Shown: piece by piece, positions 1 to 61,094 of the stretch
How positions within the stretch are numbered: position 1 is the first letter of the stretch
Layout: every line of letters begins with the position of its first letter
IMG/VR virus record: IMGVR_UViG_3300015373_000004
Span: 1-61,094 of that record
DNA: 61,094 nt
Source of the DNA: a virus
Strand: one strand, 5' to 3'
Notes under the pieces: generated by a model
Seen by the model: the letters and a program-made list of their open reading frames with translations, nothing else
Told to the model about the DNA's origin: nothing
Databases searched by the model: none
Program-made: the position numbers and the translations under genes

Positions 1-16
1 GTGTTTTTTCCGCGAC
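1..16 (-). promoter_or_regulatory. Truncated copy of the conserved promoter element
   Basis: The window begins inside the element found intact at 60748-60780. Only the upstream part (GTCGC, spacer, AAACAC on the minus strand) is present. Starting inside a repeated element suggests why an assembly might break here. Confidence 0.6.
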
Positions 17-214
17 CTCCGGGTGGAAGTCACGAATATGAATCTCCTCTGCGTACTTCCGTTGGCTTGGGTCCTTGGACGTTGCCGTGAACCGGTGCGG
101 GGGCTTGCAGTGCGGACACTTCCACGTGGTCATATACCACTCGAGCTTCTGGCCGGTGTACAGACCCAAAGCCCCGATCAAAGCCACGAAAATATCGTGG
201 ATCAAGAGCTCCAT
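1..214 (-). CDS. Small membrane-anchored zinc-motif protein, 3' end cut by window
   Basis: The ATG at 214 opens a frame that runs off the left edge after 71 codons. It is a close homologue of the complete gene at 60757-60978 (73 residues), differing at only a few residues (for example Thr/Ala 20, Met/Val 28, Ile/Phe 58). The N-terminal 20 residues are hydrophobic and could span the membrane. A Cys-Pro-His-Cys-Lys motif follows and could bind zinc. The start overlaps the end of the DUF6275-like gene. Function unknown. Confidence 0.75.
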   Translation of the reverse strand, partial: MELLIHDIFVALIGALGLYTGQKLEWYMTTWKCPHCKPPHRFTATSKDPSQRKYAEEIHIRDFHPEVAEKT

Positions 215-522
215 CAGTCGTTGAAATGAAACTCGACGTTGTGGGTCTTGCGGTAGGTGTCCACGAAGCCCTTCTCCTTCTCGCGGCTGTAGGTCACCTC
301 GTAGTAGCGACCGTCGGCCACCGACGTGGAGCACAGCGCCTTCCAGCTGCCGAGGGTGTAGGCGAACCACACGACGTAGACGTCGTCGATCGAGAAGTCA
401 GGGAGCTCCTCCTTGACGCCGAGACTCACCGCCTGGTCGTACACGATCTCCTTCGCGACTCGAGGAATATCGCGTCCCTCGTCGTCGCTGCTGAACGGAA
501 TGCCCTTGAGGTTGTCAGCCAT
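214..522 (-). CDS. DUF6275-like phage protein
   Basis: This 102-residue protein contains the pattern DDVYVVWFAYTLGSWKAL, then TS-ADGRYYEVTY and a C-terminal aromatic segment. It matches my memory of the DUF6275 family, small cytosolic phage proteins of unknown function. The ATG lies inside the stop region of the upstream gene (517-515), so the pair is probably translationally coupled. A second copy, cut by the window edge, lies at 60978-61094 and ends in HLD rather than HFND. Confidence 0.8.
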   Translation of the reverse strand: MADNLKGIPFSSDDEGRDIPRVAKEIVYDQAVSLGVKEELPDFSIDDVYVVWFAYTLGSWKALCSTSVADGRYYEVTYSREKEKGFVDTYRKTHNVEFHFND

Positions 523-658
523 CAGTCTTGCCCTCCTTGACGAACTTCTCGATCACGCTGGCCCGGTAGACGATGCTCTCGACCGTAGTCGCACCGCCCA
601 TCTCGAGAGCCCGCTCGATCGACCAGGCCCGGACCAGCTCTTCCTTGGTGGTGATCAT
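515..658 (-). CDS. Small hypothetical protein
   Basis: This frame encodes 47 residues (MITTKEELVRAW...) and is too short for most gene callers. The ATG at 658 has AGGAG eight bases upstream. An in-frame ATG at 664 would add two residues but sits too close to that site. The stop overlaps the start of the DUF6275-like gene. The alternating charged and hydrophobic sequence suggests a helical protein. No family recognised. Confidence 0.65.
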   Translation of the reverse strand: MITTKEELVRAWSIERALEMGGATTVESIVYRASVIEKFVKEGKTDG

Positions 659-675
659 TTCCATCTCTCCTAGCA

Positions 676-996
676 TCAGTTACCTTTCCATCGGTCTCGT
701 GCCCGGGTTGCGTGGTTCCAGTCCGTCAGGACGTTCTGGAGGAACCCCGCCAGGATGAAGTCGGGCGTTCCCGACATGTTCTCGAGCGAGTGCTTGTTGA
801 TCAAGGCTCGGAGCTCTTCCTCGAAGCTCGGAGACTTCTCCTCGGACTCCTTGTCCTTGGGGTTGAACACGCCCCAGGCTTGAACATCGGCCCAGCACTC
901 TTTGCAGAGAGATGGACCCCCGCAGCGGGCGACTCGAGGCTGAGCCGGGTCGAGGTTCGTTCCTGGGATCTGGTGTCCGTGTCTCGTCCAGGCCAT
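676..996 (-). CDS. Hypothetical phage protein with Cys motif
   Basis: I place the start at the ATG at 996, which overlaps the TGA of the upstream gene (TGATG), giving 106 residues. A CGGPSLCKEC segment near residue 30 may bind zinc. The C-terminus (TPDFILAGFLQNVLTDWN, then charged RDRW) resembles a common tail of short actinobacteriophage proteins of unknown role. It belongs to a tightly overlapping block of small genes. Confidence 0.7.
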   Translation of the reverse strand: MAWTRHGHQIPGTNLDPAQPRVARCGGPSLCKECWADVQAWGVFNPKDKESEEKSPSFEEELRALINKHSLENMSGTPDFILAGFLQNVLTDWNHATRARDRWKGN

Positions 997-1166
997 CAGG
1001 CCTCCTTCTTGAACTGCGTGTAGTCGATGTCCTCCGAGGGCCACTCGTCGAGCACCGAGATCATGTGCCGGAGCTCTCGGATCTTCTTGGCTCGACGCTG
1101 CGCCTGGCTGGTCTTGGCGTGCTTGGTGAGACGGCCCTTCTTGTCACGCTTCTTGCTCTCCGGCAT
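996..1166 (-). CDS. Small basic hypothetical protein
   Basis: The ATG at 1166 (MPESKKRDKKGR...) has GAGGAAG just upstream, giving 56 residues. The N-terminal half is lysine/arginine rich and could bind nucleic acid. The C-terminal half is acidic and aromatic. The gene overlaps the 3' end of the XRE-type regulator by 23 bases. A longer in-frame start at 1211 would overlap that regulator much further and is less likely. Confidence 0.65.
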   Translation of the reverse strand: MPESKKRDKKGRLTKHAKTSQAQRRAKKIRELRHMISVLDEWPSEDIDYTQFKKEA

Positions 1167-1389
1167 CTTCTTCCTCTCTGGGAACGAAATGGATCTCCAT
1201 GTCATAGCCATAGCCGTTGGCTATCTTCTGGAGGGTCGAGACGAACACGTCGCACTTTGCGTTCTCCAGATCGGAGATCCGCGCCGAAGTAGTGTTCCCC
1301 CTCTTGGCTGCCTGCTTCTGGGTCAGCCGTGCCTCCGCCCTCATGAACTGGAGGGCGGAGGCAATGTCGTTTAGCAGATCCTGCAGCAT
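1144..1389 (-). CDS. XRE-family helix-turn-helix regulator
   Basis: Residues 18-70 of this 81-residue protein form a Cro/C1-type domain: AEARLTQKQAAKRGNTTSA, then RISDLENAK, then LQKIANGYGYDMEI. The pattern (scaffold helix, recognition helix, hydrophobic last helix) is characteristic of the family. It would bind DNA as a transcription regulator. The short acidic C-terminus has no dimerisation domain. No divergent operator pair or integrase is visible, so a lysogeny repressor role is not supported. Confidence 0.85.
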   Translation of the reverse strand: MLQDLLNDIASALQFMRAEARLTQKQAAKRGNTTSARISDLENAKCDVFVSTLQKIANGYGYDMEIHFVPREEEDAGEQEA

Positions 1390-1398
1390 GATCTTCCT

Positions 1399-1596
1399 TC
1401 AGAACCATGAGGGCGTTGGAACGCCCTCCACATTGTTGCGCCAGTCTGGTGCCGTACCGGTGCACTTGAGGTTGGTGCAGATGTTCTTGACGAATCGCTC
1501 GTCCCTGCCAGCCTTTGTCGCCTCGACGACAAATATGGCATGACCATACAGGCGATGTACGGCAGTCGCCTTGCTGAAATCAAGCTTGAGCGGCAC
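1399..1596 (-). CDS. Hypothetical protein
   Basis: I choose the GTG at 1596, which lies inside the 3' end of the upstream gene and gives 65 residues (VPLKLDFSKATAVHRLYG...). Two cysteines lie in NICTNLKCTGT. Starting from ATG at 1629 would overlap the previous gene by 50 bases. The composition suggests a small globular protein. No family recognised. Confidence 0.6.
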   Translation of the reverse strand: MPLKLDFSKATAVHRLYGHAIFVVEATKAGRDERFVKNICTNLKCTGTAPDWRNNVEGVPTPSWF

Positions 1597-1801
1597 GCTG
1601 GGCCTGCTGCTTCTTCCAGTCCCGCCCACGACGGTTTCGGCTCTGTCGAGGAGTCTCCTTGATGCCCAGCTTCTCCTTGAGCTCCACGTTGCGAGCCTCC
1701 AGGATTCGCTGCTCCGTCTTGATCTCCTCGAGACGCTTGGTGTTGCGCGTCAGCTCCCGCTGCTGCCGGAACTTCTTGAGGTCGATCTCGTCTTCTGCCA
1801 T
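1580..1801 (-). CDS. Coiled-coil hypothetical protein
   Basis: This 73-residue protein is very rich in Glu, Lys, Arg and Gln. A continuous predicted coiled coil covers about residues 8-48 (LKKFRQQRELTRNTKRLEEI...), followed by a basic tail (RNRRGRDWKKQ). It may be an oligomeric nucleic-acid-binding accessory protein. It starts directly after the stop of the upstream gene. Function unknown. Confidence 0.7.
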   Translation of the reverse strand: MAEDEIDLKKFRQQRELTRNTKRLEEIKTEQRILEARNVELKEKLGIKETPRQSRNRRGRDWKKQQAQRAAQA

Positions 1802-1987
1802 TTAGTTCTCCTTTGGGATTTTGAGCTCCCCCAGGGAGGCCCCGAAGACCATGCCGGCCTTCAGGACCCCCGCGAGGTCGACTTCTTCGGTGATCTGTCC
1901 TTCGATCGCGCCGTCGTCGCTGACGAAGGCTTCTCCGATCTCCTTGCGTTCGCCATCCTTGTAGATGACGAGCGGAACCTGCTTCAT
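1802..1987 (-). CDS. Small hypothetical protein following the polymerase
   Basis: This 61-residue protein (MKQVPLVIYKDGERKEIGEAF...) looks like a small beta-rich fold ending in a Pro-Lys-Glu-Asn tail. Its ATG overlaps the TGA of the polymerase gene (ATGA), so translation is coupled to it. Many phages carry comparable short proteins after replication genes. Nothing more specific can be said. Confidence 0.7.
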   Translation of the reverse strand: MKQVPLVIYKDGERKEIGEAFVSDDGAIEGQITEEVDLAGVLKAGMVFGASLGELKIPKEN

Positions 1988-4900
1988 GAGACGAACTCCT
2001 CGAACGATCCGAACTTCTCGATTGTTTTGATGGCGGTGTCGGTCAGCTTCTGGAAGTAGCTGAGATCCACTTCAGACTCATCCGTAACGGTTGAGGCCTC
2101 CTTCCAGAAATATCCCTTCGTGCCGGTGACGGCGTAGAACTTCCCCTCGTGGAACCGGTAGAGCAAAGCCCCACCAGCCCCAGGAATAACAGGGCAGAAC
2201 CGTCCCGTGCGACCGACGAAGCGCATGTCTCCATCGGTCAGAGCCATCGGCTTGTCGTAGCTGTCGAAGTCGAGGTACATACCACCCTTGGCGACCTGCT
2301 TGGTCTCACAGAGGTCGTCGAACACGATGCCTTCGTGGGAGAAGAGCGTCTTGTACACGTAGGGGTGCTGGAACTGCGCACCCACTGCTTCCCACTTGCC
2401 GATCTTGCTGGCCTTCTCGGCCCAGCCGTACTTGGCAATATAGACGGCGTCGTTGACGAGGCAGAAGTCAGAGAGAGTCGCCTCGTGCTCGAAGGTGTAT
2501 CCGTACTTCTCGCCGAACAGCATGACGTCGCGAATGATCTCCTCTGTTGCGTTGGGGATCTTGATCGAGTCCGTCTTGATGTGGGCCACGGTGAACCCAC
2601 GCTCCTGGACGAAGTGCTTGAGGTCGATCATGAAGAGCGCTCCGCGCTTAGCCACGATGTTGTCCCTGTTGCGCTTGTCCCGGAACTTGTTGTCGAACTT
2701 TGCACTGGTGAGACCGTAGACGATGTTGATCACGATCTTCAGTGCATAGGAAAGAGCCTCAGCATCCTGCTCATCTCGGAGATATGGTGCAAGCCGGCCT
2801 CCCAGCATCTTTCGCGCAGAGGCAAAGTCCTTATGCTTGATCGCCAGTCTCGCGCTCTTAAGGTCGGAGAAGTTCTTGGTGTACTCCTTCCCAAACAGGT
2901 TGAGGCACTCGATTGAGGTTGGATGCATGCTTGCGACATCCAGAAGAGCAACGTCTTTGTAGATTCCGGGCTCTGCATAGACGTATCCGCCCTCTCCGGT
3001 GATCTCATCGCGGTAGTAACTCTTTCCGAACTCGTACTTGTAGCCCGGGAACTCCTTAGCCAGCTCTGTGTAGACGAACTGAGACTGAGGGTTTCTGTCA
3101 TCCCCGAACAGGATCTTCGCAGTGTGATTCTGCGTTGTGTGGTTTACCGTCAGACCACTCAGATCGGCCAGGACCTGCCTTGCGACGAAGTCCTGCTTGC
3201 GAGCGTGGAACGTCGCACGAGTCGTCATAACGTCGTTCGCACAGTAGTCTGCGACCTCAGCCCACAGCTCCTCGGGAACCGGCTCGTCCCAGGGGAGAGC
3301 CATCTCCTTGTGACGAAGCCCCAGTTCGATCTGGAACTTCTTGAGAGACTGCTTTTTGCTGCTGAAGTCGTAAATATCGGCATAGGAGAGGTTGTAGGCC
3401 TCCCCGAACATCGCCCCTGGGGTGTTGGCGATGATCTTCTGCGAGAGCTTGTACAGGCTCTCGATGTCGTAGCCCAGGTAGCGGGCGTACAAAATATGGT
3501 TGTCGTACTTCCGGTTGTTGAAGCCGACAAGCTTGAACTTGAGGAGCGGTTCGATGTCCTGCGTGGATGGGTTGATCATGCGAACGACTGGCGCGTCGTC
3601 CTCGTCAAGCATCCAGCAGACGACGAAGAGGTTCGGGTAAACCTCGATGTCGTAGAAGACAATCCGCTGGTCCGTCGCGTCCTGCTCGGTCGCCACGGCT
3701 GGGTCTGCGGACTTGAACTTCATGGTCGACACGATCTCGAGACAGCGGTCACGCTGATTGCTGCTACCGAGAGCGAACCGGATGATGTCCTGCTCCATGT
3801 CGGACACGTCGTAAGGCATGCCAGACTTATAGACGTCGTCAAGGATCTTGTGGATGAAGTCAATCGAGACCTTCGTCCCTGGGTTGATCTCCTTGCGAAG
3901 GTTGCGAGCGATCAGGTTCCGAAGACCCCGCTCACTCCCAATCGTCTTCTCAGATTGCACGGACTTTGTTTTCTCCTTTAGCGGAAGACCGCTGTTGATA
4001 GTTGCAACCGGGAGGTTGTTGCACTTGCTCAGCCGTCGACGCAGGGAGCTATTCCCCGTGTAGACCTTGACTTCGACTCCGTCCTTGAACACAGGCTTCA
4101 GCTGTGAGACGTCGCCGTCGTAAATATAGTGAAGGTGCACGCCGCCACCCGACTTGCTGAACTCCGCGTAGGTCTCCGGCCAACCGGCCGCCTCCGCAAG
4201 GTTCCTCTCAGGGGACTTGTTTCCGCTCTCATCCCTGAGATCGAAGTCGATGACGATGTGGTTCTCAGGCACCTTGACGAAGTGCTCGTCGCGGGTGTTG
4301 AGATCGGAGAGCGTGGTACGCACGTTCTCCCACTTCTTCCTCGGAGTGCCGCTTGCCGAGGAAGTCTGCGCAGGGCAGTCAGCCAGCATCTTGTCGAGGA
4401 TCGACTCCATTGCGTTCAGCTCAAGCAACGGAACCGGCTCGTGACTCTGCTCGTTCAGGACGAACTTGCTCGTGTCGAACTCGGAGTACCAGTTCCAAGC
4501 CCACTCTCCATTCACCTTGATTCGCTGATGGTACGACTTGAAGTAGTTCTTCAGCTCCTCCCGGAACTTGAACTTCGGCATCTTCGAGTCGATCTTTTCG
4601 CTGTCGCAGAACTCCTTGAACATGGCCCATGCCTGCTCCGCCGTCACACCTCCCTGCTCGAGAAATATGTCGTACGAAGCCATGACAAAGTTGTAGAAGT
4701 AGTCCGTCTGAACCATCATCTCGATCGGCCGGTAAGCGCTGTAGTGGTTCTTACCGAGCTTCTTGTAGACATCGAGACAGTGCGAAGCGATCGCACCCAA
4801 CTCGAAGTCGACCTTGTCCATGAGCATCTGATAGCGATCCGGATGAACCAGGTTCCCGGTGGGGTGAATATCGATCAGACGCCGCAGGATTCCCGACTTA

Positions 4901-5736
4901 GCGTCGGTGATCCGAACGGGGCTGTTGGTGCCGAGGAACAGCATCGAGTGGATCTCGAGAGGATAGGTGTTCTTGTTCTTCTCGTTGATGATGAGCGACT
5001 CGTGCGAGATGATCGTGTTCAACTTAGTGTTGTCCTCGATCTTCGACAGGTCGCCGTCCCACTGGATCGCCACAAGGGGGTTGTCCTTGAAGGCCTCCGT
5101 TGCGAATGAGCCCGTGCTGCTGCCGAGCGACTTCGCATCGAAGGTTGCGGTGTACCCCTGGAAGAGCTTGCTGATTACGGTGAGGATGGTTCCCTTGCCG
5201 GTACCAGCAGAGCCGTAGAAGACGAAGAACTTCTGGATCTTCTTGCTGTCTCCTGCGATCACAGACCCGATAGCCCACTCGATCTTCTGGCGTTCCTCGT
5301 GGGAATATAGGGTACTTACAAGCTCGTCCCATGCTGGGAAGTCCCCGGCGACAAGAGAATATGGCAGTCTCTTGCTTACGTAGTCCGTCTTCTTGACCAC
5401 GTCGTCCTTGAACGTCAGCTTGGTGTCCAACTCGAACGGCGAGGAACCAACTTCCTTGCAGTACTTCAGGAACTTGGTCCACACGCCGCTGTCGTAGGAC
5501 TCGAGGGTGAGCGGGATTCCTCCCGCGGTTTTTGCGTTTGCACGAACATCAGCATCCACGAGCCTGACGACATCGTGCGGCTCCGTGCTCCAAAGCCCTG
5601 CCTCCTCATCCCAGATGGCATGGAAATGCCCACCGCGAATAAGAAGGTCGCTGCTTACCCCGACTCGGAAGTTCGGGTAGAGGTATGCATCTCCTTTGAT
5701 CTCTTTGGTGACGAGCCTGTAAAAGTCCACTTTCAC
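1984..5736 (-). CDS. SF3 helicase / primase-like / family B DNA polymerase fusion
   Basis: The 1250-residue protein appears to be an all-in-one replicase. An SF3/D5-type helicase has Walker A GSAGTGKGT at 175-183 and a Walker-B-like segment near 221-230. A primase-polymerase-like segment follows at about 485-580 (VIDFDLRD at 496-503, then SGGGVHLHY). The C-terminal half is a family B DNA polymerase: exonuclease motifs DIE at 696-698, NNRKYD at 740-745 and YCANDV at 831-836. Its polymerase motifs are DVASMHPTS (A) from 933, K-x3-N-x2-YG (B) at 1000-1008 and KTDS (C) at 1054-1057. All key acidic residues are intact. It would unwind, prime and copy phage DNA. The start overlaps the upstream gene (ATGA). 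Confidence 0.9.
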   Translation of the reverse strand: MKVDFYRLVTKEIKGDAYLYPNFRVGVSSDLLIRGGHFHAIWDEEAGLWSTEPHDVVRLVDADVRANAKTAGGIPLTLESYDSGVWTKFLKYCKEVGSSPFELDTKLTFKDDVVKKTDYVSKRLPYSLVAGDFPAWDELVSTLYSHEERQKIEWAIGSVIAGDSKKIQKFFVFYGSAGTGKGTILTVISKLFQGYTATFDAKSLGSSTGSFATEAFKDNPLVAIQWDGDLSKIEDNTKLNTIISHESLIINEKNKNTYPLEIHSMLFLGTNSPVRITDAKSGILRRLIDIHPTGNLVHPDRYQMLMDKVDFELGAIASHCLDVYKKLGKNHYSAYRPIEMMVQTDYFYNFVMASYDIFLEQGGVTAEQAWAMFKEFCDSEKIDSKMPKFKFREELKNYFKSYHQRIKVNGEWAWNWYSEFDTSKFVLNEQSHEPVPLLELNAMESILDKMLADCPAQTSSASGTPRKKWENVRTTLSDLNTRDEHFVKVPENHIVIDFDLRDESGNKSPERNLAEAAGWPETYAEFSKSGGGVHLHYIYDGDVSQLKPVFKDGVEVKVYTGNSSLRRRLSKCNNLPVATINSGLPLKEKTKSVQSEKTIGSERGLRNLIARNLRKEINPGTKVSIDFIHKILDDVYKSGMPYDVSDMEQDIIRFALGSSNQRDRCLEIVSTMKFKSADPAVATEQDATDQRIVFYDIEVYPNLFVVCWMLDEDDAPVVRMINPSTQDIEPLLKFKLVGFNNRKYDNHILYARYLGYDIESLYKLSQKIIANTPGAMFGEAYNLSYADIYDFSSKKQSLKKFQIELGLRHKEMALPWDEPVPEELWAEVADYCANDVMTTRATFHARKQDFVARQVLADLSGLTVNHTTQNHTAKILFGDDRNPQSQFVYTELAKEFPGYKYEFGKSYYRDEITGEGGYVYAEPGIYKDVALLDVASMHPTSIECLNLFGKEYTKNFSDLKSARLAIKHKDFASARKMLGGRLAPYLRDEQDAEALSYALKIVINIVYGLTSAKFDNKFRDKRNRDNIVAKRGALFMIDLKHFVQERGFTVAHIKTDSIKIPNATEEIIRDVMLFGEKYGYTFEHEATLSDFCLVNDAVYIAKYGWAEKASKIGKWEAVGAQFQHPYVYKTLFSHEGIVFDDLCETKQVAKGGMYLDFDSYDKPMALTDGDMRFVGRTGRFCPVIPGAGGALLYRFHEGKFYAVTGTKGYFWKEASTVTDESEVDLSYFQKLTDTAIKTIEKFGSFEEFVS

Positions 5737-6260
5737 CCCCTTTCGATAAGGTAGCTGTTCATCTGGTACCAGATCTCAACACTGCGCTGGTCAACGTTGG
5801 CCGCTTTCAAAGGGAACAACCCGCCGTTCCCATTTTGGTCGTAGGTCCTATCGATCACACGGGTCAGAATATGATCGATCACTTCCGGTGGTCCGGGCTG
5901 GGCGTCATTGCATCCGCGCAGTCCGATGTTGTCGAGCATGTGCCAGAACCACTCCTGGGAGGCTCCCCCTCCGTAGAAGGAGAGCCTCCGCGACAGAGCG
6001 ATCAGCATTTCGAGCATGGAGCAGCCAGCATTCAGGAACGCCGGCGGGTGTTCTCTCCTGATTGCATCCAGGAACTCGTAGCGAAGATCCTTTCCGTCCA
6101 TAACGCGGTTGTCATCGTTGGGAACGAACCAGACAAACTCCTTGGCGTGGAGCTGCCTTAGAAGGGACCAGTAGGTCCGAGCGGGGTTCTTCAGACGGAG
6201 CGGAGCCACTAGACGATATAGCCACTGGAGATATAGCTCGTCGAGCGGCTCGTCGATCAT
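5733..6260 (-). CDS. Conserved phage protein of unknown function
   Basis: This 175-residue protein resembles a family repeatedly found next to polymerases in siphoviruses (ARTYWSLLRQLHAKEFVWFVPNDDNR near the N-terminus). It is helical, with many Trp, Leu and Arg residues, and has no recognisable catalytic motif. Four-base overlaps with both neighbours place it in the replication operon. A replication-accessory role is inference from position only. Confidence 0.75.
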   Translation of the reverse strand: MIDEPLDELYLQWLYRLVAPLRLKNPARTYWSLLRQLHAKEFVWFVPNDDNRVMDGKDLRYEFLDAIRREHPPAFLNAGCSMLEMLIALSRRLSFYGGGASQEWFWHMLDNIGLRGCNDAQPGPPEVIDHILTRVIDRTYDQNGNGGLFPLKAANVDQRSVEIWYQMNSYLIERG

Positions 6261-6904
6261 GGGACTTCGCTTGGATCGGCGAGAATATCCGCCGCGTTGG
6301 CTTCGTCCCGGATGACCTCGAACTCACGACGGATCTTCGTGTTCCGCAGGTAGACCACGTGCGGCTCCCCCGAAAGCTGACCGAACGGCGGAATCGCGTT
6401 TCCGATCATGTCAACGTGGTCGACGACCAGATCACTTTCCTCGTCCAGCACTCCGCCGTCGGCGCAGTACGTGAGCGTGGACTGCAGGAAGCCGGACTCG
6501 TTCTCCATGTACTCGTCAGTGGAGATCGCGTGAATATCCGGCAGCGTGTCGCACACCTCCACGCCGTCGATCATGGTCTTGCCCTCTTCGTCGGTGACTG
6601 CTTCCTTCGAAGAGGTGTAAGACTTCACGATCTGGTCGTAGCGGATCTTCTCGTTCTTGCCGACCTCGTCCAGCGGAGGCTTCTCGAGGTCGAACTTCGT
6701 ACCGAAGACCTGCTTGTGCTTCTCCTGGTACGCCTCGGTGGGCTCCGCCTTGCCTGTCTCTTCGAGGAACTCGACGGACGCAGCGAGCTCACGATCGAGA
6801 CGCTCTTCGAACTCCTTCTCGAGCACCCTCTCCACGACCTTGGCCGTGATGAGGGTGGCGAGCCCCGCCGAGATCAGCGAGGCCGCCAGCGTTGAGATCC
6901 TCAT
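6257..6904 (-). CDS. Membrane-anchored hypothetical protein
   Basis: This 215-residue protein has a hydrophobic N-terminal segment (residues 3-22, LAASLISAGLATLITAKVV), followed by a charged coiled-coil-like region and a globular C-terminal part (EPHVVYLRNTKIRREFEVIRDE). It probably sits in the cytoplasmic membrane with most of its mass on one side. It overlaps the DUF6353-like gene upstream by one base and may act with it. Function unknown. Confidence 0.7.
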   Translation of the reverse strand: MRISTLAASLISAGLATLITAKVVERVLEKEFEERLDRELAASVEFLEETGKAEPTEAYQEKHKQVFGTKFDLEKPPLDEVGKNEKIRYDQIVKSYTSSKEAVTDEEGKTMIDGVEVCDTLPDIHAISTDEYMENESGFLQSTLTYCADGGVLDEESDLVVDHVDMIGNAIPPFGQLSGEPHVVYLRNTKIRREFEVIRDEANAADILADPSEVP

Positions 6905-7803
6905 CAGATGAGCGCCGTGATCGGGCCGTCGACGTTGAAGTCGAGGAAGACCGAACGCTCGAAGCCGGCCACGAAGTCCGGGTAGCGGTTGAAACCGAAG
7001 TCAACGTACCCGTCGTACTTGCCGGCCTCTCGACCGTAGGCCTTGTCGGTGTCGTAGATCCAGCCGACCAGCTGACCCTCTTCGGTCCGCTCCATCCCGA
7101 TCAGGTCGTAGACCTCGTTCAGGAAGAGGTGACCCCGGCGCTTCAGCTCGATGTTGGCCCACTTCTGCTGGTTGTCGAGGAAGGTGTGGTTGTAGCCGTG
7201 GTCCTTGTCCCAGTACCGGTTGGCCTCGTCGAACCACCGACCGTAGGCCGTCTTGGCGTCCTTCGGGGCCTTCTTGGTCTTCGTGACCTTGCCGTTGCCC
7301 TTCTCGTCGTAGCCGGTGTGGACGCCCTCCTCCGCCTTGCCGTGGGCGAACTCGGTGTCCTTGGCCTCGCCCAGCTCCTCGACGACCCGGCTGCGGTACT
7401 TCTTGAACGCCGAGTCGACGCCCATGTAGGCGGCGGTCAGAGCCGTGTTGCGGCTCGAGAGGATCTGGTGCGACTTGGTGAGGCACGCGATCGAGGTCAC
7501 GCCGAGGATGAACGCCGGCCCGTACAGCTTGACGTACTGCTTGCTGGTGCCGACCCACGTGTTGACGACGTGCTCCTTGTGAGCCTGCGCGCCGTAGGCG
7601 TTGTTCGGGTTCTTCAGGAGCGTGTCAGCACGCTCGATCTCGTTCTTGTGGGCGGTGTGCACGTGCTGGGCCTTCAGCGTCGCCTTGCAGGCGAGGACGA
7701 CCGTGGCTCCTGCGCTCACGATGCCGGCGGCGAAGAGGATGTGCGGGGAGTTCTTGCGAAGAAGTAGGCTCGCGCGACCCGCGGCCAGGGAGAGCTTGCT
7801 CAT
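6904..7803 (-). CDS. DUF6353-like membrane protein, paralogue 1
   Basis: This is the longest (299 residues) of three related proteins; the others are at 12779-13561 and 14097-14867. Shared features are an N-terminal NSPHILFAAGIVSAG transmembrane segment, a second hydrophobic segment at about 95-110, an Ala-rich TALTAAYMGVDSAFKKY stretch, and a C-terminal domain ending in a hydrophobic beta strand (FERSVFLDFNVDGP). This copy carries an extra hydrophilic insert around residues 150-200. The family is phage-specific and of unknown role. Confidence 0.75.
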   Translation of the reverse strand: MSKLSLAAGRASLLLRKNSPHILFAAGIVSAGATVVLACKATLKAQHVHTAHKNEIERADTLLKNPNNAYGAQAHKEHVVNTWVGTSKQYVKLYGPAFILGVTSIACLTKSHQILSSRNTALTAAYMGVDSAFKKYRSRVVEELGEAKDTEFAHGKAEEGVHTGYDEKGNGKVTKTKKAPKDAKTAYGRWFDEANRYWDKDHGYNHTFLDNQQKWANIELKRRGHLFLNEVYDLIGMERTEEGQLVGWIYDTDKAYGREAGKYDGYVDFGFNRYPDFVAGFERSVFLDFNVDGPITALI

Positions 7804-7940
7804 TTGATTTTTCCTTCGTTTTGTAGGCGTCGGTAAAAAGCGATGACTTGGTTGTCAGGCATCGCCTGAAGTTTGTTCTTGATCCTCGGGCTGTTGTGGT
7901 AGACCTTCGCGATCTCTATACGCATGAGTTCCGGGGTCAT
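7800..7940 (-). CDS. Small hypothetical protein
   Basis: A 46-residue frame begins at the ATG at 7940 (MTPELMRIEIAKVYHN...). It ends with TGA overlapping the ATG of the DUF6353-like gene, indicating coupling. The sequence is helical and basic towards its C-terminus (RRLQNEGKIK). A longer open frame upstream is low-complexity shadow sequence, so the short start is preferred. Confidence 0.65.
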   Translation of the reverse strand: MTPELMRIEIAKVYHNSPRIKNKLQAMPDNQVIAFYRRLQNEGKIK

Positions 7941-7941
7941 G

Positions 7942-8178
7942 TCAACCCCGCTTGACGAACGGCTTGCGCTGCTTCTGCTTGGTCTGGTACGAGGACTCGC
8001 TGATCTTCCCGTTCTTGCCAGCTGCGACGGCCCGCTGGTTGCAGATCGCCGCGTAGTAGCCGTTCCCGTTTCCGCGGGGCATGTGGAAGCAGGGAATCCC
8101 GTGCGGAGCCAGGTGCTTGTCGCACGGCTGGCGATCGATGATCTTGGCGATGTGGATGCCGTCGTTGAACTGAGACAT
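7942..8178 (-). CDS. Hypothetical protein with possible zinc site
   Basis: This 78-residue protein has Cys and His residues spaced as CDKHLAPHGIPCFHM followed by AICNQRA, compatible with one zinc site. The basic C-terminus (KQKQRKPFVKRG) could contact nucleic acid. A weak purine-rich ribosome site precedes the ATG. Short proteins of this pattern are frequent in actinobacteriophages; function unknown. Confidence 0.65.
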   Translation of the reverse strand: MSQFNDGIHIAKIIDRQPCDKHLAPHGIPCFHMPRGNGNGYYAAICNQRAVAAGKNGKISESSYQTKQKQRKPFVKRG

Positions 8179-8205
8179 GTTCGTGTCTTTCCGGAGAGAG
8201 GGTTG

Positions 8206-8868
8206 TCAGTCGAGCGGAACGGGTCGAGGGAGGTCGATGACGTATCGACCACCGCGGTAGAGAACACCAGCCCCACGAATATCCGTCCAACCGTAGTTGT
8301 CGTCTACGTAGTCCGGCGTGATGCCGCACATCTGGTAGAAGTCGGATACCGTCACGGCGTTGTAGGTCTCGATGTGCCAGAGCAGACCGGCGATGACCTC
8401 TTCGGCCTCGACCCTGGTGGGGATCAGGATCTCCTTGAAGTCGTGCCGCGCTCGTCCCTGACGAGAGATCTGAGGCCCAGCGGGAATGCCCTGACCGGGC
8501 AAGGGCTGACCGACACGGTTGTAGTTGAACTGCTGGTTGTTGTACATACCGACGCTCTGGTTGAGCACCTGACCGACGAGCGATCCGTGGCTGCGCCCCG
8601 AAATATCGGTGCCCACAAGTCGGTTCGCGTAGGTGTTGACGGCGTCCACGAAGGTGTTCTTGGCCGCCGGAAGAAGAACCTCCCAGAAGACAGCCGCGCC
8701 GACGACGTCAGCACGATTGACCATGAGGTTGTCGCCCAGACGTCGGAGGAAGGGCTTCTTTCGCGTCGTGACTTCGCCCTTCACGATCTTTTCGATCTTC
8801 TTTGGCTCTTCGGCAGGCTGCGAGGCCTGCGTCTGGCTACGGTGACTGTTACCTGGAAGCTGTTCCAT
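8206..8868 (-). CDS. Hypothetical phage protein
   Basis: This 220-residue protein has a low-complexity N-terminus (residues 1-35), then a helical core (NRADVVGAAVFWEVLLPAAKNTFVDAV) and a C-terminal domain with the ordered motif VSDFYQMCGITPDYVDDNYGW. A similar SDFY...G..P...D..GW motif occurs in the DUF6353-like proteins, hinting at a shared ancillary fold. Promoter element 8931-8957 and a hairpin lie upstream. The hydrophobic core may be membrane-associated. Confidence 0.7.
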   Translation of the reverse strand: MEQLPGNSHRSQTQASQPAEEPKKIEKIVKGEVTTRKKPFLRRLGDNLMVNRADVVGAAVFWEVLLPAAKNTFVDAVNTYANRLVGTDISGRSHGSLVGQVLNQSVGMYNNQQFNYNRVGQPLPGQGIPAGPQISRQGRARHDFKEILIPTRVEAEEVIAGLLWHIETYNAVTVSDFYQMCGITPDYVDDNYGWTDIRGAGVLYRGGRYVIDLPRPVPLD

Positions 8869-8910
8869 TGTCTTGTTTTGTCCTTGAACCTAGTGGGTGA
8901 GAAAATGAAA

Positions 8911-8928
8911 GCCCGCGTTTCGGCGGGC
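8911..8928 (-). terminator. GC hairpin immediately downstream of a promoter element
   Basis: A 6-bp GC stem (GCCCGC/GCGGGC) is followed on the minus strand by TTTCATTTT. It resembles an intrinsic terminator, but it lies at the expected start of the transcript from promoter 8931-8957 rather than before it. It could act as a leader hairpin or attenuator, or terminate the upstream lipoprotein transcript. Confidence 0.6.
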
Positions 8929-8930
8929 CC

Positions 8931-8957
8931 TCATCTTAGAGCGTGTTTTTGTTGCGA
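8931..8957 (-). promoter_or_regulatory. Conserved promoter element, copy 1
   Basis: The minus strand reads TTCGC, spacer, AAACACG, spacer, TAAGATGAG. It matches the family consensus CTCGC-N6-9-AAACAyG-N3-4-TTAGATGAGACCA, although the final ACCA is not kept. The -10-like hexamer is TAAGAT. It lies upstream of the gene at 8206-8868. Confidence 0.65.
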
Positions 8958-8959
8958 AG

Positions 8960-9367
8960 TTACTGATCCGCGCTGGTCGAGAGATCGAAGTTCGGGATGA
9001 TCGTCTCGGGTCGGAAGATCACCCGCGAGCGGAACATGTCCGCATGCACCCCACCCATCTGCGTGACGATGATGGTCACGTTGTCCGACTTCGCCATGGT
9101 CGTGCGCTCGATGCTGCCGTCGGGCTGCTTGCAGATGATGTCGTAGGTCTCTCCGCCGGTCTCGTAGGAGCAGAAGCCCTCGGCGGAGAACATGACCCTG
9201 TCGGTGATGCCGTTGACGCCGACGATCCGTCGAGGAACCTCGAAGTTCTCTGCCGCCTTGGACAGGTTCCGGTTGGCGGTGTCAGCAGCGCTGTCGCAAC
9301 CGGCCATGAGGCCCAGGCCGAGGACGATGCAGACGATCGCGAGGATGAGCTTGATGGGGTTCTTCAT
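8960..9367 (-). CDS. Putative phage lipoprotein
   Basis: This 135-residue protein begins with a lysine, a hydrophobic stretch and a lipobox (LMAGC, Cys at residue 23), the signature of a lipoprotein processed by signal peptidase II. The mature part carries two more cysteines (FCSY, IICK) that may form a disulfide. It would be anchored on the outside of the host membrane, which suits a superinfection-exclusion or envelope-modifying role, but that is inference. The start overlaps the upstream stop (ATGA). Confidence 0.75.
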   Translation of the reverse strand: MKNPIKLILAIVCIVLGLGLMAGCDSAADTANRNLSKAAENFEVPRRIVGVNGITDRVMFSAEGFCSYETGGETYDIICKQPDGSIERTTMAKSDNVTIIVTQMGGVHADMFRSRVIFRPETIIPNFDLSTSADQ

Positions 9368-9642
9368 GATGAGGTAAGGCTTTCTTTGATGGCCCGAGTC
9401 CGGGCGGCTGAGAGGGGGTAGTGCTGTTCGAAGATCTGCTTGGTGTCGATCGGGTTCGGGAGGTTGACGACCGTAACGTTCGTCTCGACCCGTACCGACT
9501 TCTTGGCTAGGAGAACGCCACCCACGAAGCACGCAGCTCCGGTGAGGTACGCCTCCTTGTGCTCCTTGACGTGGGTGGTCACGTCCGAGAACTTCTGCTT
9601 GACGTCCTGGAGCTGCTGCCTGGTGTTCTTGAATAGCTTCAT
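9364..9642 (-). CDS. Small membrane protein
   Basis: The start at 9642 (MKLFKNTRQQLQDVK...) has AGGAG upstream and gives 92 residues. A basic coiled-coil-like N-terminus is followed by a transmembrane helix (AYLTGAACFVGGVLLA, about residues 36-52) and a short C-terminal domain. A TATATA sequence about 15 bases before the ribosome site may be a -10 box. It is coupled to the lipoprotein gene and may act with it. Confidence 0.7.
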   Translation of the reverse strand: MKLFKNTRQQLQDVKQKFSDVTTHVKEHKEAYLTGAACFVGGVLLAKKSVRVETNVTVVNLPNPIDTKQIFEQHYPLSAARTRAIKESLTSS

Positions 9643-9824
9643 GATCCGTTCTCCTGTTATATAGGCAAATATCGGTCGAGAGGGATAGGGCGCCTTTTCG
9701 TGCAGCGCTGTGGCGCCGGGCACTGGCGGTCGTTTAAAGCACGCATCCGAATATTAGCCAGGCTGAGACCACCCACCGAAAGGATGACCTGGCTACTGCG
9801 TACTCCCGTCCTCCCCTCGGAGGT
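9643..9824 (-). other. Intergenic region with a long hairpin
   Basis: No gene is seen in this 182-base gap. On the minus strand a stem pairs 9788-9794 with 9756-9762 (AGCCAGG/CCTGGCT). An inner 5-bp stem (CATCC/GGGTG) flanks a TTTCGGT loop. It may be the terminator of the gene at 9825-10382 or a leader structure. A TATATA box lies near 9660. Confidence 0.55.
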
Positions 9825-10382
9825 TTACTGCTGGGTGGTGCGGGCCTGCATGGCGGCGACGAGCTCCTCGCGCGTCATGCCGTCGTAGTTCTTCTGCCCG
9901 GCCGGCTGCTCCTGCTCCGCCTGCTCCTCGGCCGAAGCCGCACCGATCTGCATGCGGGTCGAGAACTCGTTGATGACCTCCTCGTTGAGGAGCGTCGTGA
10001 TGAAGGAGACGAACTCCTTCGGGTTCTCGAAGAGGAAGAGCCGGAACGCGTCGTAGGCGGCCGAGTACTTGAACTTCTTGTTCTCCGACTTGTCGAAGAT
10101 CTCACCGTCCTCGGACGGCTTGCCGTAGCCGAGCTCCGCGAGGACCCGCACGAGGCGGAGCATCGCCAGCTTCTGCTGGGTGGTGGCGTCGCCGGCGGTG
10201 AGCGTCTCCGTGTTGCCCTGCTGGACCTCGGAGAACGAGTTGGACAGGCTGTCGGCCTCGTCCGGGTTGTCGATCATCCAGTCCGCGAACTCGCGCGGCG
10301 TGATGTGGAAGTGGAGCTTGGTGGTGCGCTCCTGGCCGGCGAAGTTCTTGTACTTGAGCGGGGTCATGTAGACGTTCTGCAT
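9825..10382 (-). CDS. Hypothetical protein, tail-chaperone-like N-terminus
   Basis: This 185-residue protein begins with PLKYKNFAGQERTTKLHFHITPREFADW. That strand pattern recalls phage proteins often annotated as tail assembly chaperones (KNF-GEERT-T-YFHL). The middle is helical (LRLVRVLAELGYG, AFRLFLFENPKEF). The C-terminus is Gln/Glu-rich and ends in DGMTREELVAAMQARTTQQ. It lies far from the tail operon, so that role is uncertain. Confidence 0.65.
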   Translation of the reverse strand: MQNVYMTPLKYKNFAGQERTTKLHFHITPREFADWMIDNPDEADSLSNSFSEVQQGNTETLTAGDATTQQKLAMLRLVRVLAELGYGKPSEDGEIFDKSENKKFKYSAAYDAFRLFLFENPKEFVSFITTLLNEEVINEFSTRMQIGAASAEEQAEQEQPAGQKNYDGMTREELVAAMQARTTQQ

Positions 10383-10882
10383 CAGAGGAGGTCTTCTTTC
10401 TTGAGTCGTACGTGCTTGGCGATGGTGTAGATCGGATGTCCGTCGGCCAGTATCACCTCGGTGAAATCTGACCTCGGAATATAACGGTCGTCATGCTGCG
10501 GAAACCGCTCGACGAACTCTCTGAGAACGAACGCATGCCACATCACAGCATCGAGATGGTGGCTGCCCGTGTGGTTGTAGCAGGTGTCAGGGAAGAGAGG
10601 CTCGAACGGATTCCCATCTGCATCCACGGATGAACACCCCTCCGGATCATTTGAGCAAACGTCGTAGTCGAATCCCGCCCAGAACAGATTCTGATGTCTG
10701 ACCATGGCGGAATATGACTTGGACCATTCGTAGCCGTCTCTCCACTGATGTTCGGCGTACTTCCTTGCACCCTTACCGAAATGCTCGGCAAGGAACGTCA
10801 GCGAACCGACGGGTATAAGGTCGAATCGAGCAAGCTTGACGCCCTTCTGGCCGCCAGTGCTACTGGTTGTTCGTTCCTCCAT
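10382..10882 (-). CDS. dATP/dGTP diphosphohydrolase-like protein (DUF5664 type)
   Basis: This 166-residue protein shows the family pattern KLARFDLIPVGSL, FGKGARKYAEHQWRDG, SAMVRHQNLFWAG and SHHLDAVMWHAFVLREF. This MazG-related all-alpha fold has been annotated as an N-terminal domain of dATP/dGTP diphosphohydrolases. It would hydrolyse or bind nucleotides in the cytoplasm, perhaps biasing the dNTP pool. An Asp/Cys/Gly-rich insert near 75-105 is unusual. The start overlaps the end of the upstream gene by 23 bases. Confidence 0.7.
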   Translation of the reverse strand: MEERTTSSTGGQKGVKLARFDLIPVGSLTFLAEHFGKGARKYAEHQWRDGYEWSKSYSAMVRHQNLFWAGFDYDVCSNDPEGCSSVDADGNPFEPLFPDTCYNHTGSHHLDAVMWHAFVLREFVERFPQHDDRYIPRSDFTEVILADGHPIYTIAKHVRLKKEDLL

Positions 10883-11126
10883 GAGTCCTTGTCTTCTCGA
10901 GTTCCTCGTGGAGCAGCTCGACTGCCTTCTCGAGGTCCTTGACCGTCTGGGCGTACTCCGAATCCCGTTTTGCCGTCCTCTTGATGATGTCAGCGAGGAA
11001 GTCCGTAGTGGTCTCGACGAAGTGCGTCTTGAGTGCGTCGATCTGACGGAACTGCTTCACGTTGAATATCACGCTCATGGTCAGCAGAAGAGCGAGGACG
11101 GAGATGAGCAGTGCGGAGATTGTCAT
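10860..11126 (-). CDS. Single-span membrane protein with coiled coil
   Basis: Starting at the ATG at 11126 gives 88 residues. A transmembrane helix (TISALLISVLALLLTMSVIF) is followed by a long charged helix (KRDSEYAQTVKDLEKAVELLHEELEK) typical of a coiled coil. The upstream in-frame start at 11165 lies in the hairpin and is rejected. Function unknown; the layout resembles Rz-like or spanin-like small proteins, but there is no further evidence. Confidence 0.65.
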   Translation of the reverse strand: MTISALLISVLALLLTMSVIFNVKQFRQIDALKTHFVETTTDFLADIIKRTAKRDSEYAQTVKDLEKAVELLHEELEKTRTHGGTNNQ

Positions 11127-11159
11127 TACGTTATGGGTCCTTAGAGAGAAAAAGAGGAA

Positions 11160-11175
11160 GCCCACGTTTGTGGGC
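11160..11175 (-). terminator. Intrinsic terminator after 11197-11469
   Basis: A GCCCAC/GTGGGC stem with a 4-base loop is followed by a pyrimidine-rich TTCCTCTTTTTCTCT tract on the minus strand. Confidence 0.75.
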
Positions 11176-11196
11176 CCCTCTCGGGATCTTCAGTTG

Positions 11197-11469
11197 TCAG
11201 GCGACGTCGGTGGTGTCCGACGAGATCTCGACGACCTCGGCGTCCTCACCCGACTTGCCGAGCTTGGAGGCGACAGCGGCCACAGCGCCGCCGACCAGGA
11301 GGAGCGCGCCCATCGCGTAGACGCCGTGGAGGGACTGCTTCTTGGGGGAAGCCGTCTGCTCGTTGGTGTCCGCGGGGGCGTCGGCCTTCTTGGCGAACGG
11401 GTTGCGGAACTGCCGCTTCGGGGCGGGCAGGTCGGTGATGACGTGGGTCTCGGGGGTCTCGGTGGTCAT
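11197..11469 (-). CDS. Single-span membrane protein
   Basis: This 90-residue protein has a polar, proline-rich N-terminus, a transmembrane segment (VYAMGALLLVGGAVAAVASKL, about 50-70) and a short acidic C-terminus. Promoter 11495-11527 lies just upstream and the terminator 11160-11175 just downstream, so it is one of the one-gene cassettes. Function unknown. Confidence 0.7.
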   Translation of the reverse strand: MTTETPETHVITDLPAPKRQFRNPFAKKADAPADTNEQTASPKKQSLHGVYAMGALLLVGGAVAAVASKLGKSGEDAEVVEISSDTTDVA

Positions 11470-11494
11470 TCCGGGTCCTTTCTGAGTGGGTGAA

Positions 11495-11527
11495 TGGTCT
11501 CATCTAAGACCATGTTTTTACCGCGAG
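11495..11527 (-). promoter_or_regulatory. Conserved promoter element, copy 2
   Basis: CTCGC, spacer, AAACATG, spacer, TTAGATGAGACCA on the minus strand, a near-perfect family match, upstream of 11197-11469. Confidence 0.7.
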
Positions 11528-11528
11528 A

Positions 11529-11789
11529 TCAGCTCTGGCGCTGTCTGCGGCCGATGACCCACTGGATGGCGCCGAGCACGAGGAGCGAAGCTCCTCCGCC
11601 CATGAAGAGGCCGCCGGTGATGACCCGGTCTTGAGCGGCCATCTCCTGCGTCTTCACGATCTTGGTGTACGTCACGTTCTGCGGACGGTTCGCCCGTCGC
11701 GTCAGATCGTTGTACTCCTCGAGGTCGAGCTTGACGGTCCCGCTGCTCGTCTGGGTGACGGTCTCGGTGCTGCTGGTCTCTTTTGCCAT
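11529..11789 (-). CDS. Single-span membrane protein
   Basis: This 86-residue protein has a Thr/Ser-rich N-terminus, a charged middle (LDLEEYNDLTRRANRP) and a C-terminal transmembrane helix (GGLFMGGGASLLVLGAIQWVIG) followed by basic residues. The positive-inside rule places the C-terminus in the cytoplasm. It ends just before promoter copy 2. Function unknown. Confidence 0.65.
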   Translation of the reverse strand: MAKETSSTETVTQTSSGTVKLDLEEYNDLTRRANRPQNVTYTKIVKTQEMAAQDRVITGGLFMGGGASLLVLGAIQWVIGRRQRQS

Positions 11790-11801
11790 TTTGATCTGCT
11801 T

Positions 11802-12038
11802 TCAGTAGTTTGAGTGGACGTGGGCTTCTTCGAGGATTTCGTGGGCCAGGCGGAACCAGTCCTCGCGGCTTCCGGTGATCGCCAGAGCCTCCTGGCTGAC
11901 CTGGTCCGTGATGAGCAGGACCTCGTTGTCCTTGTCCTGCTCGACGTGCTCGTAGCCGTAGGTCTCGTCCACTTCGGCCACTGTCGCGACCTCGATGCGG
12001 ATGGATCGAGCGGCTGCCGTGTGAATTCGGAAGCTCAT
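11802..12038 (-). CDS. Hypothetical protein
   Basis: The start at 12038 (MSFRIHTAAARSIRIEV...) gives 78 residues of mixed alpha/beta character with an acidic core (YEHVEQDKDNEVLLITDQ). A longer start at 12089 would run into the structured intergenic segment. No family recognised. Confidence 0.65.
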   Translation of the reverse strand: MSFRIHTAAARSIRIEVATVAEVDETYGYEHVEQDKDNEVLLITDQVSQEALAITGSREDWFRLAHEILEEAHVHSNY

Positions 12039-12069
12039 TTTGTTCTGCTTTCGGTAGTGGGTGAACGGG

Positions 12070-12135
12070 TGCCTGGGGCCAAATATCAAGTCGCTGGCCT
12101 TCCCCGGCTAGCTGCTCTCTATCTGACCCCAGGCA
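12070..12135 (-). ncRNA. Possible structured leader or small RNA
   Basis: Nine bases at 12070-12078 (TGCCTGGGG) pair perfectly with 12127-12135. Inside, 12093-12099 and 12106-12112 form a second 7-bp stem with a CCCC-containing loop. The nested structure occupies most of the gap between two genes. It lacks an obvious U-tract, so a leader or regulatory RNA is as likely as a terminator. Confidence 0.45.
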
Positions 12136-12143
12136 TGGTGCTG

Positions 12144-12632
12144 CTACTGCGCGTTCTGCTGAAACGGGCCCGAGGGCCCGAGCTCCGTGACCTTCGGGTC
12201 CTTCCGGTGCTTCCACTGGTGCCGCTTGTCGGCGACCCAGAGCTTCCCCTTTCGGTACTCCTTCCTGGAGAACTCCAAGGCCTTCTTGTCGGCACCGGTC
12301 TGGTGCGCGACGTACGCCGCACCAGCGATGACCAGGATCGGAAGCGACAAAGCGCGGTAGTCCCCCCGGACCAACGCCTTGCCGTTCTTGTTGACCGCGT
12401 TGACAGCGTCGATCCTCTGACGCTCCCGACGGGCCTTGCGCGAGAGCTTGGCGAAGTCCTGCTTCGCGAGCTCCTGCTGGAATGCAACGTCGTACCCAGG
12501 GATGTTGGCGATCTTGAACTGGACTGTCTGGTTGATGAGCCTGCGACGAACCCCGGCACCCTCGCCGTAGAACATCTTGGCCATCGCGTACTCGTCGGCG
12601 TCCCGAATCGCCTCTCTCTTGATACTCGTCAT
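12144..12632 (-). CDS. Hypothetical membrane-associated protein
   Basis: The start at 12632 (MTSIKREAIRDADEYAMAKM...) follows AAGGGAG and gives 162 residues. The N-terminal two thirds are charged and helical. One hydrophobic segment (ALSLPILVIAGAAYVAHQTG) could span the membrane, and the C-terminus is strongly basic (KEYRKGKLWVADKRHQWKHRKD). It sits beside other membrane proteins of unknown role. Confidence 0.65.
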   Translation of the reverse strand: MTSIKREAIRDADEYAMAKMFYGEGAGVRRRLINQTVQFKIANIPGYDVAFQQELAKQDFAKLSRKARRERQRIDAVNAVNKNGKALVRGDYRALSLPILVIAGAAYVAHQTGADKKALEFSRKEYRKGKLWVADKRHQWKHRKDPKVTELGPSGPFQQNAQ

Positions 12633-12778
12633 TTTGTGTTTCTCCCTTGTAAGTTGTGCGTTATTAAACGAATGCGCACTCCCTCGTCTTTGGTGCCCCC
12701 CGGCACTCACCAGCAACCGTCGTTCTCCGCTAGGAGAATCTCATCCAGACAAGCTTCGAAGGGATGAGCCTCATCTCT
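12633..12778 (-). other. Intergenic region with two hairpins
   Basis: No gene is seen. The minus strand contains GTGCCGGGGGGCAC, a short GC hairpin near 12700, and CTCATCC/GGATGAG arms near 12740-12765. The latter may terminate the DUF6353-like gene. TTTAATAACGC near 12660 may be a promoter -10 region. Confidence 0.4.
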
Positions 12779-13561
12779 TCAACGGTTGATCTTGTTGTAG
12801 TTACGGATCGGGTCGACGTGAAAGTTGAACGCCAACGCCGGCCGGTCATCTGGTGTCATGACCGACGAGAAGTGCAGCTCGAGGAGGTTGTCGCTGTTCC
12901 AGCCGACCTCGTCCGAGTAGGACGTCGGGGCGAGCCCGATCCTCGAGTAGAAATCGCTGAGCGACACGTACAGGTTGTTGATGATCTCGTAGTTCGTGTC
13001 GTTCTGCGCCTTCTTCAGAGCCTCCATGCTGCTCATGAAGAAGCGATCCGTGAACGCGTCGTAGCAGAGCACGTCGTTCCCGGAGATCATGACCATGCCG
13101 GAGGTCTCGTTCGACTTGACCCGGTCCTCCATGATCTTGTCCTGGATGTCGGTCTGCTCCTTCTTCTCGCCGAGCGTCTCCTTCACCTTGTCCTTGTACT
13201 CGACGAAGGCGCGGTCCGTGATCGTGTACGCAGCGGCCAGCGCGGCCGTGCGGTTCACCCCGATCCGGTTTGCCATGGCGATGCTCGTGATGGTGCCGAC
13301 TCCGGTCACCGCCGGCGAGATGTAGAGCTTCCAGGTCAGCTTCGAGACGTGCTTGGCACGATCCTTCTTGCTGACATCGGCCTTCTTGGGGATGGACGCT
13401 CCGAGGTCGTTCTCCGCCACGCGGTAGCCGGCCTTGTAGCCAGCACGACCGGCCAGAAGAGCCGTCACGACCGTTCCTGCGATACCTGCGGCAGTCAGGA
13501 TGGTCGGTGAGTGGTCGGACGCCAGCTGCTTGGTCCGACGTGCGAGTGTTGCGATGGTCAT
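12779..13561 (-). CDS. DUF6353-like membrane protein, paralogue 2
   Basis: This 260-residue protein has an N-terminal transmembrane helix (SPTILTAAGIAGTVVTALLAG), a second one (YISPAVTGVGTITSIAMANRIG), then ALAAAYTITDRAFVEYKDKVKETLGEKKE, and a C-terminal module: NDVLCYDAFTDRFF, NDTNYEIINNLYVSLSDFY, VGWNSDNLLEL. The same blocks occur in paralogue 3. I reject an upstream extension to 13801 because it is low-complexity Arg/Ser sequence overlapping another gene. Function of the family is unknown. Confidence 0.8.
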   Translation of the reverse strand: MTIATLARRTKQLASDHSPTILTAAGIAGTVVTALLAGRAGYKAGYRVAENDLGASIPKKADVSKKDRAKHVSKLTWKLYISPAVTGVGTITSIAMANRIGVNRTAALAAAYTITDRAFVEYKDKVKETLGEKKEQTDIQDKIMEDRVKSNETSGMVMISGNDVLCYDAFTDRFFMSSMEALKKAQNDTNYEIINNLYVSLSDFYSRIGLAPTSYSDEVGWNSDNLLELHFSSVMTPDDRPALAFNFHVDPIRNYNKINR

Positions 13562-13613
13562 GCTGGATTCTGCCTTTCCTGAAGGAATGAGTTTGTTGTG
13601 CTGACGAAGTGGA

Positions 13614-13793
13614 CTAGGAAGCCTGCTCGCAGGCCTTCTTGCACTCCGACACCTCTGGGGTCTCGTCTTCCTGAGCCCGATGCTTCTGCACCTTGCCGGC
13701 CACGAAGGAGACGATCGTGAGAACCGCGAAGGCAACTTCGATCGGCTCTCGAATGGCTTCTCGCTTCTCCTTGTCGAAGAGAGCCTTGAACAT
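13614..13793 (-). CDS. Small membrane protein
   Basis: This 59-residue frame (MFKALFDKEKREAIREP...) holds one hydrophobic helix (IEVAFAVLTIVSFVAG) between charged ends, plus two cysteines near the C-terminus. GAAGGTGACAGC before the ATG is a weak ribosome site. It lies directly upstream of paralogue 2 and downstream of a terminator. Confidence 0.65.
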   Translation of the reverse strand: MFKALFDKEKREAIREPIEVAFAVLTIVSFVAGKVQKHRAQEDETPEVSECKKACEQAS

Positions 13794-13820
13794 GCTGTCA
13801 CCTTCCAGTGAGATATAAAG

Positions 13821-13842
13821 CCCTAACCCGTGTGGGTTAGGG
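13821..13842 (-). terminator. CCCTAACCC-type hairpin terminator
   Basis: The stem CCCTAACCC/GGGTTAGGG has the loop ACAC on the minus strand and is followed by CTTTATAT. It is a member of the covarying terminator family and terminates the gene at 13881-14000. Confidence 0.8.
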
Positions 13843-13880
13843 TTGAGCGGGCCTATTCAGTTGTTGTGGTCGATGGTCGT

Positions 13881-14000
13881 TCAGCTGCGCTTCAGCAGCT
13901 CGCGGACGAGCATGACGATCAGCCAGGCTCCTCCGGTGAGGAGGATGAGGATGACGTCGATGATCGCCAGCGAGGCGGTGTAGGGCGTCTTGCGGGCCAT
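13881..14000 (-). CDS. Tiny membrane protein
   Basis: This 39-residue protein is mostly one hydrophobic helix (ASLAIIDVILILLTGGAWLIVMLV) with a basic C-terminus (RELLKRS). GGAG lies upstream of the ATG. It forms a complete cassette with promoter 14024-14056 and terminator 13821-13842. It resembles small phage membrane proteins implicated in exclusion, but this is only by size and shape. Confidence 0.7.
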   Translation of the reverse strand: MARKTPYTASLAIIDVILILLTGGAWLIVMLVRELLKRS

Positions 14001-14023
14001 TTGGAACTCCTTAGAATATGGTG

Positions 14024-14056
14024 TGGTCTCATCTAAGGACATGTTTTTTCTGCGAG
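14024..14056 (-). promoter_or_regulatory. Conserved promoter element, copy 3
   Basis: CTCGC, spacer, AAACATG, spacer, TTAGATGAGACCA on the minus strand, upstream of 13881-14000. Confidence 0.7.
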
Positions 14057-14096
14057 GCTAGATCTCACAAGCCTCGCAGCGACAGATCTCTTCTCT

Positions 14097-14867
14097 TCAA
14101 ACCTGCCAGAAGTTGTGCACGGGAACTACTGTGAATTCATACGCCATGCAAGCCTTCCCGTCGGGGGTCTCATGGCACGAGAACTCGATCTCGAGCGGGT
14201 GCTCGCTGTTCCATCCGATCTCATCCGAGACGCTGGTTGGCTCGAGTCCGATCTTCTCCCAGAAGTCGGACAGCGATGCCGAGTCGCTGTGGAGGATCTG
14301 GTAGTTGATGTCGTTGAGTGCACGTCGGATAGTCTCCTTGTTGCACTTGAAATATCTACCAGAGAACGCGTCGAGGAAGAGCACGTCGTTGTTGCTCTCC
14401 AGGAAGGTGACTAGCGGACGTGACTCTTGGCGCTCCTGCTCGATCTCGTCACGGATCTTCTTCTCCTCGACCTCGCCCACCCGCTCGATGACCTTGGCCT
14501 TGTACTCGTCCAGGGCTCGCTCCGAGACAGAATACGCAGCCGCCAGAGCCGCGGCCTTCTTCGTGCCGATGTAGTTCGCACCGATGATGCAGGTGACGGT
14601 CGCCGCGCCCGTCACAACCGCAGGGATGTACAGCTTCCAGACCAGCTTCGCCTTGGCCTTGGTGTCGAAGGGCTCCTTGTGCTCCTTCTTGATGTAACCC
14701 GGAGGCTTGGTCTCCTCGTCGAGGATCATCTCCGCTGCCTTGAACGTGGCCTTGACCGCCAAATATGCGGTCGTGATGGTTCCGGTGACACCGAGCGCAG
14801 TCAGGATGACTGGCGAGTTGTCGTTGAGAAGCTTCGTCGTGGAAGCGACGATCTTTTTGATGTTCAT
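14097..14867 (-). CDS. DUF6353-like membrane protein, paralogue 3
   Basis: This 256-residue protein starts at the ATG at 14867 (MNIKKIVASTTKLL...) with AAGGAA upstream. Transmembrane segments are NSPVILTALGVTGTITTAYL and LYIPAVVTGAATVTCIIGANYIG. Downstream blocks ALAAAYSVSERALDEYKAKV, NDVLFLDAFSGRYFK, NDINYQILHSDSASLSDFW and IGWNSEHPLEIEF match paralogue 2 closely. The C-terminal domain probably faces the cytoplasm. Role unknown. Confidence 0.8.
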   Translation of the reverse strand: MNIKKIVASTTKLLNDNSPVILTALGVTGTITTAYLAVKATFKAAEMILDEETKPPGYIKKEHKEPFDTKAKAKLVWKLYIPAVVTGAATVTCIIGANYIGTKKAAALAAAYSVSERALDEYKAKVIERVGEVEEKKIRDEIEQERQESRPLVTFLESNNDVLFLDAFSGRYFKCNKETIRRALNDINYQILHSDSASLSDFWEKIGLEPTSVSDEIGWNSEHPLEIEFSCHETPDGKACMAYEFTVVPVHNFWQV

Positions 14868-14900
14868 CCGAGGTTCCTTCGGTAGTTTGTCTGGCAAAGC

Positions 14901-14920
14901 CCTAACCCTTGTGGGTTAGG
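14901..14920 (-). terminator. CCTAACCC-type hairpin terminator
   Basis: The stem CCTAACCC/GGGTTAGG with a 4-base loop follows the stop of 14930-15049. It is a member of the same terminator family. Confidence 0.8.
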
Positions 14921-14929
14921 ACGGAGGTC

Positions 14930-15049
14930 TTACTTGATGATGGCGTATGCATCGATGAGGTCGGCGGGCGAAGCTCCGACCTTCATGGCGGCGGTGATGC
15001 CGGCCAGGAAGGCCAGGGGAACTCCGATCGCGGTTGCAAATCTGCGCAT
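14930..15049 (-). CDS. Tiny membrane or secreted peptide
   Basis: This 39-residue protein (MRRFATAIGVPLAFLAGITAAM...) has a basic start, a hydrophobic core of about 18 residues, and a short polar tail. It could be a membrane peptide or a signal-like sequence. AGGAGACGCC precedes the ATG. It forms a cassette between promoter 15071-15103 and terminator 14901-14920. Confidence 0.65.
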   Translation of the reverse strand: MRRFATAIGVPLAFLAGITAAMKVGASPADLIDAYAIIK

Positions 15050-15070
15050 GTGGCGTCTCCTAAAGTAGGG

Positions 15071-15103
15071 TGGTCTCATCTAACGCCGTGTTTCTCCCGC
15101 GAG
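15071..15103 (-). promoter_or_regulatory. Conserved promoter element, copy 4
   Basis: CTCGC, spacer, AAACACG, spacer, TTAGATGAGACCA on the minus strand, upstream of 14930-15049. The U-tract of terminator 15107-15130 runs into it. Confidence 0.7.
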
Positions 15104-15106
15104 AAA

Positions 15107-15130
15107 ACCCTAACCCTTGCGGGTTGGGTC
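15107..15130 (-). terminator. Hairpin terminator after 15137-15274
   Basis: ACCCTAACCC pairs with GGGTTGGGT (one G-T wobble) around a 4-base loop, followed by TTTTC on the minus strand. Confidence 0.75.
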
Positions 15131-15136
15131 TTGAGC

Positions 15137-15274
15137 TTACTTGAGGATGGATCTGACGAATCCCTTCCCCATCTTGACGATGATCCAGAGGATGCCGAGG
15201 ATCATGGCGATTGGAATCACCATGAGGAACGCGCTTCCTACTAGCTGGTACAAGAATAGGTTGGTCTCGATCAA
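15137..15274 (-). CDS. Small membrane protein, TTG start
   Basis: I place the start at TTG 15274 because AAAGGAGA lies seven bases upstream, giving 45 residues. One long hydrophobic segment (LVGSAFLMVIPIAMILGILWIIV) is followed by a basic tail (KMGKGFVRSILK). The longer ATG-started frame reads through promoter 15293-15325 and is rejected. Confidence 0.65.
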   Translation of the reverse strand: MIETNLFLYQLVGSAFLMVIPIAMILGILWIIVKMGKGFVRSILK

Positions 15275-15292
15275 TGTCTTCTCCTTTGTGGG

Positions 15293-15325
15293 TGGTCTCA
15301 TCTTATGCCGAGTTTTGTCTGCGAG
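15293..15325 (-). promoter_or_regulatory. Conserved promoter element, copy 5
   Basis: CTCGC, spacer, AAACTCG, spacer, TAAGATGAGACCA on the minus strand. The -10-like hexamer here is TAAGAT. Upstream of 15137-15274. Confidence 0.7.
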
Positions 15326-15389
15326 TTCCTCCCGGGGAATTTTTGGGTTTCGAAGTGAAAAAATGCAGTCCGTGTAGGTCAAACGAGAA

Positions 15390-15415
15390 CCCCCTGTAAC
15401 ATGTGCTACAGGGGG
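15390..15415 (-). terminator. Intrinsic terminator after 15437-15733
   Basis: Perfect 9-bp stem CCCCCTGTA/TACAGGGGG with an 8-base loop, followed by TTCTCGTTT on the minus strand. Confidence 0.85.
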
Positions 15416-15418
15416 CTC

Positions 15419-15428
15419 CCATTTTGAC
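15419..15428 (-). repeat. GTCAAAATGG directional repeat
   Basis: Minus-strand copy of the 13-bp motif GTCAAAATGGSAG (here GGGAG follows), between gene and terminator. See the finding on directional repeats. Confidence 0.6.
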
Positions 15429-15436
15429 GTTCTCGA

Positions 15437-15733
15437 TCAGAGGTACTTGCTGGCCTTGCTTCGGAAGATCACGTCGAACTTGCTCTCGACGAAGCCGACG
15501 AGGACGACGGTGCTGAGCGTGCCACCAACCTTGATCAGGGCATCCGAGTGCTTCTCGAACCAGGCCTTGGCTCCCTTGGGCTCCGGGGTTTCCGGCTCCT
15601 TCTGGGCGGCTTCAGCCTTGTTGATCAGCTCGATCTGCTTGATGATGTTGGTGAGCTTCTCCGTACCATCTTCCTCGCCGACTGCGTGCTGGAGCAGGCT
15701 GGCGCGAATGGTCTCGTAGTTGGGGTCAGACAT
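15437..15733 (-). CDS. Single-span membrane protein
   Basis: This 98-residue protein has a soluble helical N-terminus (LTNIIKQIELINKAEAAQKE), a proline-rich linker and a C-terminal hydrophobic helix (ALIKVGGTLSTVVLVGFVESKF). It sits between the holin block and the membrane-gene block, with promoter 15757-15788 and terminator 15390-15415. Function unknown. Confidence 0.65.
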   Translation of the reverse strand: MSDPNYETIRASLLQHAVGEEDGTEKLTNIIKQIELINKAEAAQKEPETPEPKGAKAWFEKHSDALIKVGGTLSTVVLVGFVESKFDVIFRSKASKYL

Positions 15734-15756
15734 ATAGTCTCTCCTTAGTTAGAGTG

Positions 15757-15788
15757 TGTCTCACTATACGGCGTGTTTACGCCGCGAC
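15757..15788 (-). promoter_or_regulatory. Conserved promoter element, copy 6
   Basis: GTCGC, spacer, AAACACG, spacer, TATAGTGAGACA on the minus strand. TATAGT is close to a classical -10, supporting the -10 assignment for the whole family. Upstream of 15437-15733. Confidence 0.75.
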
Positions 15789-15789
15789 T

Positions 15790-16251
15790 CTAGACAGGAG
15801 AGACAGGTGGCAGATTCCCCGGCTCGGCGTACTGATTCGAGGGATCCTGATGCTCGCCGCCCGCCTCGGAGTTGGTGTTCAGCGTCTTCACCTCGAGCGT
15901 GACACGGTCCTTCTTCGTCAGGACGTTCGGGTGATCCGCGAACTCCAGCTGAAGCATGCCGGCGTTCTCGTCTTGCTGATGGATCGTCATGACCCCGTCG
16001 ACGCCCGCATTGACTGCGGACAACGCATTAGACGCCCTGTACTGGGCAGTGCTGATCCCGAGGATCACGCCCAGGAAGGTGTCGACGGCCAGAACCGTGC
16101 CAACGACCTGGTCCGCGAATGGCAGGCCCCAAACTCCGGCAACCGCGAAGTAGAGCGTGCCAAGCGCCGGTAGGAGAACCTGCGCTACGAACTTCAGGAA
16201 GTCATACGTCTTCCCGCTGAGCCAGGGGCTCGGTGCCTGTGTTTCGGCCAT
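15790..16251 (-). CDS. Holin (r1t-like)
   Basis: This 153-residue protein has two transmembrane helices near the N-terminus: YDFLKFVAQVLLPALGTLYFAV and QVVGTVLAVDTFLGVILGI, joined by a short GVWGLPFAD turn. This matches the r1t-type holin pattern common in actinobacteriophages. It would form membrane lesions that release endolysin. The C-terminal 70 residues are soluble and acidic, longer than in many members. It overlaps the next membrane-protein gene by 50 bases. Confidence 0.85.
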   Translation of the reverse strand: MAETQAPSPWLSGKTYDFLKFVAQVLLPALGTLYFAVAGVWGLPFADQVVGTVLAVDTFLGVILGISTAQYRASNALSAVNAGVDGVMTIHQQDENAGMLQLEFADHPNVLTKKDRVTLEVKTLNTNSEAGGEHQDPSNQYAEPGNLPPVSPV

Positions 16252-16567
16252 GTTGCTCCTTCTTGACTTTTCGACTGACGTGGTTTGCTCGCCACATCAG
16301 GACGGTGAGCGAGGCTGTTGATGCAGCGATCATTCCGAAGACGACCACTTCGACGATGACTCCAACGATGAGGTTGGGCATCCAGAGATTGAATATGACG
16401 GTGCCATCCATGGCCAGAGCAAAAGCCAGGGCCTGTAGCATGAGCATTTTACCCAGAATGGTCGAACGCCATGGGTAGAACGCGTACAGGATCGGAAAAG
16501 CCGTGGTGCATATGGCAGCGATGATCGCGAAGATCAATATCAACACCATCCAGGCATTGACGCTCAT
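16202..16567 (-). CDS. Membrane protein next to holin
   Basis: This 121-residue protein has three hydrophobic segments (MVLILIFAIIAAICTTAFPILYAF; MLMLQALAFALAMDGTVI; LIVGVIVEVVVFGMIAAST) and a basic cytoplasmic tail. Proteins with the pattern YPWRST-LGK--MLQALAFALA often neighbour holins in actinobacteriophages and may be second holins or antiholins. It overlaps the holin start, so the two are probably co-translated. Confidence 0.75.
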   Translation of the reverse strand: MSVNAWMVLILIFAIIAAICTTAFPILYAFYPWRSTILGKMLMLQALAFALAMDGTVIFNLWMPNLIVGVIVEVVVFGMIAASTASLTVLMWRANHVSRKVKKEQHGRNTGTEPLAQREDV

Positions 16568-16791
16568 CTTATATGTCCTCCTCCCAGTTGGCCCCCAGCT
16601 GGAACCCCACTGTTCTCGAAGATGAGCTGAAGTTGCTCCGCGAAGTGATTCCTCTCCCGCATCGTCTTCAGCGCTTCAGCTACTTCGTGTACTTCTTCGT
16701 CTCGAGCCTTGACTCTCTCGAGATTCTGGTCCGCATCTTGCAAAGCCTTCTCTGACTCCGCAAGCCCCTTGCTACGCCTTCGGAAGAACAT
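16564..16791 (-). CDS. DUF7620-like coiled-coil protein
   Basis: The start at 16791 (MFFRRRSKGLAESEKALQD) gives 75 residues. Charged heptads run through AESEKALQDADQNLERVKARDEEVHEVAEALKTM. I recall this FFRRR...NLERVKARD pattern as DUF7620, a short phage family of unknown role near tail and lysis genes; that family name is from memory. It overlaps both neighbours. Confidence 0.65.
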   Translation of the reverse strand: MFFRRRSKGLAESEKALQDADQNLERVKARDEEVHEVAEALKTMRERNHFAEQLQLIFENSGVPAGGQLGGGHIR

Positions 16792-17080
16792 TGGCGTTCC
16801 CTCCTCTAGCAGCTGCTTCTTGGGCGTTTTGGAACAGAGCCAAGACAATATGGTGCGTTGTCTTGGACACCTCGAGAAGCTCCTGCGATTGCGCGTCTGC
16901 GGCGGCACGAGCCTCTCGTTCTTTCTCGTAGGCCGCCTGCCACTTGTCGGCCTCCTGCTTCTTTTCGAGTAAGGTGGCCCTTGGCACGATCCTCCCTGTC
17001 AGAAGCAGAAGAATGCAAAGACCAAGCAGAGTCGGTGCGCTGAGACCAACGAGCGGTACTCCATCCAGCACTCCTCCCAC
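16772..17080 (-). CDS. Membrane-anchored coiled-coil protein
   Basis: This 102-residue protein has a transmembrane helix at about 12-30 (LSAPTLLGLCILLLLTGRI) followed by a long coiled coil (EKKQEADKWQAAYEKEREARAAADAQSQELLEV). Comparable proteins occupy the tail-to-lysis junction of many actinobacteriophages. It could be a lysis accessory, but no direct evidence exists. Confidence 0.7.
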   Translation of the reverse strand: MGGVLDGVPLVGLSAPTLLGLCILLLLTGRIVPRATLLEKKQEADKWQAAYEKEREARAAADAQSQELLEVSKTTHHIVLALFQNAQEAAARGGNANVLPKA

Positions 17081-17095
17081 GTTTCAACCCCCTTT

Positions 17096-18211
17096 CTAAA
17101 GGCTCGCGAAGGTCGGGTAGGCCTTCTCACCAGTATTGTCTTCGCTTCGAATAAACTCCGAGATGCGAACGAACTGGGACAAACCGTAATTACCCGTGAG
17201 CTTCACGATGTCCCCGAGATAGAAGTCCTTTCCGTAGCGGGACCCCAGTTGACGAGAGACTTCTCCAGAGAAGAGAACAGTCTCCAGTTGCTTGGCAAGA
17301 TCGACGGTGCCCAAGTTCTGCATGATGTTTGTGATCGTGGGACTTGCGACCCCGACCGCGAGCTGTGTTCCGTCGAAATATGTGACCCGGCGGTTGAGAC
17401 CGGAGTAGTCGTTGGCGTTCTGGTCCTTCAGGCGCACCTCGAGAGAATCGGCAGAGCCGGTGACCTGATCGACGTTCTTCCATCCGGCCTGGCTGAGCAG
17501 GTACTCGGAGTTGTCGAACTGGTCAAATCTCGCGTCGAACACGATCTCTTTGGTCCGGTCGACGCCGGAGTAGATCTCGATCGCGATCGTTGAGGTGCTT
17601 AGATCGCTCGGACGAACAGCTCGCAAGCCATAGTTGTCGGCCTGGATCTGCTGCATCACCCAGGAATATAGCTCTCCTGGGTCGACCTGATAGTTCTGAT
17701 TCGTGCTCGGCGCGGTGTAACCAGCCGGACGAATCGGCGCCTTGATGTTGAGCTCTGGAATCTTGTCCAATACGCTGGCAAGTCCCTGTGTGACGACCTG
17801 GTTCATGACGTCGTAGGCCGCATCGACTGCGGTCTTCTGAACGCTCGTCCAAGGCTTGATCGCTTGTCCACCGCCGAGTGGCTTGTTGATGGTGGTTCGT
17901 CGATCTAGGACGGTCTCGAAGGATCGTCCTGTGGTGGTGATCTTCGCTGGGCCGGTCAGGCTCTTCTCGATCTTGTGTGTCTCGACGATCATCGGAACAT
18001 CTGAGTCCCGAAGCGTCACGACGGTCGGCCTCTGGATGCCAGTGGCTAGATCGACAGTCCAGAGAGGAAGGGCTGCCAGAGTGCCTCCCACATCATCCGA
18101 GGTGCGCTCGAAGTCTCCGTTGCTGGAATATCTCTCCGTCCAGATCAGGCTAGAATGGTTTTCGACCAAACGAGCCGGAAGGAACTGATCGTTGAGAACG
18201 GCCAGTTCCAT
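17096..18211 (-). CDS. Tail hub / Gp37-like minor tail protein
   Basis: The start at 18211 overlaps the stop of the distal tail gene (TGATG) and gives 371 residues. The order (an N-terminal beta region with the VETHKIEKSL-GPAKITTTGRS motif, then an Ala/Gln-rich helical part and a C-terminal TYFDGTQLAVGVAS...YLGDIVKLTG domain) matches ReqiPepy6 Gp37-like tail proteins. These form part of the tail tip or hub and follow the distal tail gene. It is probably a virion component at the host-contact end. Confidence 0.8.
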   Translation of the reverse strand: MELAVLNDQFLPARLVENHSSLIWTERYSSNGDFERTSDDVGGTLAALPLWTVDLATGIQRPTVVTLRDSDVPMIVETHKIEKSLTGPAKITTTGRSFETVLDRRTTINKPLGGGQAIKPWTSVQKTAVDAAYDVMNQVVTQGLASVLDKIPELNIKAPIRPAGYTAPSTNQNYQVDPGELYSWVMQQIQADNYGLRAVRPSDLSTSTIAIEIYSGVDRTKEIVFDARFDQFDNSEYLLSQAGWKNVDQVTGSADSLEVRLKDQNANDYSGLNRRVTYFDGTQLAVGVASPTITNIMQNLGTVDLAKQLETVLFSGEVSRQLGSRYGKDFYLGDIVKLTGNYGLSQFVRISEFIRSEDNTGEKAYPTFASL

Positions 18212-19047
18212 CAGGCACCCCACCAGAGCTGAGTGAATCTAAGACTCGTGATGGATGCAACGAAGTTGGTGGCCGAGTCGCCATAGATCTGAAGCTTGTT
18301 CGACTGCGAGTGTAGAGTCAACCAAGGAGACTCGGAATATAGGGTGTACAGGACGTCAAAGACGTCCGTCCCTCGAGTCAGCGTGATCTGCCGCTCACCA
18401 GGCTTCGTGTTGATGTGGATAATGTCGCCAGTAAGGAACGACGGATATGTCAGCACCATCGTTCGACCGTTGTTGTCGAGAGTCACGGTGCTTGTGGTTG
18501 CCTGGACCTCGATGTCCACTTCGAAGCCGGCCTCGGCAGTTCCGGCGTAGGTGAACGGAACCGTCTGCCAACCAGCAGTTCCCTCAGGTGGGGTCACCAC
18601 CGTCTCGGTCACGTCACGAATGTACGGGTCCGGACAGATGAGCGAGATCTGAGAGACCGTCTCCTGGTCGAAGAGCTCGCCCTCGAACTTCTCGCAGTAT
18701 CCGGTGATCTGTCGAGGAGCCTTGACGTCATCGCGAAGGATGAGCGTCACGTCGTCGCCATCAACGAACGGGTCGTTGAAGGTTCGGTAGAGAATATCCC
18801 GCCAACCATCGACGGTCTCTCCATTCCCAAAGTTCGGGTTGATCTTGATGGTGAGCACCGGGTTCCGCGTGAGGGTGCGTCGCCCGGTGTAGAGCCCACC
18901 GTCCCTCGCGTAGTCGCCCACGAAGAGCGACTTGTCCGGGGGGCCAAGCCCCGTGAATGACTGAAGAATCAGCGAGTCACGGGGCCTGGCGCCGAGAACG
19001 GACATCGTGAAGGGGTTGTCGCACTCCACATCGATCTGAGTAAGCAT
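18211..19047 (-). CDS. Distal tail protein
   Basis: This 278-residue protein lies directly after the tape measure. It fits the siphovirus distal tail fold: an N-terminal region (GLGPPDKSLFVGDYARDGGLYTG) and a middle domain with NPNFGNGETVDGWRDILYR. A sandwich-like C-terminal domain follows (TLDNNGRTMVLTYP...DVLYTLYSESPW). It would form the hexameric ring linking tail tube and tip. The position between the tape measure and the hub is diagnostic. Confidence 0.8.
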   Translation of the reverse strand: MLTQIDVECDNPFTMSVLGARPRDSLILQSFTGLGPPDKSLFVGDYARDGGLYTGRRTLTRNPVLTIKINPNFGNGETVDGWRDILYRTFNDPFVDGDDVTLILRDDVKAPRQITGYCEKFEGELFDQETVSQISLICPDPYIRDVTETVVTPPEGTAGWQTVPFTYAGTAEAGFEVDIEVQATTSTVTLDNNGRTMVLTYPSFLTGDIIHINTKPGERQITLTRGTDVFDVLYTLYSESPWLTLHSQSNKLQIYGDSATNFVASITSLRFTQLWWGA

Positions 19048-19059
19048 TCCGGCTCCTTT

Positions 19060-22000
19060 CTATGGAAGAGCACCAGCGAGCTTGCGCTCCGCGTTGGAAA
19101 GAAGATTCTTGGACTGCCTGTAGACCTCTGTGGGAGACAGCGCGACAGGCGATGTGTTGTTCTGAACGAAGGTGACTCCGCCAGACTTCTCTGCCGCGGC
19201 CGCACTCACTGTTGCAGCGAGCGCCTTGGCGTAGGCATCGAACATGTTTTGCGCAGCAAACACCTTGTCCGACGCGATGTTGATGTCGGGCATCTGAAGT
19301 GCCTTGGCCAGTTCGGAAGCGTTCGAAGCCGAAGCACCACCTGTGGTAGTCGAGGTGGAGATTCCACCCGCGGCATCGCTGGCAAGCTGCTTCGCCTGGT
19401 CGGCTTCCTGATCGGCCTGATCCTTGGCGGCCTTTGCTGCCTCGACATCAGCCGCAGCAGCATCGACCAAGGCCTGAGCTGCTTGAGCATTCGTGCTGGC
19501 AAGAGCATTGGCCTGAGCCAACTTGGCCCTGGCGGATGCGATGAGGTCGTCAGACTTCTTCTGATCCGCCGCGGCCCTTCGCTCCATCTCCGCCTGCTGC
19601 TGTTCCGTCGTCATCGCAGCGTATGCCTTGTCGGCCGCGTCCTGGGCGAGCCAGGAGTCGAGGTCGCTCGAGACACTGCTGGAGGAGTTGAGAACAACTT
19701 GGACGGCGTACTGCTGGGCAGCTAGAGCGTTGGACTGAGCAGCCGCCGCGTACCTCTGAGAGGAAGCGAGGGCTGCCTGGGCCTGCTTTGCGAGCGCCTT
19801 GGCTCTCTTGGCGTCCTTCTTACGGATGAGGTCGGCTTCGTTCTGCAGCTTGATCGCCTGCTGCCGTGCCGCTTCCGCAGACTTGGCAGCGTCTTGAGCA
19901 CGCTGGTTGAGAATATCCGCCCTACCCGCAGCGTCGGCCTGTGCGAAGGCAACGCGATCGTCTTCCGCCTTGTTGACGGCGTCAACGCTACTCTGAGTGG
20001 AAGCAGAAGCGTTTGCATAGGCCTGCGCCCGGTTGTCCAGGTGCTTAGCCTGGGCGTTGATCGACGCCTTCTGCGCCTTGGTCAGCTTCTTGTTGTGAAG
20101 CTTCTGACGCGTGAGCTGCGCGGCAAACCGAAGAGCATCTGCCTTTGCCATCTGAGCATCAGCCTTGAGCTGAAGATCAGTCGTCGTCCTGGTCACCATG
20201 TCAATGGTGTCCTTGGCCATAGTCACGCCGGCCGCCTTGACGGCGTTCAGCGAACCGATGATTCCATTGACGAAGCCCTTGGCCACGTTGATACCGAGGC
20301 CCTTGAACACGCCCGAAGGCGAGTGAATATCCAGGATCTCCTTCGCTGCGTCAATGGACCTCTGGCCGAGACGCATCGAGGCGTCTGCGGCGCCCTTGTG
20401 GCCTGCCACGATTCCTGTCGTGAAACCGTATGCGAGAGAATATCCGAGCTTGATGCCCTCCCTTGAGGGGAAGGGCGGGTTCTTGATGTGTTTGTGAATC
20501 GCGCTGATGGCACTGCTAGCAAGATTGCCGGCAGCACCCATGACGTTGTTCACCATGCTGCCCATACCGGAGATGATGCCCTGCGCGACAGATACACCAA
20601 GCCGCTGAGCGGCCGCGTTGATCTGAGGCGAGTACTTCTGAACGGCAGCATTCAATCCGTTCAAGAACTTGACGATCGCTCGGCCCGCAGCATCCGCAAT
20701 CTTGACACCATTCTTACCAAGGCCATCGATGAACTTGATGATGAGGTTGGTGCCCGCGGTCGTAACCCGCTCGAGGTTACGGGACAGACCATTGATGAAT
20801 TTGACGAGAATGTCGCCAGCCAGGTCAATGATCTTAGGCATCCGGTTGCTGATCCCTCGGAGCAAGCCCTCGAGAATCGCCATGCCGGTATTGACCATCT
20901 TCGGAATGCTGTTTCGAAGAACAGCCAGGCCCGTGTTCAGAAGGACCTGGAAGGTCTTCCCGAACTTGGGTGCATTCTTCTGGATGCTCTTCAGCAGGTT
21001 GTCCAGGAAGATGTTGAAGGTATGGAAGATCTTCGGCATCAGCCTGTTGGTCGTGTCGAGCATGACCGTGATGATCTTCACCATTGCGTTGCCGATCTTC
21101 GGTGCAGCCGCAGCCATCGTCTGCAGCCAGGTCACGATTGCCGCTGCAACCTGCACGGCGATCGTCGGCAACAGAGCCAGGAAGACCTGGATTGCCGTCG
21201 TGATCACGCTAAAGGCGGCGGTTCCAATACCGACCATGAGAGCCAGTCCAGCAGAGAACAGAGCCATTCCTGTTCCTGCCAGCAGGAGGCCGGCGCCTAG
21301 AGCAAGCATTCCTACGCCCAAGATGGCTACGCCCGGGGCAGCAAGCAAAGCCGCAGCCCCGATTGCGATCAGAGCAACCGCGATCATCGCGACACCCTTG
21401 CCTAGAGTTCCCCACGAAACCTTGCTGAAGGCCAGGATTGTCCCCAGCATCATTGTCAAGGTCACCGAGAGAATCCCCAATGCGGCCGAAGCCACCAGGA
21501 TCATCGGACCCACTGCAGCAAGAGCTGCCATGCCGACCGCCATGGCCAGCATAACGACTCCCATTTTGGCGATTCCATCGAGGAGCGTTCCCCACTTGAT
21601 CTTGTTGTAAAGCAGGATCACTCCAACAAGAGTGGTCAACGCCACCGACATGATCACCATTGCCGCTGCGGCTACAATGACGGCAGGGCCCGCCGCCGCA
21701 AGACCAGCGGATGCGGCAACCATCAGAGCAAGTCCGATGCCAACCGCAATGAAGCCCTTCTTCAGCGTATCCCAATCCATGTTGCCAAAGGCAGCGACGG
21801 CTCCCGCCAGAATGACGAGAGACGTTGCCATCAGGATCAGAGACGACGCCACGATGGGCAGGCTGATCTTTCCGCCAACCTTCGCCAAGAGAGCCATCGA
21901 GCCGACAAGCTCGAGAATCATGGCGCTGATTACGGCAAGGCCGGTACCCAGCTGCTTGGCCGGAATCTTCGAGAGCACCCACATGGCACCAGCCAGGATT

Positions 22001-24345
22001 CCGACCGAAACGGCGATCTCCAGGATGACCTTCGCCTTGATGCCCTGCTGCATGACCTTCAGGGTGTTGGTCAGCTCCTTGAAAGAGCCAGTGACGTTCT
22101 CGCCAAAGCCCTCGAAGTTGAAGCCGTCGAGGAAGCCCTGAAGACTCTTCACGAAGCTGTTCACCCTCAGCAGGATGTAGCCGCTGAAGATGTAGCTGAT
22201 TGCCGACATGAGGTCGATCGAGTCCATGTTGCTGACCGCGTTCGAGATCTTGTCCCAGACGAACTGGATGCCCTTGCCGATGGCTGAGGCTACGGTGCCG
22301 ATGACGCTTCCCATGGTCTTCAGGATCGCAACCATCTTGCTTCCGCCATCGCTGAGCTTTGTCGTAGCGTCGGCCATCTTGGTGGTACTGGCCTCGGCCG
22401 CGTCCGCGCTTCCGCTCTTGAACGCCGAGAACATGTCCCCGACGCTCGTTGCGAAAGTCTTCACCTTCTCAGCGGCGTTGGCGATCGTCTGAGCGATCTT
22501 GCCGAAGGGCCCGCCTCCAGCGGCGATCTTGTCGAAACCGCCCTGGATCTTGGCCATGAGACCAGAGACCATCGTTCCATAGGGGGCCAGGAACGACAGA
22601 GCGTCCTGGAACTGGGCCTTGAAGCCCGAAATATCCCCATGGACCAAGGCGCCAAGCGCCTCCACAATCTTCCCGACCGTGGTGATCAGAGGCTCGAGAG
22701 CCTTCTGACGTCCGTCAATGACGTGCTGGAACAGCGCGTCGATCTTCCCGCCGATGTCGACCATCTTGAGGAACTGGACAACCACTTCGGAAATATCCTG
22801 GGCAAGCGACCCGACTCCACTCAAGAGCGGAGAGAACAGAGGCACCAGAGCGGCGAAGTACTTCACCACTCCAACGATCGCATGGAGCACGATCGTAAAT
22901 ACCTGAGCCACGATGTTGAACACCGGACCCAGACCCGCAGCCCCTCGGGTCAGCTTCTCGAACCAGGCAGTTGCCTGCTCGAAGCCGTGAGTCAAATTGT
23001 AGAGGCCAGATCCAGCCTTGCCAGTTGAGGGAAGGATGGACCCAATCGCATCGACGAAGGGGCGGATGATGTTGCCCAGAGCCTTGAAGATGTTGCCGAA
23101 GCCCTTCCAAAGATCCTGGTAACCGCCAAGCGCGCGCCAACCAGCGAGTGTGCTGTTGATCTTGTAGAAGGTGGTCGAAATGGCGTTTGTGATCGTGTTG
23201 CCGACCGCAGTCCAAAGCTTGGATGCCTGCTTGGCATTTCCAAAGATGTTCTGAAATATCGCTGCCCAACCGGAGCCGATTGACTCTCTGACGACGTCTA
23301 CGAGCTGACCCGCATCCTTGATCGTCTGAGCCGACTTGAACGCGGCATCGGACATCTTCATCATCTGCTTGAACTGCTCGTCCGAGTACTTGACGCCCTG
23401 CTTCTCCATCGCGAGTCGGTTCTTTCGAACCGCCATCTCGACTTCCTGAGCGTTCTTGTACTTCAGTGTGCCATTCGCAAGCTTCTCCTGGCTGAGAGCA
23501 GCCTTCGAGAAGCGACCGTCCAGAGCAGCCAGACCCTTGACTAGAACGCCGGACGTGAGCCAGGACTGCTGACCCGGAAGGGACATGATCGAGGTCTTGA
23601 AGCTCGCCATGTTGATCTTCAGCGCCTTGCCGGACTTCCAACCCTTGACCTGGTTCTTGTCGAGCTCGCCCATCGCGATCGCGGTCCTGGCAAGTGCAGA
23701 CTGAAGCTGCTTACCCGCCATACCTGCGTTCACCACCGAGTTCCAGTCCTGCGCACCAACCTTGCCGGCAGCGATCGCCTGCGAAAGCTGGTACATCGCC
23801 CCGGAGGCCTGCTGCGCGGACGACCCAGACAAGGCCGCAACGTTCGCGATGCCCTTGATCGAGGATGTCGCTTCCTTCAGACCGACACCAGCCGCTGTGA
23901 ACGTGCCGATGTTCTTTGCCATCTCACTGAAGTTGTAGATGGTCTGGTCGGAATATCGGTTGAGCTCGCTCAGGTACTTGTTGACCGTTCCGACCTTAGC
24001 GCCGGTGTTGGCGATGATGGTCTGGACGGCCTTCAGGTTGGTCGTGTACTCGCGGTAGCCCTGCATGATTGGGTCAATAGCCAAGCTCTTGACCATGTGC
24101 AGACCCGCGTTGACCAACTTGTTCGTGATCGTGGCAACCGCAGTGAGAGCTGCGGCGTTCAGAAGGCTGAACTTGTGCTTGACGGAGTCGGTGGCAGCGC
24201 CAAGCTGCGTCATCCCCCGACCCTTGCCAGCGGCGTCTACGGCCTTGTTCAGATTGCCGAGAGCGCTCTGCGATGCCTTCACGCCGGGCAGGAACTGCTT
24301 GTTGTCAATCTTCATCTGGACGATTCGCTCGTCAACACTGCTCAT
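19060..24345 (-). CDS. Tape measure protein
   Basis: The 1761-residue protein starts at the ATG at 24345, overlapping the upstream stop (ATGA). The N-terminus (VDERIVQMKIDNKQFLPGVKAS) and the GIANVAALSGSSAQQASGAM region match phage tape measure proteins. Several long hydrophobic, Gly/Ala-rich segments at about 770-1010 could insert into the host membrane during DNA delivery. The C-terminal 350 residues are Ala/Gln/Lys coiled coil. At about 0.15 nm per residue this predicts a tail of roughly 250-270 nm. No lytic transglycosylase motif is evident. Confidence 0.95.
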   Translation of the reverse strand: MSSVDERIVQMKIDNKQFLPGVKASQSALGNLNKAVDAAGKGRGMTQLGAATDSVKHKFSLLNAAALTAVATITNKLVNAGLHMVKSLAIDPIMQGYREYTTNLKAVQTIIANTGAKVGTVNKYLSELNRYSDQTIYNFSEMAKNIGTFTAAGVGLKEATSSIKGIANVAALSGSSAQQASGAMYQLSQAIAAGKVGAQDWNSVVNAGMAGKQLQSALARTAIAMGELDKNQVKGWKSGKALKINMASFKTSIMSLPGQQSWLTSGVLVKGLAALDGRFSKAALSQEKLANGTLKYKNAQEVEMAVRKNRLAMEKQGVKYSDEQFKQMMKMSDAAFKSAQTIKDAGQLVDVVRESIGSGWAAIFQNIFGNAKQASKLWTAVGNTITNAISTTFYKINSTLAGWRALGGYQDLWKGFGNIFKALGNIIRPFVDAIGSILPSTGKAGSGLYNLTHGFEQATAWFEKLTRGAAGLGPVFNIVAQVFTIVLHAIVGVVKYFAALVPLFSPLLSGVGSLAQDISEVVVQFLKMVDIGGKIDALFQHVIDGRQKALEPLITTVGKIVEALGALVHGDISGFKAQFQDALSFLAPYGTMVSGLMAKIQGGFDKIAAGGGPFGKIAQTIANAAEKVKTFATSVGDMFSAFKSGSADAAEASTTKMADATTKLSDGGSKMVAILKTMGSVIGTVASAIGKGIQFVWDKISNAVSNMDSIDLMSAISYIFSGYILLRVNSFVKSLQGFLDGFNFEGFGENVTGSFKELTNTLKVMQQGIKAKVILEIAVSVGILAGAMWVLSKIPAKQLGTGLAVISAMILELVGSMALLAKVGGKISLPIVASSLILMATSLVILAGAVAAFGNMDWDTLKKGFIAVGIGLALMVAASAGLAAAGPAVIVAAAAMVIMSVALTTLVGVILLYNKIKWGTLLDGIAKMGVVMLAMAVGMAALAAVGPMILVASAALGILSVTLTMMLGTILAFSKVSWGTLGKGVAMIAVALIAIGAAALLAAPGVAILGVGMLALGAGLLLAGTGMALFSAGLALMVGIGTAAFSVITTAIQVFLALLPTIAVQVAAAIVTWLQTMAAAAPKIGNAMVKIITVMLDTTNRLMPKIFHTFNIFLDNLLKSIQKNAPKFGKTFQVLLNTGLAVLRNSIPKMVNTGMAILEGLLRGISNRMPKIIDLAGDILVKFINGLSRNLERVTTAGTNLIIKFIDGLGKNGVKIADAAGRAIVKFLNGLNAAVQKYSPQINAAAQRLGVSVAQGIISGMGSMVNNVMGAAGNLASSAISAIHKHIKNPPFPSREGIKLGYSLAYGFTTGIVAGHKGAADASMRLGQRSIDAAKEILDIHSPSGVFKGLGINVAKGFVNGIIGSLNAVKAAGVTMAKDTIDMVTRTTTDLQLKADAQMAKADALRFAAQLTRQKLHNKKLTKAQKASINAQAKHLDNRAQAYANASASTQSSVDAVNKAEDDRVAFAQADAAGRADILNQRAQDAAKSAEAARQQAIKLQNEADLIRKKDAKRAKALAKQAQAALASSQRYAAAAQSNALAAQQYAVQVVLNSSSSVSSDLDSWLAQDAADKAYAAMTTEQQQAEMERRAAADQKKSDDLIASARAKLAQANALASTNAQAAQALVDAAAADVEAAKAAKDQADQEADQAKQLASDAAGGISTSTTTGGASASNASELAKALQMPDINIASDKVFAAQNMFDAYAKALAATVSAAAAEKSGGVTFVQNNTSPVALSPTEVYRQSKNLLSNAERKLAGALP

Positions 24346-24722
24346 ACCGAAGTCACCGCCTTCCACGCGTTGTCAGCAATCTGGTCAAATATCGGCCGCA
24401 TGGCCGGGTTGATGAAGTCCCGACCGGCGACGTATCCGCCGGTACCCGTTCCGTGGCCGTGCTGAATAAGCACCGCGATGTACGCACCTTGGTTCTGGTG
24501 TGAGTTTGTCCAGTAGATCTCGATGGTGCCGCCCTTGTTCACGATCTCGAAGGACCATGCAGCAGCGGTTGCGCCGGAATCTGCAGGGGTGGCAGCAGAC
24601 AGAGCACGAACACCGGCTTCGCAGACGCTGCGAATCCGACTTTCGATGGTGTTGGTCTTGGCCGCGTTGGCCAGGAATTTGTCCATCTTGGCCGTCGAGC
24701 CAGATGCCGAAACTCTGATCAT
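24342..24722 (-). CDS. HK97 gp10-like tail completion protein
   Basis: This 126-residue protein has a central AATPADSGATAAAWSFEI segment and the motif LIQHGHGTGTGGYVAGRDFINPA, both typical of the HK97 gp10 / tail-completion family. It acts at the head-tail joint or in tail morphogenesis. It lies just before the tape measure in the transcript, an unusual position because the family is normally upstream of the major tail gene. Confidence 0.75.
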   Translation of the reverse strand: MIRVSASGSTAKMDKFLANAAKTNTIESRIRSVCEAGVRALSAATPADSGATAAAWSFEIVNKGGTIEIYWTNSHQNQGAYIAVLIQHGHGTGTGGYVAGRDFINPAMRPIFDQIADNAWKAVTSV

Positions 24723-24733
24723 GCTGCTCCCTT

Positions 24734-25528
24734 CTAAACGATCGGCTCGTTCGTAGATGCGACGTCGTAAGTGCCGTCGCCGTGGTCGTTCGCAGTGACG
24801 TTGTTGATCGAGAACTCGCCGGTGTACTCGTCCACCGAGATGTACTTGTAGGAACCCTCGGCTTCCCAGGTACCATCGCCGTTGTCTCGGATGACCACGA
24901 TCTCTCCGTAGTTCATCATGTCGAACAGGGTCTGGATGGACGGCAAATATGCATCCATGCCGTAGGTTCCGTAGACCATGTTCTCGATGTCAGCGAGACG
25001 GATTGGATCCAGGTTTCGCGAGTCGATGATCACATGGGCCGTCGGACGGTAGCCGTCGATCGGTTGCGGGATCGCGGAGATCTCGAACTCGAACGGCATC
25101 GGGTCGTTGGTTCCGCTGTCAAGCGTCTCGTACTGGACGTCGGACATGGCGGCCGTGACGCCGTATAGAAGGTGGAGCTTGTAATTCTTGCCGTCTCCGT
25201 AGAGGGTCCGGTAGCAGAGACCGAACTGGTCGGGAACCTGCGAGTCGAGGAATAGGCCATCGGCCGCCTCGGTGATGCCGCAGATCTCGGCGAACTCGTC
25301 AGGAAACGTGATGGCCGAGATGGTGGCCGAGTACTCCCGCGGAGTGACGGTGGTGAGGAAACGACGTCCGTCAACGTAGTAGGTCGAGGTCTGCTGTGAC
25401 CCACTCTCGTTGACGCTGACGAGCCCGTTCCAAGGCACGGCGGGGCCAGATGCAGGATAGAGAACGCCTCGATCGAGACCTCCCTGAACCTGCTTCTCGT
25501 CCTCCATGTGCCACTTGATTCTGGTCAT
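24734..25528 (-). CDS. Major-tail-like protein, second copy
   Basis: The start at 25528 (MTRIKWHMEDEKQ...) gives 264 residues. It shares an ordered set of motifs with the major tail protein at 26070-26933: GLDRGVLYP, VPWNGLVSVNES, AITFPDEFAEICG, LCYRTLYGDG, YKLHLLYG, FEFEISAIPQPIDGYRPTAHV. The N-terminal domain is therefore paralogous, while the C-terminal 80 residues differ. It may be a tail terminator, a minor tube subunit or a tail-tip adaptor. Confidence 0.75.
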   Translation of the reverse strand: MTRIKWHMEDEKQVQGGLDRGVLYPASGPAVPWNGLVSVNESGSQQTSTYYVDGRRFLTTVTPREYSATISAITFPDEFAEICGITEAADGLFLDSQVPDQFGLCYRTLYGDGKNYKLHLLYGVTAAMSDVQYETLDSGTNDPMPFEFEISAIPQPIDGYRPTAHVIIDSRNLDPIRLADIENMVYGTYGMDAYLPSIQTLFDMMNYGEIVVIRDNGDGTWEAEGSYKYISVDEYTGEFSINNVTANDHGDGTYDVASTNEPIV

Positions 25529-25538
25529 GACTCTCCTT

Positions 25539-26042
25539 TCAGCCGGAGGTGCCAAGCTTCTTCTTGCGCGCCTCGTTCATCTCTCGGTATTTGGCAGCGG
25601 TAGAGCTGGCCGGCTGCTTCTGTGGCTTACTGTTCTTGACGCTACAGATTCGGATTAGAGTCATGAGACGGTTGAGGTGCCAGTGTTGGGCCTCCCAGTC
25701 GATCTCAAAGCTGATCATCCAGTAGTAGATGAGCTCCGAAGTCACGTTCTCTTTCGGCCCAGGCTTCTGCTGGACCTCCCGAACGGTTGTGGCCGTTCTT
25801 TCTGAGTTGATGTACTCAACAACAGCCACTTGTTGCTGGGGAGTGAGCAAAGAGACAAGGTCTGTACGATCAGCCGGGGAAATTAGCATCTCCTCGAAGT
25901 AGCTGATCATCTCTTCTTGCGTCTTTGTGTCATCCTTACGCCACGAGAAGAAGGGCTTCTCGTGAATTGACTCCCATTTTGACAGAGAGACCAGAGAGTG
26001 CTCGAACTCGAGCTTGGTCCCTTGAACCTCTAGGCTGAGCAC
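25539..26042 (-). CDS. Tail assembly chaperone-like protein
   Basis: This 167-residue protein lies between two major-tail-like genes, close to the tape measure. Its pattern LEFEHSLVSLSKWESIHEKPF...SELIYYWMISFEIDWEAQHWHLNRLMTLIRIC matches actinobacteriophage tail assembly chaperones. The family often uses a programmed frameshift to make a longer form; I do not see an obvious slippery site feeding an overlapping frame. A GTCAAAATGG repeat lies inside this gene at 25974-25983. Confidence 0.75.
   Translation of the reverse strand: MLSLEVQGTKLEFEHSLVSLSKWESIHEKPFFSWRKDDTKTQEEMISYFEEMLISPADRTDLVSLLTPQQQVAVVEYINSERTATTVREVQQKPGPKENVTSELIYYWMISFEIDWEAQHWHLNRLMTLIRICSVKNSKPQKQPASSTAAKYREMNEARKKKLGTSG
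25974..25983 (-). repeat. GTCAAAATGG directional repeat (in gene)
   Basis: Copy of GTCAAAATGGGAG on the minus strand inside the chaperone-like gene. Its presence inside coding sequence argues against a start-codon artefact. Confidence 0.6.
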
Positions 26043-26069
26043 TCTCTGGTCCTCCTTTCTTCAGATCGA

Positions 26070-26933
26070 TCAGACGCCGGTGAACGACCAGTCGTTGTCG
26101 ACGCCCTCGTCGTAGTAGAAGCCAGCCGCCGGCTGAGCCACGACCACGACCGACTCGCCGGGGGCGACCGGAACGGTGCCGGAGACCGGCTCGCCGTCGA
26201 TGTAGTACACCGAGTCGGTGTCCGTCGGGATGGTGATGTTGTTGTTCGCGAACGTCGGAGTCGTCGGCGAGGCCGCGGTGGCCGTACCGGCGAACAGCGC
26301 CACGACCTCGTCGGGCAGCGGGAGGCGCGGGTTCACGCCGCTCGAGCCGTAGAGGATCGTCTCCAGCGCCGCCAGGTCGGCCGCGTCCACCTTGGTGCTG
26401 TCGATGGTGACCAGCGAGGTGGGCTTGTGACCGGAGACCGGCACCGGAGTGGTGCTGAACTCCCACGAGAACGACATCGCCTCGGGAGAGTCGTTGACGG
26501 ACGCGTAGGCGCGCTCCGAGGGAGACGCCTGGGCGCCGTAGACGAGGTGCAGCTTGTAGCCGTAGTCGTCACCCTCGACGTCGTTGCCGAGCTTCGTCCG
26601 GTACGAGAGACCGAACGGAGGCCGGTTCTGCTGGCCGATGCGGACACCACCGCTGAGGACCACGCCGCCGTCGAACTGAGTGAACTCGTCCGGGTAGGTG
26701 TAGGCCTCGATGGTGCCGCCGAACTCCTCGACGGAGAGGAGGTTCAGGTACTTGATGTTGTCGGCGTAGACCGGGTTGGACTCGGCCCCCGACGGCGTCT
26801 CGGTGACGGTCGAGAGACCGTTCCAGGCGACACCATTGCTGTAGGTGCCACCCTGCGGGATGTAGAGGACGCCGTGATCGACACCGGTCTCGTACTCCCG
26901 GTTGCCGGTGCCGTCCCAGGTGATCTTGCTCAT
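26070..26933 (-). CDS. Major tail protein with C-terminal Ig-like domain
   Basis: The start at 26933 (MSKITWDGTGNREYETG...) gives 287 residues. The N-terminal 210 residues form the tail-tube domain (VAWNGLSTVTETPSG, AYTYPDEFTQFDGG, LSYRTKLGND, LHLVYGA). The last 75 residues (from about TATAASPTTPTFANNN) look like a surface Ig-like domain. They resemble the C-terminus of the capsid protein: SPTTPTF vs EPTAPTY, PTDTDSVY vs PNDADTVY, PGESVVV vs AGESVTI. The domain probably decorates the tail exterior. Confidence 0.9.
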   Translation of the reverse strand: MSKITWDGTGNREYETGVDHGVLYIPQGGTYSNGVAWNGLSTVTETPSGAESNPVYADNIKYLNLLSVEEFGGTIEAYTYPDEFTQFDGGVVLSGGVRIGQQNRPPFGLSYRTKLGNDVEGDDYGYKLHLVYGAQASPSERAYASVNDSPEAMSFSWEFSTTPVPVSGHKPTSLVTIDSTKVDAADLAALETILYGSSGVNPRLPLPDEVVALFAGTATAASPTTPTFANNNITIPTDTDSVYYIDGEPVSGTVPVAPGESVVVVAQPAAGFYYDEGVDNDWSFTGV

Positions 26934-26943
26934 GGGATTCCTT

Positions 26944-27249
26944 TCAGTGATAGAGCTCGAATACGTCATGGTGAAGGCCGTCAGTCACAAAGCTCCGTAT
27001 AACATCGGAACAAAGTGGCATCAGACCAAGCTTTTCGACCGCCGGGTTGTCCGGGTCTCGATCGATGACGGTTACCTGCCAACGTGGAACGCGGCGGTAA
27101 CCAGTGTTGTCGGCAAATATGCGGAACGCGCCATCACGGCTGTACACGATGCAGGGGTACTGCATCACGACGTTTTCGGGAGGCTGAAAGTAGACGTTCC
27201 TGCTACCCAAGATCTCCTCAAGGAGTGTCTGGGTCTGCGGTTGGCCCAC
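26944..27249 (-). CDS. Tail terminator-like / neck protein
   Basis: This 101-residue protein follows the family pattern TLLEEILGSRNVYFQPPENVVMQYPCIVYSRDG, then RWQVTVIDRDPDNP. Proteins of this type sit between the head-tail stopper and the major tail gene and cap the tail tube. The order here supports that role. It overlaps the upstream connector by 32 bases. Confidence 0.75.
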   Translation of the reverse strand: MGQPQTQTLLEEILGSRNVYFQPPENVVMQYPCIVYSRDGAFRIFADNTGYRRVPRWQVTVIDRDPDNPAVEKLGLMPLCSDVIRSFVTDGLHHDVFELYH

Positions 27250-27553
27250 GGTACACCTCCCCCAACATCAAGAGGAGGCGGGGCCTCTGTGTGCTGACGG
27301 AACGAACCGTCCACAAAGACCCCGCCCACCTCACGTACTTGATGGCCGTGAAGTTCTCCAGCGCATAGGCATCTGCAACAACACTGATTGTCGTCTGGAA
27401 GCTGTTCTCAGTGAGAATGCTGTCTCCAATCGACATCAATTGCGTGTTCTGCATGACATTCCCGGTGTACTTCCGCTCTGAGATCTGGTCATCCCAGATC
27501 CCAGGGCGCTTTTCTACTGGGAAGCCAAAGCCGATCTCGCCAAAGAACCGCAT
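27218..27553 (-). CDS. Head-tail stopper-like connector
   Basis: This 111-residue protein (MRFFGEIGFGFPVEKRPGIWDDQISERKY...) matches a widely distributed siphovirus connector family, with conserved ISVVADAYALENFTAIKYVRWAG and a C-terminal PRLLLMLGEVYRGPT. It probably sits beneath the portal and gates DNA. It lies between the capsid gene and the tail terminator. Confidence 0.75.
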   Translation of the reverse strand: MRFFGEIGFGFPVEKRPGIWDDQISERKYTGNVMQNTQLMSIGDSILTENSFQTTISVVADAYALENFTAIKYVRWAGSLWTVRSVSTQRPRLLLMLGEVYRGPTADPDTP

Positions 27554-27561
27554 CTAGCCTC

Positions 27562-27572
27562 CTATTTTGACG
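27562..27572 (-). repeat. Variant GTCAAAATAGGAG directional repeat
   Basis: One-base variant of the 13-bp motif between the capsid and connector genes. It supplies the AGGAGG ribosome site of the connector gene. Confidence 0.5.
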
Positions 27573-27579
27573 TTCGAGC

Positions 27580-29634
27580 TCAGGCCGGGTTGTCGAAGGT
27601 CCAGTCGTTCTCGCTGGTCGCGAAGTACGAACCAGCGGCCGGCTCCGCGTGGATGGTCACGCTCTCTCCCGCGGCGAGGGTGACGGTCGAACCGCCGGCC
27701 AGGGTGGCGCCGGTGTCGGTACGGGTGTAGACCGTGTCCGCGTCGTTCGGGATCGTCACCGTGTCGGTGGCGTCGTTGTAGGTCGGAGCGGTCGGCTCCG
27801 CCAGGGCGGCGGTACCGGCAGCCCGACGCACGACCAGGGCCGACTTGTACTTGGTGAGAGCACCCGAGCACCGGGTCTCCAGCAGGTACTTGTACTGGTT
27901 GAAGTCGATGTCGAAGTCGTCGAACATCGTGAGGTCGCCACCGCGGTCCGCACCGATGGTGTAGTCCTGGAGGTTGACCATGATGCCGACCAGGGTCGGG
28001 TCCTGGTCCATGACCTCGACGGCCACGATCGAGCTGCAGCGGATCGCCGCGGCCAGGTCCTGCGCGGTCGGGTAGATGCGCCGGCCGAGCGAGTCCTTGA
28101 TCAGGAGCATCCGGGCGAGAGCGTCCTCCGTGGTGAAGAACGTCGGGTTGCCGGAACCGCGGTAGTGGCGACGCTGGAGGACCAGCGCGTCCACGACCTC
28201 CTCCCAGTCGCTGGAGGCGTCGTCGATGTTGACGTACACCGTGGTGGCGTAGAGGTCGTCGTCCGTCGCGATCGGGCGGATGTGGTCCTCCATGATCTTG
28301 TCGTCGTCACCGACCGAGCGGCCGTCGCCGATGAGCACCGCACGCGCGAGCTCCTCCTCGAGCATGACGCGCAGCTCGGCCTTGAGCCAGACCACGACGT
28401 CGAAGCTGGTGATGTCCAGGATGTCGTCCCGGTCCAGCTTCTGCTTCTTGTAGACGGTCTGCGGGGTGGTGACTCGCTTGGAGACCCGGAAGAACTGCTC
28501 CCGCTTCATGTTGCCCTTGACGTAACCCTTCGCACGGGCCTCGTCGAGGGTCAGGTCGGCCATCATGGACTTGATGCGGGAGAACGGCGTGTGCCGAGTC
28601 CCGTCGATGACGCCGGCGACCCACTCGGTCCGGCGCTTGCGCCAGTCCGGCGTGTCGGTGACGCTCTGGGCGTCCGGGAACAGCACCTCGATGTCCTCGA
28701 TGCCGTGCTTGAGGGCGTAGTCCTCGACGGCGTCCTTGACGGAGCCGAGCTGCTTGGCCTTCTCGAAGATGCCCTTGATGTCGGAGTGGGACAGGGTGGG
28801 GCCCTGGTCCTTCTTGGTGTCGCTCTGGTCGAAGACGTTGTGCTTCATCTCGGTCTCGGTTCCTTCCTTGTTGTCGAGGTCGCCCTCGTCGGAGTTGTCG
28901 TCGGTGATGCTGTCGGGGTCCGGGGCACCCTTGGTCTCGGTGCCCGGGTCGTCCCCGGGGTTGTTGTCGTCGCCGGTCGCGTCCTCGTCCTCTTCGGAGG
29001 GCTCGTCCGCGCCGGTGTCGTCGTGCTGCGCAGCAGCCTCGGTGGCTGCCTCGACGGCTGCCCCGACCATGTACTCGACGACCTTCTGCTGCTCCTCGTC
29101 CATCGAGTTCCATACGTCCTCGATGGTGCGCTCGGAAGCGGCGTCGGCGTGCTCGAGCGCGAACTCGAGACCCGTGTAGATGATTGCCTCGTCCTCGCGC
29201 TCTTCGGTCCACTCGTCGACACCGTCGGAGTGACGGATGGCGACAGTGTCGATCAGAGCACCGGGGTTGGCGCCGGCGAGGACCAGAGAGACCTCGCGGA
29301 TCTTGCCGTGGAGGACCTGCTTGGCCTTCTCCACGAGCTTGTTGGCGTAGATGGAGAGCTGGTTGATGTCCTTGTGACGGACAGCCTCCTTCGCCTTCTG
29401 GGCGTTCTCCGACTCGTTGAAGAACGCCTCGCAGTAGACGCCCTCCGGACGGTTGTAGAGGATCGCGTGACCCAGGATGTTGCTGGGGTCGTTGTGCAAG
29501 TGCTGCCAGACGAGGGGAACCTGCAGACCGTCCTGCTCTGCGAAAGCATTGGGTGTGATGGTCCGACCGTCTGCGCACTTGAGGCCTGCCTTGGTGGCCC
29601 AGCCGCTGAAGTCAGCGGTCTTAGTACCTGCCAT
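27580..29634 (-). CDS. Capsid maturation protease / major capsid protein fusion
   Basis: The 684-residue product combines three modules. Residues 1-150 form a phage prohead protease domain (PLVWQHLHNDPSNILGHAI with His45/His47; REVSLVLAGANPGALI with Ser116). Residues 200-260 are an extremely acidic linker that may serve as scaffold. Residues 270-605 form an HK97-fold major capsid protein (EEELARAVLIGDGRS, NPTFFTTEDALARML). The last 75 residues are Ig-like and resemble the tail protein C-terminus. An internal Met at 263 could start an unfused capsid protein, but I see no strong ribosome site. Confidence 0.9.
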   Translation of the reverse strand: MAGTKTADFSGWATKAGLKCADGRTITPNAFAEQDGLQVPLVWQHLHNDPSNILGHAILYNRPEGVYCEAFFNESENAQKAKEAVRHKDINQLSIYANKLVEKAKQVLHGKIREVSLVLAGANPGALIDTVAIRHSDGVDEWTEEREDEAIIYTGLEFALEHADAASERTIEDVWNSMDEEQQKVVEYMVGAAVEAATEAAAQHDDTGADEPSEEDEDATGDDNNPGDDPGTETKGAPDPDSITDDNSDEGDLDNKEGTETEMKHNVFDQSDTKKDQGPTLSHSDIKGIFEKAKQLGSVKDAVEDYALKHGIEDIEVLFPDAQSVTDTPDWRKRRTEWVAGVIDGTRHTPFSRIKSMMADLTLDEARAKGYVKGNMKREQFFRVSKRVTTPQTVYKKQKLDRDDILDITSFDVVVWLKAELRVMLEEELARAVLIGDGRSVGDDDKIMEDHIRPIATDDDLYATTVYVNIDDASSDWEEVVDALVLQRRHYRGSGNPTFFTTEDALARMLLIKDSLGRRIYPTAQDLAAAIRCSSIVAVEVMDQDPTLVGIMVNLQDYTIGADRGGDLTMFDDFDIDFNQYKYLLETRCSGALTKYKSALVVRRAAGTAALAEPTAPTYNDATDTVTIPNDADTVYTRTDTGATLAGGSTVTLAAGESVTIHAEPAAGSYFATSENDWTFDNPA

Positions 29635-29640
29635 TTTGAC
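29631..29640 (-). repeat. GTCAAAATGG directional repeat at capsid start
   Basis: Copy of GTCAAAATGGCAG that includes the start codon of the protease-capsid gene on the minus strand. Confidence 0.6.
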
Positions 29641-29697
29641 AGTCTCCTTCCTTGTGTGGGTGCACGACCATCATGCCGTGCTTCGAATCGCCGCTCA

Positions 29698-30240
29698 TCA
29701 CTTTCTAGCCTGTGCGATAGCGGCCTGCAGATCTTGGCGTACTCGCGCAATCGCGGCACGAACTTGACTTTCGGTCATACTCCCGATGCCTGAGGAGTGA
29801 CCACCCCCGCCGGACTTGCCTTCGGCCTTCTTGCGCTTTGCGGCCAGCTCGGTCTTGTGCTTCTCCCGATACTTCTTGGCGTCCCGCGCGTCCTTGCTCT
29901 TCTCGGCGGCACTCTTGTGCTCGTCCTTCTTGTGTCCGCCGTTCTTCTTCGCGTTCGCAAGAAGCTCGTGAAGACGAGCCTGGAGCTCGTGAAGGCGAGA
30001 CGTTAGATGGTCGATCTTCTTCTGTGCAGCAGGAGAGATTTTGTGAGATGCAGCCGGCGTGCCCTTGCCGGGCCCACGTCCCTTTCGGTCTTCCTCCTTC
30101 GATCCGTGACGTCGTCCCTTGAGGTGCTTGTGCGCCTCGTAGTAGTCATGGGCCTTCTGGGGGTCGTACTTGGCTGGGTTGTAGGGGTGGGCGCCGTGCA
30201 TCAATGCACCCACAATGACCTCGTCGACGCTCTTAGCCAT
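29698..30240 (-). CDS. Basic head-associated protein
   Basis: The start at 30240 (MAKSVDEVIVGALMHG) gives 180 residues. The segment NPAKYDPQKAHDYYEAHKHLKGRR resembles phage proteins encoded between portal and protease genes. The rest is a lysine-rich helix (KKNGGHKKDEHKSAAEKSKD) and a short C-terminal coiled coil. It may be a scaffold or internal virion protein. It overlaps the 3' end of the portal gene by 8 bases. Confidence 0.65.
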   Translation of the reverse strand: MAKSVDEVIVGALMHGAHPYNPAKYDPQKAHDYYEAHKHLKGRRHGSKEEDRKGRGPGKGTPAASHKISPAAQKKIDHLTSRLHELQARLHELLANAKKNGGHKKDEHKSAAEKSKDARDAKKYREKHKTELAAKRKKAEGKSGGGGHSSGIGSMTESQVRAAIARVRQDLQAAIAQARK

Positions 30241-31582
30241 CAGTAGACTGTCCGTTCGGGAGGTCGAACTCTGCGAAGGCGGCATCGATCGCCTTGCTGA
30301 CCTCGTCGAGGGCAGCGTTGGTCTCGTCCGAAGACTGAACCACTTCGCCAGGGACAACGGCGGTCTGAGAACCGGGAGTTGTGCCCTGTGGCATGTTGCT
30401 GTTCTGCAGCTTGTCGGCCGCAGGATCCTTCGAGGGCTTCATCCCGATCGCCTGTCGAAGCTCGTTCGGAGAAGCAACCTCGTTGCGCGACAGAACGTCG
30501 GAGACCTCAGCGAAGTCCGAGATCGGCATGAGCTCGAACGGGTTCCTGAAGTACATGATGTCCTGTCCCTGGGTCCTTGCGGTCTTGGTCAGGAACTTTC
30601 GCCGAATCTCGTCCTGGAAGGCATCGAGGAAAGGCTTCACGACTCGGTTGTTGTAGTTCAGCATTGTCTTCTCGTCGGCGGATCCATTGAGAATCTCCTT
30701 GGTTAGACCAAGCTGGTCGTACAACACGCCCTGCAAATATGTGATCTGCTCCATGAGGTTGTTGGTGGCAGGTCGATTCAGCTGAGTGATCTTCTCCGTG
30801 CCATCCGTGTAGGCGATGCCGTACTTGCTCCCCTTGAGCTGGTGCTCGATGTCCCTCCGTCGCTGCTCGGCCTGCTGGCGACGAGTCTCCGACTTGATGA
30901 CGTAGGGAAGCTGGATGATCATGTCGAGCTTGCCCGAAGCAGACTGCTCGTCGACGCTGTCGAGAAGATTCAGCTTGTGGATCAGCCGCTGAAGAGTCGA
31001 GTTCGGCTCGTTCATGATCGTGTAGAAGGGGTTCTGGACGATGCCCACAAACCTCTTGTCGATCGTGACCTCTTCCTGGATACCCTTGTCCGGCTGATCG
31101 TTGTAGACACGAACCTTCACATGCCTTGGGTACCAGGCCGTAATGGTTCCGATCCGAAGAGAGCCGACATCCCAGCTTCCGCTGGCCTGCGGATCCACAG
31201 TCGTGTCGACAGGAACGATCGCGGCGACGCCTTCACTGCAAAGAGTCAAGACGTAGTCGCGAAGGAGTGCTGCCGGAACCTGGTCTAGGTTGGCGCTGAC
31301 CGAGAGACAGTCATTCAATCCGCTGAAAATATCTCCGGTGTACTTTCCGTCTTCGTCGGTGCGAACGTGCTTGAACTCGGCCGATCCGACGTCAACAGCC
31401 AGGCGCGTGTAGATCGAGGAGATGATCGAACGCTCGTTCGAGACTCGAACACGGACCGCATGCGGTACGCTTCCGCCGCCGTACATAGCCCCGTATGAAC
31501 CCGGGGTTACTGAGATCACTCTCGCCTCGTCAGCCGCGAAAGCGTTGAACATGTGCTTGAGTCCGCGCGTCAAACGTCCCAT
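30233..31582 (-). CDS. Portal protein
   Basis: This 449-residue protein shows the HK97-type portal layout: an N-terminal wing (SNERSIISSIYTRLAVDVGSAEF), a central region, a helical stem and clip (NNLMEQITYLQGVLYDQLGLTKEILNGSADEKTMLNYNNRVV) and a C-terminal crown. It would form the dodecameric ring through which DNA enters and leaves the capsid and bind the terminase. It lies between the large terminase and the capsid fusion. Confidence 0.9.
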   Translation of the reverse strand: MGRLTRGLKHMFNAFAADEARVISVTPGSYGAMYGGGSVPHAVRVRVSNERSIISSIYTRLAVDVGSAEFKHVRTDEDGKYTGDIFSGLNDCLSVSANLDQVPAALLRDYVLTLCSEGVAAIVPVDTTVDPQASGSWDVGSLRIGTITAWYPRHVKVRVYNDQPDKGIQEEVTIDKRFVGIVQNPFYTIMNEPNSTLQRLIHKLNLLDSVDEQSASGKLDMIIQLPYVIKSETRRQQAEQRRRDIEHQLKGSKYGIAYTDGTEKITQLNRPATNNLMEQITYLQGVLYDQLGLTKEILNGSADEKTMLNYNNRVVKPFLDAFQDEIRRKFLTKTARTQGQDIMYFRNPFELMPISDFAEVSDVLSRNEVASPNELRQAIGMKPSKDPAADKLQNSNMPQGTTPGSQTAVVPGEVVQSSDETNAALDEVSKAIDAAFAEFDLPNGQSTDG

Positions 31583-31620
31583 TTACTTCCTCCTTTCACT
31601 ACTCGTTACCGTCATGTCGC

Positions 31621-32409
31621 CTAGTCGGTCGGGACGGGCTGGCCGGCCTTGATGAACTCGGCAATGAGCTTTCCATAGGCCTCGGGATCCTTGTGGATCT
31701 CGCTGATCTTGCCTGGGCCTACTGTTTCGATGACCTTGGTCTGCAAATCACCAACGTGACTCTTTGCCTGAAGTCCGGATTCGAGGATGTCCTTGGTGAC
31801 GTTCGCACGCTGCCCATTGGGCAGAGTGACGTCGTAGGTTCCGTCCTTGTTGTGCGCGTTGATCTGGATGCCCTTCGAACCAAAGCTCGAGTCGTAGGTC
31901 TTCGTGGGACCGACAGCGAGCGCCTCTCGACGAATCTCGTTCGCCCTTCGGGTAATCGCCTCGAGCTTGGGTACGGTGTTCTTCTGGTAGTCGACGGTCG
32001 CGTGAGTCGCGAGGAGAACACCGCTGCCAAGCGTGGCGGTTACCGCTGCGCGACCGACCTGGCGTCGGCGGAGTTCAGCGTTCTTGGCGATTGCGGCAGT
32101 TCCGATTCGAACGGCACTTCCTGCGGCAGCACCTGCGACGGGTCCAGCTAGCGCTGTGACTGAAAGAGCTGTCGCGGTCGACAGTACGGACGCAGCAACG
32201 ATCTTTCCGACTTCCTTGCGTCGAGCCATTGCGGCTTGTGCTTCCTGAGAGGTCATCTTCGGCCTTGAAGCCGGCTTCTTGGACTTCTTGGACGAGGAGC
32301 TTCGTCCAGATCCAGACGAGGTGGACGTCTTTCGAACACCCCAGTGCATGCCCTTCACGCCATGATGGACGAGTTCAAACTCGGCATCAGGGCTGATGAT
32401 GTACGTCAT
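31621..32409 (-). CDS. HYGVKG-tagged virion-associated protein A
   Basis: This 262-residue protein begins with an N-terminal motif FELVHHGVKGMHWGVRK, then a Ser/Lys-rich linker. Hydrophobic segments follow (IVAASVLSTATALSVTALAGPVAGAAAG; AAVTATLGSGVLLAT). The hydrophilic C-terminal domain includes DGTYDVTLPNGQRANVTKD. The HxGVKGMxWGVR motif recurs in phage structural proteins, often as an N-terminal tag, and may direct packaging into the virion. The hydrophobic part could be a membrane-active ejection protein. It is coupled to the terminase (ATGA overlap). Confidence 0.7.
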   Translation of the reverse strand: MTYIISPDAEFELVHHGVKGMHWGVRKTSTSSGSGRSSSSKKSKKPASRPKMTSQEAQAAMARRKEVGKIVAASVLSTATALSVTALAGPVAGAAAGSAVRIGTAAIAKNAELRRRQVGRAAVTATLGSGVLLATHATVDYQKNTVPKLEAITRRANEIRREALAVGPTKTYDSSFGSKGIQINAHNKDGTYDVTLPNGQRANVTKDILESGLQAKSHVGDLQTKVIETVGPGKISEIHKDPEAYGKLIAEFIKAGQPVPTD

Positions 32410-34142
32410 TCGAACGCCTCCTTGTTGGCCTTGTATGCGACGTAAGCGTCGAGGAGAGCCGAGACGTTGTCGATCTTCTCGTCGCTCCTTTTCTTGAGCA
32501 GTTTGCGGTTGCCGTTGGTGTCCTCCACGGTGATGGCATTGCCCATCGTGTAGGCCATAAGAGCCTCGTCGAAACGCAGCATGCGCTCCTCACTGAGGAT
32601 CTTGATCTCGCCAAGAGGCACAGACTCAGTCTTCGCACCCTGGATCACCTTCTCGATGCCGAACGGACCGTTCTCCTGTTCCCATCGAGTCATGAACTCT
32701 CGAGCGTTGTACGGGTCATAGCCCACGGCCTCAACGTCGTAACCACGCTCTTGGATGTGCCTGTCGAGGTCCTCAAAGACCTCCATCATGTCCAGCACAG
32801 TGCCGTTCATGACGTGAAGTGTGCCCTCGGCACGGAACTGCTCGTACTTGTGTCGCAGAGCGCCCGGAAGCTTCATGAGCGTCAGCTCGGTGATGTAGCT
32901 TCGAGTCTTGATCCCGAAGCTGCCATTTTGACTTGGGAAGAGGAAGGTGAACGCACAGAAGTCATCGCCCTGAGACAGGTCGATGCCAAGAGCGCAGCGC
33001 ATGCCTCCGTAGTTCCGCACTGGAACGTGGGGGACCGTCTCCTCGTATGCGAAGAAGTAGGAGTGACCCTCGAGAGGGATTCCGAACCGCTTCGCGACGA
33101 TGTCGTTGCGAGCAGCAGGCGCCTTCTCGGCTCGCTGCACGTCTCGACGGTAGGTCTCGTAGCTGACGGTGAGTCCGATGTTCGGATTCGCCTTTGGCCA
33201 CATGGCTGGGTTGTCGACCTCGGAGATGTCGTCAAGCTTGTAGTGCCAGATCGACACGTGCGGAGCGTAGAACTCACCCTTGAGGATGTCCATCAGCTCC
33301 AGCTTGATGGTGTCGCCACTTCCGTTTCGGACGGTGCCCTCGGAGCTGATAGCGACGATCAAGTAGTCGTCAAGCTTCGAAGCGCCCTGTTCGATTGCGC
33401 CAATCACGTCCTCGCGAAGGTCCCCTGAAAGCCACTCGTCCACGGTTGATACCTTTGGACGCAAGCCCTGCAGCTTGTTGATGGACATGGGACGGATTTC
33501 GAGCAGCGAGTTTGTCAGGAAGTTTTCGATGCCCTTTTTGGTTGAGGCAAGCTTTTGGCGCATGAACTTGGCACCGGTGGTGTTCTGGATCGAACCCTCG
33601 GTGAGGAACTTGAAGAGCGGACCACGAGCACGAGTGATAGCAGTCCTGAACGGAGACATGACCTCCTCCGCCTGCTTCATTGTTGGAGCAGTTGTGATCT
33701 GGTGAGTAGTCGACGTGTCTACGTTCAAGAAGAACGCCTGAATGCACATTCCGTACATCGACTTTGCTGCACCACGAGCCACAATCAGGTACTGCTTCTT
33801 CGTCAGCCTAACCTTCACCAGTTTGTTGATGAAGGTCTCGGTCTTTTGGTCATAGACCGGTCGCTCTTCGAATATGTACCACCCAAAGATCTGCTCTGCC
33901 CAAAGCTTGAAGGAGGGCAGGAGCTTGAGATCCTCGCCATCGGTAAGCGTCAGCTCATTCTCGCAGTAGAGAATGAAGCCGTTGACCGCCTGATCGTCGT
34001 AGTAGACGTTCTTGTCTCGGATCAGGGCGTCGATCCGGTTCATCTCCATGGAGACTTCCCGGTTCACTGGAATCTCTCCACGCAGCACTGCATCTCTAAA
34101 CAGGCCGTAGTAATGCGGCACTGCGGTGTTGGAGAGAGTCAA
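32406..34142 (-). CDS. terL: Terminase large subunit
   Basis: This 578-residue protein has the ATPase Walker-A-like VARGAAKS at 121-128 and Walker B STVDEW near 232-237. The RNase H-like nuclease has GIDLSQGDD (Asp388) and a second acidic VGYDPYNAREF motif. It would pump and cut phage DNA at the portal. The gene carries a GTCAAAATGG repeat (32923-32932) inside the coding region. Both catalytic domains appear intact. Confidence 0.93.
   Translation of the reverse strand: MTLSNTAVPHYYGLFRDAVLRGEIPVNREVSMEMNRIDALIRDKNVYYDDQAVNGFILYCENELTLTDGEDLKLLPSFKLWAEQIFGWYIFEERPVYDQKTETFINKLVKVRLTKKQYLIVARGAAKSMYGMCIQAFFLNVDTSTTHQITTAPTMKQAEEVMSPFRTAITRARGPLFKFLTEGSIQNTTGAKFMRQKLASTKKGIENFLTNSLLEIRPMSINKLQGLRPKVSTVDEWLSGDLREDVIGAIEQGASKLDDYLIVAISSEGTVRNGSGDTIKLELMDILKGEFYAPHVSIWHYKLDDISEVDNPAMWPKANPNIGLTVSYETYRRDVQRAEKAPAARNDIVAKRFGIPLEGHSYFFAYEETVPHVPVRNYGGMRCALGIDLSQGDDFCAFTFLFPSQNGSFGIKTRSYITELTLMKLPGALRHKYEQFRAEGTLHVMNGTVLDMMEVFEDLDRHIQERGYDVEAVGYDPYNAREFMTRWEQENGPFGIEKVIQGAKTESVPLGEIKILSEERMLRFDEALMAYTMGNAITVEDTNGNRKLLKKRSDEKIDNVSALLDAYVAYKANKEAFE
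32923..32932 (-). repeat. GTCAAAATGG directional repeat (in terL)
   Basis: Copy of GTCAAAATGGCAG on the minus strand inside the nuclease domain coding region. Confidence 0.6.
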
Positions 34143-34153
34143 GTGTTCACCTC

Positions 34154-34801
34154 CTAAGGCTTGACCCTGGCGACCCCGTTGAGGACCGTCGGTGTGAAGA
34201 CCACCTTGTTCTTGTTGACCTTGAACGCCGACGTCTTTACGCCGGCGGTTTTGGCCGCCATGTTTCCTACCTGCTGAGCGGCCTTAGCAGCTTTCGCAGC
34301 TTCCTTGGGATCCATGAGGTCCAGGCCCATCTTCTTAGCGAGCCTTTCCTCCATCATCTTCTTGACGATCTTCTTCCCAGAGTTGGCAGCCTGCTGCTGA
34401 GCGGCTTCGACACCAGCATTGAGAAGTGAGTCAACGATCTTTCGACCCGTCGAGCGACGAGCTAGGGCGGCTTCTCTTGTGGTCTGACGGAACTTCTTCT
34501 CGTCCTCGAACCGCTTGTTGACCATGCGGATCTCCTCGTTGGACAAGGAGGAAAAGCCCTGCTTCTTCGCCTTCGCGATGATGGCCGTTACCCGCTCGTG
34601 GTCTGTCGAAGTGTTCTTGTCGCCATCCAGGCCACCGGGGCTGTGCACAGACCGGGTCTTCGCGGTGTCGCTCGGGTGGTCGGATCCTTCGACTCGTCCA
34701 CTGGGGCCAGGATTTCGTCGGACGCCCCAGTGCATTCCCTTGATACCGTAGTGCTCGAGGAAATCTTCGCCGTCCTCCAGGAGGAGTTCGTCGATGTCCA
34801 T
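34154..34801 (-). CDS. HYGVKG-tagged virion-associated protein B
   Basis: This 215-residue protein carries an acidic N-terminus and then DFLEHYGIKGMHWGVRRNPG, the same tag as protein A. A polar linker follows, then a long charged helical domain (EEIRMVNKRFEDEKKFRQTTREAALARR) and an Ala/Lys-rich C-terminus. It may be an internal head protein or ejected factor; that is inference from the tag and position. A GTCAAAATGG repeat covers its start codon. Confidence 0.7.
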   Translation of the reverse strand: MDIDELLLEDGEDFLEHYGIKGMHWGVRRNPGPSGRVEGSDHPSDTAKTRSVHSPGGLDGDKNTSTDHERVTAIIAKAKKQGFSSLSNEEIRMVNKRFEDEKKFRQTTREAALARRSTGRKIVDSLLNAGVEAAQQQAANSGKKIVKKMMEERLAKKMGLDLMDPKEAAKAAKAAQQVGNMAAKTAGVKTSAFKVNKNKVVFTPTVLNGVARVKP

Positions 34802-34807
34802 TTTGAC
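34798..34807 (-). repeat. GTCAAAATGG directional repeat at start of 34154-34801
   Basis: The ten-base core GTCAAAATGG is exact and includes the ATG. The following bases (ACA) depart from the 13-bp consensus. Confidence 0.5.
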
Positions 34808-34816
34808 TCCTCCTTT

Positions 34817-35032
34817 CTAGATCAGAGGGGGCTCAGGAGCGAGCGGAGGCAGCGAGGCCTTGACTGCCTGGACAGCCTTGGAAGCCTCGACGTTTCCAAC
34901 TCGCTCGATGACGCGGTTGGTTAGCCAGTTCTTGTAGTTCGCCACTTTCTCGGCGTTGGTTGCCCCTGGAAAGGAGGCGACAACGCGGTCGAATTGGTCC
35001 TGTGGCAGCGTGAGAGTTGGCAGGTCAGGCAT
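34817..35032 (-). CDS. Hypothetical protein
   Basis: This 71-residue protein (MPDLPTLTLPQDQFDRVVASFPG...) contains KNWLTNRVIERVGN and a Pro-rich C-terminus. Similar short proteins accompany structural genes of actinobacteriophages. It overlaps the peptidase gene by 8 bases. Function unknown. Confidence 0.65.
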   Translation of the reverse strand: MPDLPTLTLPQDQFDRVVASFPGATNAEKVANYKNWLTNRVIERVGNVEASKAVQAVKASLPPLAPEPPLI

Positions 35033-35903
35033 CGTTTACTCCCAAAAGCTTCTCGAGTGCAGCCACAAGAGCCTTCGCGGCAGCGATGGTCTCCTGAATG
35101 ACTTCGAGATCGGGTCGGACGGGCGGATTGTCCGGCGTGGGAGTCGGCTCCGGAGTCGGAGCCGGCTGAGTGACCGGAACGAATTGCGTGATGTCGCCTC
35201 CTCGATCGAGGAGAGTCTTGAAGTCGCCCCACGTCAAGTACCCACGTCCATCGACTCCCCAGTTCTCGCCCCAGGAGTTGTGGAACCAGACGCGCTGGTT
35301 CTCCACGTCCAGCTCGTCGAAGACGATCTCATGACCGCCCTGGATGGTGCCGGTGATGTGTACTCGACCGTCGGGATCAGGTCGGAACATGTCGGAGCGC
35401 CACTCGATACCGCCGATGACGGCCGACTGGGACAGTGCCGTCAGAGCAGCCTCGAAGGACGTCGCGTGCACGTAGCCACTGATCAGCGCGCGGTTCTGAA
35501 GCGTCTTGGCTACCGATAGACCGTCCGAACCGGTGTCGTTCGGAGGGTAGAAACCCTGGTATGGGTCGATCTTGGTCGCGTCGGAGTAGACGTTGACGGC
35601 ATAGGTCTCGTCGACCAGAGCGTCCGTGGCGTTCAGAACGTGCTGGCCATCCTCCCAGAAAACGCCAGTACCTAGAGCACCAGTGGCCGCATTGCCCGTG
35701 CACGAACCGAGGTTGCCCTGGTCGAGCGTGGGGATGTGCCGCTCGTGGCGGATGGACTTGAGCTGGGCCGGATCCTTGGCTTTGACTTGGTAGGCCAGCG
35801 AGCGACTGTCGTGTCGAACGTGACGACCGAGTCGAGGATCGGTTGGGTGATACAGCTTTCGGCTGATGGTGTAGCCGGAATGCTGCTCGATGAAGTCGTA
35901 CAA
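35025..35903 (-). CDS. Papain-like (C1) cysteine peptidase
   Basis: I choose the TTG at 35903 because GAGGAGG lies just upstream and the longer frame overlaps the neighbouring gene, giving 292 residues. The catalytic layout is complete: Gln62 in DQGNLGSCTGNA with Cys68, His191 in GGHEIVF, Asn209 in HNSWGENWG. A proline-rich linker (TPEPTPTPDNPP) leads to a C-terminal helix. It could process virion or host envelope proteins. A papain-family enzyme inside a head operon is unusual. Confidence 0.85.
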   Translation of the reverse strand: MYDFIEQHSGYTISRKLYHPTDPRLGRHVRHDSRSLAYQVKAKDPAQLKSIRHERHIPTLDQGNLGSCTGNAATGALGTGVFWEDGQHVLNATDALVDETYAVNVYSDATKIDPYQGFYPPNDTGSDGLSVAKTLQNRALISGYVHATSFEAALTALSQSAVIGGIEWRSDMFRPDPDGRVHITGTIQGGHEIVFDELDVENQRVWFHNSWGENWGVDGRGYLTWGDFKTLLDRGGDITQFVPVTQPAPTPEPTPTPDNPPVRPDLEVIQETIAAAKALVAALEKLLGVNDA

Positions 35904-35913
35904 AGAATCCTCC

Positions 35914-36315
35914 TCAGAAGAGTGTCGGGTCGGAATACGGGTCCACGACAACCACTGGGTCGGGGTCGACCCAATCGGTCTCCTCTCGGCTGACGTTCAG
36001 TCGCCACGAAGCCTCTTGGATCTGCTCCTTCATCGCATCGATCACGAATGATGTGGGAGGCGGGTCGTAGAGGAGCTTGACGCGGAAAGCCATGAAGGTA
36101 TGCGCGTCGTTCATCTTTTTGATCTTGTCGCCCAGGAAGTCTTCCCAGGTCGCCGAGTTGTCGGCGATCATGAAGCCTTCTGCAGGTCCAACGCCAATCT
36201 GGCGGAGCGTCGAGAGCTGCGCATTGATGAGGAGCACGAGCTCCGGGTCGAAGGCCGTCTCTTCGACGGGAACTCCGAGAGCCTGCTTGACAGAATCTAG
36301 GATACTGTCTGCCAT
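35914..36315 (-). CDS. Head-tail connector (adaptor)
   Basis: The start at 36315 (MADSILDSVKQALGV) gives 133 residues. The pattern LGVPVEETAFDPELVLLINAQLSTLRQIGVGP...SATWEDFLGD...AFRVKLLYDPPPTSFVIDAMKEQI matches phage head-tail adaptors of the HK97 gp6 type. It would bind the portal. Its position upstream of the terminase, away from the other connectors, is unusual. Confidence 0.8.
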   Translation of the reverse strand: MADSILDSVKQALGVPVEETAFDPELVLLINAQLSTLRQIGVGPAEGFMIADNSATWEDFLGDKIKKMNDAHTFMAFRVKLLYDPPPTSFVIDAMKEQIQEASWRLNVSREETDWVDPDPVVVVDPYSDPTLF

Positions 36316-36321
36316 TTTGAC
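36312..36321 (-). repeat. GTCAAAATGG directional repeat at connector start
   Basis: Exact GTCAAAATGGCAG covering the ATG of the connector gene on the minus strand. Confidence 0.6.
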
Positions 36322-36403
36322 CCTCCTTTCTGTTTGACGTTGGAGACCGGCCGGGGGGCCTGAGTGGGGGGAGCACTGGACGGCCCCCCGGCCGGTGTCT
36401 GTG

Positions 36404-37060
36404 TTACTTCTTGCGCTTGGTCCAGCGCTTCGAGAGGACTCGAGCCCACCAGAGGGCGTAGGCAACGTTGATGTTGCCCGGGTCGCCGTGGTCGTTCTCC
36501 GGGATGTGCTGGTGACCGACGACGCCCGTGGCGTTGCGCCACTCGGCGAAGCTCATGCGAACCCCGTTGTTCCCGTAGGACTTGGGGTAGGGCAGGAACT
36601 GCTTCGGCGCCTTGAGCTGAAGCCCGTGACGAACGTGCATGCTCGCCAGGATGTTGCCGAGGAATCGGAGCTGTCGCTTGTTGGCGTTCGGCCAGTAGAC
36701 GTAGTCCTTGCCGGCCCGGAGCTTGCCCCAGGTCTTGGCGTGTGCGGGATCGCACGTGCCGATCAGCTCGAACTGGACGTCGTTGAGGGTGTTGGTCTCG
36801 ACGCCACCCGCGAGGTTCTTCAGCGCGCGAGACGATCGCTCGTCCGGGAAGTGTGCACGCCACTTGCCTCGGCGAAGACCGATCGGAGGCATGCCGGTGT
36901 AGTTCGGAGCCGTGGCCCCGCCCTCGTAACCGGGCCAGCCAGCCGTCTCGGTGGTGTGGATTGTCGCGACCATTGTGTGGGCGTTGAGGTTCAACACCGA
37001 TCCCGGGAAGTCGTCCTGGAACCACTGCGTCTTCTTGTCGGCCCATCGGTAGTTGCTCAT
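36404..37060 (-). CDS. Endolysin, N-acetylmuramoyl-L-alanine amidase
   Basis: The start at 37060 (MSNYRWADKKTQWFQ) follows GAAAGGAG, giving 218 residues. The fold is Amidase_2-like: zinc ligands His35 in MVATIHTTETAGW and the C-terminal GHQHIPENDHGDPG (His183-Asp193 region). It would cut the amide bond between muramic acid and the stem peptide. No cell-wall-binding domain is visible after the catalytic domain. It is far from the holin, between small terminase and connector genes. Confidence 0.88.
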   Translation of the reverse strand: MSNYRWADKKTQWFQDDFPGSVLNLNAHTMVATIHTTETAGWPGYEGGATAPNYTGMPPIGLRRGKWRAHFPDERSSRALKNLAGGVETNTLNDVQFELIGTCDPAHAKTWGKLRAGKDYVYWPNANKRQLRFLGNILASMHVRHGLQLKAPKQFLPYPKSYGNNGVRMSFAEWRNATGVVGHQHIPENDHGDPGNINVAYALWWARVLSKRWTKRKK

Positions 37061-37073
37061 GGTTCTCCTTTCG

Positions 37074-37487
37074 TTACCACAACTTCGTGTCACCTGGACG
37101 ACGCTCGACGAGCTGCCGGGGAAGTTGCCTCTCGTCTCCGTAGTGGATTGCGTTGTGGGTGCGGTGTGTTGTGGTGATTAGAAACTCAGGATCGAGAATC
37201 GCTTCATCATCTTCGGTGATGTGACGGGCGGTCATGGGATTCATGTGGTGGATGTAGATTCGATCGTGGATCTCCCACCCAGGAACGCCCAAGTCACAGC
37301 CGTTGTCTCGTGCGATGACATGATGTCGAATTTGTCTCCACTGCCTGGAGTGGTAGAAGTCTTGGTTGATCCAGCGGTCCCACCCGAAGGTGGTTTCACC
37401 AACCTGACCCGCCAAAGACAAGTAACGAAACCGCTCCTCCAGCGTGCTGAAACGGCAGAGTTCAGAGTAGCTTCTAGAAATCGTCAT
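37074..37487 (-). CDS. HNH endonuclease
   Basis: This 137-residue protein carries FYHSRQWRQIRHHVIARDNGCDLGV followed by IYIHHMNPMTARHI (His80-His81, Asn83), the HNH metal-binding core, and a distal TTHRTHNAIH. HNH proteins beside terminases assist DNA cutting at the packaging start or end. Position between the small terminase and the rest of the head operon supports that role. Its 5' end overlaps the small terminase gene. Confidence 0.85.
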   Translation of the reverse strand: MTISRSYSELCRFSTLEERFRYLSLAGQVGETTFGWDRWINQDFYHSRQWRQIRHHVIARDNGCDLGVPGWEIHDRIYIHHMNPMTARHITEDDEAILDPEFLITTTHRTHNAIHYGDERQLPRQLVERRPGDTKLW

Positions 37488-37812
37488 GATCGTTGCCTGG
37501 GGCTTGACCCGTGTAGGCACGCATGGCGTCGAGGGCCTGTCGGTAGGTCTCTTCGGACCTAGCCTGCGCAGCCATCTGCTCAATTTGAGCTTCTCTGAGA
37601 AGATTCTCTTTCCTGAGCTTCTCTTGCTCGAGCTGTTCCCTGCTTGAAGCGAGCTTGAGGTAGTGGACATACTCCTGTGCAGAAGCCTTTCCACTTCTCA
37701 TTCGCTCTTCAACAGAGGAGACAGCCAGAGCGATCATTCGTTGCTCACTGGCCTCAGGAGTGGTTGCCGGAGCTCTTCGGCGTGACTGCGTGGAGCTTTT
37801 TGGTGCCGGCAT
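37474..37812 (-). CDS. Terminase small subunit (putative)
   Basis: This 112-residue protein has a basic N-terminus and a helical core (MIALAVSSVEERMRSGKASAQEYVHYLKLASSREQLEQEKL) ending in YRQALDAMRAYTG. It matches the putative small terminases that precede HNH genes in many actinobacteriophages. It would recognise the packaging site. Assignment rests on pattern and gene order. Confidence 0.75.
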   Translation of the reverse strand: MPAPKSSTQSRRRAPATTPEASEQRMIALAVSSVEERMRSGKASAQEYVHYLKLASSREQLEQEKLRKENLLREAQIEQMAAQARSEETYRQALDAMRAYTGQAPGNDHDDF

Positions 37813-37830
37813 GACTACTCCTTTCGTTGG

Positions 37831-37923
37831 TCAGATGCGGGGGCCGCGTGCGCCGCGGACGATCCAGATGACGATCGCGAGGATCGCGAGGACGATGAGA
37901 ATCGTCAAAAGCAGGCCGTTCAT
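37831..37923 (-). CDS. Tiny membrane protein
   Basis: This frame of 30 residues (MNGLLLTILIVLAILAIVIWIVRGARGPRI) is a single transmembrane helix with a basic C-terminus. A strong AGGAGG precedes the ATG by five bases. It lies between the fibre genes and the small terminase. It may be a small holin or lysis regulator given the nearby endolysin, but this is inference. Confidence 0.7.
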   Translation of the reverse strand: MNGLLLTILIVLAILAIVIWIVRGARGPRI

Positions 37924-37950
37924 GGCAACCTCCTTTCTTGGTTCTCGGGT

Positions 37951-38553
37951 CTAAGCAGTCCGCTTCCACATGTAGCACGTGATGTACGGCTGCAGGTTGT
38001 TGTGAGCTGCGTTACCACCGGTAGAACTGGTGGCCATTGGAACCTCGGATCGGCTTGCGCCGTTGCTGTTGAGCGCATAGTGCGTCGGCACTCCAGTGCC
38101 TGTACCGGCGTTGTAAGACGAGTCCACAGCCTCGTTGTGAGAGTGAGACGGCATCTCGGCCACCGTCAGCTGGTGAGTCTTCTCGCCGCCTAGCTCTTCG
38201 ACACCGTCGAACTCCGTCTGAGCCTCGTCGATACCGACGGGGACACGCCCCTTGCCCCATCGAATCCAGGTTCCTACGCCCAACACCGTCGCCGGGTCGG
38301 TCGCAACCGTCGACATGTAGATCGAACCGACAGGGTGGGATCGATCTGTTGCGTCATGAACGGCCTGAGCAACAGCAGTGTTGATGTCGTTGGACGAGGT
38401 CCCGGGGAGCTCGACGTTGCCTGCGGTGATGGTCTGACCGTCTCGAGTCTGGAGCGTGAGGACGCCGGTGTTCTCGTCGATTGCTGCCGAAACGACAGAG
38501 TCGTTGGTGAGATCCAAGATCTTCGCGGCAGTCATGCCGGTTACGGTTGCCAT
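37951..38553 (-). CDS. Tail fibre with C-terminal collar domain A
   Basis: The start at 38553 (MATVTGMTAAKILDLTND) gives 200 residues. The N-terminal module resembles that of 41095-41445 and may attach to the tail. The C-terminal module (PVGSIYMSTVATDPATVLG-GTWIRWGKGRVPVG...GGEKTHQLTVAEMPSHSH...NNLQPYITCYMWKRTA) is a tail-collar-type trimeric tip. It is probably a receptor-binding component. Confidence 0.8.
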   Translation of the reverse strand: MATVTGMTAAKILDLTNDSVVSAAIDENTGVLTLQTRDGQTITAGNVELPGTSSNDINTAVAQAVHDATDRSHPVGSIYMSTVATDPATVLGVGTWIRWGKGRVPVGIDEAQTEFDGVEELGGEKTHQLTVAEMPSHSHNEAVDSSYNAGTGTGVPTHYALNSNGASRSEVPMATSSTGGNAAHNNLQPYITCYMWKRTA

Positions 38554-38581
38554 GTGCACTCCTTTCGAGGCGGTTCAGCCA

Positions 38582-39058
38582 TCATGCGGTTCGCTTCCAC
38601 ATGTAGCAGGTGATGTAGGGAGGAAGGTTGTTGTGAGCAGCCCCTCCACCCGTGGATGCGGTGGTGTCGTTCGATCCGGTAGTTGCGCCAGAGACCAGAC
38701 CTCGGTCGGTGAAGCCTCTGCCCGAGATCTGATTGTTCAGACCATAGCTGGCTGCTTCTGCGGCAGAGGTACGAGTTCCGTGAGTGTGCCCTGGGATCTC
38801 GGAAGGGGTAAGAGTGTGCGATTTCTCGCCACCCGTTTCTTCCACCGTGTCGAATTCCGTCTGTCCCTCGTCGAGAGACACGGCCATGCGACCTTGGCCC
38901 CACCGGACCCAGGTTCCTCCCCCAAGGAGGATCGCAGGATCGGTGGGAACCACCGACATGAAAATCGACCCGACCGGCCAGGCCAGGATCGGCGATGCCC
39001 CACCGACCCATCCGGCAGGAATATAGGTACCATTGACCTTTACCTTCAACTCACCCAT
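38582..39058 (-). CDS. Collar-domain tail fibre B
   Basis: This 158-residue protein has a short N-terminus (MGELKVKVNGTYIPAGW) and a collar domain closely related to that of 37951-38553 (PVGSIFMSVVPTDPAILLG, EETGGEKSHTLTPSEIPGHTHG, HNNLPPYITCYMWKRTA). The loops between conserved blocks differ strongly, as expected of receptor-binding tips. It starts at the stop of the next upstream fibre gene. Confidence 0.8.
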   Translation of the reverse strand: MGELKVKVNGTYIPAGWVGGASPILAWPVGSIFMSVVPTDPAILLGGGTWVRWGQGRMAVSLDEGQTEFDTVEETGGEKSHTLTPSEIPGHTHGTRTSAAEAASYGLNNQISGRGFTDRGLVSGATTGSNDTTASTGGGAAHNNLPPYITCYMWKRTA

Positions 39059-39786
39059 TACTTTGCCCTAATGATGTAGTTAGTTACGGCATACGGCTGG
39101 AGATTGTTGTGAGCCTGCCCGCCAGTTGCCGCCGACCCGTAGGTCTGGTCGTTGACATTGATCCCGTTGCCCGTGCGGAAGCTTGCGTCATCGCCCGTAG
39201 TTCCGCGGACAAACCGGTCTCCGGTTCCTGATGCAGCACCGCCAGTTGCTCCACGGATTGGGTGAGTGTGCGCAGGAATCTCTGCGGAAGTAAGCAGGTG
39301 TGTCTTCTCGCCGCCTGTTTTACCGATTAGGTTGAACTCAGTCTGCAAGGCGTCGAGGTTGACCAGAACACGTCCGCGATAGTCTGGAAGCGTAAACGTT
39401 CCAGAGGTCTTGCCAAACAAGCCGGCAAGTGTCGGGTAGTCCACAACGTTGTATGTGGCTCCATCGATCAAAAGGTGATTGGCATCGGGAGTGCCAGAAA
39501 ATGGCCATGCGTAGATCACGCCGATGGGCGGCGCGTAGTTTCGAGGATCTGTGAAGTCGACAGCGATCGTCCGGTCGGCAGAAAGATCTCCACCTCCGGT
39601 CAGACCGGAGCCGGCGTTGATCTTCGTCGCGACAGAAGCAGCTCCACTCGGGCCGGTAGAGTCCGCGTCATACCACAGATGACCTTCCGGAGTTCCGGCA
39701 GGCTCATTTGGGTCGACGGGGACAATGCCAACGTCGCCCTTTGTCGCAATATCGTCGACTTGGTCCTTTGCGCCCAGCGACCTCAT
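39058..39786 (-). CDS. Collar-domain tail fibre C
   Basis: The start at 39786 overlaps the upstream stop (ATGA), giving 242 residues. After a short linker a beta motif INAGSGLTGGGDLSADRTIAVDF repeats one found in 39783-41078. The collar domain follows (PPIGVIYAWPFSGTPDANHLLIDGATYN...TFTLPDYRGRVLVN...HNNLQPYAVTNYIIRAK). It is the third collar-type protein in a row. Confidence 0.8.
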   Translation of the reverse strand: MRSLGAKDQVDDIATKGDVGIVPVDPNEPAGTPEGHLWYDADSTGPSGAASVATKINAGSGLTGGGDLSADRTIAVDFTDPRNYAPPIGVIYAWPFSGTPDANHLLIDGATYNVVDYPTLAGLFGKTSGTFTLPDYRGRVLVNLDALQTEFNLIGKTGGEKTHLLTSAEIPAHTHPIRGATGGAASGTGDRFVRGTTGDDASFRTGNGINVNDQTYGSAATGGQAHNNLQPYAVTNYIIRAK

Positions 39787-41078
39787 CCGTGAATCACGAC
39801 CCGGTAGGCGTTGAGTGCAGGCGCCGAACCGAATCGCACCGTGCAGGTGGTGGTTGAGGTGTTCTCGATGTCGGCGATCACGACGTCGTACGGAGCGGCG
39901 TTGTTGTAGACCTGTCCGATGATGTCCCTCGTGCCGAGGTTGTGCGTGATGACGAACGATGTGGCCGTTCCGTCGCCGAGGTTGGCGGCAACCTTGCGGG
40001 CGACCACTGCCGTGTCGACCGCGATGGTCGGGGAAGCACCGCCCGTGGAAGTGATGCCGGTGCCGGCTGTGATGGACGTAACGCCATCGGCTGGGCTGCG
40101 GATCAGCTGCCACGCCGTTCCGTCGTAGATGAAGGTCTCGCTGGTACCGGTGACGATGGCGACATCGCCTTCCTGAACCGTCAGAGCGTTCCGGGCCGTG
40201 TAGTCCGCGACCACAGAAACGTCGGTCAGGGACAGGTTCGGGAGCTGCGAGGTCGGAAGCTTTCCACCGGCATCCAGAGAAGCGACACCGTTGGCGGCAC
40301 CCAGCTGGCTGTCGTCAAGCTTCGCGTCGAGCGAGGTCTGCAGGTTGGCGACATCCGCGATGGTGTGCGTGTGTGACGTGTTCGCCTTGCCGTTCAGAGC
40401 AGTCTGAGTTGCAGTCGAGACCGGCTTGTTTGCATCGCTCGTGTTGTCGACGTTGGCAAGACCCACGTCGGACTTGGTCAGAGCGGTCCAGGCAGCCGAG
40501 CCGGTGGCAGCGCCAGCCTTGAGGAAGGTGGCTGCAGCCGGGGTCGTACCGAGACGAGCTACGTCGACCACGCCAGAAGCGAGGTCAGCAGCCGCGTGCG
40601 TGTGCGCGAGAGGCGTACGAGCGTCCGACAGGCGAGAGTCGTCTGCACGAACAGCCTTCGTCGTAGATACGACGCCGGAGGTGGTGAAGTCCACTGCGAT
40701 GGTGCGGCTCTGGTTGAGCTGACCACCACCAGCCAGACCGGTACCGGCAGAAATGAGGATGGTGTTGTCGGTCTTGCCAGCAAGCGCTGTGACCAAACCG
40801 GTCACATCCGCCTGAGCGATGGCCGCGTTGACGAACTCGGTGCCGCTCCAGCGAAGCACCTGACCGGTGGCCGGCGAGGTGACAGTCACGTCGCTCAGGT
40901 CAGTTGCGGACTGTGCCCCGAAGGTACCCCAAGAGGTACCATTATGGATCTGCGGCTTGGCAAGAGCCGTGTCGAAGTAGACCTGGCCGGCAACACCAGT
41001 TGGTGCGACGGCAAGGCTCTGCAACCTCATGTTCTGGGCTTCGTACTTGCTGAAGTCCAGGTTGTTGGCAAGCTTCAT
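39783..41078 (-). CDS. Main tail fibre / minor tail protein
   Basis: This 431-residue protein has an N-terminal attachment-like region (MKLANNLDFSKYEAQNMRLQSL), repeated short beta motifs (TDNTILISAGTGLAGGGQLNQSRTIAVDF, SHTHTIADVANLQTSLDAKL, SITAGTGITSTGGASPTIAVDT) and a C-terminal sandwich-like end. The repeats suggest a trimeric shaft. It is co-translated with fibre C and probably forms the side or central fibre. Confidence 0.8.
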   Translation of the reverse strand: MKLANNLDFSKYEAQNMRLQSLAVAPTGVAGQVYFDTALAKPQIHNGTSWGTFGAQSATDLSDVTVTSPATGQVLRWSGTEFVNAAIAQADVTGLVTALAGKTDNTILISAGTGLAGGGQLNQSRTIAVDFTTSGVVSTTKAVRADDSRLSDARTPLAHTHAAADLASGVVDVARLGTTPAAATFLKAGAATGSAAWTALTKSDVGLANVDNTSDANKPVSTATQTALNGKANTSHTHTIADVANLQTSLDAKLDDSQLGAANGVASLDAGGKLPTSQLPNLSLTDVSVVADYTARNALTVQEGDVAIVTGTSETFIYDGTAWQLIRSPADGVTSITAGTGITSTGGASPTIAVDTAVVARKVAANLGDGTATSFVITHNLGTRDIIGQVYNNAAPYDVVIADIENTSTTTCTVRFGSAPALNAYRVVIHG

Positions 41079-41094
41079 GGTTGTGGGGCTCCCC

Positions 41095-41445
41095 TCAGGT
41101 TAGGTACGCTCTCCCGGCAAAGGCGCCTCCGAACGTCGCTTGGACTGTGTTGTTGTCGATGTACTGAAGGTCTCCGAATACCTCGGTGCCCGCACTATCT
41201 ACGACGGTGACTTGTGGATAACGCCCTAGATTGTGATGGATTGTCCAGACCGCAGAAGCGACATCTTGGACAAACACAAAAGGCGTGATTGCACCTGCCA
41301 CACCAACCCCGCCAGCGTCGATAACGGCGCCAGCGCGGGTGGTGAGGAACAAGTGCTGCGTAGCTTGATCGATCCTTCCTGACACGACTCCGTCGGCCAG
41401 CTCTGCCTCGATCTCGGAGGCAGTCATTCCTGTTACTCTGGCCAT
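41095..41445 (-). CDS. Small tail fibre-like protein
   Basis: This 116-residue protein begins MARVTGMTASEIEAELADG, related to the start of 37951-38553. The C-terminal half (AVWTIHHNLGRYPQVTVVDSAGTEVFGDLQYIDNNTVQATFGG) is a beta domain typical of phage fibre tips. It is probably a minor tail component. Confidence 0.75.
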   Translation of the reverse strand: MARVTGMTASEIEAELADGVVSGRIDQATQHLFLTTRAGAVIDAGGVGVAGAITPFVFVQDVASAVWTIHHNLGRYPQVTVVDSAGTEVFGDLQYIDNNTVQATFGGAFAGRAYLT

Positions 41446-41461
41446 GACTCCTCCGTGCTAG

Positions 41462-42163
41462 TTACTTCTTGAGGCGGTCGGACAAGCGAAGCGGTCGAGC
41501 GATCTCGACCTGGACGATGTCTCGAGCTGGGGTGTACTTCACCACACCGCCACAGGCTCGAATGATTGCAACGTTGTTCACCCGAAGCTTCGGGGATGCG
41601 ATCACCATCGACAGAGAGTCGCCTCCGGCGTAGTGGTACTTCCGCGGGTCCCAGACCTTTTTGAGCAGAGCGTGCTCGTTTGGTCCGTCCTTCTCGTCGA
41701 TCTCGTCGAAGCCCCAGATGACGTGCCCGCGGAACGCCTTCTTCAGGCGGCGGGCATTGTCGAGGAACTTTGCCGTTGTCTCGTGCCGGCCGAGGTTGGC
41801 CTGGACGAGCCAGATCTTCGTGTGCTTGCCCGAGGGCCAGGTCACGAGAACCCGGACACCGATGAACTCGTGGTTGTCGATCGTCCCGTTGACAACCTTG
41901 GTCCTGAGAACTCGGAACTTGGCTCCATGAGGCGCCGTGTTGGCACCGACGTAGTCGATGCGGTGGCTCGCGAGTCGGCGACCGCCCCACGCTGGGAGCG
42001 GGCCGTGAGTGTTGTGGTCGGTCATGAGGACCGATGAGGTCCCCTTGGCGGCAAGCCTCGAAGCGCAGTCCTTCACGGCCTGATGGCAGTGTGCGCGGAC
42101 CGTCTTGGTTGCCTGGCGGTCGAGCGGGTAGTGAATCTTCAGTACCCCCAAAACATCTGCCAC
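41462..42163 (-). CDS. Endonuclease/exonuclease/phosphatase-like protein, apparently circularly permuted
   Basis: I choose the GTG at 42163 with AAAGGAG upstream, giving 233 residues. Residues 1-110 look like the second half of an EEP domain: IHYPLDRQATKTVRAHCHQAV, SSVLMTDHNTHG (Asp49, Asn51), ASHRIDYVGA, IDNHEF. Residues 111-233 look like the first half: IWLVQANLGR, NARRL, VIWGFDEIDEKD, DSLSMVIASPKL, TPARDIVQVEI. This family occurs in tail regions of actinobacteriophages, normally in the opposite order. It may hydrolyse phosphodiester or lipid phosphate substrates. Confidence 0.65.
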   Translation of the reverse strand: MADVLGVLKIHYPLDRQATKTVRAHCHQAVKDCASRLAAKGTSSVLMTDHNTHGPLPAWGGRRLASHRIDYVGANTAPHGAKFRVLRTKVVNGTIDNHEFIGVRVLVTWPSGKHTKIWLVQANLGRHETTAKFLDNARRLKKAFRGHVIWGFDEIDEKDGPNEHALLKKVWDPRKYHYAGGDSLSMVIASPKLRVNNVAIIRACGGVVKYTPARDIVQVEIARPLRLSDRLKK

Positions 42164-42320
42164 AGTTTCATCTCCTTTTACAAAAGTTAGAGTCCGTGTT
42201 TGGGTGCTTTTGCCCCCCGGAAGTTCATCGACTTCTACTTTTGGACTCCCCCGGGGCATTTTTTGGGGGACGGGCGATGCAGAGGGGGGTCCTTTTTTCG
42301 AGGACCCCCCCCCCTATCGA
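42164..42320 (-). other. GC-homopolymer intergenic region with strong hairpin
   Basis: No gene is seen. The region holds runs of G and C, including ten C at 42305-42314. A perfect 9-bp inverted pair GGGGGGTCC/GGACCCCCC lies at about 42285-42311. The minus-strand sequence near 42195 (AAACACGG, then CTCTAAC) partly matches the conserved promoter element. It may combine the terminator of 42321-42581 with a promoter for the fibre-head operon. Confidence 0.5.
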
Positions 42321-42581
42321 TCATACTTTCGTCGCTCGATCGTTCTTTCTCGGCTCTGATGCTCTTCGATAGATCCCTGTTGGATGTTCCTCGAGGATCT
42401 CGTCGATTGCAGCTTCGATTGCCGCTTCTTGATCGGCTTCGGACTGTTCATCTGACGTCACAGCGATGCGAGCGAGATAGCCAGGCGTGTCGTATCCCGC
42501 TGCACGATCCCATTCGAACCATTGAACCCATTGAGTAAATGGATCGAATGGATTGTCCGCCGTGGTGAGGCGCGATGCCAT
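42321..42581 (-). CDS. Conserved small phage protein
   Basis: The start at 42581 (MASRLTTADNPFDPFTQW) gives 86 residues. The pattern NPFDPFTQWVQWFEWDRAAGYDTPGYLARIAVTSDEQSEADQEAAIEAAIDEI is a familiar short actinobacteriophage protein encoded near structural genes. It is acidic and helical. Function unknown. Confidence 0.75.
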   Translation of the reverse strand: MASRLTTADNPFDPFTQWVQWFEWDRAAGYDTPGYLARIAVTSDEQSEADQEAAIEAAIDEILEEHPTGIYRRASEPRKNDRATKV

Positions 42582-42615
42582 GTGTCTCACTCCTTTCTTT
42601 GCATCGTTGTGTGTT

Positions 42616-45396
42616 CTAGCCAGCCATCCCACGTCTCAGTGTGGACAGGGAGACGCCCAGTTCCTCGGCGATCTCTGCCTGTGTGTAGCCAGCATTGGCC
42701 AGTGCCCTTGCTCTGCTCACCTTGGTTGGTGCCATGATCACTGCACTCTTCGGTGTAGCCAATTGCTTGACTACCTCGATGTCTGCATTGTCCAGGATGG
42801 ACTTCAGCTTGGTGTGCGTGATGGCACCAGCCTGGATTGCATTCCACTCTTCTTGCGTGAGTGGTGAGTCAGGCGATCCGATCTGCTTCTTGTCTGCACC
42901 AGTCCTGGCTCTAGCCTTCTTCAGCTCCTGTGATGAGAGCTTCTTGATCTGGTCACTATCCAGGTTGGGGTTCTCTGCACGGCGTAGCTTGATCTGTGCA
43001 TTGGCAATGACCTGAGCCTGACGTTCAAGAGGAGCGTTCTTCAGTGCCGTGTTGAGCTTGGCATTGAGGGAGGCTACCTCTTTGGCATAGGTCTGCTTGG
43101 CACTGGGGCTATAAGGAAGGGGCTTGGTGTTGTTAACCAATTCCATCCTTGCCTGATTGGCCAAGTCCCTGACCTGGTTCGAGTAGTTGGCGTACAGAAT
43201 CTCGACCGGGGTCTTCTTTGCACCGACCAGCTTATGTGCATCGTCGAGAGGACGGACCTGTCCATCCACAACCTCTACAGCACCACGTTGCATCTTCCTT
43301 GTCTTCGGAACCTTGACATAGGTGACTTCTCCTGTGTCCTTGTTCGTGACCTTCTTGGAGGCCAGCTTGTTCGTCGGAACGAAGATGAGACGACCCGTCT
43401 TAGGATCGATAGGACCGCCATCACTCATGGGCCTTGGCTTGAAGTCGGGGACCTCACGATCTCCAGTACTTCTAGACAGCAGTGTTGCTGCTCCACCTTG
43501 AGGATGCTCAGGTGTCACCTGATACTTCTTCTTGAGGGCAGAGATCCCATTGTCGAGTGCAGACTGACGGTAGTTCAGACCGTGCTTCTCAGCATCGATG
43601 ACAACCATGGAGTGGCGTACTGCCTGTGCCAGTTCCTGATGCGTGGCACCAGCGATTGTCATGTCAGTGATGAGGTTAGAGATCTTCCCCATCTCGGTCT
43701 GAGTGTTGCTCATCTTCTTCATTCCTGGATAGCCAGGATAGAAGCGCTGAGGATCGAAACCCTTCAGCCCAGGAAGAGGCGGTTCAGTACTGATGCGTTT
43801 GTGGTTGTTGGGAATCACCACGACCGTGTCGCCGTCGAAGTCGGCACCAGAGAGGCGTGCAGCCACTCTGTGGTTGATGCCTACTGCAGCGGTGACATTG
43901 CCCAGCATCTTCCTTGCCTGAGCGTTCCTGTTGTTGACAGTGAGCTCAGGGATCTCGAACTTACCACCGTGAGGATAGCGAATCAGTACGACCGATTCTC
44001 CATCACGATAGTTGGGTGCGTAGATCTCGTGTTCCTTCAGAGAGTTGATCGGAAGAATCACGTGGGTCTTCTGCCTCGGCATGGCAGCAGCCTTGAGGTG
44101 CACGGCTGAAGAATCCATGTCGTCGGCATAGGACTGAAGAAGCTTGGCCCTGACGGTCGGGTTGTTCAGAGCCAGGATCTCGTCAAGCTGCGCCTTCTTC
44201 TTGGCGTAGGTGACATCGAGCTGACCCTTGATGAGCTCAGGTCGCTGCTTTGACAACATCTGAGAAGCCAGGTTACGAGACCAGTCATCCCAGGTTGCTT
44301 CCTCGTTGACGAGGTTGACAGCAGACTTAAGCTTTCCCTTGAGCGGTCCAGAGTCGTGAGTGATCTGACGATTGATGCTTGATCCGAACGGATTCGACGG
44401 ATCGTCCTTCTGGATCGGCTTGAGAACGGTGTTGTCCTTAGGACCGAGCATTGGCGTGCCCTTGGACTTGTTCGTGTTGAACTGGATGTCGACACCTGGA
44501 GGAAGATCGTCCTTGAGAACGGCCATGCCCTTCAGGTAGTGAGAGCCATCGACCAGGATTCGAGCCTGAGCGTAGTGCGTACCGCCCATGTCGAGATCCT
44601 TTGCGCCAGGACGGATGTACATGACACCGTCGGCCTGGTCTCCACCATCCTCTTTATATTTGATCTGGACTCGCTTTGAGCTGATCGAAAGAGGGGGCTG
44701 AGGCTCGGTCCACTTACGACCGCCGTCTTCACTCCAAGCCTGGAGAGGAACGATCTTGTCTCGGTTCTGCATGACGTCCTTCCACTCAGTTCCAGGAGGA
44801 GCCAGAACCTTCGTGGTGGTGTCGTGCTGAGTTCCAACCTGAGGCACGGCAACCTTGTGTACCGTGTAACCCTCTGCTTCGAGGACCGCGACGGCGGTGT
44901 CGAACTTGGTTCGAGCCATGCCGATCTGGTTCTCCACACCCTTGCCGATGTCGATGAAGCCGTCCTTGTCGACTCGACCACGAAGCATGTCAGACGTGGC
45001 GGTAAGTACATCCGCCTTGTCACGAGCACCGGGAGCGAGAAGAGCACGAACTGTGGATTCCTTCGACTTACTGCCGTACATCTTCTCGGCAATAGCGCTG
45101 TTGGACAGTCCCTTAGCCTTCAAACGCTCGGCCTGAGAGATGTCAGCAGCCTTCTTGGCGTTGCCGGCGATCGAGATCGTCGCGCGAAGGTGCGTGGTGT
45201 TGAACGGGTGCTCCTCGGTGGAGAACGACTTTGCAATCTCGGCGTCAGAGAGCCCCTTCTTGCGAAGATCGTCAATGATTCCGAGGAAAGTCGTTCCACG
45301 CTCTTCTGGAGTCTGGCCAGACCCCCAGGGATAGCGTCCCGACTTGCGCTTCACACCATAGTGGTACAGCTCGTGATCTTCCTCGTCGATTAGCAA
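42616..45396 (-). CDS. Two-barrel RNA polymerase-like protein with DFDGD motif and HYGVK-type tag
   Basis: The 926-residue protein carries GINHRVAARLSGADFDGDTVVVIPNN with DFDGD at 519-523, the metal-binding signature of the RNA polymerase beta-prime and YonO/QDE-1-like families. Just upstream, VVLIRYPHGGKFEIPELTVNN parallels the segment preceding NADFDGD in beta-prime. The N-terminus (ELYHYGVKRKSGRYPWGSG) resembles the tag of two head-operon proteins. Helix-turn-helix-like blocks lie near 46-60, 96-118 and at the C-terminus (GYTQAEIAEELGVSLSTLRRGM). It may be a virion-delivered or late RNA polymerase. The lysines of the partner barrel cannot be assigned by eye. Confidence 0.75.
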   Translation of the reverse strand: MLIDEEDHELYHYGVKRKSGRYPWGSGQTPEERGTTFLGIIDDLRKKGLSDAEIAKSFSTEEHPFNTTHLRATISIAGNAKKAADISQAERLKAKGLSNSAIAEKMYGSKSKESTVRALLAPGARDKADVLTATSDMLRGRVDKDGFIDIGKGVENQIGMARTKFDTAVAVLEAEGYTVHKVAVPQVGTQHDTTTKVLAPPGTEWKDVMQNRDKIVPLQAWSEDGGRKWTEPQPPLSISSKRVQIKYKEDGGDQADGVMYIRPGAKDLDMGGTHYAQARILVDGSHYLKGMAVLKDDLPPGVDIQFNTNKSKGTPMLGPKDNTVLKPIQKDDPSNPFGSSINRQITHDSGPLKGKLKSAVNLVNEEATWDDWSRNLASQMLSKQRPELIKGQLDVTYAKKKAQLDEILALNNPTVRAKLLQSYADDMDSSAVHLKAAAMPRQKTHVILPINSLKEHEIYAPNYRDGESVVLIRYPHGGKFEIPELTVNNRNAQARKMLGNVTAAVGINHRVAARLSGADFDGDTVVVIPNNHKRISTEPPLPGLKGFDPQRFYPGYPGMKKMSNTQTEMGKISNLITDMTIAGATHQELAQAVRHSMVVIDAEKHGLNYRQSALDNGISALKKKYQVTPEHPQGGAATLLSRSTGDREVPDFKPRPMSDGGPIDPKTGRLIFVPTNKLASKKVTNKDTGEVTYVKVPKTRKMQRGAVEVVDGQVRPLDDAHKLVGAKKTPVEILYANYSNQVRDLANQARMELVNNTKPLPYSPSAKQTYAKEVASLNAKLNTALKNAPLERQAQVIANAQIKLRRAENPNLDSDQIKKLSSQELKKARARTGADKKQIGSPDSPLTQEEWNAIQAGAITHTKLKSILDNADIEVVKQLATPKSAVIMAPTKVSRARALANAGYTQAEIAEELGVSLSTLRRGMAG

Positions 45397-45431
45397 CTAT
45401 TTCACCCCCTTGAGAGTCGTAGGAAGGTTGC

Positions 45432-46013
45432 TCAAAGGCCGGCGGCCTCAAGACGCATCGCGTTGATGCGCTTGTCGAAGATCTTGATCTTCTCCATGAT
45501 GTGAGTGATGACATCAGGGTCGCCCATCTGGACGTGTGCCTCGTCACTCTGGTAGATCCGCCACTCCATGTCGATCTCGAACGGCTTGATCCGGTACTCG
45601 AGGCAGAAGAAGGCCCCGTAGACGTCGAGCTGGCTGAAGGACGCGGGGTTGATACCCGTCTTCAGGTCATGAACCCGGAGCTTCATCCGACCTCGCTCCT
45701 GACGGAACGAAATCGCATCCGCAGTGCCGTAGGCATTGTCCGAGTAAAACAGGATCTGCTCGGGGGTCATCCGGAAGCCGATAGCGTCGTTGACGTACCG
45801 GTTCAAGGTCTGCTCGCTTCGAGGGAGCTTGACTCCCTCTCGGATCAGATCGGCCGCAAGCTTGTGAAGCCTCGTCCCCTTTTCGGCCGCAAGGGATGTC
45901 GAGAAGACAGCATCGAGCTTGTCTTCGTCGTAGTTGAGCCACGCATACTTGCTAGCGGATAGGAACGCGTGAGATCCGGCATTCGCTAGAGCGTAGTGTT
46001 TGTTGAAGTGCAT
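45432..46013 (-). CDS. RecB/Cas4-like PD-(D/E)XK nuclease
   Basis: The start at 46013 (MHFNKHYALANAGSH...) gives 193 residues. Motifs in order: FLSASKYAWLN, GTRLHKLAADLI (His50), YGTADAISF (Asp99), LRVHDLKTG (Asp116, Lys118) and QLDVYGAFFCLEY. These are the core of RecB-family exonucleases. It would process phage DNA ends in replication or recombination. No Cas4-type iron-sulfur cysteine set is visible. The gene overlaps the VRR-NUC gene by 62 bases. Confidence 0.85.
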   Translation of the reverse strand: MHFNKHYALANAGSHAFLSASKYAWLNYDEDKLDAVFSTSLAAEKGTRLHKLAADLIREGVKLPRSEQTLNRYVNDAIGFRMTPEQILFYSDNAYGTADAISFRQERGRMKLRVHDLKTGINPASFSQLDVYGAFFCLEYRIKPFEIDMEWRIYQSDEAHVQMGDPDVITHIMEKIKIFDKRINAMRLEAAGL

Positions 46014-46281
46014 CCAAGACTTCCTGTTCGTTTTCAGGGTAGATGAAGGCAGAGAACGACCAGCCGTTGAATTTCTCAACGTAGTATGGCTGGTTTGGTC
46101 TCGGTGGTTCGTCTGCCGACTTCTTCACCTCGAGAATGGCCCATCGGTCGTAGTAGAGGACCAGAAGGTCGGGAATACCTTGACGGTAGTTCGCGTCGAG
46201 CTTCTGAATCACGCATCCGGGCAGGCGCTTCTGGATTTCGGAGATGACGTGCGGCTGGTAATCGCGCTCGCGCTTGCCCAT
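45952..46281 (-). CDS. VRR-NUC domain nuclease
   Basis: The start at 46281 (MGKRERDYQPHVISEIQKRL) has AAGGAGG upstream, giving 109 residues. The core IQKLDANYRQGIPDLLVLYYDRWAILEVKKS contains Asp38, Glu51 and Lys53 of the VRR-NUC active site. These enzymes cut branched DNA and often accompany phage helicases. Promoter-like 46311-46345 lies upstream. Confidence 0.85.
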   Translation of the reverse strand: MGKRERDYQPHVISEIQKRLPGCVIQKLDANYRQGIPDLLVLYYDRWAILEVKKSADEPPRPNQPYYVEKFNGWSFSAFIYPENEQEVLDALQQTLRSSECRISRVPIR

Positions 46282-46310
46282 GATCCTCCTTAGGTCAAAA
46301 ACATAAGGCT

Positions 46311-46345
46311 TGGTCTCATCCCTTTCATTATAATCCGCGTTTTTC
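46311..46345 (-). promoter_or_regulatory. TATAAT promoter with GATGAGACCA element
   Basis: The minus strand reads AAAACGCGGATTATAATG, then GGGATGAGACCA. A perfect TATAAT is combined with the GATGAGACCA and AAACrCGG blocks of the conserved element, but with longer spacing. It drives the VRR-NUC gene. Confidence 0.65.
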
Positions 46346-46373
46346 ATTCTACTAAATAAGTACTTACCCGTAT

Positions 46374-46384
46374 AGTTAAGAAAT
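46374..46384. repeat. Inverted repeat flanking HNH gene, left arm
   Basis: AGTTAAGAAAT here is the exact reverse complement of 46835-46845. The two arms bracket the HNH gene. Confidence 0.55.
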
Positions 46385-46795
46385 GTCCACGTTGTAGTTT
46401 TCTGGATTTGCGTGGCGCTTCCAGCGTGCCACCCAGAGGAGATTGGTTGGGTGAACATTCGTCAGGTCGTTGTCGTGGTGGACAACGTCGTAGTACTGGT
46501 CCTGGTCGCCTGGCCCTGCGTGGAAGTGATGACAGATCAGTCTCGCAAGACCCAGAGTCTTCTGCACGCCTTCGTCGTTGACCAGGCCAATGCTCAAGCG
46601 GCCCGTGCTGTTCATGTGAGGCCTCACGACGCGTGCGCGCTGGATGTTGATGACGCTGCCATCGTTGGCGATGGTGTAGCGGCTGAATCCCTCGATGGTG
46701 CGTAGCTCGCCTCGCTGTAGCCTTGTGTAGAGACTGACCTTCTCGTAGTCTCGTCGGGAGGAATAGTACCGATCCTCCGCTTCGTCGTAGTACAT
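46376..46795 (-). CDS. NUMOD4/HNH homing-type endonuclease
   Basis: The start at 46795 (MYYDEAEDRYYSSRRD) gives 139 residues. The N-terminal part contains IEGFSRYTIANDGSVINIQ (NUMOD4-like). The C-terminal part contains the HNH core LARLICHHFHAG...YYDVVHHDNDLTNVHPTNLLWV. Free-standing homing endonucleases of this kind spread between phages. Its AT-rich surroundings and flanking inverted repeat agree with insertion. Confidence 0.85.
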   Translation of the reverse strand: MYYDEAEDRYYSSRRDYEKVSLYTRLQRGELRTIEGFSRYTIANDGSVINIQRARVVRPHMNSTGRLSIGLVNDEGVQKTLGLARLICHHFHAGPGDQDQYYDVVHHDNDLTNVHPTNLLWVARWKRHANPENYNVDIS

Positions 46796-46834
46796 CCGTT
46801 CCTTTCGTCGTATGGGTGTGCGTGTGCGTAAAAA

Positions 46835-46845
46835 ATTTCTTAACT
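46835..46845. repeat. Inverted repeat flanking HNH gene, right arm
   Basis: ATTTCTTAACT, exact reverse complement of 46374-46384. Confidence 0.55.
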
Positions 46846-46859
46846 TCACCACAGAAACG

Positions 46860-46900
46860 AAGTAAGTATATACCTATAGGTTGGGGGTATATACTTACTT
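46860..46900. repeat. 15-bp perfect inverted repeat
   Basis: AAGTAAGTATATACC at 46860-46874 and its exact reverse complement at 46886-46900 flank an 11-base loop. A related half-site (AAGTACTTAC) lies near 46364. Confidence 0.85.
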
Positions 46901-46954
46901 TATATTTCTATAGCAATTAAAAAAAAAAGACACACACACACAAGGATTTTGCCG

Positions 46955-46997
46955 AAAGGGGGCCCGAATCTGCGTTTCCGCAGGTCAGACCCCCTTT
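46955..46997 (-). terminator. Intrinsic terminator of the SF2 helicase gene
   Basis: Outer stem AAAGGGGG/CCCCCTTT encloses an inner CTGCG/CGCAG hairpin, directly after the helicase stop. Confidence 0.75.
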
Positions 46998-48284
46998 TTA
47001 CGCAGCAAAGCGTCGAACGTTGAAGTCCTTCTTCTGCTGCAAAGACCTCCAAACGGCCTTCTCAGCGATCGATTTGGTCATCAACGCGTAGTAGTTCAGG
47101 TCCTTGAACGGTGTGTTCATCCGGTCGATCCGACCCTGAGACTGGTAGAACTGCTTGTACGAGTAGGTCAGAGAGAAGAAAACCATCGCATCTGTGTCGA
47201 TGCAGTTCCATCCTTCAGACCCAGACATGTACTGAACCAGGTAAACCCAGCGGTCAGTATCCGGAATTTCCTCGTGCTTGTGGCCGTTCCACTCAGCTAT
47301 CGCGAAGGACGTATCGGTCGTCGTCGAGCACTTCCCGGAGGGGTCGTTTGCCGCCATTCCTTCCGGACTTAGCAACCAGTCCCAGGCGGATGCACTCTTT
47401 GTTGTGACACCCTGCTGTGACGGCACACTCGGCTCGGAGCCCACCGACCCGGCAGACGGGCTCAACGTCCTCAGGATCTCCAGCTCGTAGTCGTAGTTGT
47501 AGAAGACGATCAGCTTCGGATGCTTCTCCATCAGCTTCTCGACTTCCTCCTTCCTCGACGCGTGCTCCGCTACCACCCTCCGTGCCACTCGGAAGAGTTC
47601 CCCTGCGTCCTTCACCGGTTCGTCTGTGTAGACGTTCCATCTCTTCTTCCATACCTTGTCGAACCTTTCCTTGTCGTAGTCGCACTCAACGACGTGCAGA
47701 TGACGGGTGGTGTGCCTCTCCAAAGGCATCTCGACCAGGAGAAGCTTCCGACGCCTCTGCAATATGCCGGTGTCGACATAGCGGTCCACCTTGGGGAACT
47801 TGGAGAACCGCGCGTAGATGACGTGCTTCTCACGAAACTCCGTGACGTTCTTGTAGAAGCCGTTGGCGATGAACACGGGAACGTAGTCCAGCCAGTTGTC
47901 ACCTGGCGTCGCGCTGAGCAAGATCCAGGAGTTGTGCTTGGCGATCTTGTAGAAAGATTGAACCCATGCTCCTGTGCCGACCAGCCTCTGCTCGTCAAAT
48001 ATGAAGAACGCGTCCGTCACGTTGATGTACTTAGCGATGTTGTTCCAGGAGTCGATCGTGATGCCGTCGACGGGAACCGCTAGCCGTGCGGCCTCGTGTT
48101 CCCACGATGCACCATCTCGAACCTTCGCCGTTGTGATGACGTAAATATGCTTGCCCGCCTCCTTGAGCAAGGCATACGCCAGCGAAGTCATCGTCTTCCC
48201 GACGCCAACATCCCCCACCAGGATGCAGCCGTTGTGCATTTCGTTAACGGCCTTCTCCTGATGGGGGTGCAGCTCAACCTTCAC
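46998..48284 (-). CDS. SF2 DNA helicase
   Basis: This 428-residue protein has Walker A GDVGVGKT at 24-31, a DEAD-box-like FIFDEQR near 95-101, LLSATPGD near 123 and a C-terminal motif VI-like QSQGRIDRMN. The overall layout matches phage SF2/SNF2-like helicases that act with VRR-NUC nucleases in replication or recombination. A Ser/Gly-rich insert near 290-345 between the two RecA lobes is unusual. It overlaps the upstream gene (TGA/ATG). Confidence 0.88.
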   Translation of the reverse strand: MKVELHPHQEKAVNEMHNGCILVGDVGVGKTMTSLAYALLKEAGKHIYVITTAKVRDGASWEHEAARLAVPVDGITIDSWNNIAKYINVTDAFFIFDEQRLVGTGAWVQSFYKIAKHNSWILLSATPGDNWLDYVPVFIANGFYKNVTEFREKHVIYARFSKFPKVDRYVDTGILQRRRKLLLVEMPLERHTTRHLHVVECDYDKERFDKVWKKRWNVYTDEPVKDAGELFRVARRVVAEHASRKEEVEKLMEKHPKLIVFYNYDYELEILRTLSPSAGSVGSEPSVPSQQGVTTKSASAWDWLLSPEGMAANDPSGKCSTTTDTSFAIAEWNGHKHEEIPDTDRWVYLVQYMSGSEGWNCIDTDAMVFFSLTYSYKQFYQSQGRIDRMNTPFKDLNYYALMTKSIAEKAVWRSLQQKKDFNVRRFAA

Positions 48285-48454
48285 TGCTGTGGCACCCGAA
48301 TATGACAGCTGTATCCCTTCTCTTTCGCCTCCATCAAGATCTTCTGCAGTTCGAACTCACTGCGTCCGGTCTTCTTGGCGATCACCTTGATGTTGGCCTC
48401 CGTCAGGAGCACACGCTCAGCGTTCTTGAGTCGCTCCTCCTGCTCCTTGGACAT
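48281..48454 (-). CDS. Small hypothetical protein
   Basis: The start at 48454 (MSKEQEERLKNAERVLL) gives 57 residues. NIKVIAKKTGRSEFELQKILMEAKEKG looks like a helix-turn-helix. A GTG at 48484 overlapping the upstream stop is an alternative start. It may be a small regulator coupled to the helicase gene (ATGA overlap). Confidence 0.6.
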   Translation of the reverse strand: MSKEQEERLKNAERVLLTEANIKVIAKKTGRSEFELQKILMEAKEKGYSCHIRVPQQ

Positions 48455-48480
48455 CCTGGTTCGACGATGCTCGTCCCAGG

Positions 48481-48663
48481 TCACTGAATCGCCCACACCA
48501 TCTTCGGCAGCTGCCGACCGCCTGCCGACGTGATGTGGTGGTGCTCCTGACGAATATCCGTGATCTCCGTGACGCCGTACTCGCCGTCCATGAAGAAGAT
48601 GTCGTCCTCGGGGTCCAGTTCAGAGAGACGAGCGATCAGGGCCTTGACCTTCATCGTGTCCAT
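48481..48663 (-). CDS. Hypothetical protein
   Basis: This 60-residue protein (MDTMKVKALIARLSELDPEDDIFFMDGEYGVTEI...) has a helix and a small beta region. The pattern LIARLSELDPED-I resembles short phage proteins found next to replication genes. It overlaps the end of the membrane-protein gene by 13 bases. Function unknown. Confidence 0.65.
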   Translation of the reverse strand: MDTMKVKALIARLSELDPEDDIFFMDGEYGVTEITDIRQEHHHITSAGGRQLPKMVWAIQ

Positions 48664-49160
48664 TCTTCATCCTTTACTAGATCGTTCTCGTCAACGACCA
48701 TGACGATGTCGTTGGGCCAGGCATTGAGCCACTTGCAAGCAGATTCCTGAGCATCCTCTAGAGTCTGGCCTCTTTGCGAAAGGTTAACTCCCGAGCTACC
48801 GAAGTTCTGGTTGTAGACGTAGACCAGCCAGACCTCGTCGAATGCCTTGTACATCTGCCGAGTCAGCTCGACGTCCTTCTCGGCGTAGTCCTGCATCGCC
48901 CCGAAGCTGTAGTCGTTGAAGTCCCAACCCTCGTTCGGATCGCGATGCTCCTTCGTCCACTGGATCGCATTCTTGGTGAACACGGCCGTGTAGGCGATAG
49001 ACGCGATGATGAAGCCGTACTGATGGGTCACGATCGCGTACGTGAACCACAGCGCCTGGCACGCGATGTTGACGTACCAGCACCACCACACCTTGCGGCC
49101 GGCCAGGACGAACCCGGTCAGCCCCACGATGGTTAGCAAATATGACCAGAACTGGTTCAC
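48651..49160 (-). CDS. Membrane protein with exonuclease-motif-like C-terminus
   Basis: The GTG at 49160 (VNQFWSYLLTIVGLTGF...) with GGGGAGA upstream gives 169 residues. Three hydrophobic helices cover residues 1-70 in a layout reminiscent of PnuC-like phage membrane proteins (LAGRKVWWCWYVNIACQALWFTYAIVTHQYGF). The soluble half contains MQDYAEKDVELTRQMYKAF, which looks like the Exo III motif of DnaQ-type exonucleases, but the DxE motif is absent. A chimera or coincidental match are both possible. Confidence 0.65.
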   Translation of the reverse strand: MNQFWSYLLTIVGLTGFVLAGRKVWWCWYVNIACQALWFTYAIVTHQYGFIIASIAYTAVFTKNAIQWTKEHRDPNEGWDFNDYSFGAMQDYAEKDVELTRQMYKAFDEVWLVYVYNQNFGSSGVNLSQRGQTLEDAQESACKWLNAWPNDIVMVVDENDLVKDEEWTR

Positions 49161-49477
49161 TGTCTCCCCTTGAGGTTGAGGTAGTCGTTGAGAGCTTCTT
49201 CGTCGTCCTTCACTTCTTCGGAGAAGCAGACAGGACAGGCCGGCGCACACCAGCACCGGTCGACTCCACCGCATGCGTGGCTGCCCGTCTCGAGGCAGAT
49301 GCACTTCGGCTCGTCCTCGAAGATGTCGGTGGTCTCTGTCGTGTAGAAGAAGATCGTGTCCGGGTTGGCCGCGATCATGTGATGCAGCCAGTCGGTCCAG
49401 AGGTTCGACTCCATGTTGGCGTTGCCAGCCGCTTGAACCGCCCGTCCCGTGTTCGGGATGACGTAGTTGAGCTTCAC
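49157..49477 (-). CDS. Cysteine-rich zinc-binding protein
   Basis: The GTG at 49477 overlaps the upstream stop (GTGA) and gives 106 residues. A dense CICLETGSHACGGVDRCWCAPACPVC segment near 70-95 contains eight cysteines and probably binds zinc. The acidic C-terminus ends LNDYLNLKGRQ. No family recognised. Confidence 0.65.
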   Translation of the reverse strand: MKLNYVIPNTGRAVQAAGNANMESNLWTDWLHHMIAANPDTIFFYTTETTDIFEDEPKCICLETGSHACGGVDRCWCAPACPVCFSEEVKDDEEALNDYLNLKGRQ

Positions 49478-50025
49478 TTGTTGATCCAACCCTTCTCGAT
49501 GATGAACTTGGCCCAGTCGTTTGGCGTGACGTTGCGGTCGAAGAACCTGCCCGGCGACTTGATCCCGACCGAGTCGTAGCACCAGTCCGCGTAGTTCGAG
49601 CAGAAGACGTGCTCGGGGATCTGGTCCTTGCTTCCCCAGTTGTCGTTCATCAAGGCGAAGATGCGCTTGGCCGGCCCCCAGGCGAACGCCTCCTGGGCGA
49701 TGCCCACCCAGTCGTACTGGACGCCCAGCAGCTTCTCAGCGGCCTTGGCCACCAAATAACGCTGCTCGTCGGTCTTGGTCTGGTGCTGGTTCGTGACGAT
49801 CCACGGGCTCTTCAGCACCTTCCGCTTGGTGATGTTGATCCAGCCCACACCTCCCGGCTTCCCCTCGAGACCGATCCAGTCACCGTTCTTCGCCTTGTGG
49901 TGCACGATGATGACGTGGTTCACGAGGTTCGGCTGGTCCAGCAGACCCGCACGAAGGCGGATCATGCGTGCGGCCCAACCAGTGTTGTTCCTGGTGCAGA
50001 TGACGTCGCCTACTCCGATGTTCAA
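49474..50025 (-). CDS. Permuted papain-like hydrolase (YiiX/NlpC type)
   Basis: I choose the TTG at 50025 with AAAGGAAG upstream, giving 183 residues. The start LNIGVGDVICTR and the order His37 (LVNHVIIVHH), Glu54 (WIGLEGKPGG), Cys142 (EHVFCSNYADWCY) fit permuted NlpC/P60 enzymes. These act on amides in peptidoglycan or lipids. It may modify the host envelope or be a second lysin. It overlaps both neighbours. Confidence 0.75.
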   Translation of the reverse strand: MNIGVGDVICTRNNTGWAARMIRLRAGLLDQPNLVNHVIIVHHKAKNGDWIGLEGKPGGVGWINITKRKVLKSPWIVTNQHQTKTDEQRYLVAKAAEKLLGVQYDWVGIAQEAFAWGPAKRIFALMNDNWGSKDQIPEHVFCSNYADWCYDSVGIKSPGRFFDRNVTPNDWAKFIIEKGWINK

Positions 50026-50333
50026 TTTCTTCCTTTCTCGAATCGTCTGGTGCCGTTGTGCTTCAGGTGATAGGTGATGTTGTCGAACTCGGCGCACCAC
50101 TTGCACTTGGGTGTGTTGCGAAATACGATCGGCGCATCACTGCAGCCGCAATAGCCGCACTCAATGCCGATCGATTCCTGGTCATACCACTGAAGAGCGA
50201 TCAAGCTAGCCGTGGAGTACTCGACGTACTCCTTGACCTCCGGCTCAGGCCTCTTAAGGTTTAAGAGATGAGCCGCGAGTAGGGAGCCCGACAGTGCCGC
50301 GATCGAGAGAGCAGGGGGAAACCAGTCGTTCAC
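50022..50333 (-). CDS. Membrane-anchored zinc-finger protein
   Basis: This 103-residue protein has an N-terminal hydrophobic segment (PPALSIAALSGSLLAAHLLNL) and a C-terminal pair of Cys motifs (CGYCGC and CKWC), consistent with a zinc ribbon on the cytoplasmic side. It is coupled to the papain-like gene. Function unknown. Confidence 0.7.
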   Translation of the reverse strand: MNDWFPPALSIAALSGSLLAAHLLNLKRPEPEVKEYVEYSTASLIALQWYDQESIGIECGYCGCSDAPIVFRNTPKCKWCAEFDNITYHLKHNGTRRFEKGRN

Positions 50334-50626
50334 CAGTTCCTGCCCGGACGAGATTGCCGAGGCTCACCGGTGTTGTTGATGTTGATGATCTGAGGACGCT
50401 GCTGACTCATGATGTTGAAGACCTGAGCCTTCGTCACCAGCAGCTCGGTCAGCGCCCAACGACCGTCGGGAAGACGAAGCTCCTCGGGCTTCAAGCCCCT
50501 CGCGAAGGCCTCTTCCTTGATCACCTCGATCTGCTTGTCGAGGTCCTCGACCAGCTGCATCAGAGCCGAGTTGGTGGGACGGACCGACTCCGCCCTGTCC
50601 GGGTTCAGCTTGAATGACTCTTCCAT
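50330..50626 (-). CDS. Hypothetical helical protein
   Basis: This 98-residue protein is mostly helical, with a coiled-coil-like part (MQLVEDLDKQIEVIKEEAFARG), a beta-like LPDGRWALTELLVTKAQ segment and a disordered C-terminus. The ATG overlaps the upstream stop. No family recognised. Confidence 0.65.
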   Translation of the reverse strand: MEESFKLNPDRAESVRPTNSALMQLVEDLDKQIEVIKEEAFARGLKPEELRLPDGRWALTELLVTKAQVFNIMSQQRPQIININNTGEPRQSRPGRNW

Positions 50627-50634
50627 TACTTCTC

Positions 50635-51039
50635 CTAAAACAGGTAGGGGGTTTGCTCTTCGCAGGGCTCGTCCAGCTTTTCCGGCTCACAGTTGCGGCA
50701 GAATATCTCTCCGCACCTGACACACTGCGGTCCATCGTGATACTCGCCGAGGTCGTGATGGATGACGCATCCGTCCTTGTCCTTCTGCCAATCGTGCTTG
50801 ATCGGAGCATCTGGATCGGGCTCTGACTCAGGCTCGATCACCGTCGGCTGCCTTTCCTCGTTCAAGGGCCCCAGGATGATCAGGCCCGTACGAACATGAG
50901 CATCGACGATGCGCCACATCAAGTTGTTGACAGCCAGCCTCCCGCCGACGGAAGCCGGGCCGAACCGAACGTTGTCAGGCAGCTGAAATAACGCCTGACC
51001 ATAGCCGAGGTACTCGACTAACTTGAACTCGACGCTCAT
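50635..51039 (-). CDS. Hypothetical protein with C-terminal zinc finger
   Basis: The start at 51039 (MSVEFKLVEYLGYGQ) overlaps the 20-codon ORF upstream (ATGA), giving 134 residues. After a beta-rich N-terminus and an acidic linker (EPESEPDPDAP), a Cys/His cluster (CVIHHDLGEYHDGPQCVRCGEIFCRNC) probably binds zinc. Function unknown. Confidence 0.7.
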   Translation of the reverse strand: MSVEFKLVEYLGYGQALFQLPDNVRFGPASVGGRLAVNNLMWRIVDAHVRTGLIILGPLNEERQPTVIEPESEPDPDAPIKHDWQKDKDGCVIHHDLGEYHDGPQCVRCGEIFCRNCEPEKLDEPCEEQTPYLF

Positions 51040-51098
51040 TCGGTCTCCTCCCACCAAGGCTCCGCATCCGGCCTGGTGTAATCAGTTGTCCACTCCAT
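51036..51098 (-). CDS. 20-residue peptide gene
   Basis: The ATG at 51098 overlaps the upstream stop (TGATG) and the TGA at 51036 overlaps the next ATG (ATGA), so the short frame is coupled on both sides. The peptide is acidic and aromatic (MEWTTDYTRPDAEPWWEETE). It may be a genuine peptide or a translational relay. Confidence 0.5.
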   Translation of the reverse strand: MEWTTDYTRPDAEPWWEETE

Positions 51099-51274
51099 CA
51101 CTCGCCCCTCTTCCCCCACCAGCGGTGGCAACGCTTGCAGAAGTGGTCTTCTCCGTGCCCCTCTTCCCCGATGCAGTTGTGTTCGTGGTCGTCGATCTTC
51201 TGCGAGACCATCGTCTTCTTGCAGATGACACGCTTCCGTGCTTCCTTGATCTGAGCCATTCTGGGACCGCTCAT
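51098..51274 (-). CDS. Small zinc-finger-like protein
   Basis: The ATG at 51274 overlaps the upstream stop (ATGA), giving 58 residues. Cys and His are spaced as HNCIGEEGHGEDHFCKRCH and a basic N-terminus precedes them. It is probably a nucleic-acid- or protein-binding zinc module. Confidence 0.6.
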   Translation of the reverse strand: MSGPRMAQIKEARKRVICKKTMVSQKIDDHEHNCIGEEGHGEDHFCKRCHRWWGKRGE

Positions 51275-51459
51275 TTTTCTGTTCCTTCTCCATATAGAAC
51301 CACTCGGTCCAACTCTTCGATCCACATTTTCAGTAGCTCCTCAGTGAGCCAATCCTTCATGGCCCACCACTCGGGGTTCCTGATTCGATCCCGAGCCTCA
51401 CGTCGACGAAGGCGACACTGCTTCCGCCACACCTTCCTCGACACCCGACGCTTGCTCAC
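51271..51459 (-). CDS. Small basic protein, GTG start
   Basis: GGAGG lies six bases before the GTG at 51459, which overlaps the upstream stop (GTGA); 62 residues. The N-terminal half is extremely basic (SKRRVSRKVWRKQCRLRRREARDR), the C-terminal half amphipathic. Nucleic-acid binding is plausible. Confidence 0.6.
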   Translation of the reverse strand: MSKRRVSRKVWRKQCRLRRREARDRIRNPEWWAMKDWLTEELLKMWIEELDRVVLYGEGTEK

Positions 51460-51572
51460 TTGTGCCTCCGACACCACTTGGCGTGCTCCTTGCCGAGAAC
51501 CGCACGCTTGTCCTCCCGGCTGAGGACCTCGACCTTGCAGTAGCGGCAGATGAACTTCTTCGCCACGGTCAC
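51456..51572 (-). CDS. Small zinc-finger protein
   Basis: GTG at 51572 overlaps the upstream stop (GTGA) and encodes 38 residues. ICRYCKVEV and WCRRH form a Cys2/Cys-His pair, a minimal zinc finger. A GTG at 51566 is an alternative start. Confidence 0.6.
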   Translation of the reverse strand: MTVAKKFICRYCKVEVLSREDKRAVLGKEHAKWCRRHK

Positions 51573-51724
51573 CACCCCAAGGCCTGGAAGTGGGCTCTGT
51601 CGGCCTTAGCGAAAGCTTGGATCTCGTTGGCGAACTTGAGCTTCGGGTTGGTCAGGATCTCCAGGCAGCCCATGCAGTCGTTGACGTCGTCAGCGTTTGG
51701 GTTGTGCAGATGAAATTCGATCAC
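51569..51724 (-). CDS. Small hypothetical protein
   Basis: GTG at 51724 with GGAG eight bases upstream encodes 51 residues (VIEFHLHNPNADDVNDCMGCLEI...). A CMGC pair may bind metal. Its stop overlaps the next gene start. No family recognised. Confidence 0.55.
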   Translation of the reverse strand: MIEFHLHNPNADDVNDCMGCLEILTNPKLKFANEIQAFAKADRAHFQALGW

Positions 51725-51729
51725 TTCAG

Positions 51730-52041
51730 TCACTCCTGACTCAGAATGTGTCCTGCGATCTTCATGCAGACGTCGCAGGCGTCATACTTGTCTGGGTTGC
51801 GCTTCGGTACGAACTTGAATCCGCACAGCGCCATGATCTCGGTTCCCGTGAGGCGAGCGAGGTCGACGATGTCCTGTCCCTCCATGCCGGGCCTCCAGAT
51901 GTGGAGGTTCATCGGAGGGTTGACGATGTGTGCCTTGTGGTTGGCGTCGGCGGGGGTCTCGTCGTAGGGGATGAGCTCCTCGGTGATGGTCTTCTGGATC
52001 GTGACGCCGTCGATCACACCGTCGGCAATGGAAATGGACAT
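51730..52041 (-). CDS. Conserved small phage protein
   Basis: This 103-residue protein has a beta-rich N-terminus (MSISIADGVIDGVTIQKTIT), NPPMNLHIWRPGMEG, and a C-terminal metal-site-like TEIMALCGFKFVPKRNPDKYDACDVCMKIAGHI. Similar proteins recur in actinobacteriophage early regions. It starts the overlapping run of small genes down to 49157. Function unknown. Confidence 0.7.
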   Translation of the reverse strand: MSISIADGVIDGVTIQKTITEELIPYDETPADANHKAHIVNPPMNLHIWRPGMEGQDIVDLARLTGTEIMALCGFKFVPKRNPDKYDACDVCMKIAGHILSQE

Positions 52042-52081
52042 TACTTTGCTCCTGATTCTTAGAAATGGGTCAAAAAAGAAG

Positions 52082-52111
52082 AACCCAAGTACCTGTTGCG
52101 GTACTTGGGTT
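52082..52111 (-). terminator. 12-bp stem terminator after 52119-52295
   Basis: Perfect AACCCAAGTACC/GGTACTTGGGTT stem with a 6-base loop, followed by a C/T-rich tract on the minus strand. Confidence 0.85.
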
Positions 52112-52118
52112 GTGAGGT

Positions 52119-52295
52119 TCAGCTCTCGCTGGGGGTCTCCTTGGTCTTCTTGTTCTTCCGGCTCTGGGCGGCGCTCGCGACGAGCCCGGCCACGATCATC
52201 CCCCCGAACACACCAGCGCTGCTGGCGGTGCTCAGGACGAAGGTCTTGGCGAGGGTCTTGACGAACGGCTCCGAAACGGAGTTCTCGAGGTCCAT
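52119..52295 (-). CDS. Small membrane protein
   Basis: The start at 52295 (MDLENSVSEPFVKTLAKTF) with AGGAGAAA upstream gives 58 residues. One hydrophobic helix (VLSTASSAGVFGGMIVAGLVAS) is followed by a basic tail (RKNKKTKE). It forms a cassette with promoter 52319-52351 and terminator 52082-52111. Confidence 0.7.
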   Translation of the reverse strand: MDLENSVSEPFVKTLAKTFVLSTASSAGVFGGMIVAGLVASAAQSRKNKKTKETPSES

Positions 52296-52318
52296 GGGAT
52301 TTCTCCTTTGATGGGTTG

Positions 52319-52351
52319 TGGTCTCATTTAAGGGCATGTTTCGCATGCGAG
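52319..52351 (-). promoter_or_regulatory. Conserved promoter element, copy 7
   Basis: CTCGC, spacer, AAACATG, spacer, TTAAATGAGACCA on the minus strand, upstream of 52119-52295. Confidence 0.7.
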
Positions 52352-52436
52352 GAGAAAAAAGAAAAGGGTGTGTGAGAGGCAGGACTAATGTGCGTCCACG
52401 CGAATACCGCCCTTCGGCAGGGTTGGGTACTCTCTC
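52352..52436 (-). ncRNA. Possible small RNA between two promoter elements
   Basis: Promoter 52437-52466 is followed by about 85 bases with no start codon or plausible ORF, then by CCTTTTCTTTTTTCT and the next promoter. A GCC/GGC hairpin (CTGCCGAAGGGCGG) is present. An RNA-only cassette is the simplest reading. Confidence 0.4.
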
Positions 52437-52466
52437 CTCTCATCTAAGGCTGTGTTTTTCGTGCGA
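52437..52466 (-). promoter_or_regulatory. Conserved promoter element, copy 8
   Basis: TTCGC, spacer, AAACACAG, TTAGATGAGAG on the minus strand. No ORF follows it. Confidence 0.65.
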
Positions 52467-52469
52467 AAA

Positions 52470-52491
52470 CCTAAACCCGTGTGGGTCTAGG
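52470..52491 (-). terminator. CCTAAACCC-type hairpin terminator
   Basis: CCTAAACCC/GGGTCTAGG stem (one mismatch) with ACAC loop on the minus strand, then TTTTC. Terminates 52500-52742. Confidence 0.75.
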
Positions 52492-52499
52492 TTGTTGGA

Positions 52500-52742
52500 C
52501 TACAGCTTGTCGTTGACGAGTGACTGGTAGGTCTCGGTCAGCTCGGTCAGGTGTGTCTGGATGTACTCGATCATCTCGTTCTGGTCCTCGTCGTTGTCGA
52601 ACGGGTCATCGATGGCTGCGTCGAGCATCGCAACGTAGAATGCGATCTTCTTGGCGGCCTCGGTGATGGCGACGTCTTCGAGGGCTACAACGGTCTCGAG
52701 TTGGTCGTTGAACACCTGGTAGGTGAACTGGCTCAGGGCCAT
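52500..52742 (-). CDS. Small hypothetical protein
   Basis: This 80-residue protein (MALSQFTYQVFNDQLETVVAL...) is helical and acidic (DAAIDDPFDNDEDQNEMIEYIQTHLTELTETYQSLV). It forms a cassette between promoter 52769-52801 and terminator 52470-52491. Acidic early proteins often inhibit host enzymes, but nothing specific is seen. Confidence 0.7.
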   Translation of the reverse strand: MALSQFTYQVFNDQLETVVALEDVAITEAAKKIAFYVAMLDAAIDDPFDNDEDQNEMIEYIQTHLTELTETYQSLVNDKL

Positions 52743-52768
52743 TTCAATCTCCTTGAAAATGGGGGTTG

Positions 52769-52801
52769 TGGTCTCATCTAACCCCCTGTTTTGCGTGCGA
52801 A
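52769..52801 (-). promoter_or_regulatory. Conserved promoter element, copy 9
   Basis: TTCGC, spacer, AAACAGG, TTAGATGAGACCA on the minus strand, upstream of 52500-52742. Confidence 0.7.
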
Positions 52802-52803
52802 AA

Positions 52804-52825
52804 CCTAAACCCGTGTGGGTTTAGG
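52804..52825 (-). terminator. CCTAAACCC-type hairpin terminator
   Basis: Perfect CCTAAACCC/GGGTTTAGG stem, ACAC loop, TTTTC tract running into promoter copy 9. Confidence 0.85.
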
Positions 52826-52834
52826 CTCGAGGTC

Positions 52835-53035
52835 TTACTGCTCGCGGTTCCAGATGGCAGCGCGCTTCAGGTCCCAGATCTCGTCTTCCGCAGTCTTGAG
52901 GATGTTCTGCAAGTAGTCGAGGTCGTCTCGACTCGGAGCCTCGAGGGCTTCGAAGTGCTTGACGGCCTTCTTCACTCGCTTGAGCATGGCCTTGTACTTT
53001 GGCTTGGATCGGTCTGGGATGACGCGGTGGTTCAT
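52835..53035 (-). CDS. Small basic/helical protein
   Basis: The start at 53035 (MNHRVIPDRSKPKYKAML) with AAGGAGA upstream gives 66 residues. A basic N-terminus is followed by a long amphipathic helix (SRDDLDYLQNILKTAEDEIWDLKRAA). One-gene cassette. Function unknown. Confidence 0.7.
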   Translation of the reverse strand: MNHRVIPDRSKPKYKAMLKRVKKAVKHFEALEAPSRDDLDYLQNILKTAEDEIWDLKRAAIWNREQ

Positions 53036-53053
53036 ATGGGTCTCCTTGGGTAG

Positions 53054-53086
53054 TGGTCTCATTTCAACCCATGTTTCACCTGCGAC
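53054..53086 (-). promoter_or_regulatory. Conserved promoter element, copy 10
   Basis: GTCGC, spacer, AAACATG, TGAAATGAGACCA on the minus strand, upstream of 52835-53035. Confidence 0.7.
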
Positions 53087-53091
53087 AAAGA

Positions 53092-53113
53092 CCCTATCCC
53101 GTGTGGGATAGGG
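53092..53113 (-). terminator. CCCTATCCC-type hairpin terminator
   Basis: CCCTATCCC/GGGATAGGG with ACAC loop; the A/T change relative to CCCTAACCC is compensated on the other arm. Terminates 53120-53350. Confidence 0.85.
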
Positions 53114-53119
53114 GTTGGA

Positions 53120-53350
53120 TTACTCGCCGTTGTCGTACTTGATGTCGAAGTAGGACAGCACGGTCATCTGAGGCATCCGGAACTTTCCGTTCTCGTCGAC
53201 CGCCCCCGGCTCTTCGTTGAAGAACAGGAATCCCTCCGAAGACGCCAAGACGAACTTGGTGTCCTCGGGGATCGGCTCTTGGATGAAGCACTGGAGGATG
53301 GGACGCGAAAACTCAGTTACTCGGAAAGCCTTGGCATTGACGGTGGCCAT
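53120..53350 (-). CDS. Small hypothetical protein
   Basis: The start at 53350 (MATVNAKAFRVTEFSRPILQ...) gives 76 residues of beta-rich sequence (FIQEPIPEDTKFVLASSEGFLFFNEEPGAVDENGKFRMP). One-gene cassette with promoter 53377-53409. No family recognised. Confidence 0.7.
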   Translation of the reverse strand: MATVNAKAFRVTEFSRPILQCFIQEPIPEDTKFVLASSEGFLFFNEEPGAVDENGKFRMPQMTVLSYFDIKYDNGE

Positions 53351-53376
53351 TTTGGGCTTCTTTCGGATAGGGGAGT

Positions 53377-53409
53377 TGGTCTCATTTAAAGACGTGTTCC
53401 CCGTGCGAG
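53377..53409 (-). promoter_or_regulatory. Conserved promoter element, copy 11
   Basis: CTCGC, spacer, GAACACG, TTAAATGAGACCA on the minus strand, upstream of 53120-53350. Confidence 0.65.
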
Positions 53410-53416
53410 ACAAAAA

Positions 53417-53440
53417 CCTAAGTCCTTGTGGGGACTTAGG
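53417..53440 (-). terminator. CCTAAGTCC-type hairpin terminator
   Basis: CCTAAGTCC/GGACTTAGG stem followed by TTTTTG on the minus strand. The stem differs from other members by compensated changes. Terminates 53449-53676. Confidence 0.85.
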
Positions 53441-53448
53441 CCTTCGGG

Positions 53449-53676
53449 CTACTTCTTCAGGGGCTTCAGGTTGTACACCTTGAACATGCTGTCACGGGGC
53501 ACGATCAGCTTCACGGTCTTGGTCTTGCGGCCGAAGATGGGGTGGGCCTCGATGACACGCTCGTCGTAGGCGTTCCTGCGAACGCTGTCGATCATGTACA
53601 TCTGGCCAGCCATCTTGAAACGGTCGTAGTTCATGAGCATGGAAGCGGGAACGTGCGACTTGATGAGCTTGGTCAT
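53449..53676 (-). CDS. Small basic hypothetical protein
   Basis: The start at 53676 (MTKLIKSHVPASMLMNYDRF) with AAAGGCAT upstream gives 75 residues, rich in Lys, Arg and Met, with a beta-like C-terminus (KTVKLIVPRDSMFKVYNLKPLKK). One-gene cassette. Function unknown. Confidence 0.7.
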   Translation of the reverse strand: MTKLIKSHVPASMLMNYDRFKMAGQMYMIDSVRRNAYDERVIEAHPIFGRKTKTVKLIVPRDSMFKVYNLKPLKK

Positions 53677-53699
53677 GGGTATGCCTTTCAGTTGATGGG

Positions 53700-53732
53700 T
53701 AGTCTCATCTAACCCCGTGTTTCGCGTGCGAC
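53700..53732 (-). promoter_or_regulatory. Conserved promoter element, copy 12
   Basis: GTCGC, spacer, AAACACG, TTAGATGAGACTA on the minus strand, upstream of 53449-53676. Confidence 0.7.
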
Positions 53733-53741
53733 AAAAGGAAA

Positions 53742-53755
53742 GCCCCCGTAGGGGC
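53742..53755 (-). terminator. Short GC hairpin terminator
   Basis: GCCCC/GGGGC stem followed by TTTCCTTTTGTC on the minus strand, after 53761-54024. It lacks the CCTAA stem of its neighbours. Confidence 0.7.
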
Positions 53756-53760
53756 AATCC

Positions 53761-54024
53761 TTACTTCTGAGTGATCTCGACGAACTGGTTGTCGATCTTG
53801 GTGTCGTCGAACGTGTACTTGTCCGCGAGGTACTTCCGCGGCAGGGTCATCCACGAGTTGTGGGTGATCACGTCAGCGTCGGGTGCCTGCGGCACGAAGT
53901 AGATGGCCGACTCCCGGTTGGGGGTGTCGTACTCATCGATCATCGCGCGCAGGTCGCGCTCAGGGATCGGGGACTCGTTGAGGATCCTGTGGAAGTTGCT
54001 CTGGGTTACACGAATTGCGAACAT
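53761..54024 (-). CDS. Small hypothetical protein
   Basis: This 87-residue protein (MFAIRVTQSNFHRILNESPIPERDLRAMIDEYD...) appears alpha/beta with YFVPQAPDADVITHNSWMTLPRKYL. It resembles short phage proteins that carry one small conserved domain of unknown role. One-gene cassette. Confidence 0.7.
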   Translation of the reverse strand: MFAIRVTQSNFHRILNESPIPERDLRAMIDEYDTPNRESAIYFVPQAPDADVITHNSWMTLPRKYLADKYTFDDTKIDNQFVEITQK

Positions 54025-54042
54025 TTCGGTCCTTTCGGTTGA

Positions 54043-54076
54043 GGTCTCTCATCTAAGCGCATGTACCGTCCGCGAA
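54043..54076 (-). promoter_or_regulatory. Conserved promoter element, copy 13
   Basis: TTCGC, spacer, TACATG, TTAGATGAGAGACC on the minus strand, with a two-base insertion (GAGAGACC). Upstream of 53761-54024. Confidence 0.6.
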
Positions 54077-54079
54077 GAA

Positions 54080-54102
54080 CCTAACCCCGTGTGGGGGTTA
54101 GG
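54080..54102 (-). terminator. CCTAACCCC-type hairpin terminator
   Basis: CCTAACCCC/GGGGTTAGG stem with a 5-base loop, then TTCTTC, after 54109-54405. Confidence 0.85.
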
Positions 54103-54108
54103 TAGAGG

Positions 54109-54405
54109 TCACAGCTTGACTAGGTAGTCAGATGTGCACTCCTCTTGCGGGATGTCGATCCCGCCTCCATTCAGCTCGACGAGCTTGTTGATGACATCTG
54201 CCATGGCGTTCCAGACTCTCTGCTGCTCCGGAGTCCAGTCGATCGACAAGGGTTCCCGACCGGTCCAGTCTTGGCCGGTGGTCTTCTTGTGATGCTTCTG
54301 TGCTTCGAAGAATGCGTCTTGCGCCTGGTTGTAGGCAGTGGCGACGTCGTCATCAATGACGAGGTGGAGGCGAGTTCCCATCCACGAATAAGCGGATTGC
54401 GACAT
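54109..54405 (-). CDS. Small hypothetical protein
   Basis: This 98-residue protein starts MSQSAYSWMGTRLHLVIDDDVATAYNQAQDAFFEAQKHHKKTT and continues with an acidic helical C-terminus. One-gene cassette with promoter 54424-54457. No family recognised. Confidence 0.7.
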   Translation of the reverse strand: MSQSAYSWMGTRLHLVIDDDVATAYNQAQDAFFEAQKHHKKTTGQDWTGREPLSIDWTPEQQRVWNAMADVINKLVELNGGGIDIPQEECTSDYLVKL

Positions 54406-54423
54406 GAGTTGTCCTTTCGGGTT

Positions 54424-54457
54424 GTGGTCTCATTTCAACCCGTGTTCTGCTCGCGAG
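54424..54457 (-). promoter_or_regulatory. Conserved promoter element, copy 14
   Basis: CTCGC, spacer, GAACACG, TGAAATGAGACCA on the minus strand, upstream of 54109-54405. Confidence 0.65.
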
Positions 54458-54463
54458 ACAAAA

Positions 54464-54489
54464 ACTAAGGCCCTGTTTAGGGCCCTAGT
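54464..54489 (-). terminator. Hairpin terminator after 54498-54638
   Basis: ACTAAGGCCC pairs with GGGCCCTAGT (one mismatch), followed by TTTTTGTC on the minus strand. Confidence 0.8.
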
Positions 54490-54497
54490 CTTTTGAC

Positions 54498-54638
54498 TCA
54501 TCGGATCTTTCGTGCGCGGCCGTAATATCCGCAACACTGGGGGTGTGGACACCACAGGTAGTCACAGCACTTCGAATGGTCGTGGGGAGCTTTCGGGTGG
54601 TGACATGCGATGTAGTAACACTTGGTGTTGTCGTGCAT
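54498..54638 (-). CDS. Cysteine-rich mini-protein
   Basis: The 46-residue frame (MHDNTKCYYIACHHPKAPHD...) has seven cysteines and several His (CYYIACHH, SKCCDYLWCPHPQCCGYY), enough for two zinc sites. It is flanked by promoter 54660-54692 and terminator 54464-54489, so it is a complete cassette too short for routine calling. Confidence 0.7.
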   Translation of the reverse strand: MHDNTKCYYIACHHPKAPHDHSKCCDYLWCPHPQCCGYYGRARKIR

Positions 54639-54659
54639 GGTTGGGGGCCTTTCAGATGA

Positions 54660-54692
54660 TGGTCTCATCTAACCCCGTGTTCTACCTGCGAG
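54660..54692 (-). promoter_or_regulatory. Conserved promoter element, copy 15
   Basis: CTCGC, spacer, GAACACG, TTAGATGAGACCA on the minus strand. It overlaps the stop of 54682-54951 and drives 54498-54638. Confidence 0.65.
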
Positions 54693-54951
54693 TACCTCGA
54701 TCGAGGAACTCCTTGAACATCGCCTGCCGGTCAGTGGCGACGATGAACTCCGACGCCATCCGGACCGCCTCGCTCGCGACCCTCAGCTGCTTCCGCAGCT
54801 CCGCGTTCCGCTTCTTCAGGTTGTGGTTCTTCACCAGCAACACTGTGGTGACGGCGACGACGACCGGGTGGTCCTTGACCCACTTCGTGACCTGGTCCTC
54901 CAGGGTCTCGCGCTTGGGGTACGGGTACTCGGTGTTACGCTCGGTGGTCAT
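54682..54951 (-). CDS. Membrane-anchored coiled-coil protein
   Basis: This 89-residue protein has a polar N-terminus, a hydrophobic helix (HPVVVAVTTVLLV, about 30-42) and a charged C-terminal helix (KNHNLKKRNAELRKQLRVASEAVRMA). No conserved promoter element lies directly upstream, so it may be cotranscribed with 54981-55400. Function unknown. Confidence 0.65.
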   Translation of the reverse strand: MTTERNTEYPYPKRETLEDQVTKWVKDHPVVVAVTTVLLVKNHNLKKRNAELRKQLRVASEAVRMASEFIVATDRQAMFKEFLDRGTRR

Positions 54952-54980
54952 TTATATCCTCTCGGTGGGTGATGGTGGAT

Positions 54981-55400
54981 CTAGTTGCTCTCGAGGGCGT
55001 ACCAGACGGCTGCCCGGCTCTTGCCCTCGCTGACGATCAGGCCCTGGTTCTTGCACCTCTTGAGCGTGCGCTCGACGTCGGCAGAGCTCATGTTCCAGCC
55101 GGTGAAGAATCCTTCGATGTTCCTGCGGCTGCTGCCCGGGTTCTTCTTGAGGAACTTGACCAGGGCCTTGTCGATGGTGGCCCGGTCGTAGCTCGGCTGC
55201 TCGGGCGTCTCCTCGTCCTCCTCGAGGATCTCACCGCCCTCGACGATGATGCCGGCCGCGTCCTGGTTCTCTCCGTAGAGGACGTGGAGGATGGTGTTGC
55301 GCCTCTCGGTGAGCTCATCGATCTGCTTGTCGATGTGCGCCAGCTCGTCACGGAACTTCGTGGCGAGATCCATGAACTGCTGCTCTTCTGAACTGAACAT
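54981..55400 (-). CDS. Coiled coil plus winged-helix protein
   Basis: The start at 55400 (MFSSEEQQFMDLATKF) gives 139 residues. An N-terminal coiled coil (LAHIDKQIDELTERRNTIL), an acidic linker (EILEEDEETPEQ) and a C-terminal winged-helix-like domain follow (ALVKFLKKNPGSSRRNIEGFFTGWNMSSADVERTLKRCKNQGLI). It may be a transcription regulator of the early region. Confidence 0.7.
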   Translation of the reverse strand: MFSSEEQQFMDLATKFRDELAHIDKQIDELTERRNTILHVLYGENQDAAGIIVEGGEILEEDEETPEQPSYDRATIDKALVKFLKKNPGSSRRNIEGFFTGWNMSSADVERTLKRCKNQGLIVSEGKSRAAVWYALESN

Positions 55401-55429
55401 TTTGTGTGACTCCAATTTGTGATGAAAGC

Positions 55430-55451
55430 CCTAACCCGGGATTGGGTTAGG
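55430..55451 (-). terminator. CCTAACCC-type hairpin terminator
   Basis: CCTAACCC/GGGTTAGG stem with a 6-base loop, then GCTTTCATC, after 55463-55615. Confidence 0.8.
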
Positions 55452-55462
55452 ACGAGGGTGGT

Positions 55463-55615
55463 CTAGCGAGTGATGGCGATGGCCTCGTTCACGTGTCGGT
55501 TCCAGCGTGCCTCCTGCACCTTCTTCGCGTCACGCTTGCCCATCATGTGGGCGGTGGTGGCGGTCAGGAAGTACAGGACGACGAGGATCGCGATAGCGAT
55601 GAGGTAGGTGTCCAT
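55463..55615 (-). CDS. Small membrane protein
   Basis: The 50-residue frame (MDTYLIAIAILVVLYFLTATTAHMM...) has one N-terminal transmembrane helix and a basic cytoplasmic helix (GKRDAKKVQEARWNRHVNEAI). AAGGAGAAA precedes the ATG. One-gene cassette. Confidence 0.7.
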   Translation of the reverse strand: MDTYLIAIAILVVLYFLTATTAHMMGKRDAKKVQEARWNRHVNEAIAITR

Positions 55616-55631
55616 TTTTCTCCTTAGATTG

Positions 55632-55664
55632 TGGTCTCATCTAAGGCGGTGTTTTCCATGCGAG
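55632..55664 (-). promoter_or_regulatory. Conserved promoter element, copy 16
   Basis: CTCGC, spacer, AAACACCG, TTAGATGAGACCA on the minus strand, upstream of 55463-55615. Confidence 0.7.
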
Positions 55665-55668
55665 AGAA

Positions 55669-55690
55669 CCTAACCCCGTGTGGGGTTAGG
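55669..55690 (-). terminator. CCTAACCCC-type hairpin terminator
   Basis: Perfect CCTAACCCC/GGGGTTAGG stem, ACAC loop, TTCTC, after 55698-55856. Confidence 0.85.
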
Positions 55691-55697
55691 ATATGGA

Positions 55698-55856
55698 TCA
55701 GTCTTCGATTTGGACGACGACGGGGTTGTAGTGCGGAATTCGCGTCAGTAACATCGCCTCGATCCACTGCGCGGCGTCCTCCTTGGTGTGGAAGGCTCCC
55801 GGCATGGGGTCGAGGTCGACGAACACTGCCAGCTGAATTCGCTCTCGCTCCGGCAT
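55698..55856 (-). CDS. Small hypothetical protein
   Basis: The 52-residue frame (MPERERIQLAVFVDLDPMPGAFHTKEDAAQWIEAMLL...) has a strand-turn-helix pattern. GGAAAGAC precedes the ATG. One-gene cassette with promoter 55876-55908. It resembles one-domain phage proteins of unknown role. Confidence 0.65.
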   Translation of the reverse strand: MPERERIQLAVFVDLDPMPGAFHTKEDAAQWIEAMLLTRIPHYNPVVVQIED

Positions 55857-55875
55857 GTCTTTCCTTTCGGGTTGT

Positions 55876-55908
55876 TGGTCTCATCTCAACCCGTGTTTAC
55901 GCCGCGAG
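55876..55908 (-). promoter_or_regulatory. Conserved promoter element, copy 17
   Basis: CTCGC, spacer, AAACACG, TGAGATGAGACCA on the minus strand, upstream of 55698-55856. Confidence 0.7.
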
Positions 55909-55912
55909 AGAA

Positions 55913-55934
55913 CCTAACCCCGTGTGGGGTTAGG
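55913..55934 (-). terminator. CCTAACCCC-type hairpin terminator
   Basis: Perfect CCTAACCCC/GGGGTTAGG stem, ACAC loop, TTCTC, after 55945-56220. Confidence 0.85.
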
Positions 55935-55944
55935 CGAGGTGGTT

Positions 55945-56220
55945 CTACTTGCCGATGGCGTTGGCGGCCTTCTCGATCTCATCGTAGATCTCGAAGAGCT
56001 TCTCGTTCAGGTCGTTGATCTCCTTGCGCTGGAGCTCGATGACGTCAGACAGCTCCTTGATGGCCGTCAGGATGATCTCGGGGCAGCTTTCAGCTACCGC
56101 CTTGACTCCTTCCGGTCCAATCTTGACGAGGGTCTGAACGGCGTCGAGGATCAGCTTGGAAGCAGCGCTCTGCTTGTGAAGCGATTCGAAGTATTCGATG
56201 CGGTCTTGGGGGTCGGTCAT
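55945..56220 (-). CDS. Helical hypothetical protein
   Basis: This 91-residue protein is almost entirely helical, with a C-terminal coiled coil (IELQRKEINDLNEKLFEIYDEIEKAAN). One-gene cassette with promoter 56243-56275. Function unknown. Confidence 0.7.
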   Translation of the reverse strand: MTDPQDRIEYFESLHKQSAASKLILDAVQTLVKIGPEGVKAVAESCPEIILTAIKELSDVIELQRKEINDLNEKLFEIYDEIEKAANAIGK

Positions 56221-56242
56221 TGCTTTACCTTTCGGTAGAATA

Positions 56243-56275
56243 TGGTCTCATCTCAGACCGTGTTTCTACTGCGAG
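56243..56275 (-). promoter_or_regulatory. Conserved promoter element, copy 18
   Basis: CTCGC, spacer, AAACACG, TGAGATGAGACCA on the minus strand. It overlaps the end of 56266-56661 and drives 55945-56220. Confidence 0.7.
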
Positions 56276-56661
56276 CCCGTGCCTCCGGAATATCCGTTCT
56301 CGTGGACGAACTGGATGATCTCAGCGTTCAGGTTGCGCGTCCCATCCATGTTGGTGATCGTCGAGACGAAACGATCCAGCGTCTTCTGCTCTGCGTCCTT
56401 GACCTTCATCCGAGCGTTGATCCGCACGAACGGCCACTTCGGAGGATTCGTACCGTAGGAAGCCAGCACATCCTTGATCCAGTCCAGTACGAACTGTCGG
56501 CACTCAGGACCACCTGGATCATCCAGCTCGGGTGCGAAGACCCCAAGCAGGCGAATATCCTCGTAGTGGTAGTGGCGCTCCCCCTCGTCCACGTAGACGT
56601 CATAGAGTGTGTCCCCGTCGTGAACTCGGTCGACGGGAATCTGAATTCTCTGGTCCCACAT
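56266..56661 (-). CDS. Staphylococcal-nuclease-fold protein
   Basis: This 131-residue protein shows the SNase pattern PVDRVHDGDTLYDVYVDEG (Asp15, Asp17), YEDIRLLGVFAPELDDPGGPECRQFVLDWI (Arg37, then LLGVFAPE). The order of Asp, Arg and Glu residues suggests a calcium-dependent nuclease, possibly degrading host DNA or RNA. One of the few enzymes in the cassette region. Confidence 0.8.
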   Translation of the reverse strand: MWDQRIQIPVDRVHDGDTLYDVYVDEGERHYHYEDIRLLGVFAPELDDPGGPECRQFVLDWIKDVLASYGTNPPKWPFVRINARMKVKDAEQKTLDRFVSTITNMDGTRNLNAEIIQFVHENGYSGGTGSQ

Positions 56662-56691
56662 GTCTTTCTCCTTTCAGAGACAAAAAAGGAA

Positions 56692-56709
56692 GCCCGTGTT
56701 TCCACGGGC
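56692..56709 (-). terminator. Hairpin terminator after 56725-57171
   Basis: GCCCGTG/CACGGGC 7-bp stem with a 4-base loop, then TTCCTTTTTTGTC on the minus strand. Confidence 0.85.
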
Positions 56710-56724
56710 CACCTTCTTGAGGTG

Positions 56725-57171
56725 CTACTTGACGGTGCTGATGGTGTGCGGGGTCTCGCGCTTGCGCATCCAGCGCTTGAGCGAACGCTCCTCGTACCAG
56801 TCCATCGCCTTGGCCACGCCGAACGATCCAGCGGTCACCGCGCCGGCCAGCACCGCGAAGACGATGGTCGTCTGGGTGGTGGAGGCGACGCGGGTCGCGA
56901 GGGTCGTGTCGTTGGGGTTGTAGGCGGCGGCCTGGAGCTCGAGGAAGTCCTCTCGGGGCAGGATGACGCTGTTGCTGAGGTTGTCCGACATTGCGGGCTC
57001 CTTAGGTAGGTTGTGTCTCATCTCAGCCCATGTTTCCGCCGCGAGACCCCCGTGAGTCTTACGGCAGTCGTACCCCTCTCCGCCTACATCCAGCGGGACG
57101 AACCAAACGTTGAGTCCGTCCAGCCAGATGCAGACGGTTCCATCGGCGTGATGGTAGGCGTCGTGGGTCAC
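56725..57171 (-). CDS. Two-part ORF: soluble module in frame with membrane module
   Basis: The frame is open from GTG 57171 (overlapping the upstream stop) to 56725, 148 residues. Residues 1-50 (VTHDAYHHADGTVCIWLDGLNVWFVPLDVGGEGYDC) look like an independent small protein. From Met61 (ATG at 56991, with AAGGAG upstream) an 88-residue membrane protein begins, with a helix TIVFAVLAGAVTAGSFGVAKAM. Promoter 57013-57045 lies inside the joined frame, so short and long products may both exist. Confidence 0.6.
   Translation of the reverse strand: MTHDAYHHADGTVCIWLDGLNVWFVPLDVGGEGYDCRKTHGGLAAETWAEMRHNLPKEPAMSDNLSNSVILPREDFLELQAAAYNPNDTTLATRVASTTQTTIVFAVLAGAVTAGSFGVAKAMDWYEERSLKRWMRKRETPHTISTVK
57013..57045 (-). 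promoter_or_regulatory. Conserved promoter element, copy 19 (inside an ORF)
   Basis: CTCGC, spacer, AAACATG, TGAGATGAGACA on the minus strand, 20-50 bases before the internal ATG at 56991. Confidence 0.65.
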
Positions 57172-57389
57172 TTCGTACACCCGTAGGAGCTGTTGTGAGC
57201 GAGGACCGTGTAGTTCGACCACGGGTCCTTGTAGATCTTGCACCCGTGCTTGCAGTTGGAGAGACCAACCTCCATCATCCGTGAACAGACCATGAGGTCC
57301 GGGTGCAGCGGCTCGTTGTGGCTCACCTCGACGGTGATCTCGAGCGGCTGCGAAACGATGATAGCGTTGGACTTGAGTGGAGCGGCCAT
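57168..57389 (-). CDS. Small cysteine-containing protein
   Basis: The start at 57389 (MAAPLKSNAIIVSQPLEITV) with AGGAGAC upstream gives 73 residues. After a beta-rich half, cysteines occur at MVCSRMMEVGLSNCKHGCKI and YGCTK. It may bind zinc. Coupled with the following ORF (GTGA overlap). Function unknown. Confidence 0.65.
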   Translation of the reverse strand: MAAPLKSNAIIVSQPLEITVEVSHNEPLHPDLMVCSRMMEVGLSNCKHGCKIYKDPWSNYTVLAHNSSYGCTK

Positions 57390-57409
57390 GATGTCTCCTC
57401 TGATGACCC

Positions 57410-57595
57410 TCACAAGGGCCAGAGTTCCCACGGATACTTCTTCGGGTCCGCCTTCTGGAATCGGGCGAAGTGAACCCACACGCCGGCGGTGTCGCACAGC
57501 TTGCCTGCTGGCTTACCGCAATCGGGGCATGGGATCTTGATGATGTCGGCGTACCGCGCCAGAGCCTCTTCGCGGCTGCTCGCTCCCTCGGGCAT
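57410..57595 (-). CDS. Zinc-ribbon protein
   Basis: This 61-residue protein contains IPCPDCGKPAGKLCDTAGVWVHFARFQKA, the C-x2-C...C...H pattern of short zinc-finger proteins common in actinobacteriophages. It probably binds nucleic acid. It is adjacent to 57597-57818 with a one-base gap. Confidence 0.75.
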   Translation of the reverse strand: MPEGASSREEALARYADIIKIPCPDCGKPAGKLCDTAGVWVHFARFQKADPKKYPWELWPL

Positions 57596-57596
57596 G

Positions 57597-57818
57597 TCAG
57601 GTCCTCATGCCGAGTTTGTCGCCGGGCTCGACGGTGATGGTGATGACCGCCGGCTGACCCATGTCGATCCAGTCGTTGCGGTTCATCCCGTAGTCCTCGT
57701 GAGGGAAGATCGGGTTGTCACCCTCGGCCGGCACGAAGTTGAGGGATGGCGCGTTCTCCTTCTGGAACGGGGCCAGAAGCATGACGACCTCGTGCTTGGT
57801 CATGATGTTGTCGCTCAT
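57597..57818 (-). CDS. Small hypothetical protein
   Basis: The start at 57818 (MSDNIMTKHEVVMLLAPF) with GGGAG ten bases upstream gives 73 residues. The C-terminal half is beta-rich (DWIDMGQPAVITITVEPGDKLGM). A longer start at 57869 reaches into the structured RNA region and is rejected. Confidence 0.65.
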   Translation of the reverse strand: MSDNIMTKHEVVMLLAPFQKENAPSLNFVPAEGDNPIFPHEDYGMNRNDWIDMGQPAVITITVEPGDKLGMRT

Positions 57819-58043
57819 TGAAATATGACTCCCTGTATCTTGTAGTTTGGTGGGCAGTTGTTTCGACATGCCCAGGTCGTCTACAGCTTAGAAGGCCCCC
57901 AACAGGAGGCGCTCAAGGCGGGAAGTCCTTGCTGTAGATATCACCACAGGAGGCACACCCCAGTCACTGTCCACCGGAATGTTGTGTGGTTGAGATCAGT
58001 TTCCAGGTTCCATCCCTTCCGCTGATCTCCCTCCTCCTACCTT
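57819..58043 (-). other. Non-coding region rich in inverted pairs
   Basis: No gene is seen. Successive inverted pairs are CTACAGC/GCTGTAG (57881-57887, 57931-57937), CCACA/TGTGG (57944-57948, 57985-57989), GAGATCAG/CTGATCTC (57992-57999, 58022-58029) and CCTCCTA/TAGGAGG near 58032-58052. It may encode a structured RNA. Confidence 0.45.
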
Positions 58044-58298
58044 TTAGGAGGAAGTCTTTTCTTGGACGAGCTTGATCACCTCGTCGTAGACCGAGGCCAC
58101 CTCATTGACGATGGCGCTCAGCGACTGGCTGTGGTCGTTGCCCAGGAAGGCTGTCTGTTGACCGAGCTGGGTGAGGTTCTTGTTGATCTGGTTGAGCTCC
58201 CTCAGACCGAGGAAGGACACAACCGCGGCTGCCGACACGCCGATACCCACGCCCACCCCGATGAGGATGTTGCGTGCCTTGTGACTTTCTTCTTCCAT
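58044..58298 (-). CDS. Small membrane protein
   Basis: This 84-residue protein has a hydrophobic helix (NILIGVGVGIGVSAAAVVSFLGL, about 10-32) and a C-terminal helical part (ELNQINKNLTQLGQQTAFLGNDHSQSLSAIVNEVASVYDEV). It lies between the structured region and the tRNA-like gene. Function unknown. Confidence 0.7.
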   Translation of the reverse strand: MEEESHKARNILIGVGVGIGVSAAAVVSFLGLRELNQINKNLTQLGQQTAFLGNDHSQSLSAIVNEVASVYDEVIKLVQEKTSS

Positions 58299-58328
58299 GT
58301 TCCAGCCTTCCTATAGTTGTTGCCGAGC

Positions 58329-58404
58329 GTGCACGACGGGATTCGAACCCGCACCTCCGTCTATCCCACTGGGTAGGTCGCTCTAACCATTAAGCTACGT
58401 GCAC
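58329..58404 (-). tRNA. tRNA-like gene with aberrant anticodon arm
   Basis: The 76-base minus-strand sequence has a perfect 7-bp acceptor stem (GTGCACG/CGTGCAC), a canonical D arm (GCTT...GAGC with GGTTA) and a canonical T arm (GCGGG, TTCGAAT, CCCGT). The 27 bases between D and T arms do not form a 5-bp stem with a 7-base loop. The best pairing is CTACCC with GGGATAG, leaving almost no loop. I cannot assign an anticodon. No CCA is encoded. Confidence 0.7.
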
Positions 58405-58415
58405 TGTTGGTGAAG

Positions 58416-58511
58416 CTAGTCCTTCTTCCCGGTCAGGAAGATGATCAGCATGATGAGCAGTGCGAGCACCGACACACCACCCACGATCTTCAGGGCCTTG
58501 TGCTCCTCCAT
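58416..58511 (-). CDS. Tiny membrane protein
   Basis: A 31-residue frame (MEEHKALKIVGGVSVLALLIMLIIFLTGKKD) with AGGAGGTGGAACA before the ATG, a strong ribosome site. It is a single transmembrane helix with charged ends. TTATATAT about 25 bases upstream may be its promoter -10 box. Confidence 0.75.
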   Translation of the reverse strand: MEEHKALKIVGGVSVLALLIMLIIFLTGKKD

Positions 58512-58540
58512 TGTTCCACCTCCTTCGAGGATATATAAGC

Positions 58541-58618
58541 GAGCCTGGCGGTGCGCACGGCTGCATCCGTCGCACCCTTCGTCCCCTTGCAGTTGGGGCT
58601 TATTGAGTCACCAGGCTC
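58541..58618. ncRNA. Three-way-junction RNA with complementary hairpin loops
   Basis: An 8-bp closing stem pairs 58541-58548 (GAGCCTGG) with 58611-58618 (CCAGGCTC). Inside, a long hairpin GGTGCG-ACGG/CCGT-CGCACC with one bulge carries a loop containing CTGCAT (plus strand). A second hairpin CCCC/GGGG carries TTGCAGTT. CTGCA and TGCAG are complementary, so the two loops could kiss. Strand is uncertain because the stems pair on either strand. No ORF overlaps. Confidence 0.6.
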
Positions 58619-58745
58619 TCGGCACTTAAAGGGAGGTTTTCGCGCCGTCGCGTCGATTACCCTGTGCCTATCCCACCCCCGCCCCTGGTAGATTCCAGGA
58701 ATTATTACCGTTTGACCGGCGGGGCGCTCTGAGCCTAAGGGCTGT
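58619..58745. other. Non-coding spacer
   Basis: No gene is seen. A CCTGG/CCAGG hairpin (58684-58699) and TAATAAT on the minus strand (near 58703) are the only features; the latter could be a -10 box. Confidence 0.4.
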
Positions 58746-59057
58746 TTACCGTCGCTCAGACGACGGGACCCTAAGCGGGCCCTTCAGCTCGAAGTGCTCT
58801 TCGAACCATGCCTTGTCCAAGGCAATATAGGTGTTCGCCTCTGGGGAAACGATGTAGTCCCCGAGGTGTGCGCTCATGCCATCGCCCTTGAGCTCACTAA
58901 GGGCCATGGTTCCGCCGCGAATCCGGTGGGCCACGGCGGTCCAGCCGGTGATGGCTGAAAGCTGCTTGATGTTGTGCTTCGTCAGCTCTGCCGCTGCTGC
59001 GACCTGAGTACGGCGGTGCCTGCTCGACCCGCGGTACTCCTGGAAGAGCTCGCTCAC
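58746..59057 (-). CDS. Hypothetical protein with GD(Y/W)-type C-terminus
   Basis: This 103-residue protein has a helical N-terminus and a C-terminal beta module HLGDYIVSPEANTYIALDKAWFEEHFEL. The same arrangement appears in 59057-59404 and 59745-60026. The start overlaps the upstream stop by one base. Function unknown. Confidence 0.7.
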   Translation of the reverse strand: MSELFQEYRGSSRHRRTQVAAAAELTKHNIKQLSAITGWTAVAHRIRGGTMALSELKGDGMSAHLGDYIVSPEANTYIALDKAWFEEHFELKGPLRVPSSERR

Positions 59058-59404
59058 TAGCTCTTGCTGGCCGCTGCCACGAGGTCGGCTCCCTCGAGCT
59101 TCTTCGCCGGCTTCTCCTCCGGGATGAAGCTCTTCTCGAAGGCCGAGTTGGTGTACACCTTGAACGAGCGGCCGCTCTTGAGGACCCAGTCGCCGAGGTA
59201 GGCCTGGGTCTGACGCTCGTCCTTGGGGTAGGCAACGCGAACCTTGATGTAGTCACGGGACAGGTGGCCCTCCTTGTCCCCGTCGTGCATGATCGTGCCG
59301 GCGCACCAGCGGGCGACCTGCTCCATGTTCTCGGGGGTGACCTGGATGGCGTCGACGGGGAAGGACTTGCGGTGGAACTTCTGGGTCTTGACCTTCGTGG
59401 ACAT
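59057..59404 (-). CDS. Conserved phage protein with GDWVL motif
   Basis: This 115-residue protein follows a common phage pattern: PVDAIQVTPENMEQVARWCAG near the N-terminus, then ERQTQAYLGDWVLKSGRSFKVYTNSAFEKSF. The compact beta module may bind a small ligand or another protein. An Ala/Lys-rich tail follows. Function unknown. Confidence 0.75.
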   Translation of the reverse strand: MSTKVKTQKFHRKSFPVDAIQVTPENMEQVARWCAGTIMHDGDKEGHLSRDYIKVRVAYPKDERQTQAYLGDWVLKSGRSFKVYTNSAFEKSFIPEEKPAKKLEGADLVAAASKS

Positions 59405-59479
59405 TTAAGAATGCCTTCTCTTTCTACGCAAATTCGTGCGCGTTTGGGGAACTACCTGGGTGGGAGAGTATTTAGTTGT

Positions 59480-59605
59480 TTAGCTAGGAATATCGACGTC
59501 GAAGTCGTCGGTCTTCCTCGGCTGGGAACCTACGGAAATCGCAGCACCGAGGATGCAGCCAACGAACATGATGCCTGCTCCAGTGAGCATTCCGAGGATG
59601 AACAT
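59480..59605 (-). CDS. Small membrane or secreted protein
   Basis: A 41-residue frame (MFILGMLTGAGIMFVGCILGAAISV...) begins with a 25-residue hydrophobic helix and ends with an acidic tail (KTDDFDVDIPS). A Cys in FVGCIL could fit a weak lipobox. The start overlaps the upstream stop. Confidence 0.65.
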   Translation of the reverse strand: MFILGMLTGAGIMFVGCILGAAISVGSQPRKTDDFDVDIPS

Positions 59606-59745
59606 CAGCGCTCCTTGTTGGCGGCCTTGCGCGCCTTGATTCGAGCCTTCCCGTTGAGAGAGCGATCGCGATGCATCGTCTCGCGAGGGAGGATGGGCTG
59701 CTCCCGTCGGAAGTACCGGAGCGTCAGGCTCTTACCGAATGCCAT
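59605..59745 (-). CDS. Small basic protein
   Basis: The start at 59745 (MAFGKSLTLRYFRREQ) gives 46 residues, strongly basic throughout (NGKARIKARKAANKER). AAAGGCC lies upstream. It overlaps the stop of 59745-60026 and is probably a nucleic-acid-binding peptide. Confidence 0.6.
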   Translation of the reverse strand: MAFGKSLTLRYFRREQPILPRETMHRDRSLNGKARIKARKAANKER

Positions 59746-60026
59746 TACAGGCCTTTCCTTGTGAACTTTGATGGGAACTCGTCGTCGGGGACGACCTCGA
59801 ACGAGTTGTCGGGGTACTTCACTAACCACCAGCCCTCGAAAATATCCTCGGTCCCGTCACTGCCGTGCATGACGAGTCGAGTCTCGTTTTCGAAAAAGAG
59901 TCGCTGGGACTTGGGGCTACGAGCCTGTCTGACCCAGACGATCAGCTTGTCGCCAGTCTCGATCCGCCCGTCGTATCGAGCGGCCAGTACCGGGACAGGC
60001 TTGGTGGCGAACTCACCGAAGAGCAT
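59745..60026 (-). CDS. Hypothetical protein, third member of the GD/GW module group
   Basis: The start at 60026 overlaps the upstream stop (TGATG), giving 93 residues. The C-terminal EGWWLVKYPDNSFEVVPDDEF parallels the C-terminal modules of the two preceding proteins. The N-terminal part (PVPVLAARYDGRIETGDKLIVWVRQARSPKSQ) is beta-rich. Function unknown. Confidence 0.65.
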   Translation of the reverse strand: MLFGEFATKPVPVLAARYDGRIETGDKLIVWVRQARSPKSQRLFFENETRLVMHGSDGTEDIFEGWWLVKYPDNSFEVVPDDEFPSKFTRKGL

Positions 60027-60550
60027 CAGCTCTCGTCGGAATCGCGCATCGCCGCGTACTTGCGGCGGATGTCGTCCGACTCCACGACACCGACGAAGGT
60101 CTTCAGCCACGCCTTGATGCCGCAGTCACCCATCTTGTTCTCCCAGGCGTTACCGCGAACCACGAGGTCGACCTTGTCGAAGGTGAGCTTGTCGATGATC
60201 TTGGCGGTGTCGTTGTCGGGACCCTTGGGGTTGGGCTCGACGCCGAGGATGGTCTCCTTGCCGTCTTCCCAGACGCTGATGAACGGAGGGCGGTACGTGA
60301 AGCCGACGTGCACCTTGAGGAAGGCCCGAGGCTGCTCGTCCGGGTCCTTAGGCTTGGTCCAGCTGAGGTTCCAGTTGTCGGCCTGCACCTGCTCGAGGAT
60401 GTTGTCCGGGATGAGGAGGTTGAAGTAGCGCTTGCCCTCTTCGTTGTAGGTCTCGGCGCGACCCTCGAAGTTGACGCTGTAGATGAACTGCGCGTTCTCG
60501 ATGATGATGTCGGGCGGCGGCAGAGGGCAGTTTGGTGCTTTGAAAACCAC
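60026..60550 (-). CDS. Single-stranded DNA-binding-like protein
   Basis: The start is GTG at 60550 with AAAGGAAC upstream; 174 residues. The sequence follows a phage SSB-like pattern: IIIENAQFIYSVNFEGRAETYNEEGKRYFNLLIPD, then ADNWNLSWTKPKDPDEQPRAFLKVHVGF, DKVDLVVRGNAWE, GIKAWLKTFVGVVESDDIRRKYA. It would coat single-stranded DNA during replication by the fused helicase-polymerase. A helical acidic tail ends the protein. Confidence 0.7.
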   Translation of the reverse strand: MVFKAPNCPLPPPDIIIENAQFIYSVNFEGRAETYNEEGKRYFNLLIPDNILEQVQADNWNLSWTKPKDPDEQPRAFLKVHVGFTYRPPFISVWEDGKETILGVEPNPKGPDNDTAKIIDKLTFDKVDLVVRGNAWENKMGDCGIKAWLKTFVGVVESDDIRRKYAAMRDSDES

Positions 60551-60576
60551 TTTGTTCCTTTCGAGAAATATGAAAA

Positions 60577-60598
60577 CCCTAGTCCGTGTGGACTAGGG
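60577..60598 (-). terminator. CCCTAGTCC-type hairpin terminator
   Basis: CCCTAGTCC/GGACTAGGG perfect stem, ACAC loop, TTTTC on the minus strand, after 60614-60724. Confidence 0.85.
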
Positions 60599-60613
60599 CT
60601 GTGACTTGTGACT

Positions 60614-60724
60614 TCAGTGGATCACGGTCATGACGAGAGTCGTGGAGGCTGCCACCGCCAGCACGTACAGCGAGAACGCTGTAAGCACCAGGGTGAACAT
60701 GGCCTTCTTGGTCTTCTTCAACAT
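60614..60724 (-). CDS. Tiny membrane protein
   Basis: A 36-residue frame (MLKKTKKAMFTLVLTAFSLYVLAV...) has a basic start and one transmembrane helix. AAGGACAACA precedes the ATG. It forms a cassette with promoter 60748-60780 and terminator 60577-60598. Confidence 0.7.
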   Translation of the reverse strand: MLKKTKKAMFTLVLTAFSLYVLAVAASTTLVMTVIH

Positions 60725-60747
60725 GATTGTTGTCCTTAGATAGTGGA

Positions 60748-60780
60748 TGGTCTCATCTAAGGATGTGTTTTTTCCGCGAC
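60748..60780 (-). promoter_or_regulatory. Conserved promoter element, copy 20
   Basis: GTCGC, spacer, AAACACAT, TTAGATGAGACCA on the minus strand. It overlaps the last codons of 60757-60978 and drives 60614-60724. Confidence 0.7.
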
Positions 60781-60978
60781 CTCCGGGTGGAAGTCACGAA
60801 TATGAAACTCCTCTGCGTACTTCCGTTGGCTGGGGTCCTTGGACGTGGCCGTGAACCGGTGCGGGGGCTTGCAGTGCGGACACTTCCACGTGGTCACATA
60901 CCACTCGAGCTTCTGGCCGGCGTACAGACCCAAAGCTCCGATCAAAGCCACGAAAATATCGTGGATCAAGAGCTCCAT
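60757..60978 (-). CDS. Small membrane-anchored zinc-motif protein
   Basis: This complete 73-residue copy of the gene cut off at 1-214 starts MELLIHDIFVALIGALGLYAG, a hydrophobic helix, and continues with WKCPHCKPPHRF and a charged C-terminus. The ATG overlaps the stop of the DUF6275-like gene. Its stop lies inside promoter copy 20. Confidence 0.75.
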   Translation of the reverse strand: MELLIHDIFVALIGALGLYAGQKLEWYVTTWKCPHCKPPHRFTATSKDPSQRKYAEEFHIRDFHPEVAEKTHP

Positions 60979-61094
60979 CAGTCGAGGTGGAACTCGACGT
61001 TGTGGGTCTTGCGGTAGGTGTCCACGAAGCCCTTCTCCTTCTCGCGGCTGTAGGTCACCTCGTAGTAGCGACCGTCGGCCACCGACGTGGAGCA
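60765..61094. repeat. Right copy of imperfect terminal redundancy
   Basis: Homologous to 1-333; see the left copy. The final 97 bases or so are identical to 237-333. Confidence 0.85.
60978..61094 (-). CDS. DUF6275-like protein, 5' end cut by window
   Basis: This is the C-terminal part of a second copy of the gene at 214-522, ending HNVEFHLD. Only the last 38 codons are inside the window. Over the shared part it is identical except at the C-terminus. Confidence 0.75.
   Translation of the reverse strand, partial: CSTSVADGRYYEVTYSREKEKGFVDTYRKTHNVEFHLD

Follow-up and report, generated by a model that had tools for sequence, protein, structure and literature searches.

A single-chain two-barrel RNA polymerase of a siphovirus lineage, with a candidate cognate promoter and a conserved N-terminal tag

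The Thermus phages P23-45 and P74-26 encode both virion and non-virion single-chain RNA polymerases (RNAPs): gp96 is a virion RNAP fused to the tape measure protein (TMP), gp64/gp62 is a non-virion RNAP, and the logic of motif-polymerase co-occurrence applied to them is the one used here (PMC10770324). In the crAss-like phage phi14:2, the two-barrel RNAP gp66 is delivered by the virion (cited in PMC10770324). YonO, from the Bacillus prophage SPbeta, is a single-chain phage RNAP of ~100 kDa with an aspartate triad and a role in late-gene expression, whose promoter sequence was left undetermined (PMC5467207). The DNA considered here, a 61,094-nt viral stretch (IMG/VR record IMGVR_UViG_3300015373_000004) referred to as the window, encodes a 926-aa protein that is, with near certainty on the strength of its modelled fold, another two-barrel RNA polymerase (Table 1).

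Table 1. Features of the polymerase locus, the tag-bearing genes and the promoter elements in the window.
Feature	Coordinates	Strand	Remarks
Single-chain two-barrel RNA polymerase gene	42616..45396	-	926 aa, TTG start, PHROG 4291
N-terminal tag HYGVKRKSGRYPWGSG, residues 12-27	45316..45363	-	predicted disordered, near-invariant
N-terminal helical region, residues ~30-119, two helix-turn-helix-like repeats	45040..45309	-	sequence, DSSP, homologue HTH hits, weak profile match
Putative first double-psi barrel, residues ~240-365, K289-G290 and K310	44302..44679	-	boundaries inferred
Second double-psi barrel, residues ~443-530, with catalytic loop	43807..44070	-	conservation and model
Catalytic DFDGD	43828..43842	-	residues 519-523
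C-terminal helix-turn-helix, residues 890-925	42622..42729	-	profile
Small conserved gene after RNAP, last before cos in relatives	42321..42632	-	phrog_4303
Cas4/RecB-like exonuclease, RNAP operon	45432..46079	-	phrog_3953
Endonuclease gene (VRR-Nuc in annotated relatives), likely first in RNAP operon	45952..46281	-	start inferred at 46281
RNAP-operon promoter TAGAATGAAAAACGCGGATTATAATGAAAGG	46321..46351	-	21.8 bits; 955 nt upstream of RNAP start
Tag-bearing gene, EHYGIKGMHWGVRR, immediately upstream of terminase	34154..34801	-	sequence
Tag-bearing gene, VHHGVKGMHWGVRK, between terminase and portal	31621..32409	-	sequence
Promoter element	60744..60783	-	matrix
Promoter element	57009..57048	-	matrix
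Promoter element	56239..56278	-	matrix
Promoter element, terminator hairpin before	55872..55911	-	matrix
Promoter element, terminator hairpin before	55628..55667	-	matrix
Promoter element	54656..54695	-	matrix
Promoter element, terminator hairpin before	54421..54460	-	matrix
Promoter element, terminator hairpin before	54040..54079	-	matrix
Promoter element, terminator hairpin before	53696..53735	-	matrix
Promoter element, terminator hairpin before	53373..53412	-	matrix
Promoter element, terminator hairpin before	53050..53089	-	matrix
Promoter element, terminator hairpin before	52765..52804	-	matrix
Promoter element of small RNA gene, no ORF after	52431..52470	-	matrix
Predicted small structured RNA	52355..52441	-	5' end GAGAGG pairs with CCTCTC before T-run
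Promoter element	52315..52354	-	matrix
Promoter element, weaker	15752..15791	-	matrix
Promoter element	15289..15328	-	matrix
Promoter element, terminator hairpin before	15067..15106	-	matrix
Promoter element	14020..14059	-	matrix
Promoter element	11491..11530	-	matrix
Promoter element, weaker	8922..8961	-	matrix

The reading frame is intact, with no stop within it. Searches of PDB sequences with the protein or its profile found no polymerase, so homology rests on fold. An AlphaFold2 model built on an alignment of 96 homologues (whole-protein pLDDT 81.5) matched QDE-1 first when compared with the PDB by Foldseek (E 3.5e-10), next RDR2, and then Pol II and beta-prime chains. The core model (residues 232-640, pLDDT 86.1) matched QDE-1 (E 3.3e-11, TM 0.54) and the Thermus-phage RNAPs P74-26 gp62 (1.8e-8) and gp64 (6.3e-7), with further matches to RDR2, AR9 RNAP and bacterial beta-prime. 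Two double-psi barrels are thereby found in one fold, with boundaries taken from DSSP and not from superposition, and DFDGD falls within the second of them rather than in an unrelated fold. The Pfam RdRP family is matched weakly by 17 of 19 homologues. The T7-type RNAP domain PF00940 has no match in the window, but the control genomes were equally silent, so this result says little. The protein probably synthesizes RNA and would do so on a DNA template.

The preliminary description, made from the letters of the window, had already proposed a two-barrel polymerase, and the matches to QDE-1, RDR2, gp64/gp62 and beta-prime bear this out. It placed the metal-binding loop at residues 515-528; the sequence SGADFDGDTVVVIP, which contains GADFDGD, is indeed present but lies one position further on, at 516-529. 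GADFDGD is 100% conserved among the 96 homologues (~50-76% identity) and is therefore not a chance string. The RYP...FEIPELTVNN-type segment said to precede the loop corresponds to IRYPHGGKFEIPELTVNN, 30-40 residues ahead of it, and the C-terminal helix-turn-helix was likewise recovered, slightly below Pfam cut-offs (HTH_38 1.1e-5). K289-G290 and R473 are invariant in the same alignment and K310 is conserved at 95%; K289 and K310, 21 residues apart, are candidate catalytic lysines of the first barrel, recognized from sequence alone. With YonO, hhalign gave no sequence relation beyond a 19-residue chance match; the two remain comparable as single-chain phage RNAPs with an aspartate triad, YonO having a late role.

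A close parallel is with P23-45/P74-26, likewise siphoviruses with a single-chain two-barrel RNAP, and the fold match extends to gp62/gp64. However, unlike gp96, the window protein is a free 926-aa chain without TMP fusion, and it differs from the Thermus-phage RNAPs in its own tag, helix-turn-helix regions at both ends, a different promoter, and actinobacterial and Firmicute hosts. phi14:2 gp66 belongs to a podovirus lineage, is a larger protein and is absent from the listed PDB fold matches. QDE-1 and RDR2, eukaryotic RNA-silencing polymerases (Pfam RdRP), provide the best fold match across both barrels; neither is known to have a DNA promoter.

The profile of PHROG 4291 matches the protein over its full length (1213 bits, residues 4-924). 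Homologues with 38-53% identity occur in 250 phage records, the family being spread over ~240 phages of actinobacteria, Lactococcus and Faecalibacterium, and relatives are encoded in 507 IMG/VR stretches. Lactococcus phage 1706 orf75, ReqiPoco6 gp106 and the FP_oengus 'putative RNA polymerase' are full-length homologues, that is, the family itself. Record labels vary between helix-turn-helix protein, hypothetical protein, RNA-dependent RNA polymerase (RefSeq), putative RNA polymerase (FP_oengus) and structural protein (ReqiPoco6, 1706), the first and third being commonest. A relative lacking the RNAP was sought via the capsid-protease fusion and the DNA polymerase; by genus counts, both occur with it. 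Record counts for the three proteins are near-equal by host genus (95 Arthrobacter, 55 Gordonia, 54 Streptomyces, 13 Lactococcus, 7 Curtobacterium, 4 Rhodococcus, 4 Microbacterium, and Faecalibacterium), and these matching counts mark the RNAP, as judged from gene content, as a core gene of one siphovirus lineage spanning two bacterial phyla. Since the homologues are core genes of ~240 phages, some already labelled RNA polymerases, the protein is not unprecedented. The preliminary description had regarded a packaged single-chain polymerase in an actinobacterial siphovirus as new; the packaging part of that view gains indirect support from the tag and the 1706 label discussed below. The polymerase itself is of a known kind; its pairing with a promoter, its tag and the layout of the start site are what would set it apart as a variant. 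The main text of PMC10770324 makes no mention of PHROG 4291-bearing phages. In the openly searchable literature, neither a polymerase-promoter pairing nor any biochemistry was found for this family; an earlier description in subscription papers is possible.

The candidate promoter is a repeated element, placed ahead of presumed early genes, that reads TCGCA....aAAACAcg...TTAGATGAGACCA in the window, with TTAGAT where relatives mostly have TATAAT. A 40-bp matrix recovered 20 sites from the window, every one of them on the gene strand, and 0 from shuffles, which excludes chance for these cassette promoters. At 18 sites, a start codon with a Shine-Dalgarno sequence follows 52-62 nt from the matrix start, leaving a leader of roughly 25 nt, and a terminator hairpin precedes about half of the sites. 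They are confined to the non-structural half (8.9-15.8 and 52-61 kb), and the matrix scan found no site in the structural operon. The start region GAGACCACAAC resembles the T7 phi10 leader, a likeness attributed to chance or convergence. Three paralogues of phrog_2152, with no assigned function, are encoded at 6904-7803, 12779-13801 and 14097-14897 (-).

The element recurs with fixed spacing, TCGCA-N5-WACA-N4-YTATAAT followed by GAGACC or AGAAGG, in six relatives, whose hosts range from Streptomyces to Lactococcus. Spacing is identical in Streptomyces RosaAsantewaa, Gordonia Duffington, Arthrobacter Mudcat, Rhodococcus ReqiPoco6 and Lactococcus 1706, and the Faecalibacterium phage FP_oengus has about 10 copies of a variant, ACGCGAAAAATACAG...CTTTATG, several of which score low and were recognized by eye. 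In an exact-pattern scan of IMG/VR, 32 of the 34 long contigs among the matches listed also have a strong RNAP match, the remaining two being records of 35 and 39 kb; the reversed pattern gave 0 matches, and thus no control contigs in which to gauge how often RNAP occurs. Across 84,980 prokaryote genomes, the pattern was present in only 3 contigs of 3-4 kb, two phage-like and one with a transposase. An independent test used 95 loci picked by the RNAP protein alone: 71 sites were found, 70 of them on the RNAP strand (a 70:1 bias), while 20 column-permuted matrices gave 0-4 sites. The promoter string returned nothing relevant in paper searches. These comparisons (the 20 window sites, the listed contigs, the strand bias and the near-absence from prokaryotes) lend strong support to a polymerase-promoter link that the preliminary description had offered as inference, and the element is very probably the cognate promoter of the RNAP, which would recognize it directly. 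However, both are found in one lineage, so their co-occurrence may partly reflect shared descent.

The polymerase operon also appears, from its upstream sequence, to be under its own promoter type. In the protein-picked loci, most near-polymerase sites precede the VRR-Nuc gene and are 880-960 nt ahead of the RNAP start; from this position a site was predicted in the window and then found at 46351 (-). Such an arrangement fits the arrival of the first enzyme molecules with the virion. Between the operon promoter and the first gene, L029, L031, L036, L055, L061 and other loci share a leader element (AATCAAGCC..TTTT-like), some 850-900 nt ahead of RNAP; in the window it is at ~46281-46326 (-). 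Some relatives have a hairpin and T-run at this place, possibly an attenuator.

The N-terminal tag, HYGxxRxSGRYPWGSG, is the best-conserved stretch compared (0.91 vs 0.69 overall). It is conserved though predicted to be disordered (pLDDT ~33), as expected for a recognition peptide. In the sequence scanned, similar HYG..WG peptides otherwise occur in genes that flank the terminase: the two window genes of Table 1, RosaAsantewaa gene 6 and 1706 orf7. The scan took in part of the Gordonia, Arthrobacter and Rhodococcus phage genomes, short of their terminase regions, and gave one chance match in a reverse-strand ORF. The resemblance of the N-terminus to tags of two head-operon proteins, noticed at the outset, is thus real, with EHYGIKGMHWGVRR and VHHGVKGMHWGVRK on either side of the terminase gene. 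The records of both 1706 orf7 and orf75, the latter the RNAP homologue, carry the annotation 'structural protein', a label repeated for ReqiPoco6 by similarity only. The virion proteins of 1706 were reportedly examined by mass spectrometry in the 2008 study of Garneau et al. Paper searches with the tag peptide found nothing relevant. The tag and the 1706 annotation make packaging of the RNAP in the virion plausible and, on balance, likely. A peptidase-like protein, phrog_16701, is encoded at 35025-35951 (-), close to the head genes.

Some promoter sites precede small structured RNAs in place of ORFs, and these give an indication of the start site. Of 468 cases, 31 have the 7 nt that follow TATAAT complementary to the stretch ahead of the downstream T-run, whereas permuting the 5' ends gives 4.5 +/- 1.9; by start offset, the excess begins at -1/0, is not clear at -6 and is nearly gone at +7. 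Transcription would thus start directly after TATAAT, at about its -1/+1, which puts the box at about -6 to -1, unlike the -12 to -7 of the sigma-70 -10 box, from which transcription starts about 7 nt downstream. A sigma-70-like -35 (TTGACA-like hexamer 16-18 nt upstream) is not conserved in the aligned sites. Genes for small structured RNAs, of which there are dozens of distinct ones, lie downstream of such promoters, including that of the window (Table 1) and those of L114, L173, L178, L190, L205 and L110 (ReqiPoco6) near 15034. One recurring type combines GTAAGACACGAANG and TTTTCGNTGG elements within a GAGAAG..CTTCTC stem. On the loci checked, the small RNAs match no Rfam family, two tRNAs excepted. 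In ReqiPoco6 (L110, 14604-14710), a promoter element lies directly upstream of a tRNA gene and the precursor ends pair, so that this tRNA would be a product of the phage enzyme.

The explanation that best accommodates these observations, and which as a whole chain (packaged RNAP, own promoter, start at a purine) is probably correct, is that the RNAP is a single-chain two-barrel DNA-dependent RNA polymerase, a core gene product of the siphovirus lineage, which the HYG...GRYPWGSG peptide would most likely load into the head. Ejected with the DNA, it would need no host sigma factor to begin early transcription. The ~31-bp promoter would have TCGCA at about -25, WACA at about -15 and TATAAT at -6 to -1 (TTAGAT, TATAGT or TTTATG in other phages), with the start at a purine just downstream. 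The products of the enzyme would be small early mRNAs, small structured RNAs, its own operon and, in relatives, tRNAs. The enzyme may, however, first be made by the host RNAP and act only later. The chances are about even that this extends to several hundred cultured and uncultured siphoviruses, each with a packaged, tag-loaded, sigma-independent RNAP, a ~31-bp promoter shared from Lactococcus to Streptomyces phages, and a regulon of early mRNAs, the polymerase operon and dozens of unclassified structured small RNAs, host sigma being dispensable at the start of infection.

It is unlikely that the RNAP, though genuine and active at these promoters, stays out of the particle and is instead made after infection, from host-RNAP transcripts, to drive middle genes. 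Such a scheme would resemble that of YonO, a phage RNAP that transcribes late genes in a prophage (PMC5467207); the RNAP gene sits among replication and recombination genes, outside the head operon, and the relative FP_oengus has an integrase gene. Against this, no part of the protein is better conserved than the tag, which terminase-linked genes share, the 1706 homologue is labelled structural, and the RNAP operon bears the same promoter, so that the first molecules need a source.

While TATAAT is the sigma-70 -10 consensus in most relatives, it is very improbable that the element serves host RNAP, either as a sigma-70 promoter or by binding a phage activator, and that the polymerase acts elsewhere: the -35 is not conserved, TTAGAT in the window and CTTTATG in FP_oengus occupy the same place, and the RNA stems put the start at -1/+1 of TATAAT and not 7 nt later. 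In addition, the element is nearly missing from prokaryote genomes and is common to low- and high-GC hosts of two phyla. A true RNA-dependent RNA polymerase, amplifying for example the structured small RNAs, is scarcely credible; the closest solved fold is QDE-1, with structures on RNA and DNA templates, and RefSeq uses that name, but the remaining close fold matches are the phage RNAPs gp62/gp64 and a DNA promoter travels with the polymerase.

About 240 sequenced phages, many in teaching collections (Arthrobacter, Gordonia, Streptomyces), carry the gene, which is labelled 'helix-turn-helix protein' or the like. If the preferred reading of a packaged RNAP with its own promoter is true, each of these phages has an RNA polymerase of its own that works from a defined promoter. 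They would then supply high-GC actinobacteria with a compact pair of polymerase and promoter, make single-chain two-barrel RNAPs accessible in a cultured system, and add a candidate promoter for the class in which that of YonO stayed undetermined, as well as a candidate head-loading signal.

The window also contains a pistol ribozyme at 58706-58765 (-) (Rfam RF02679, 39.2 bits, above the gathering score), with a tRNA-Trp gene close by at 58327-58404. The record ends, 1-333 and 60765-61094, are 96-97% identical over ~330 bp, which suggests a circular map with imperfect assembly overlap, or a terminal repeat.
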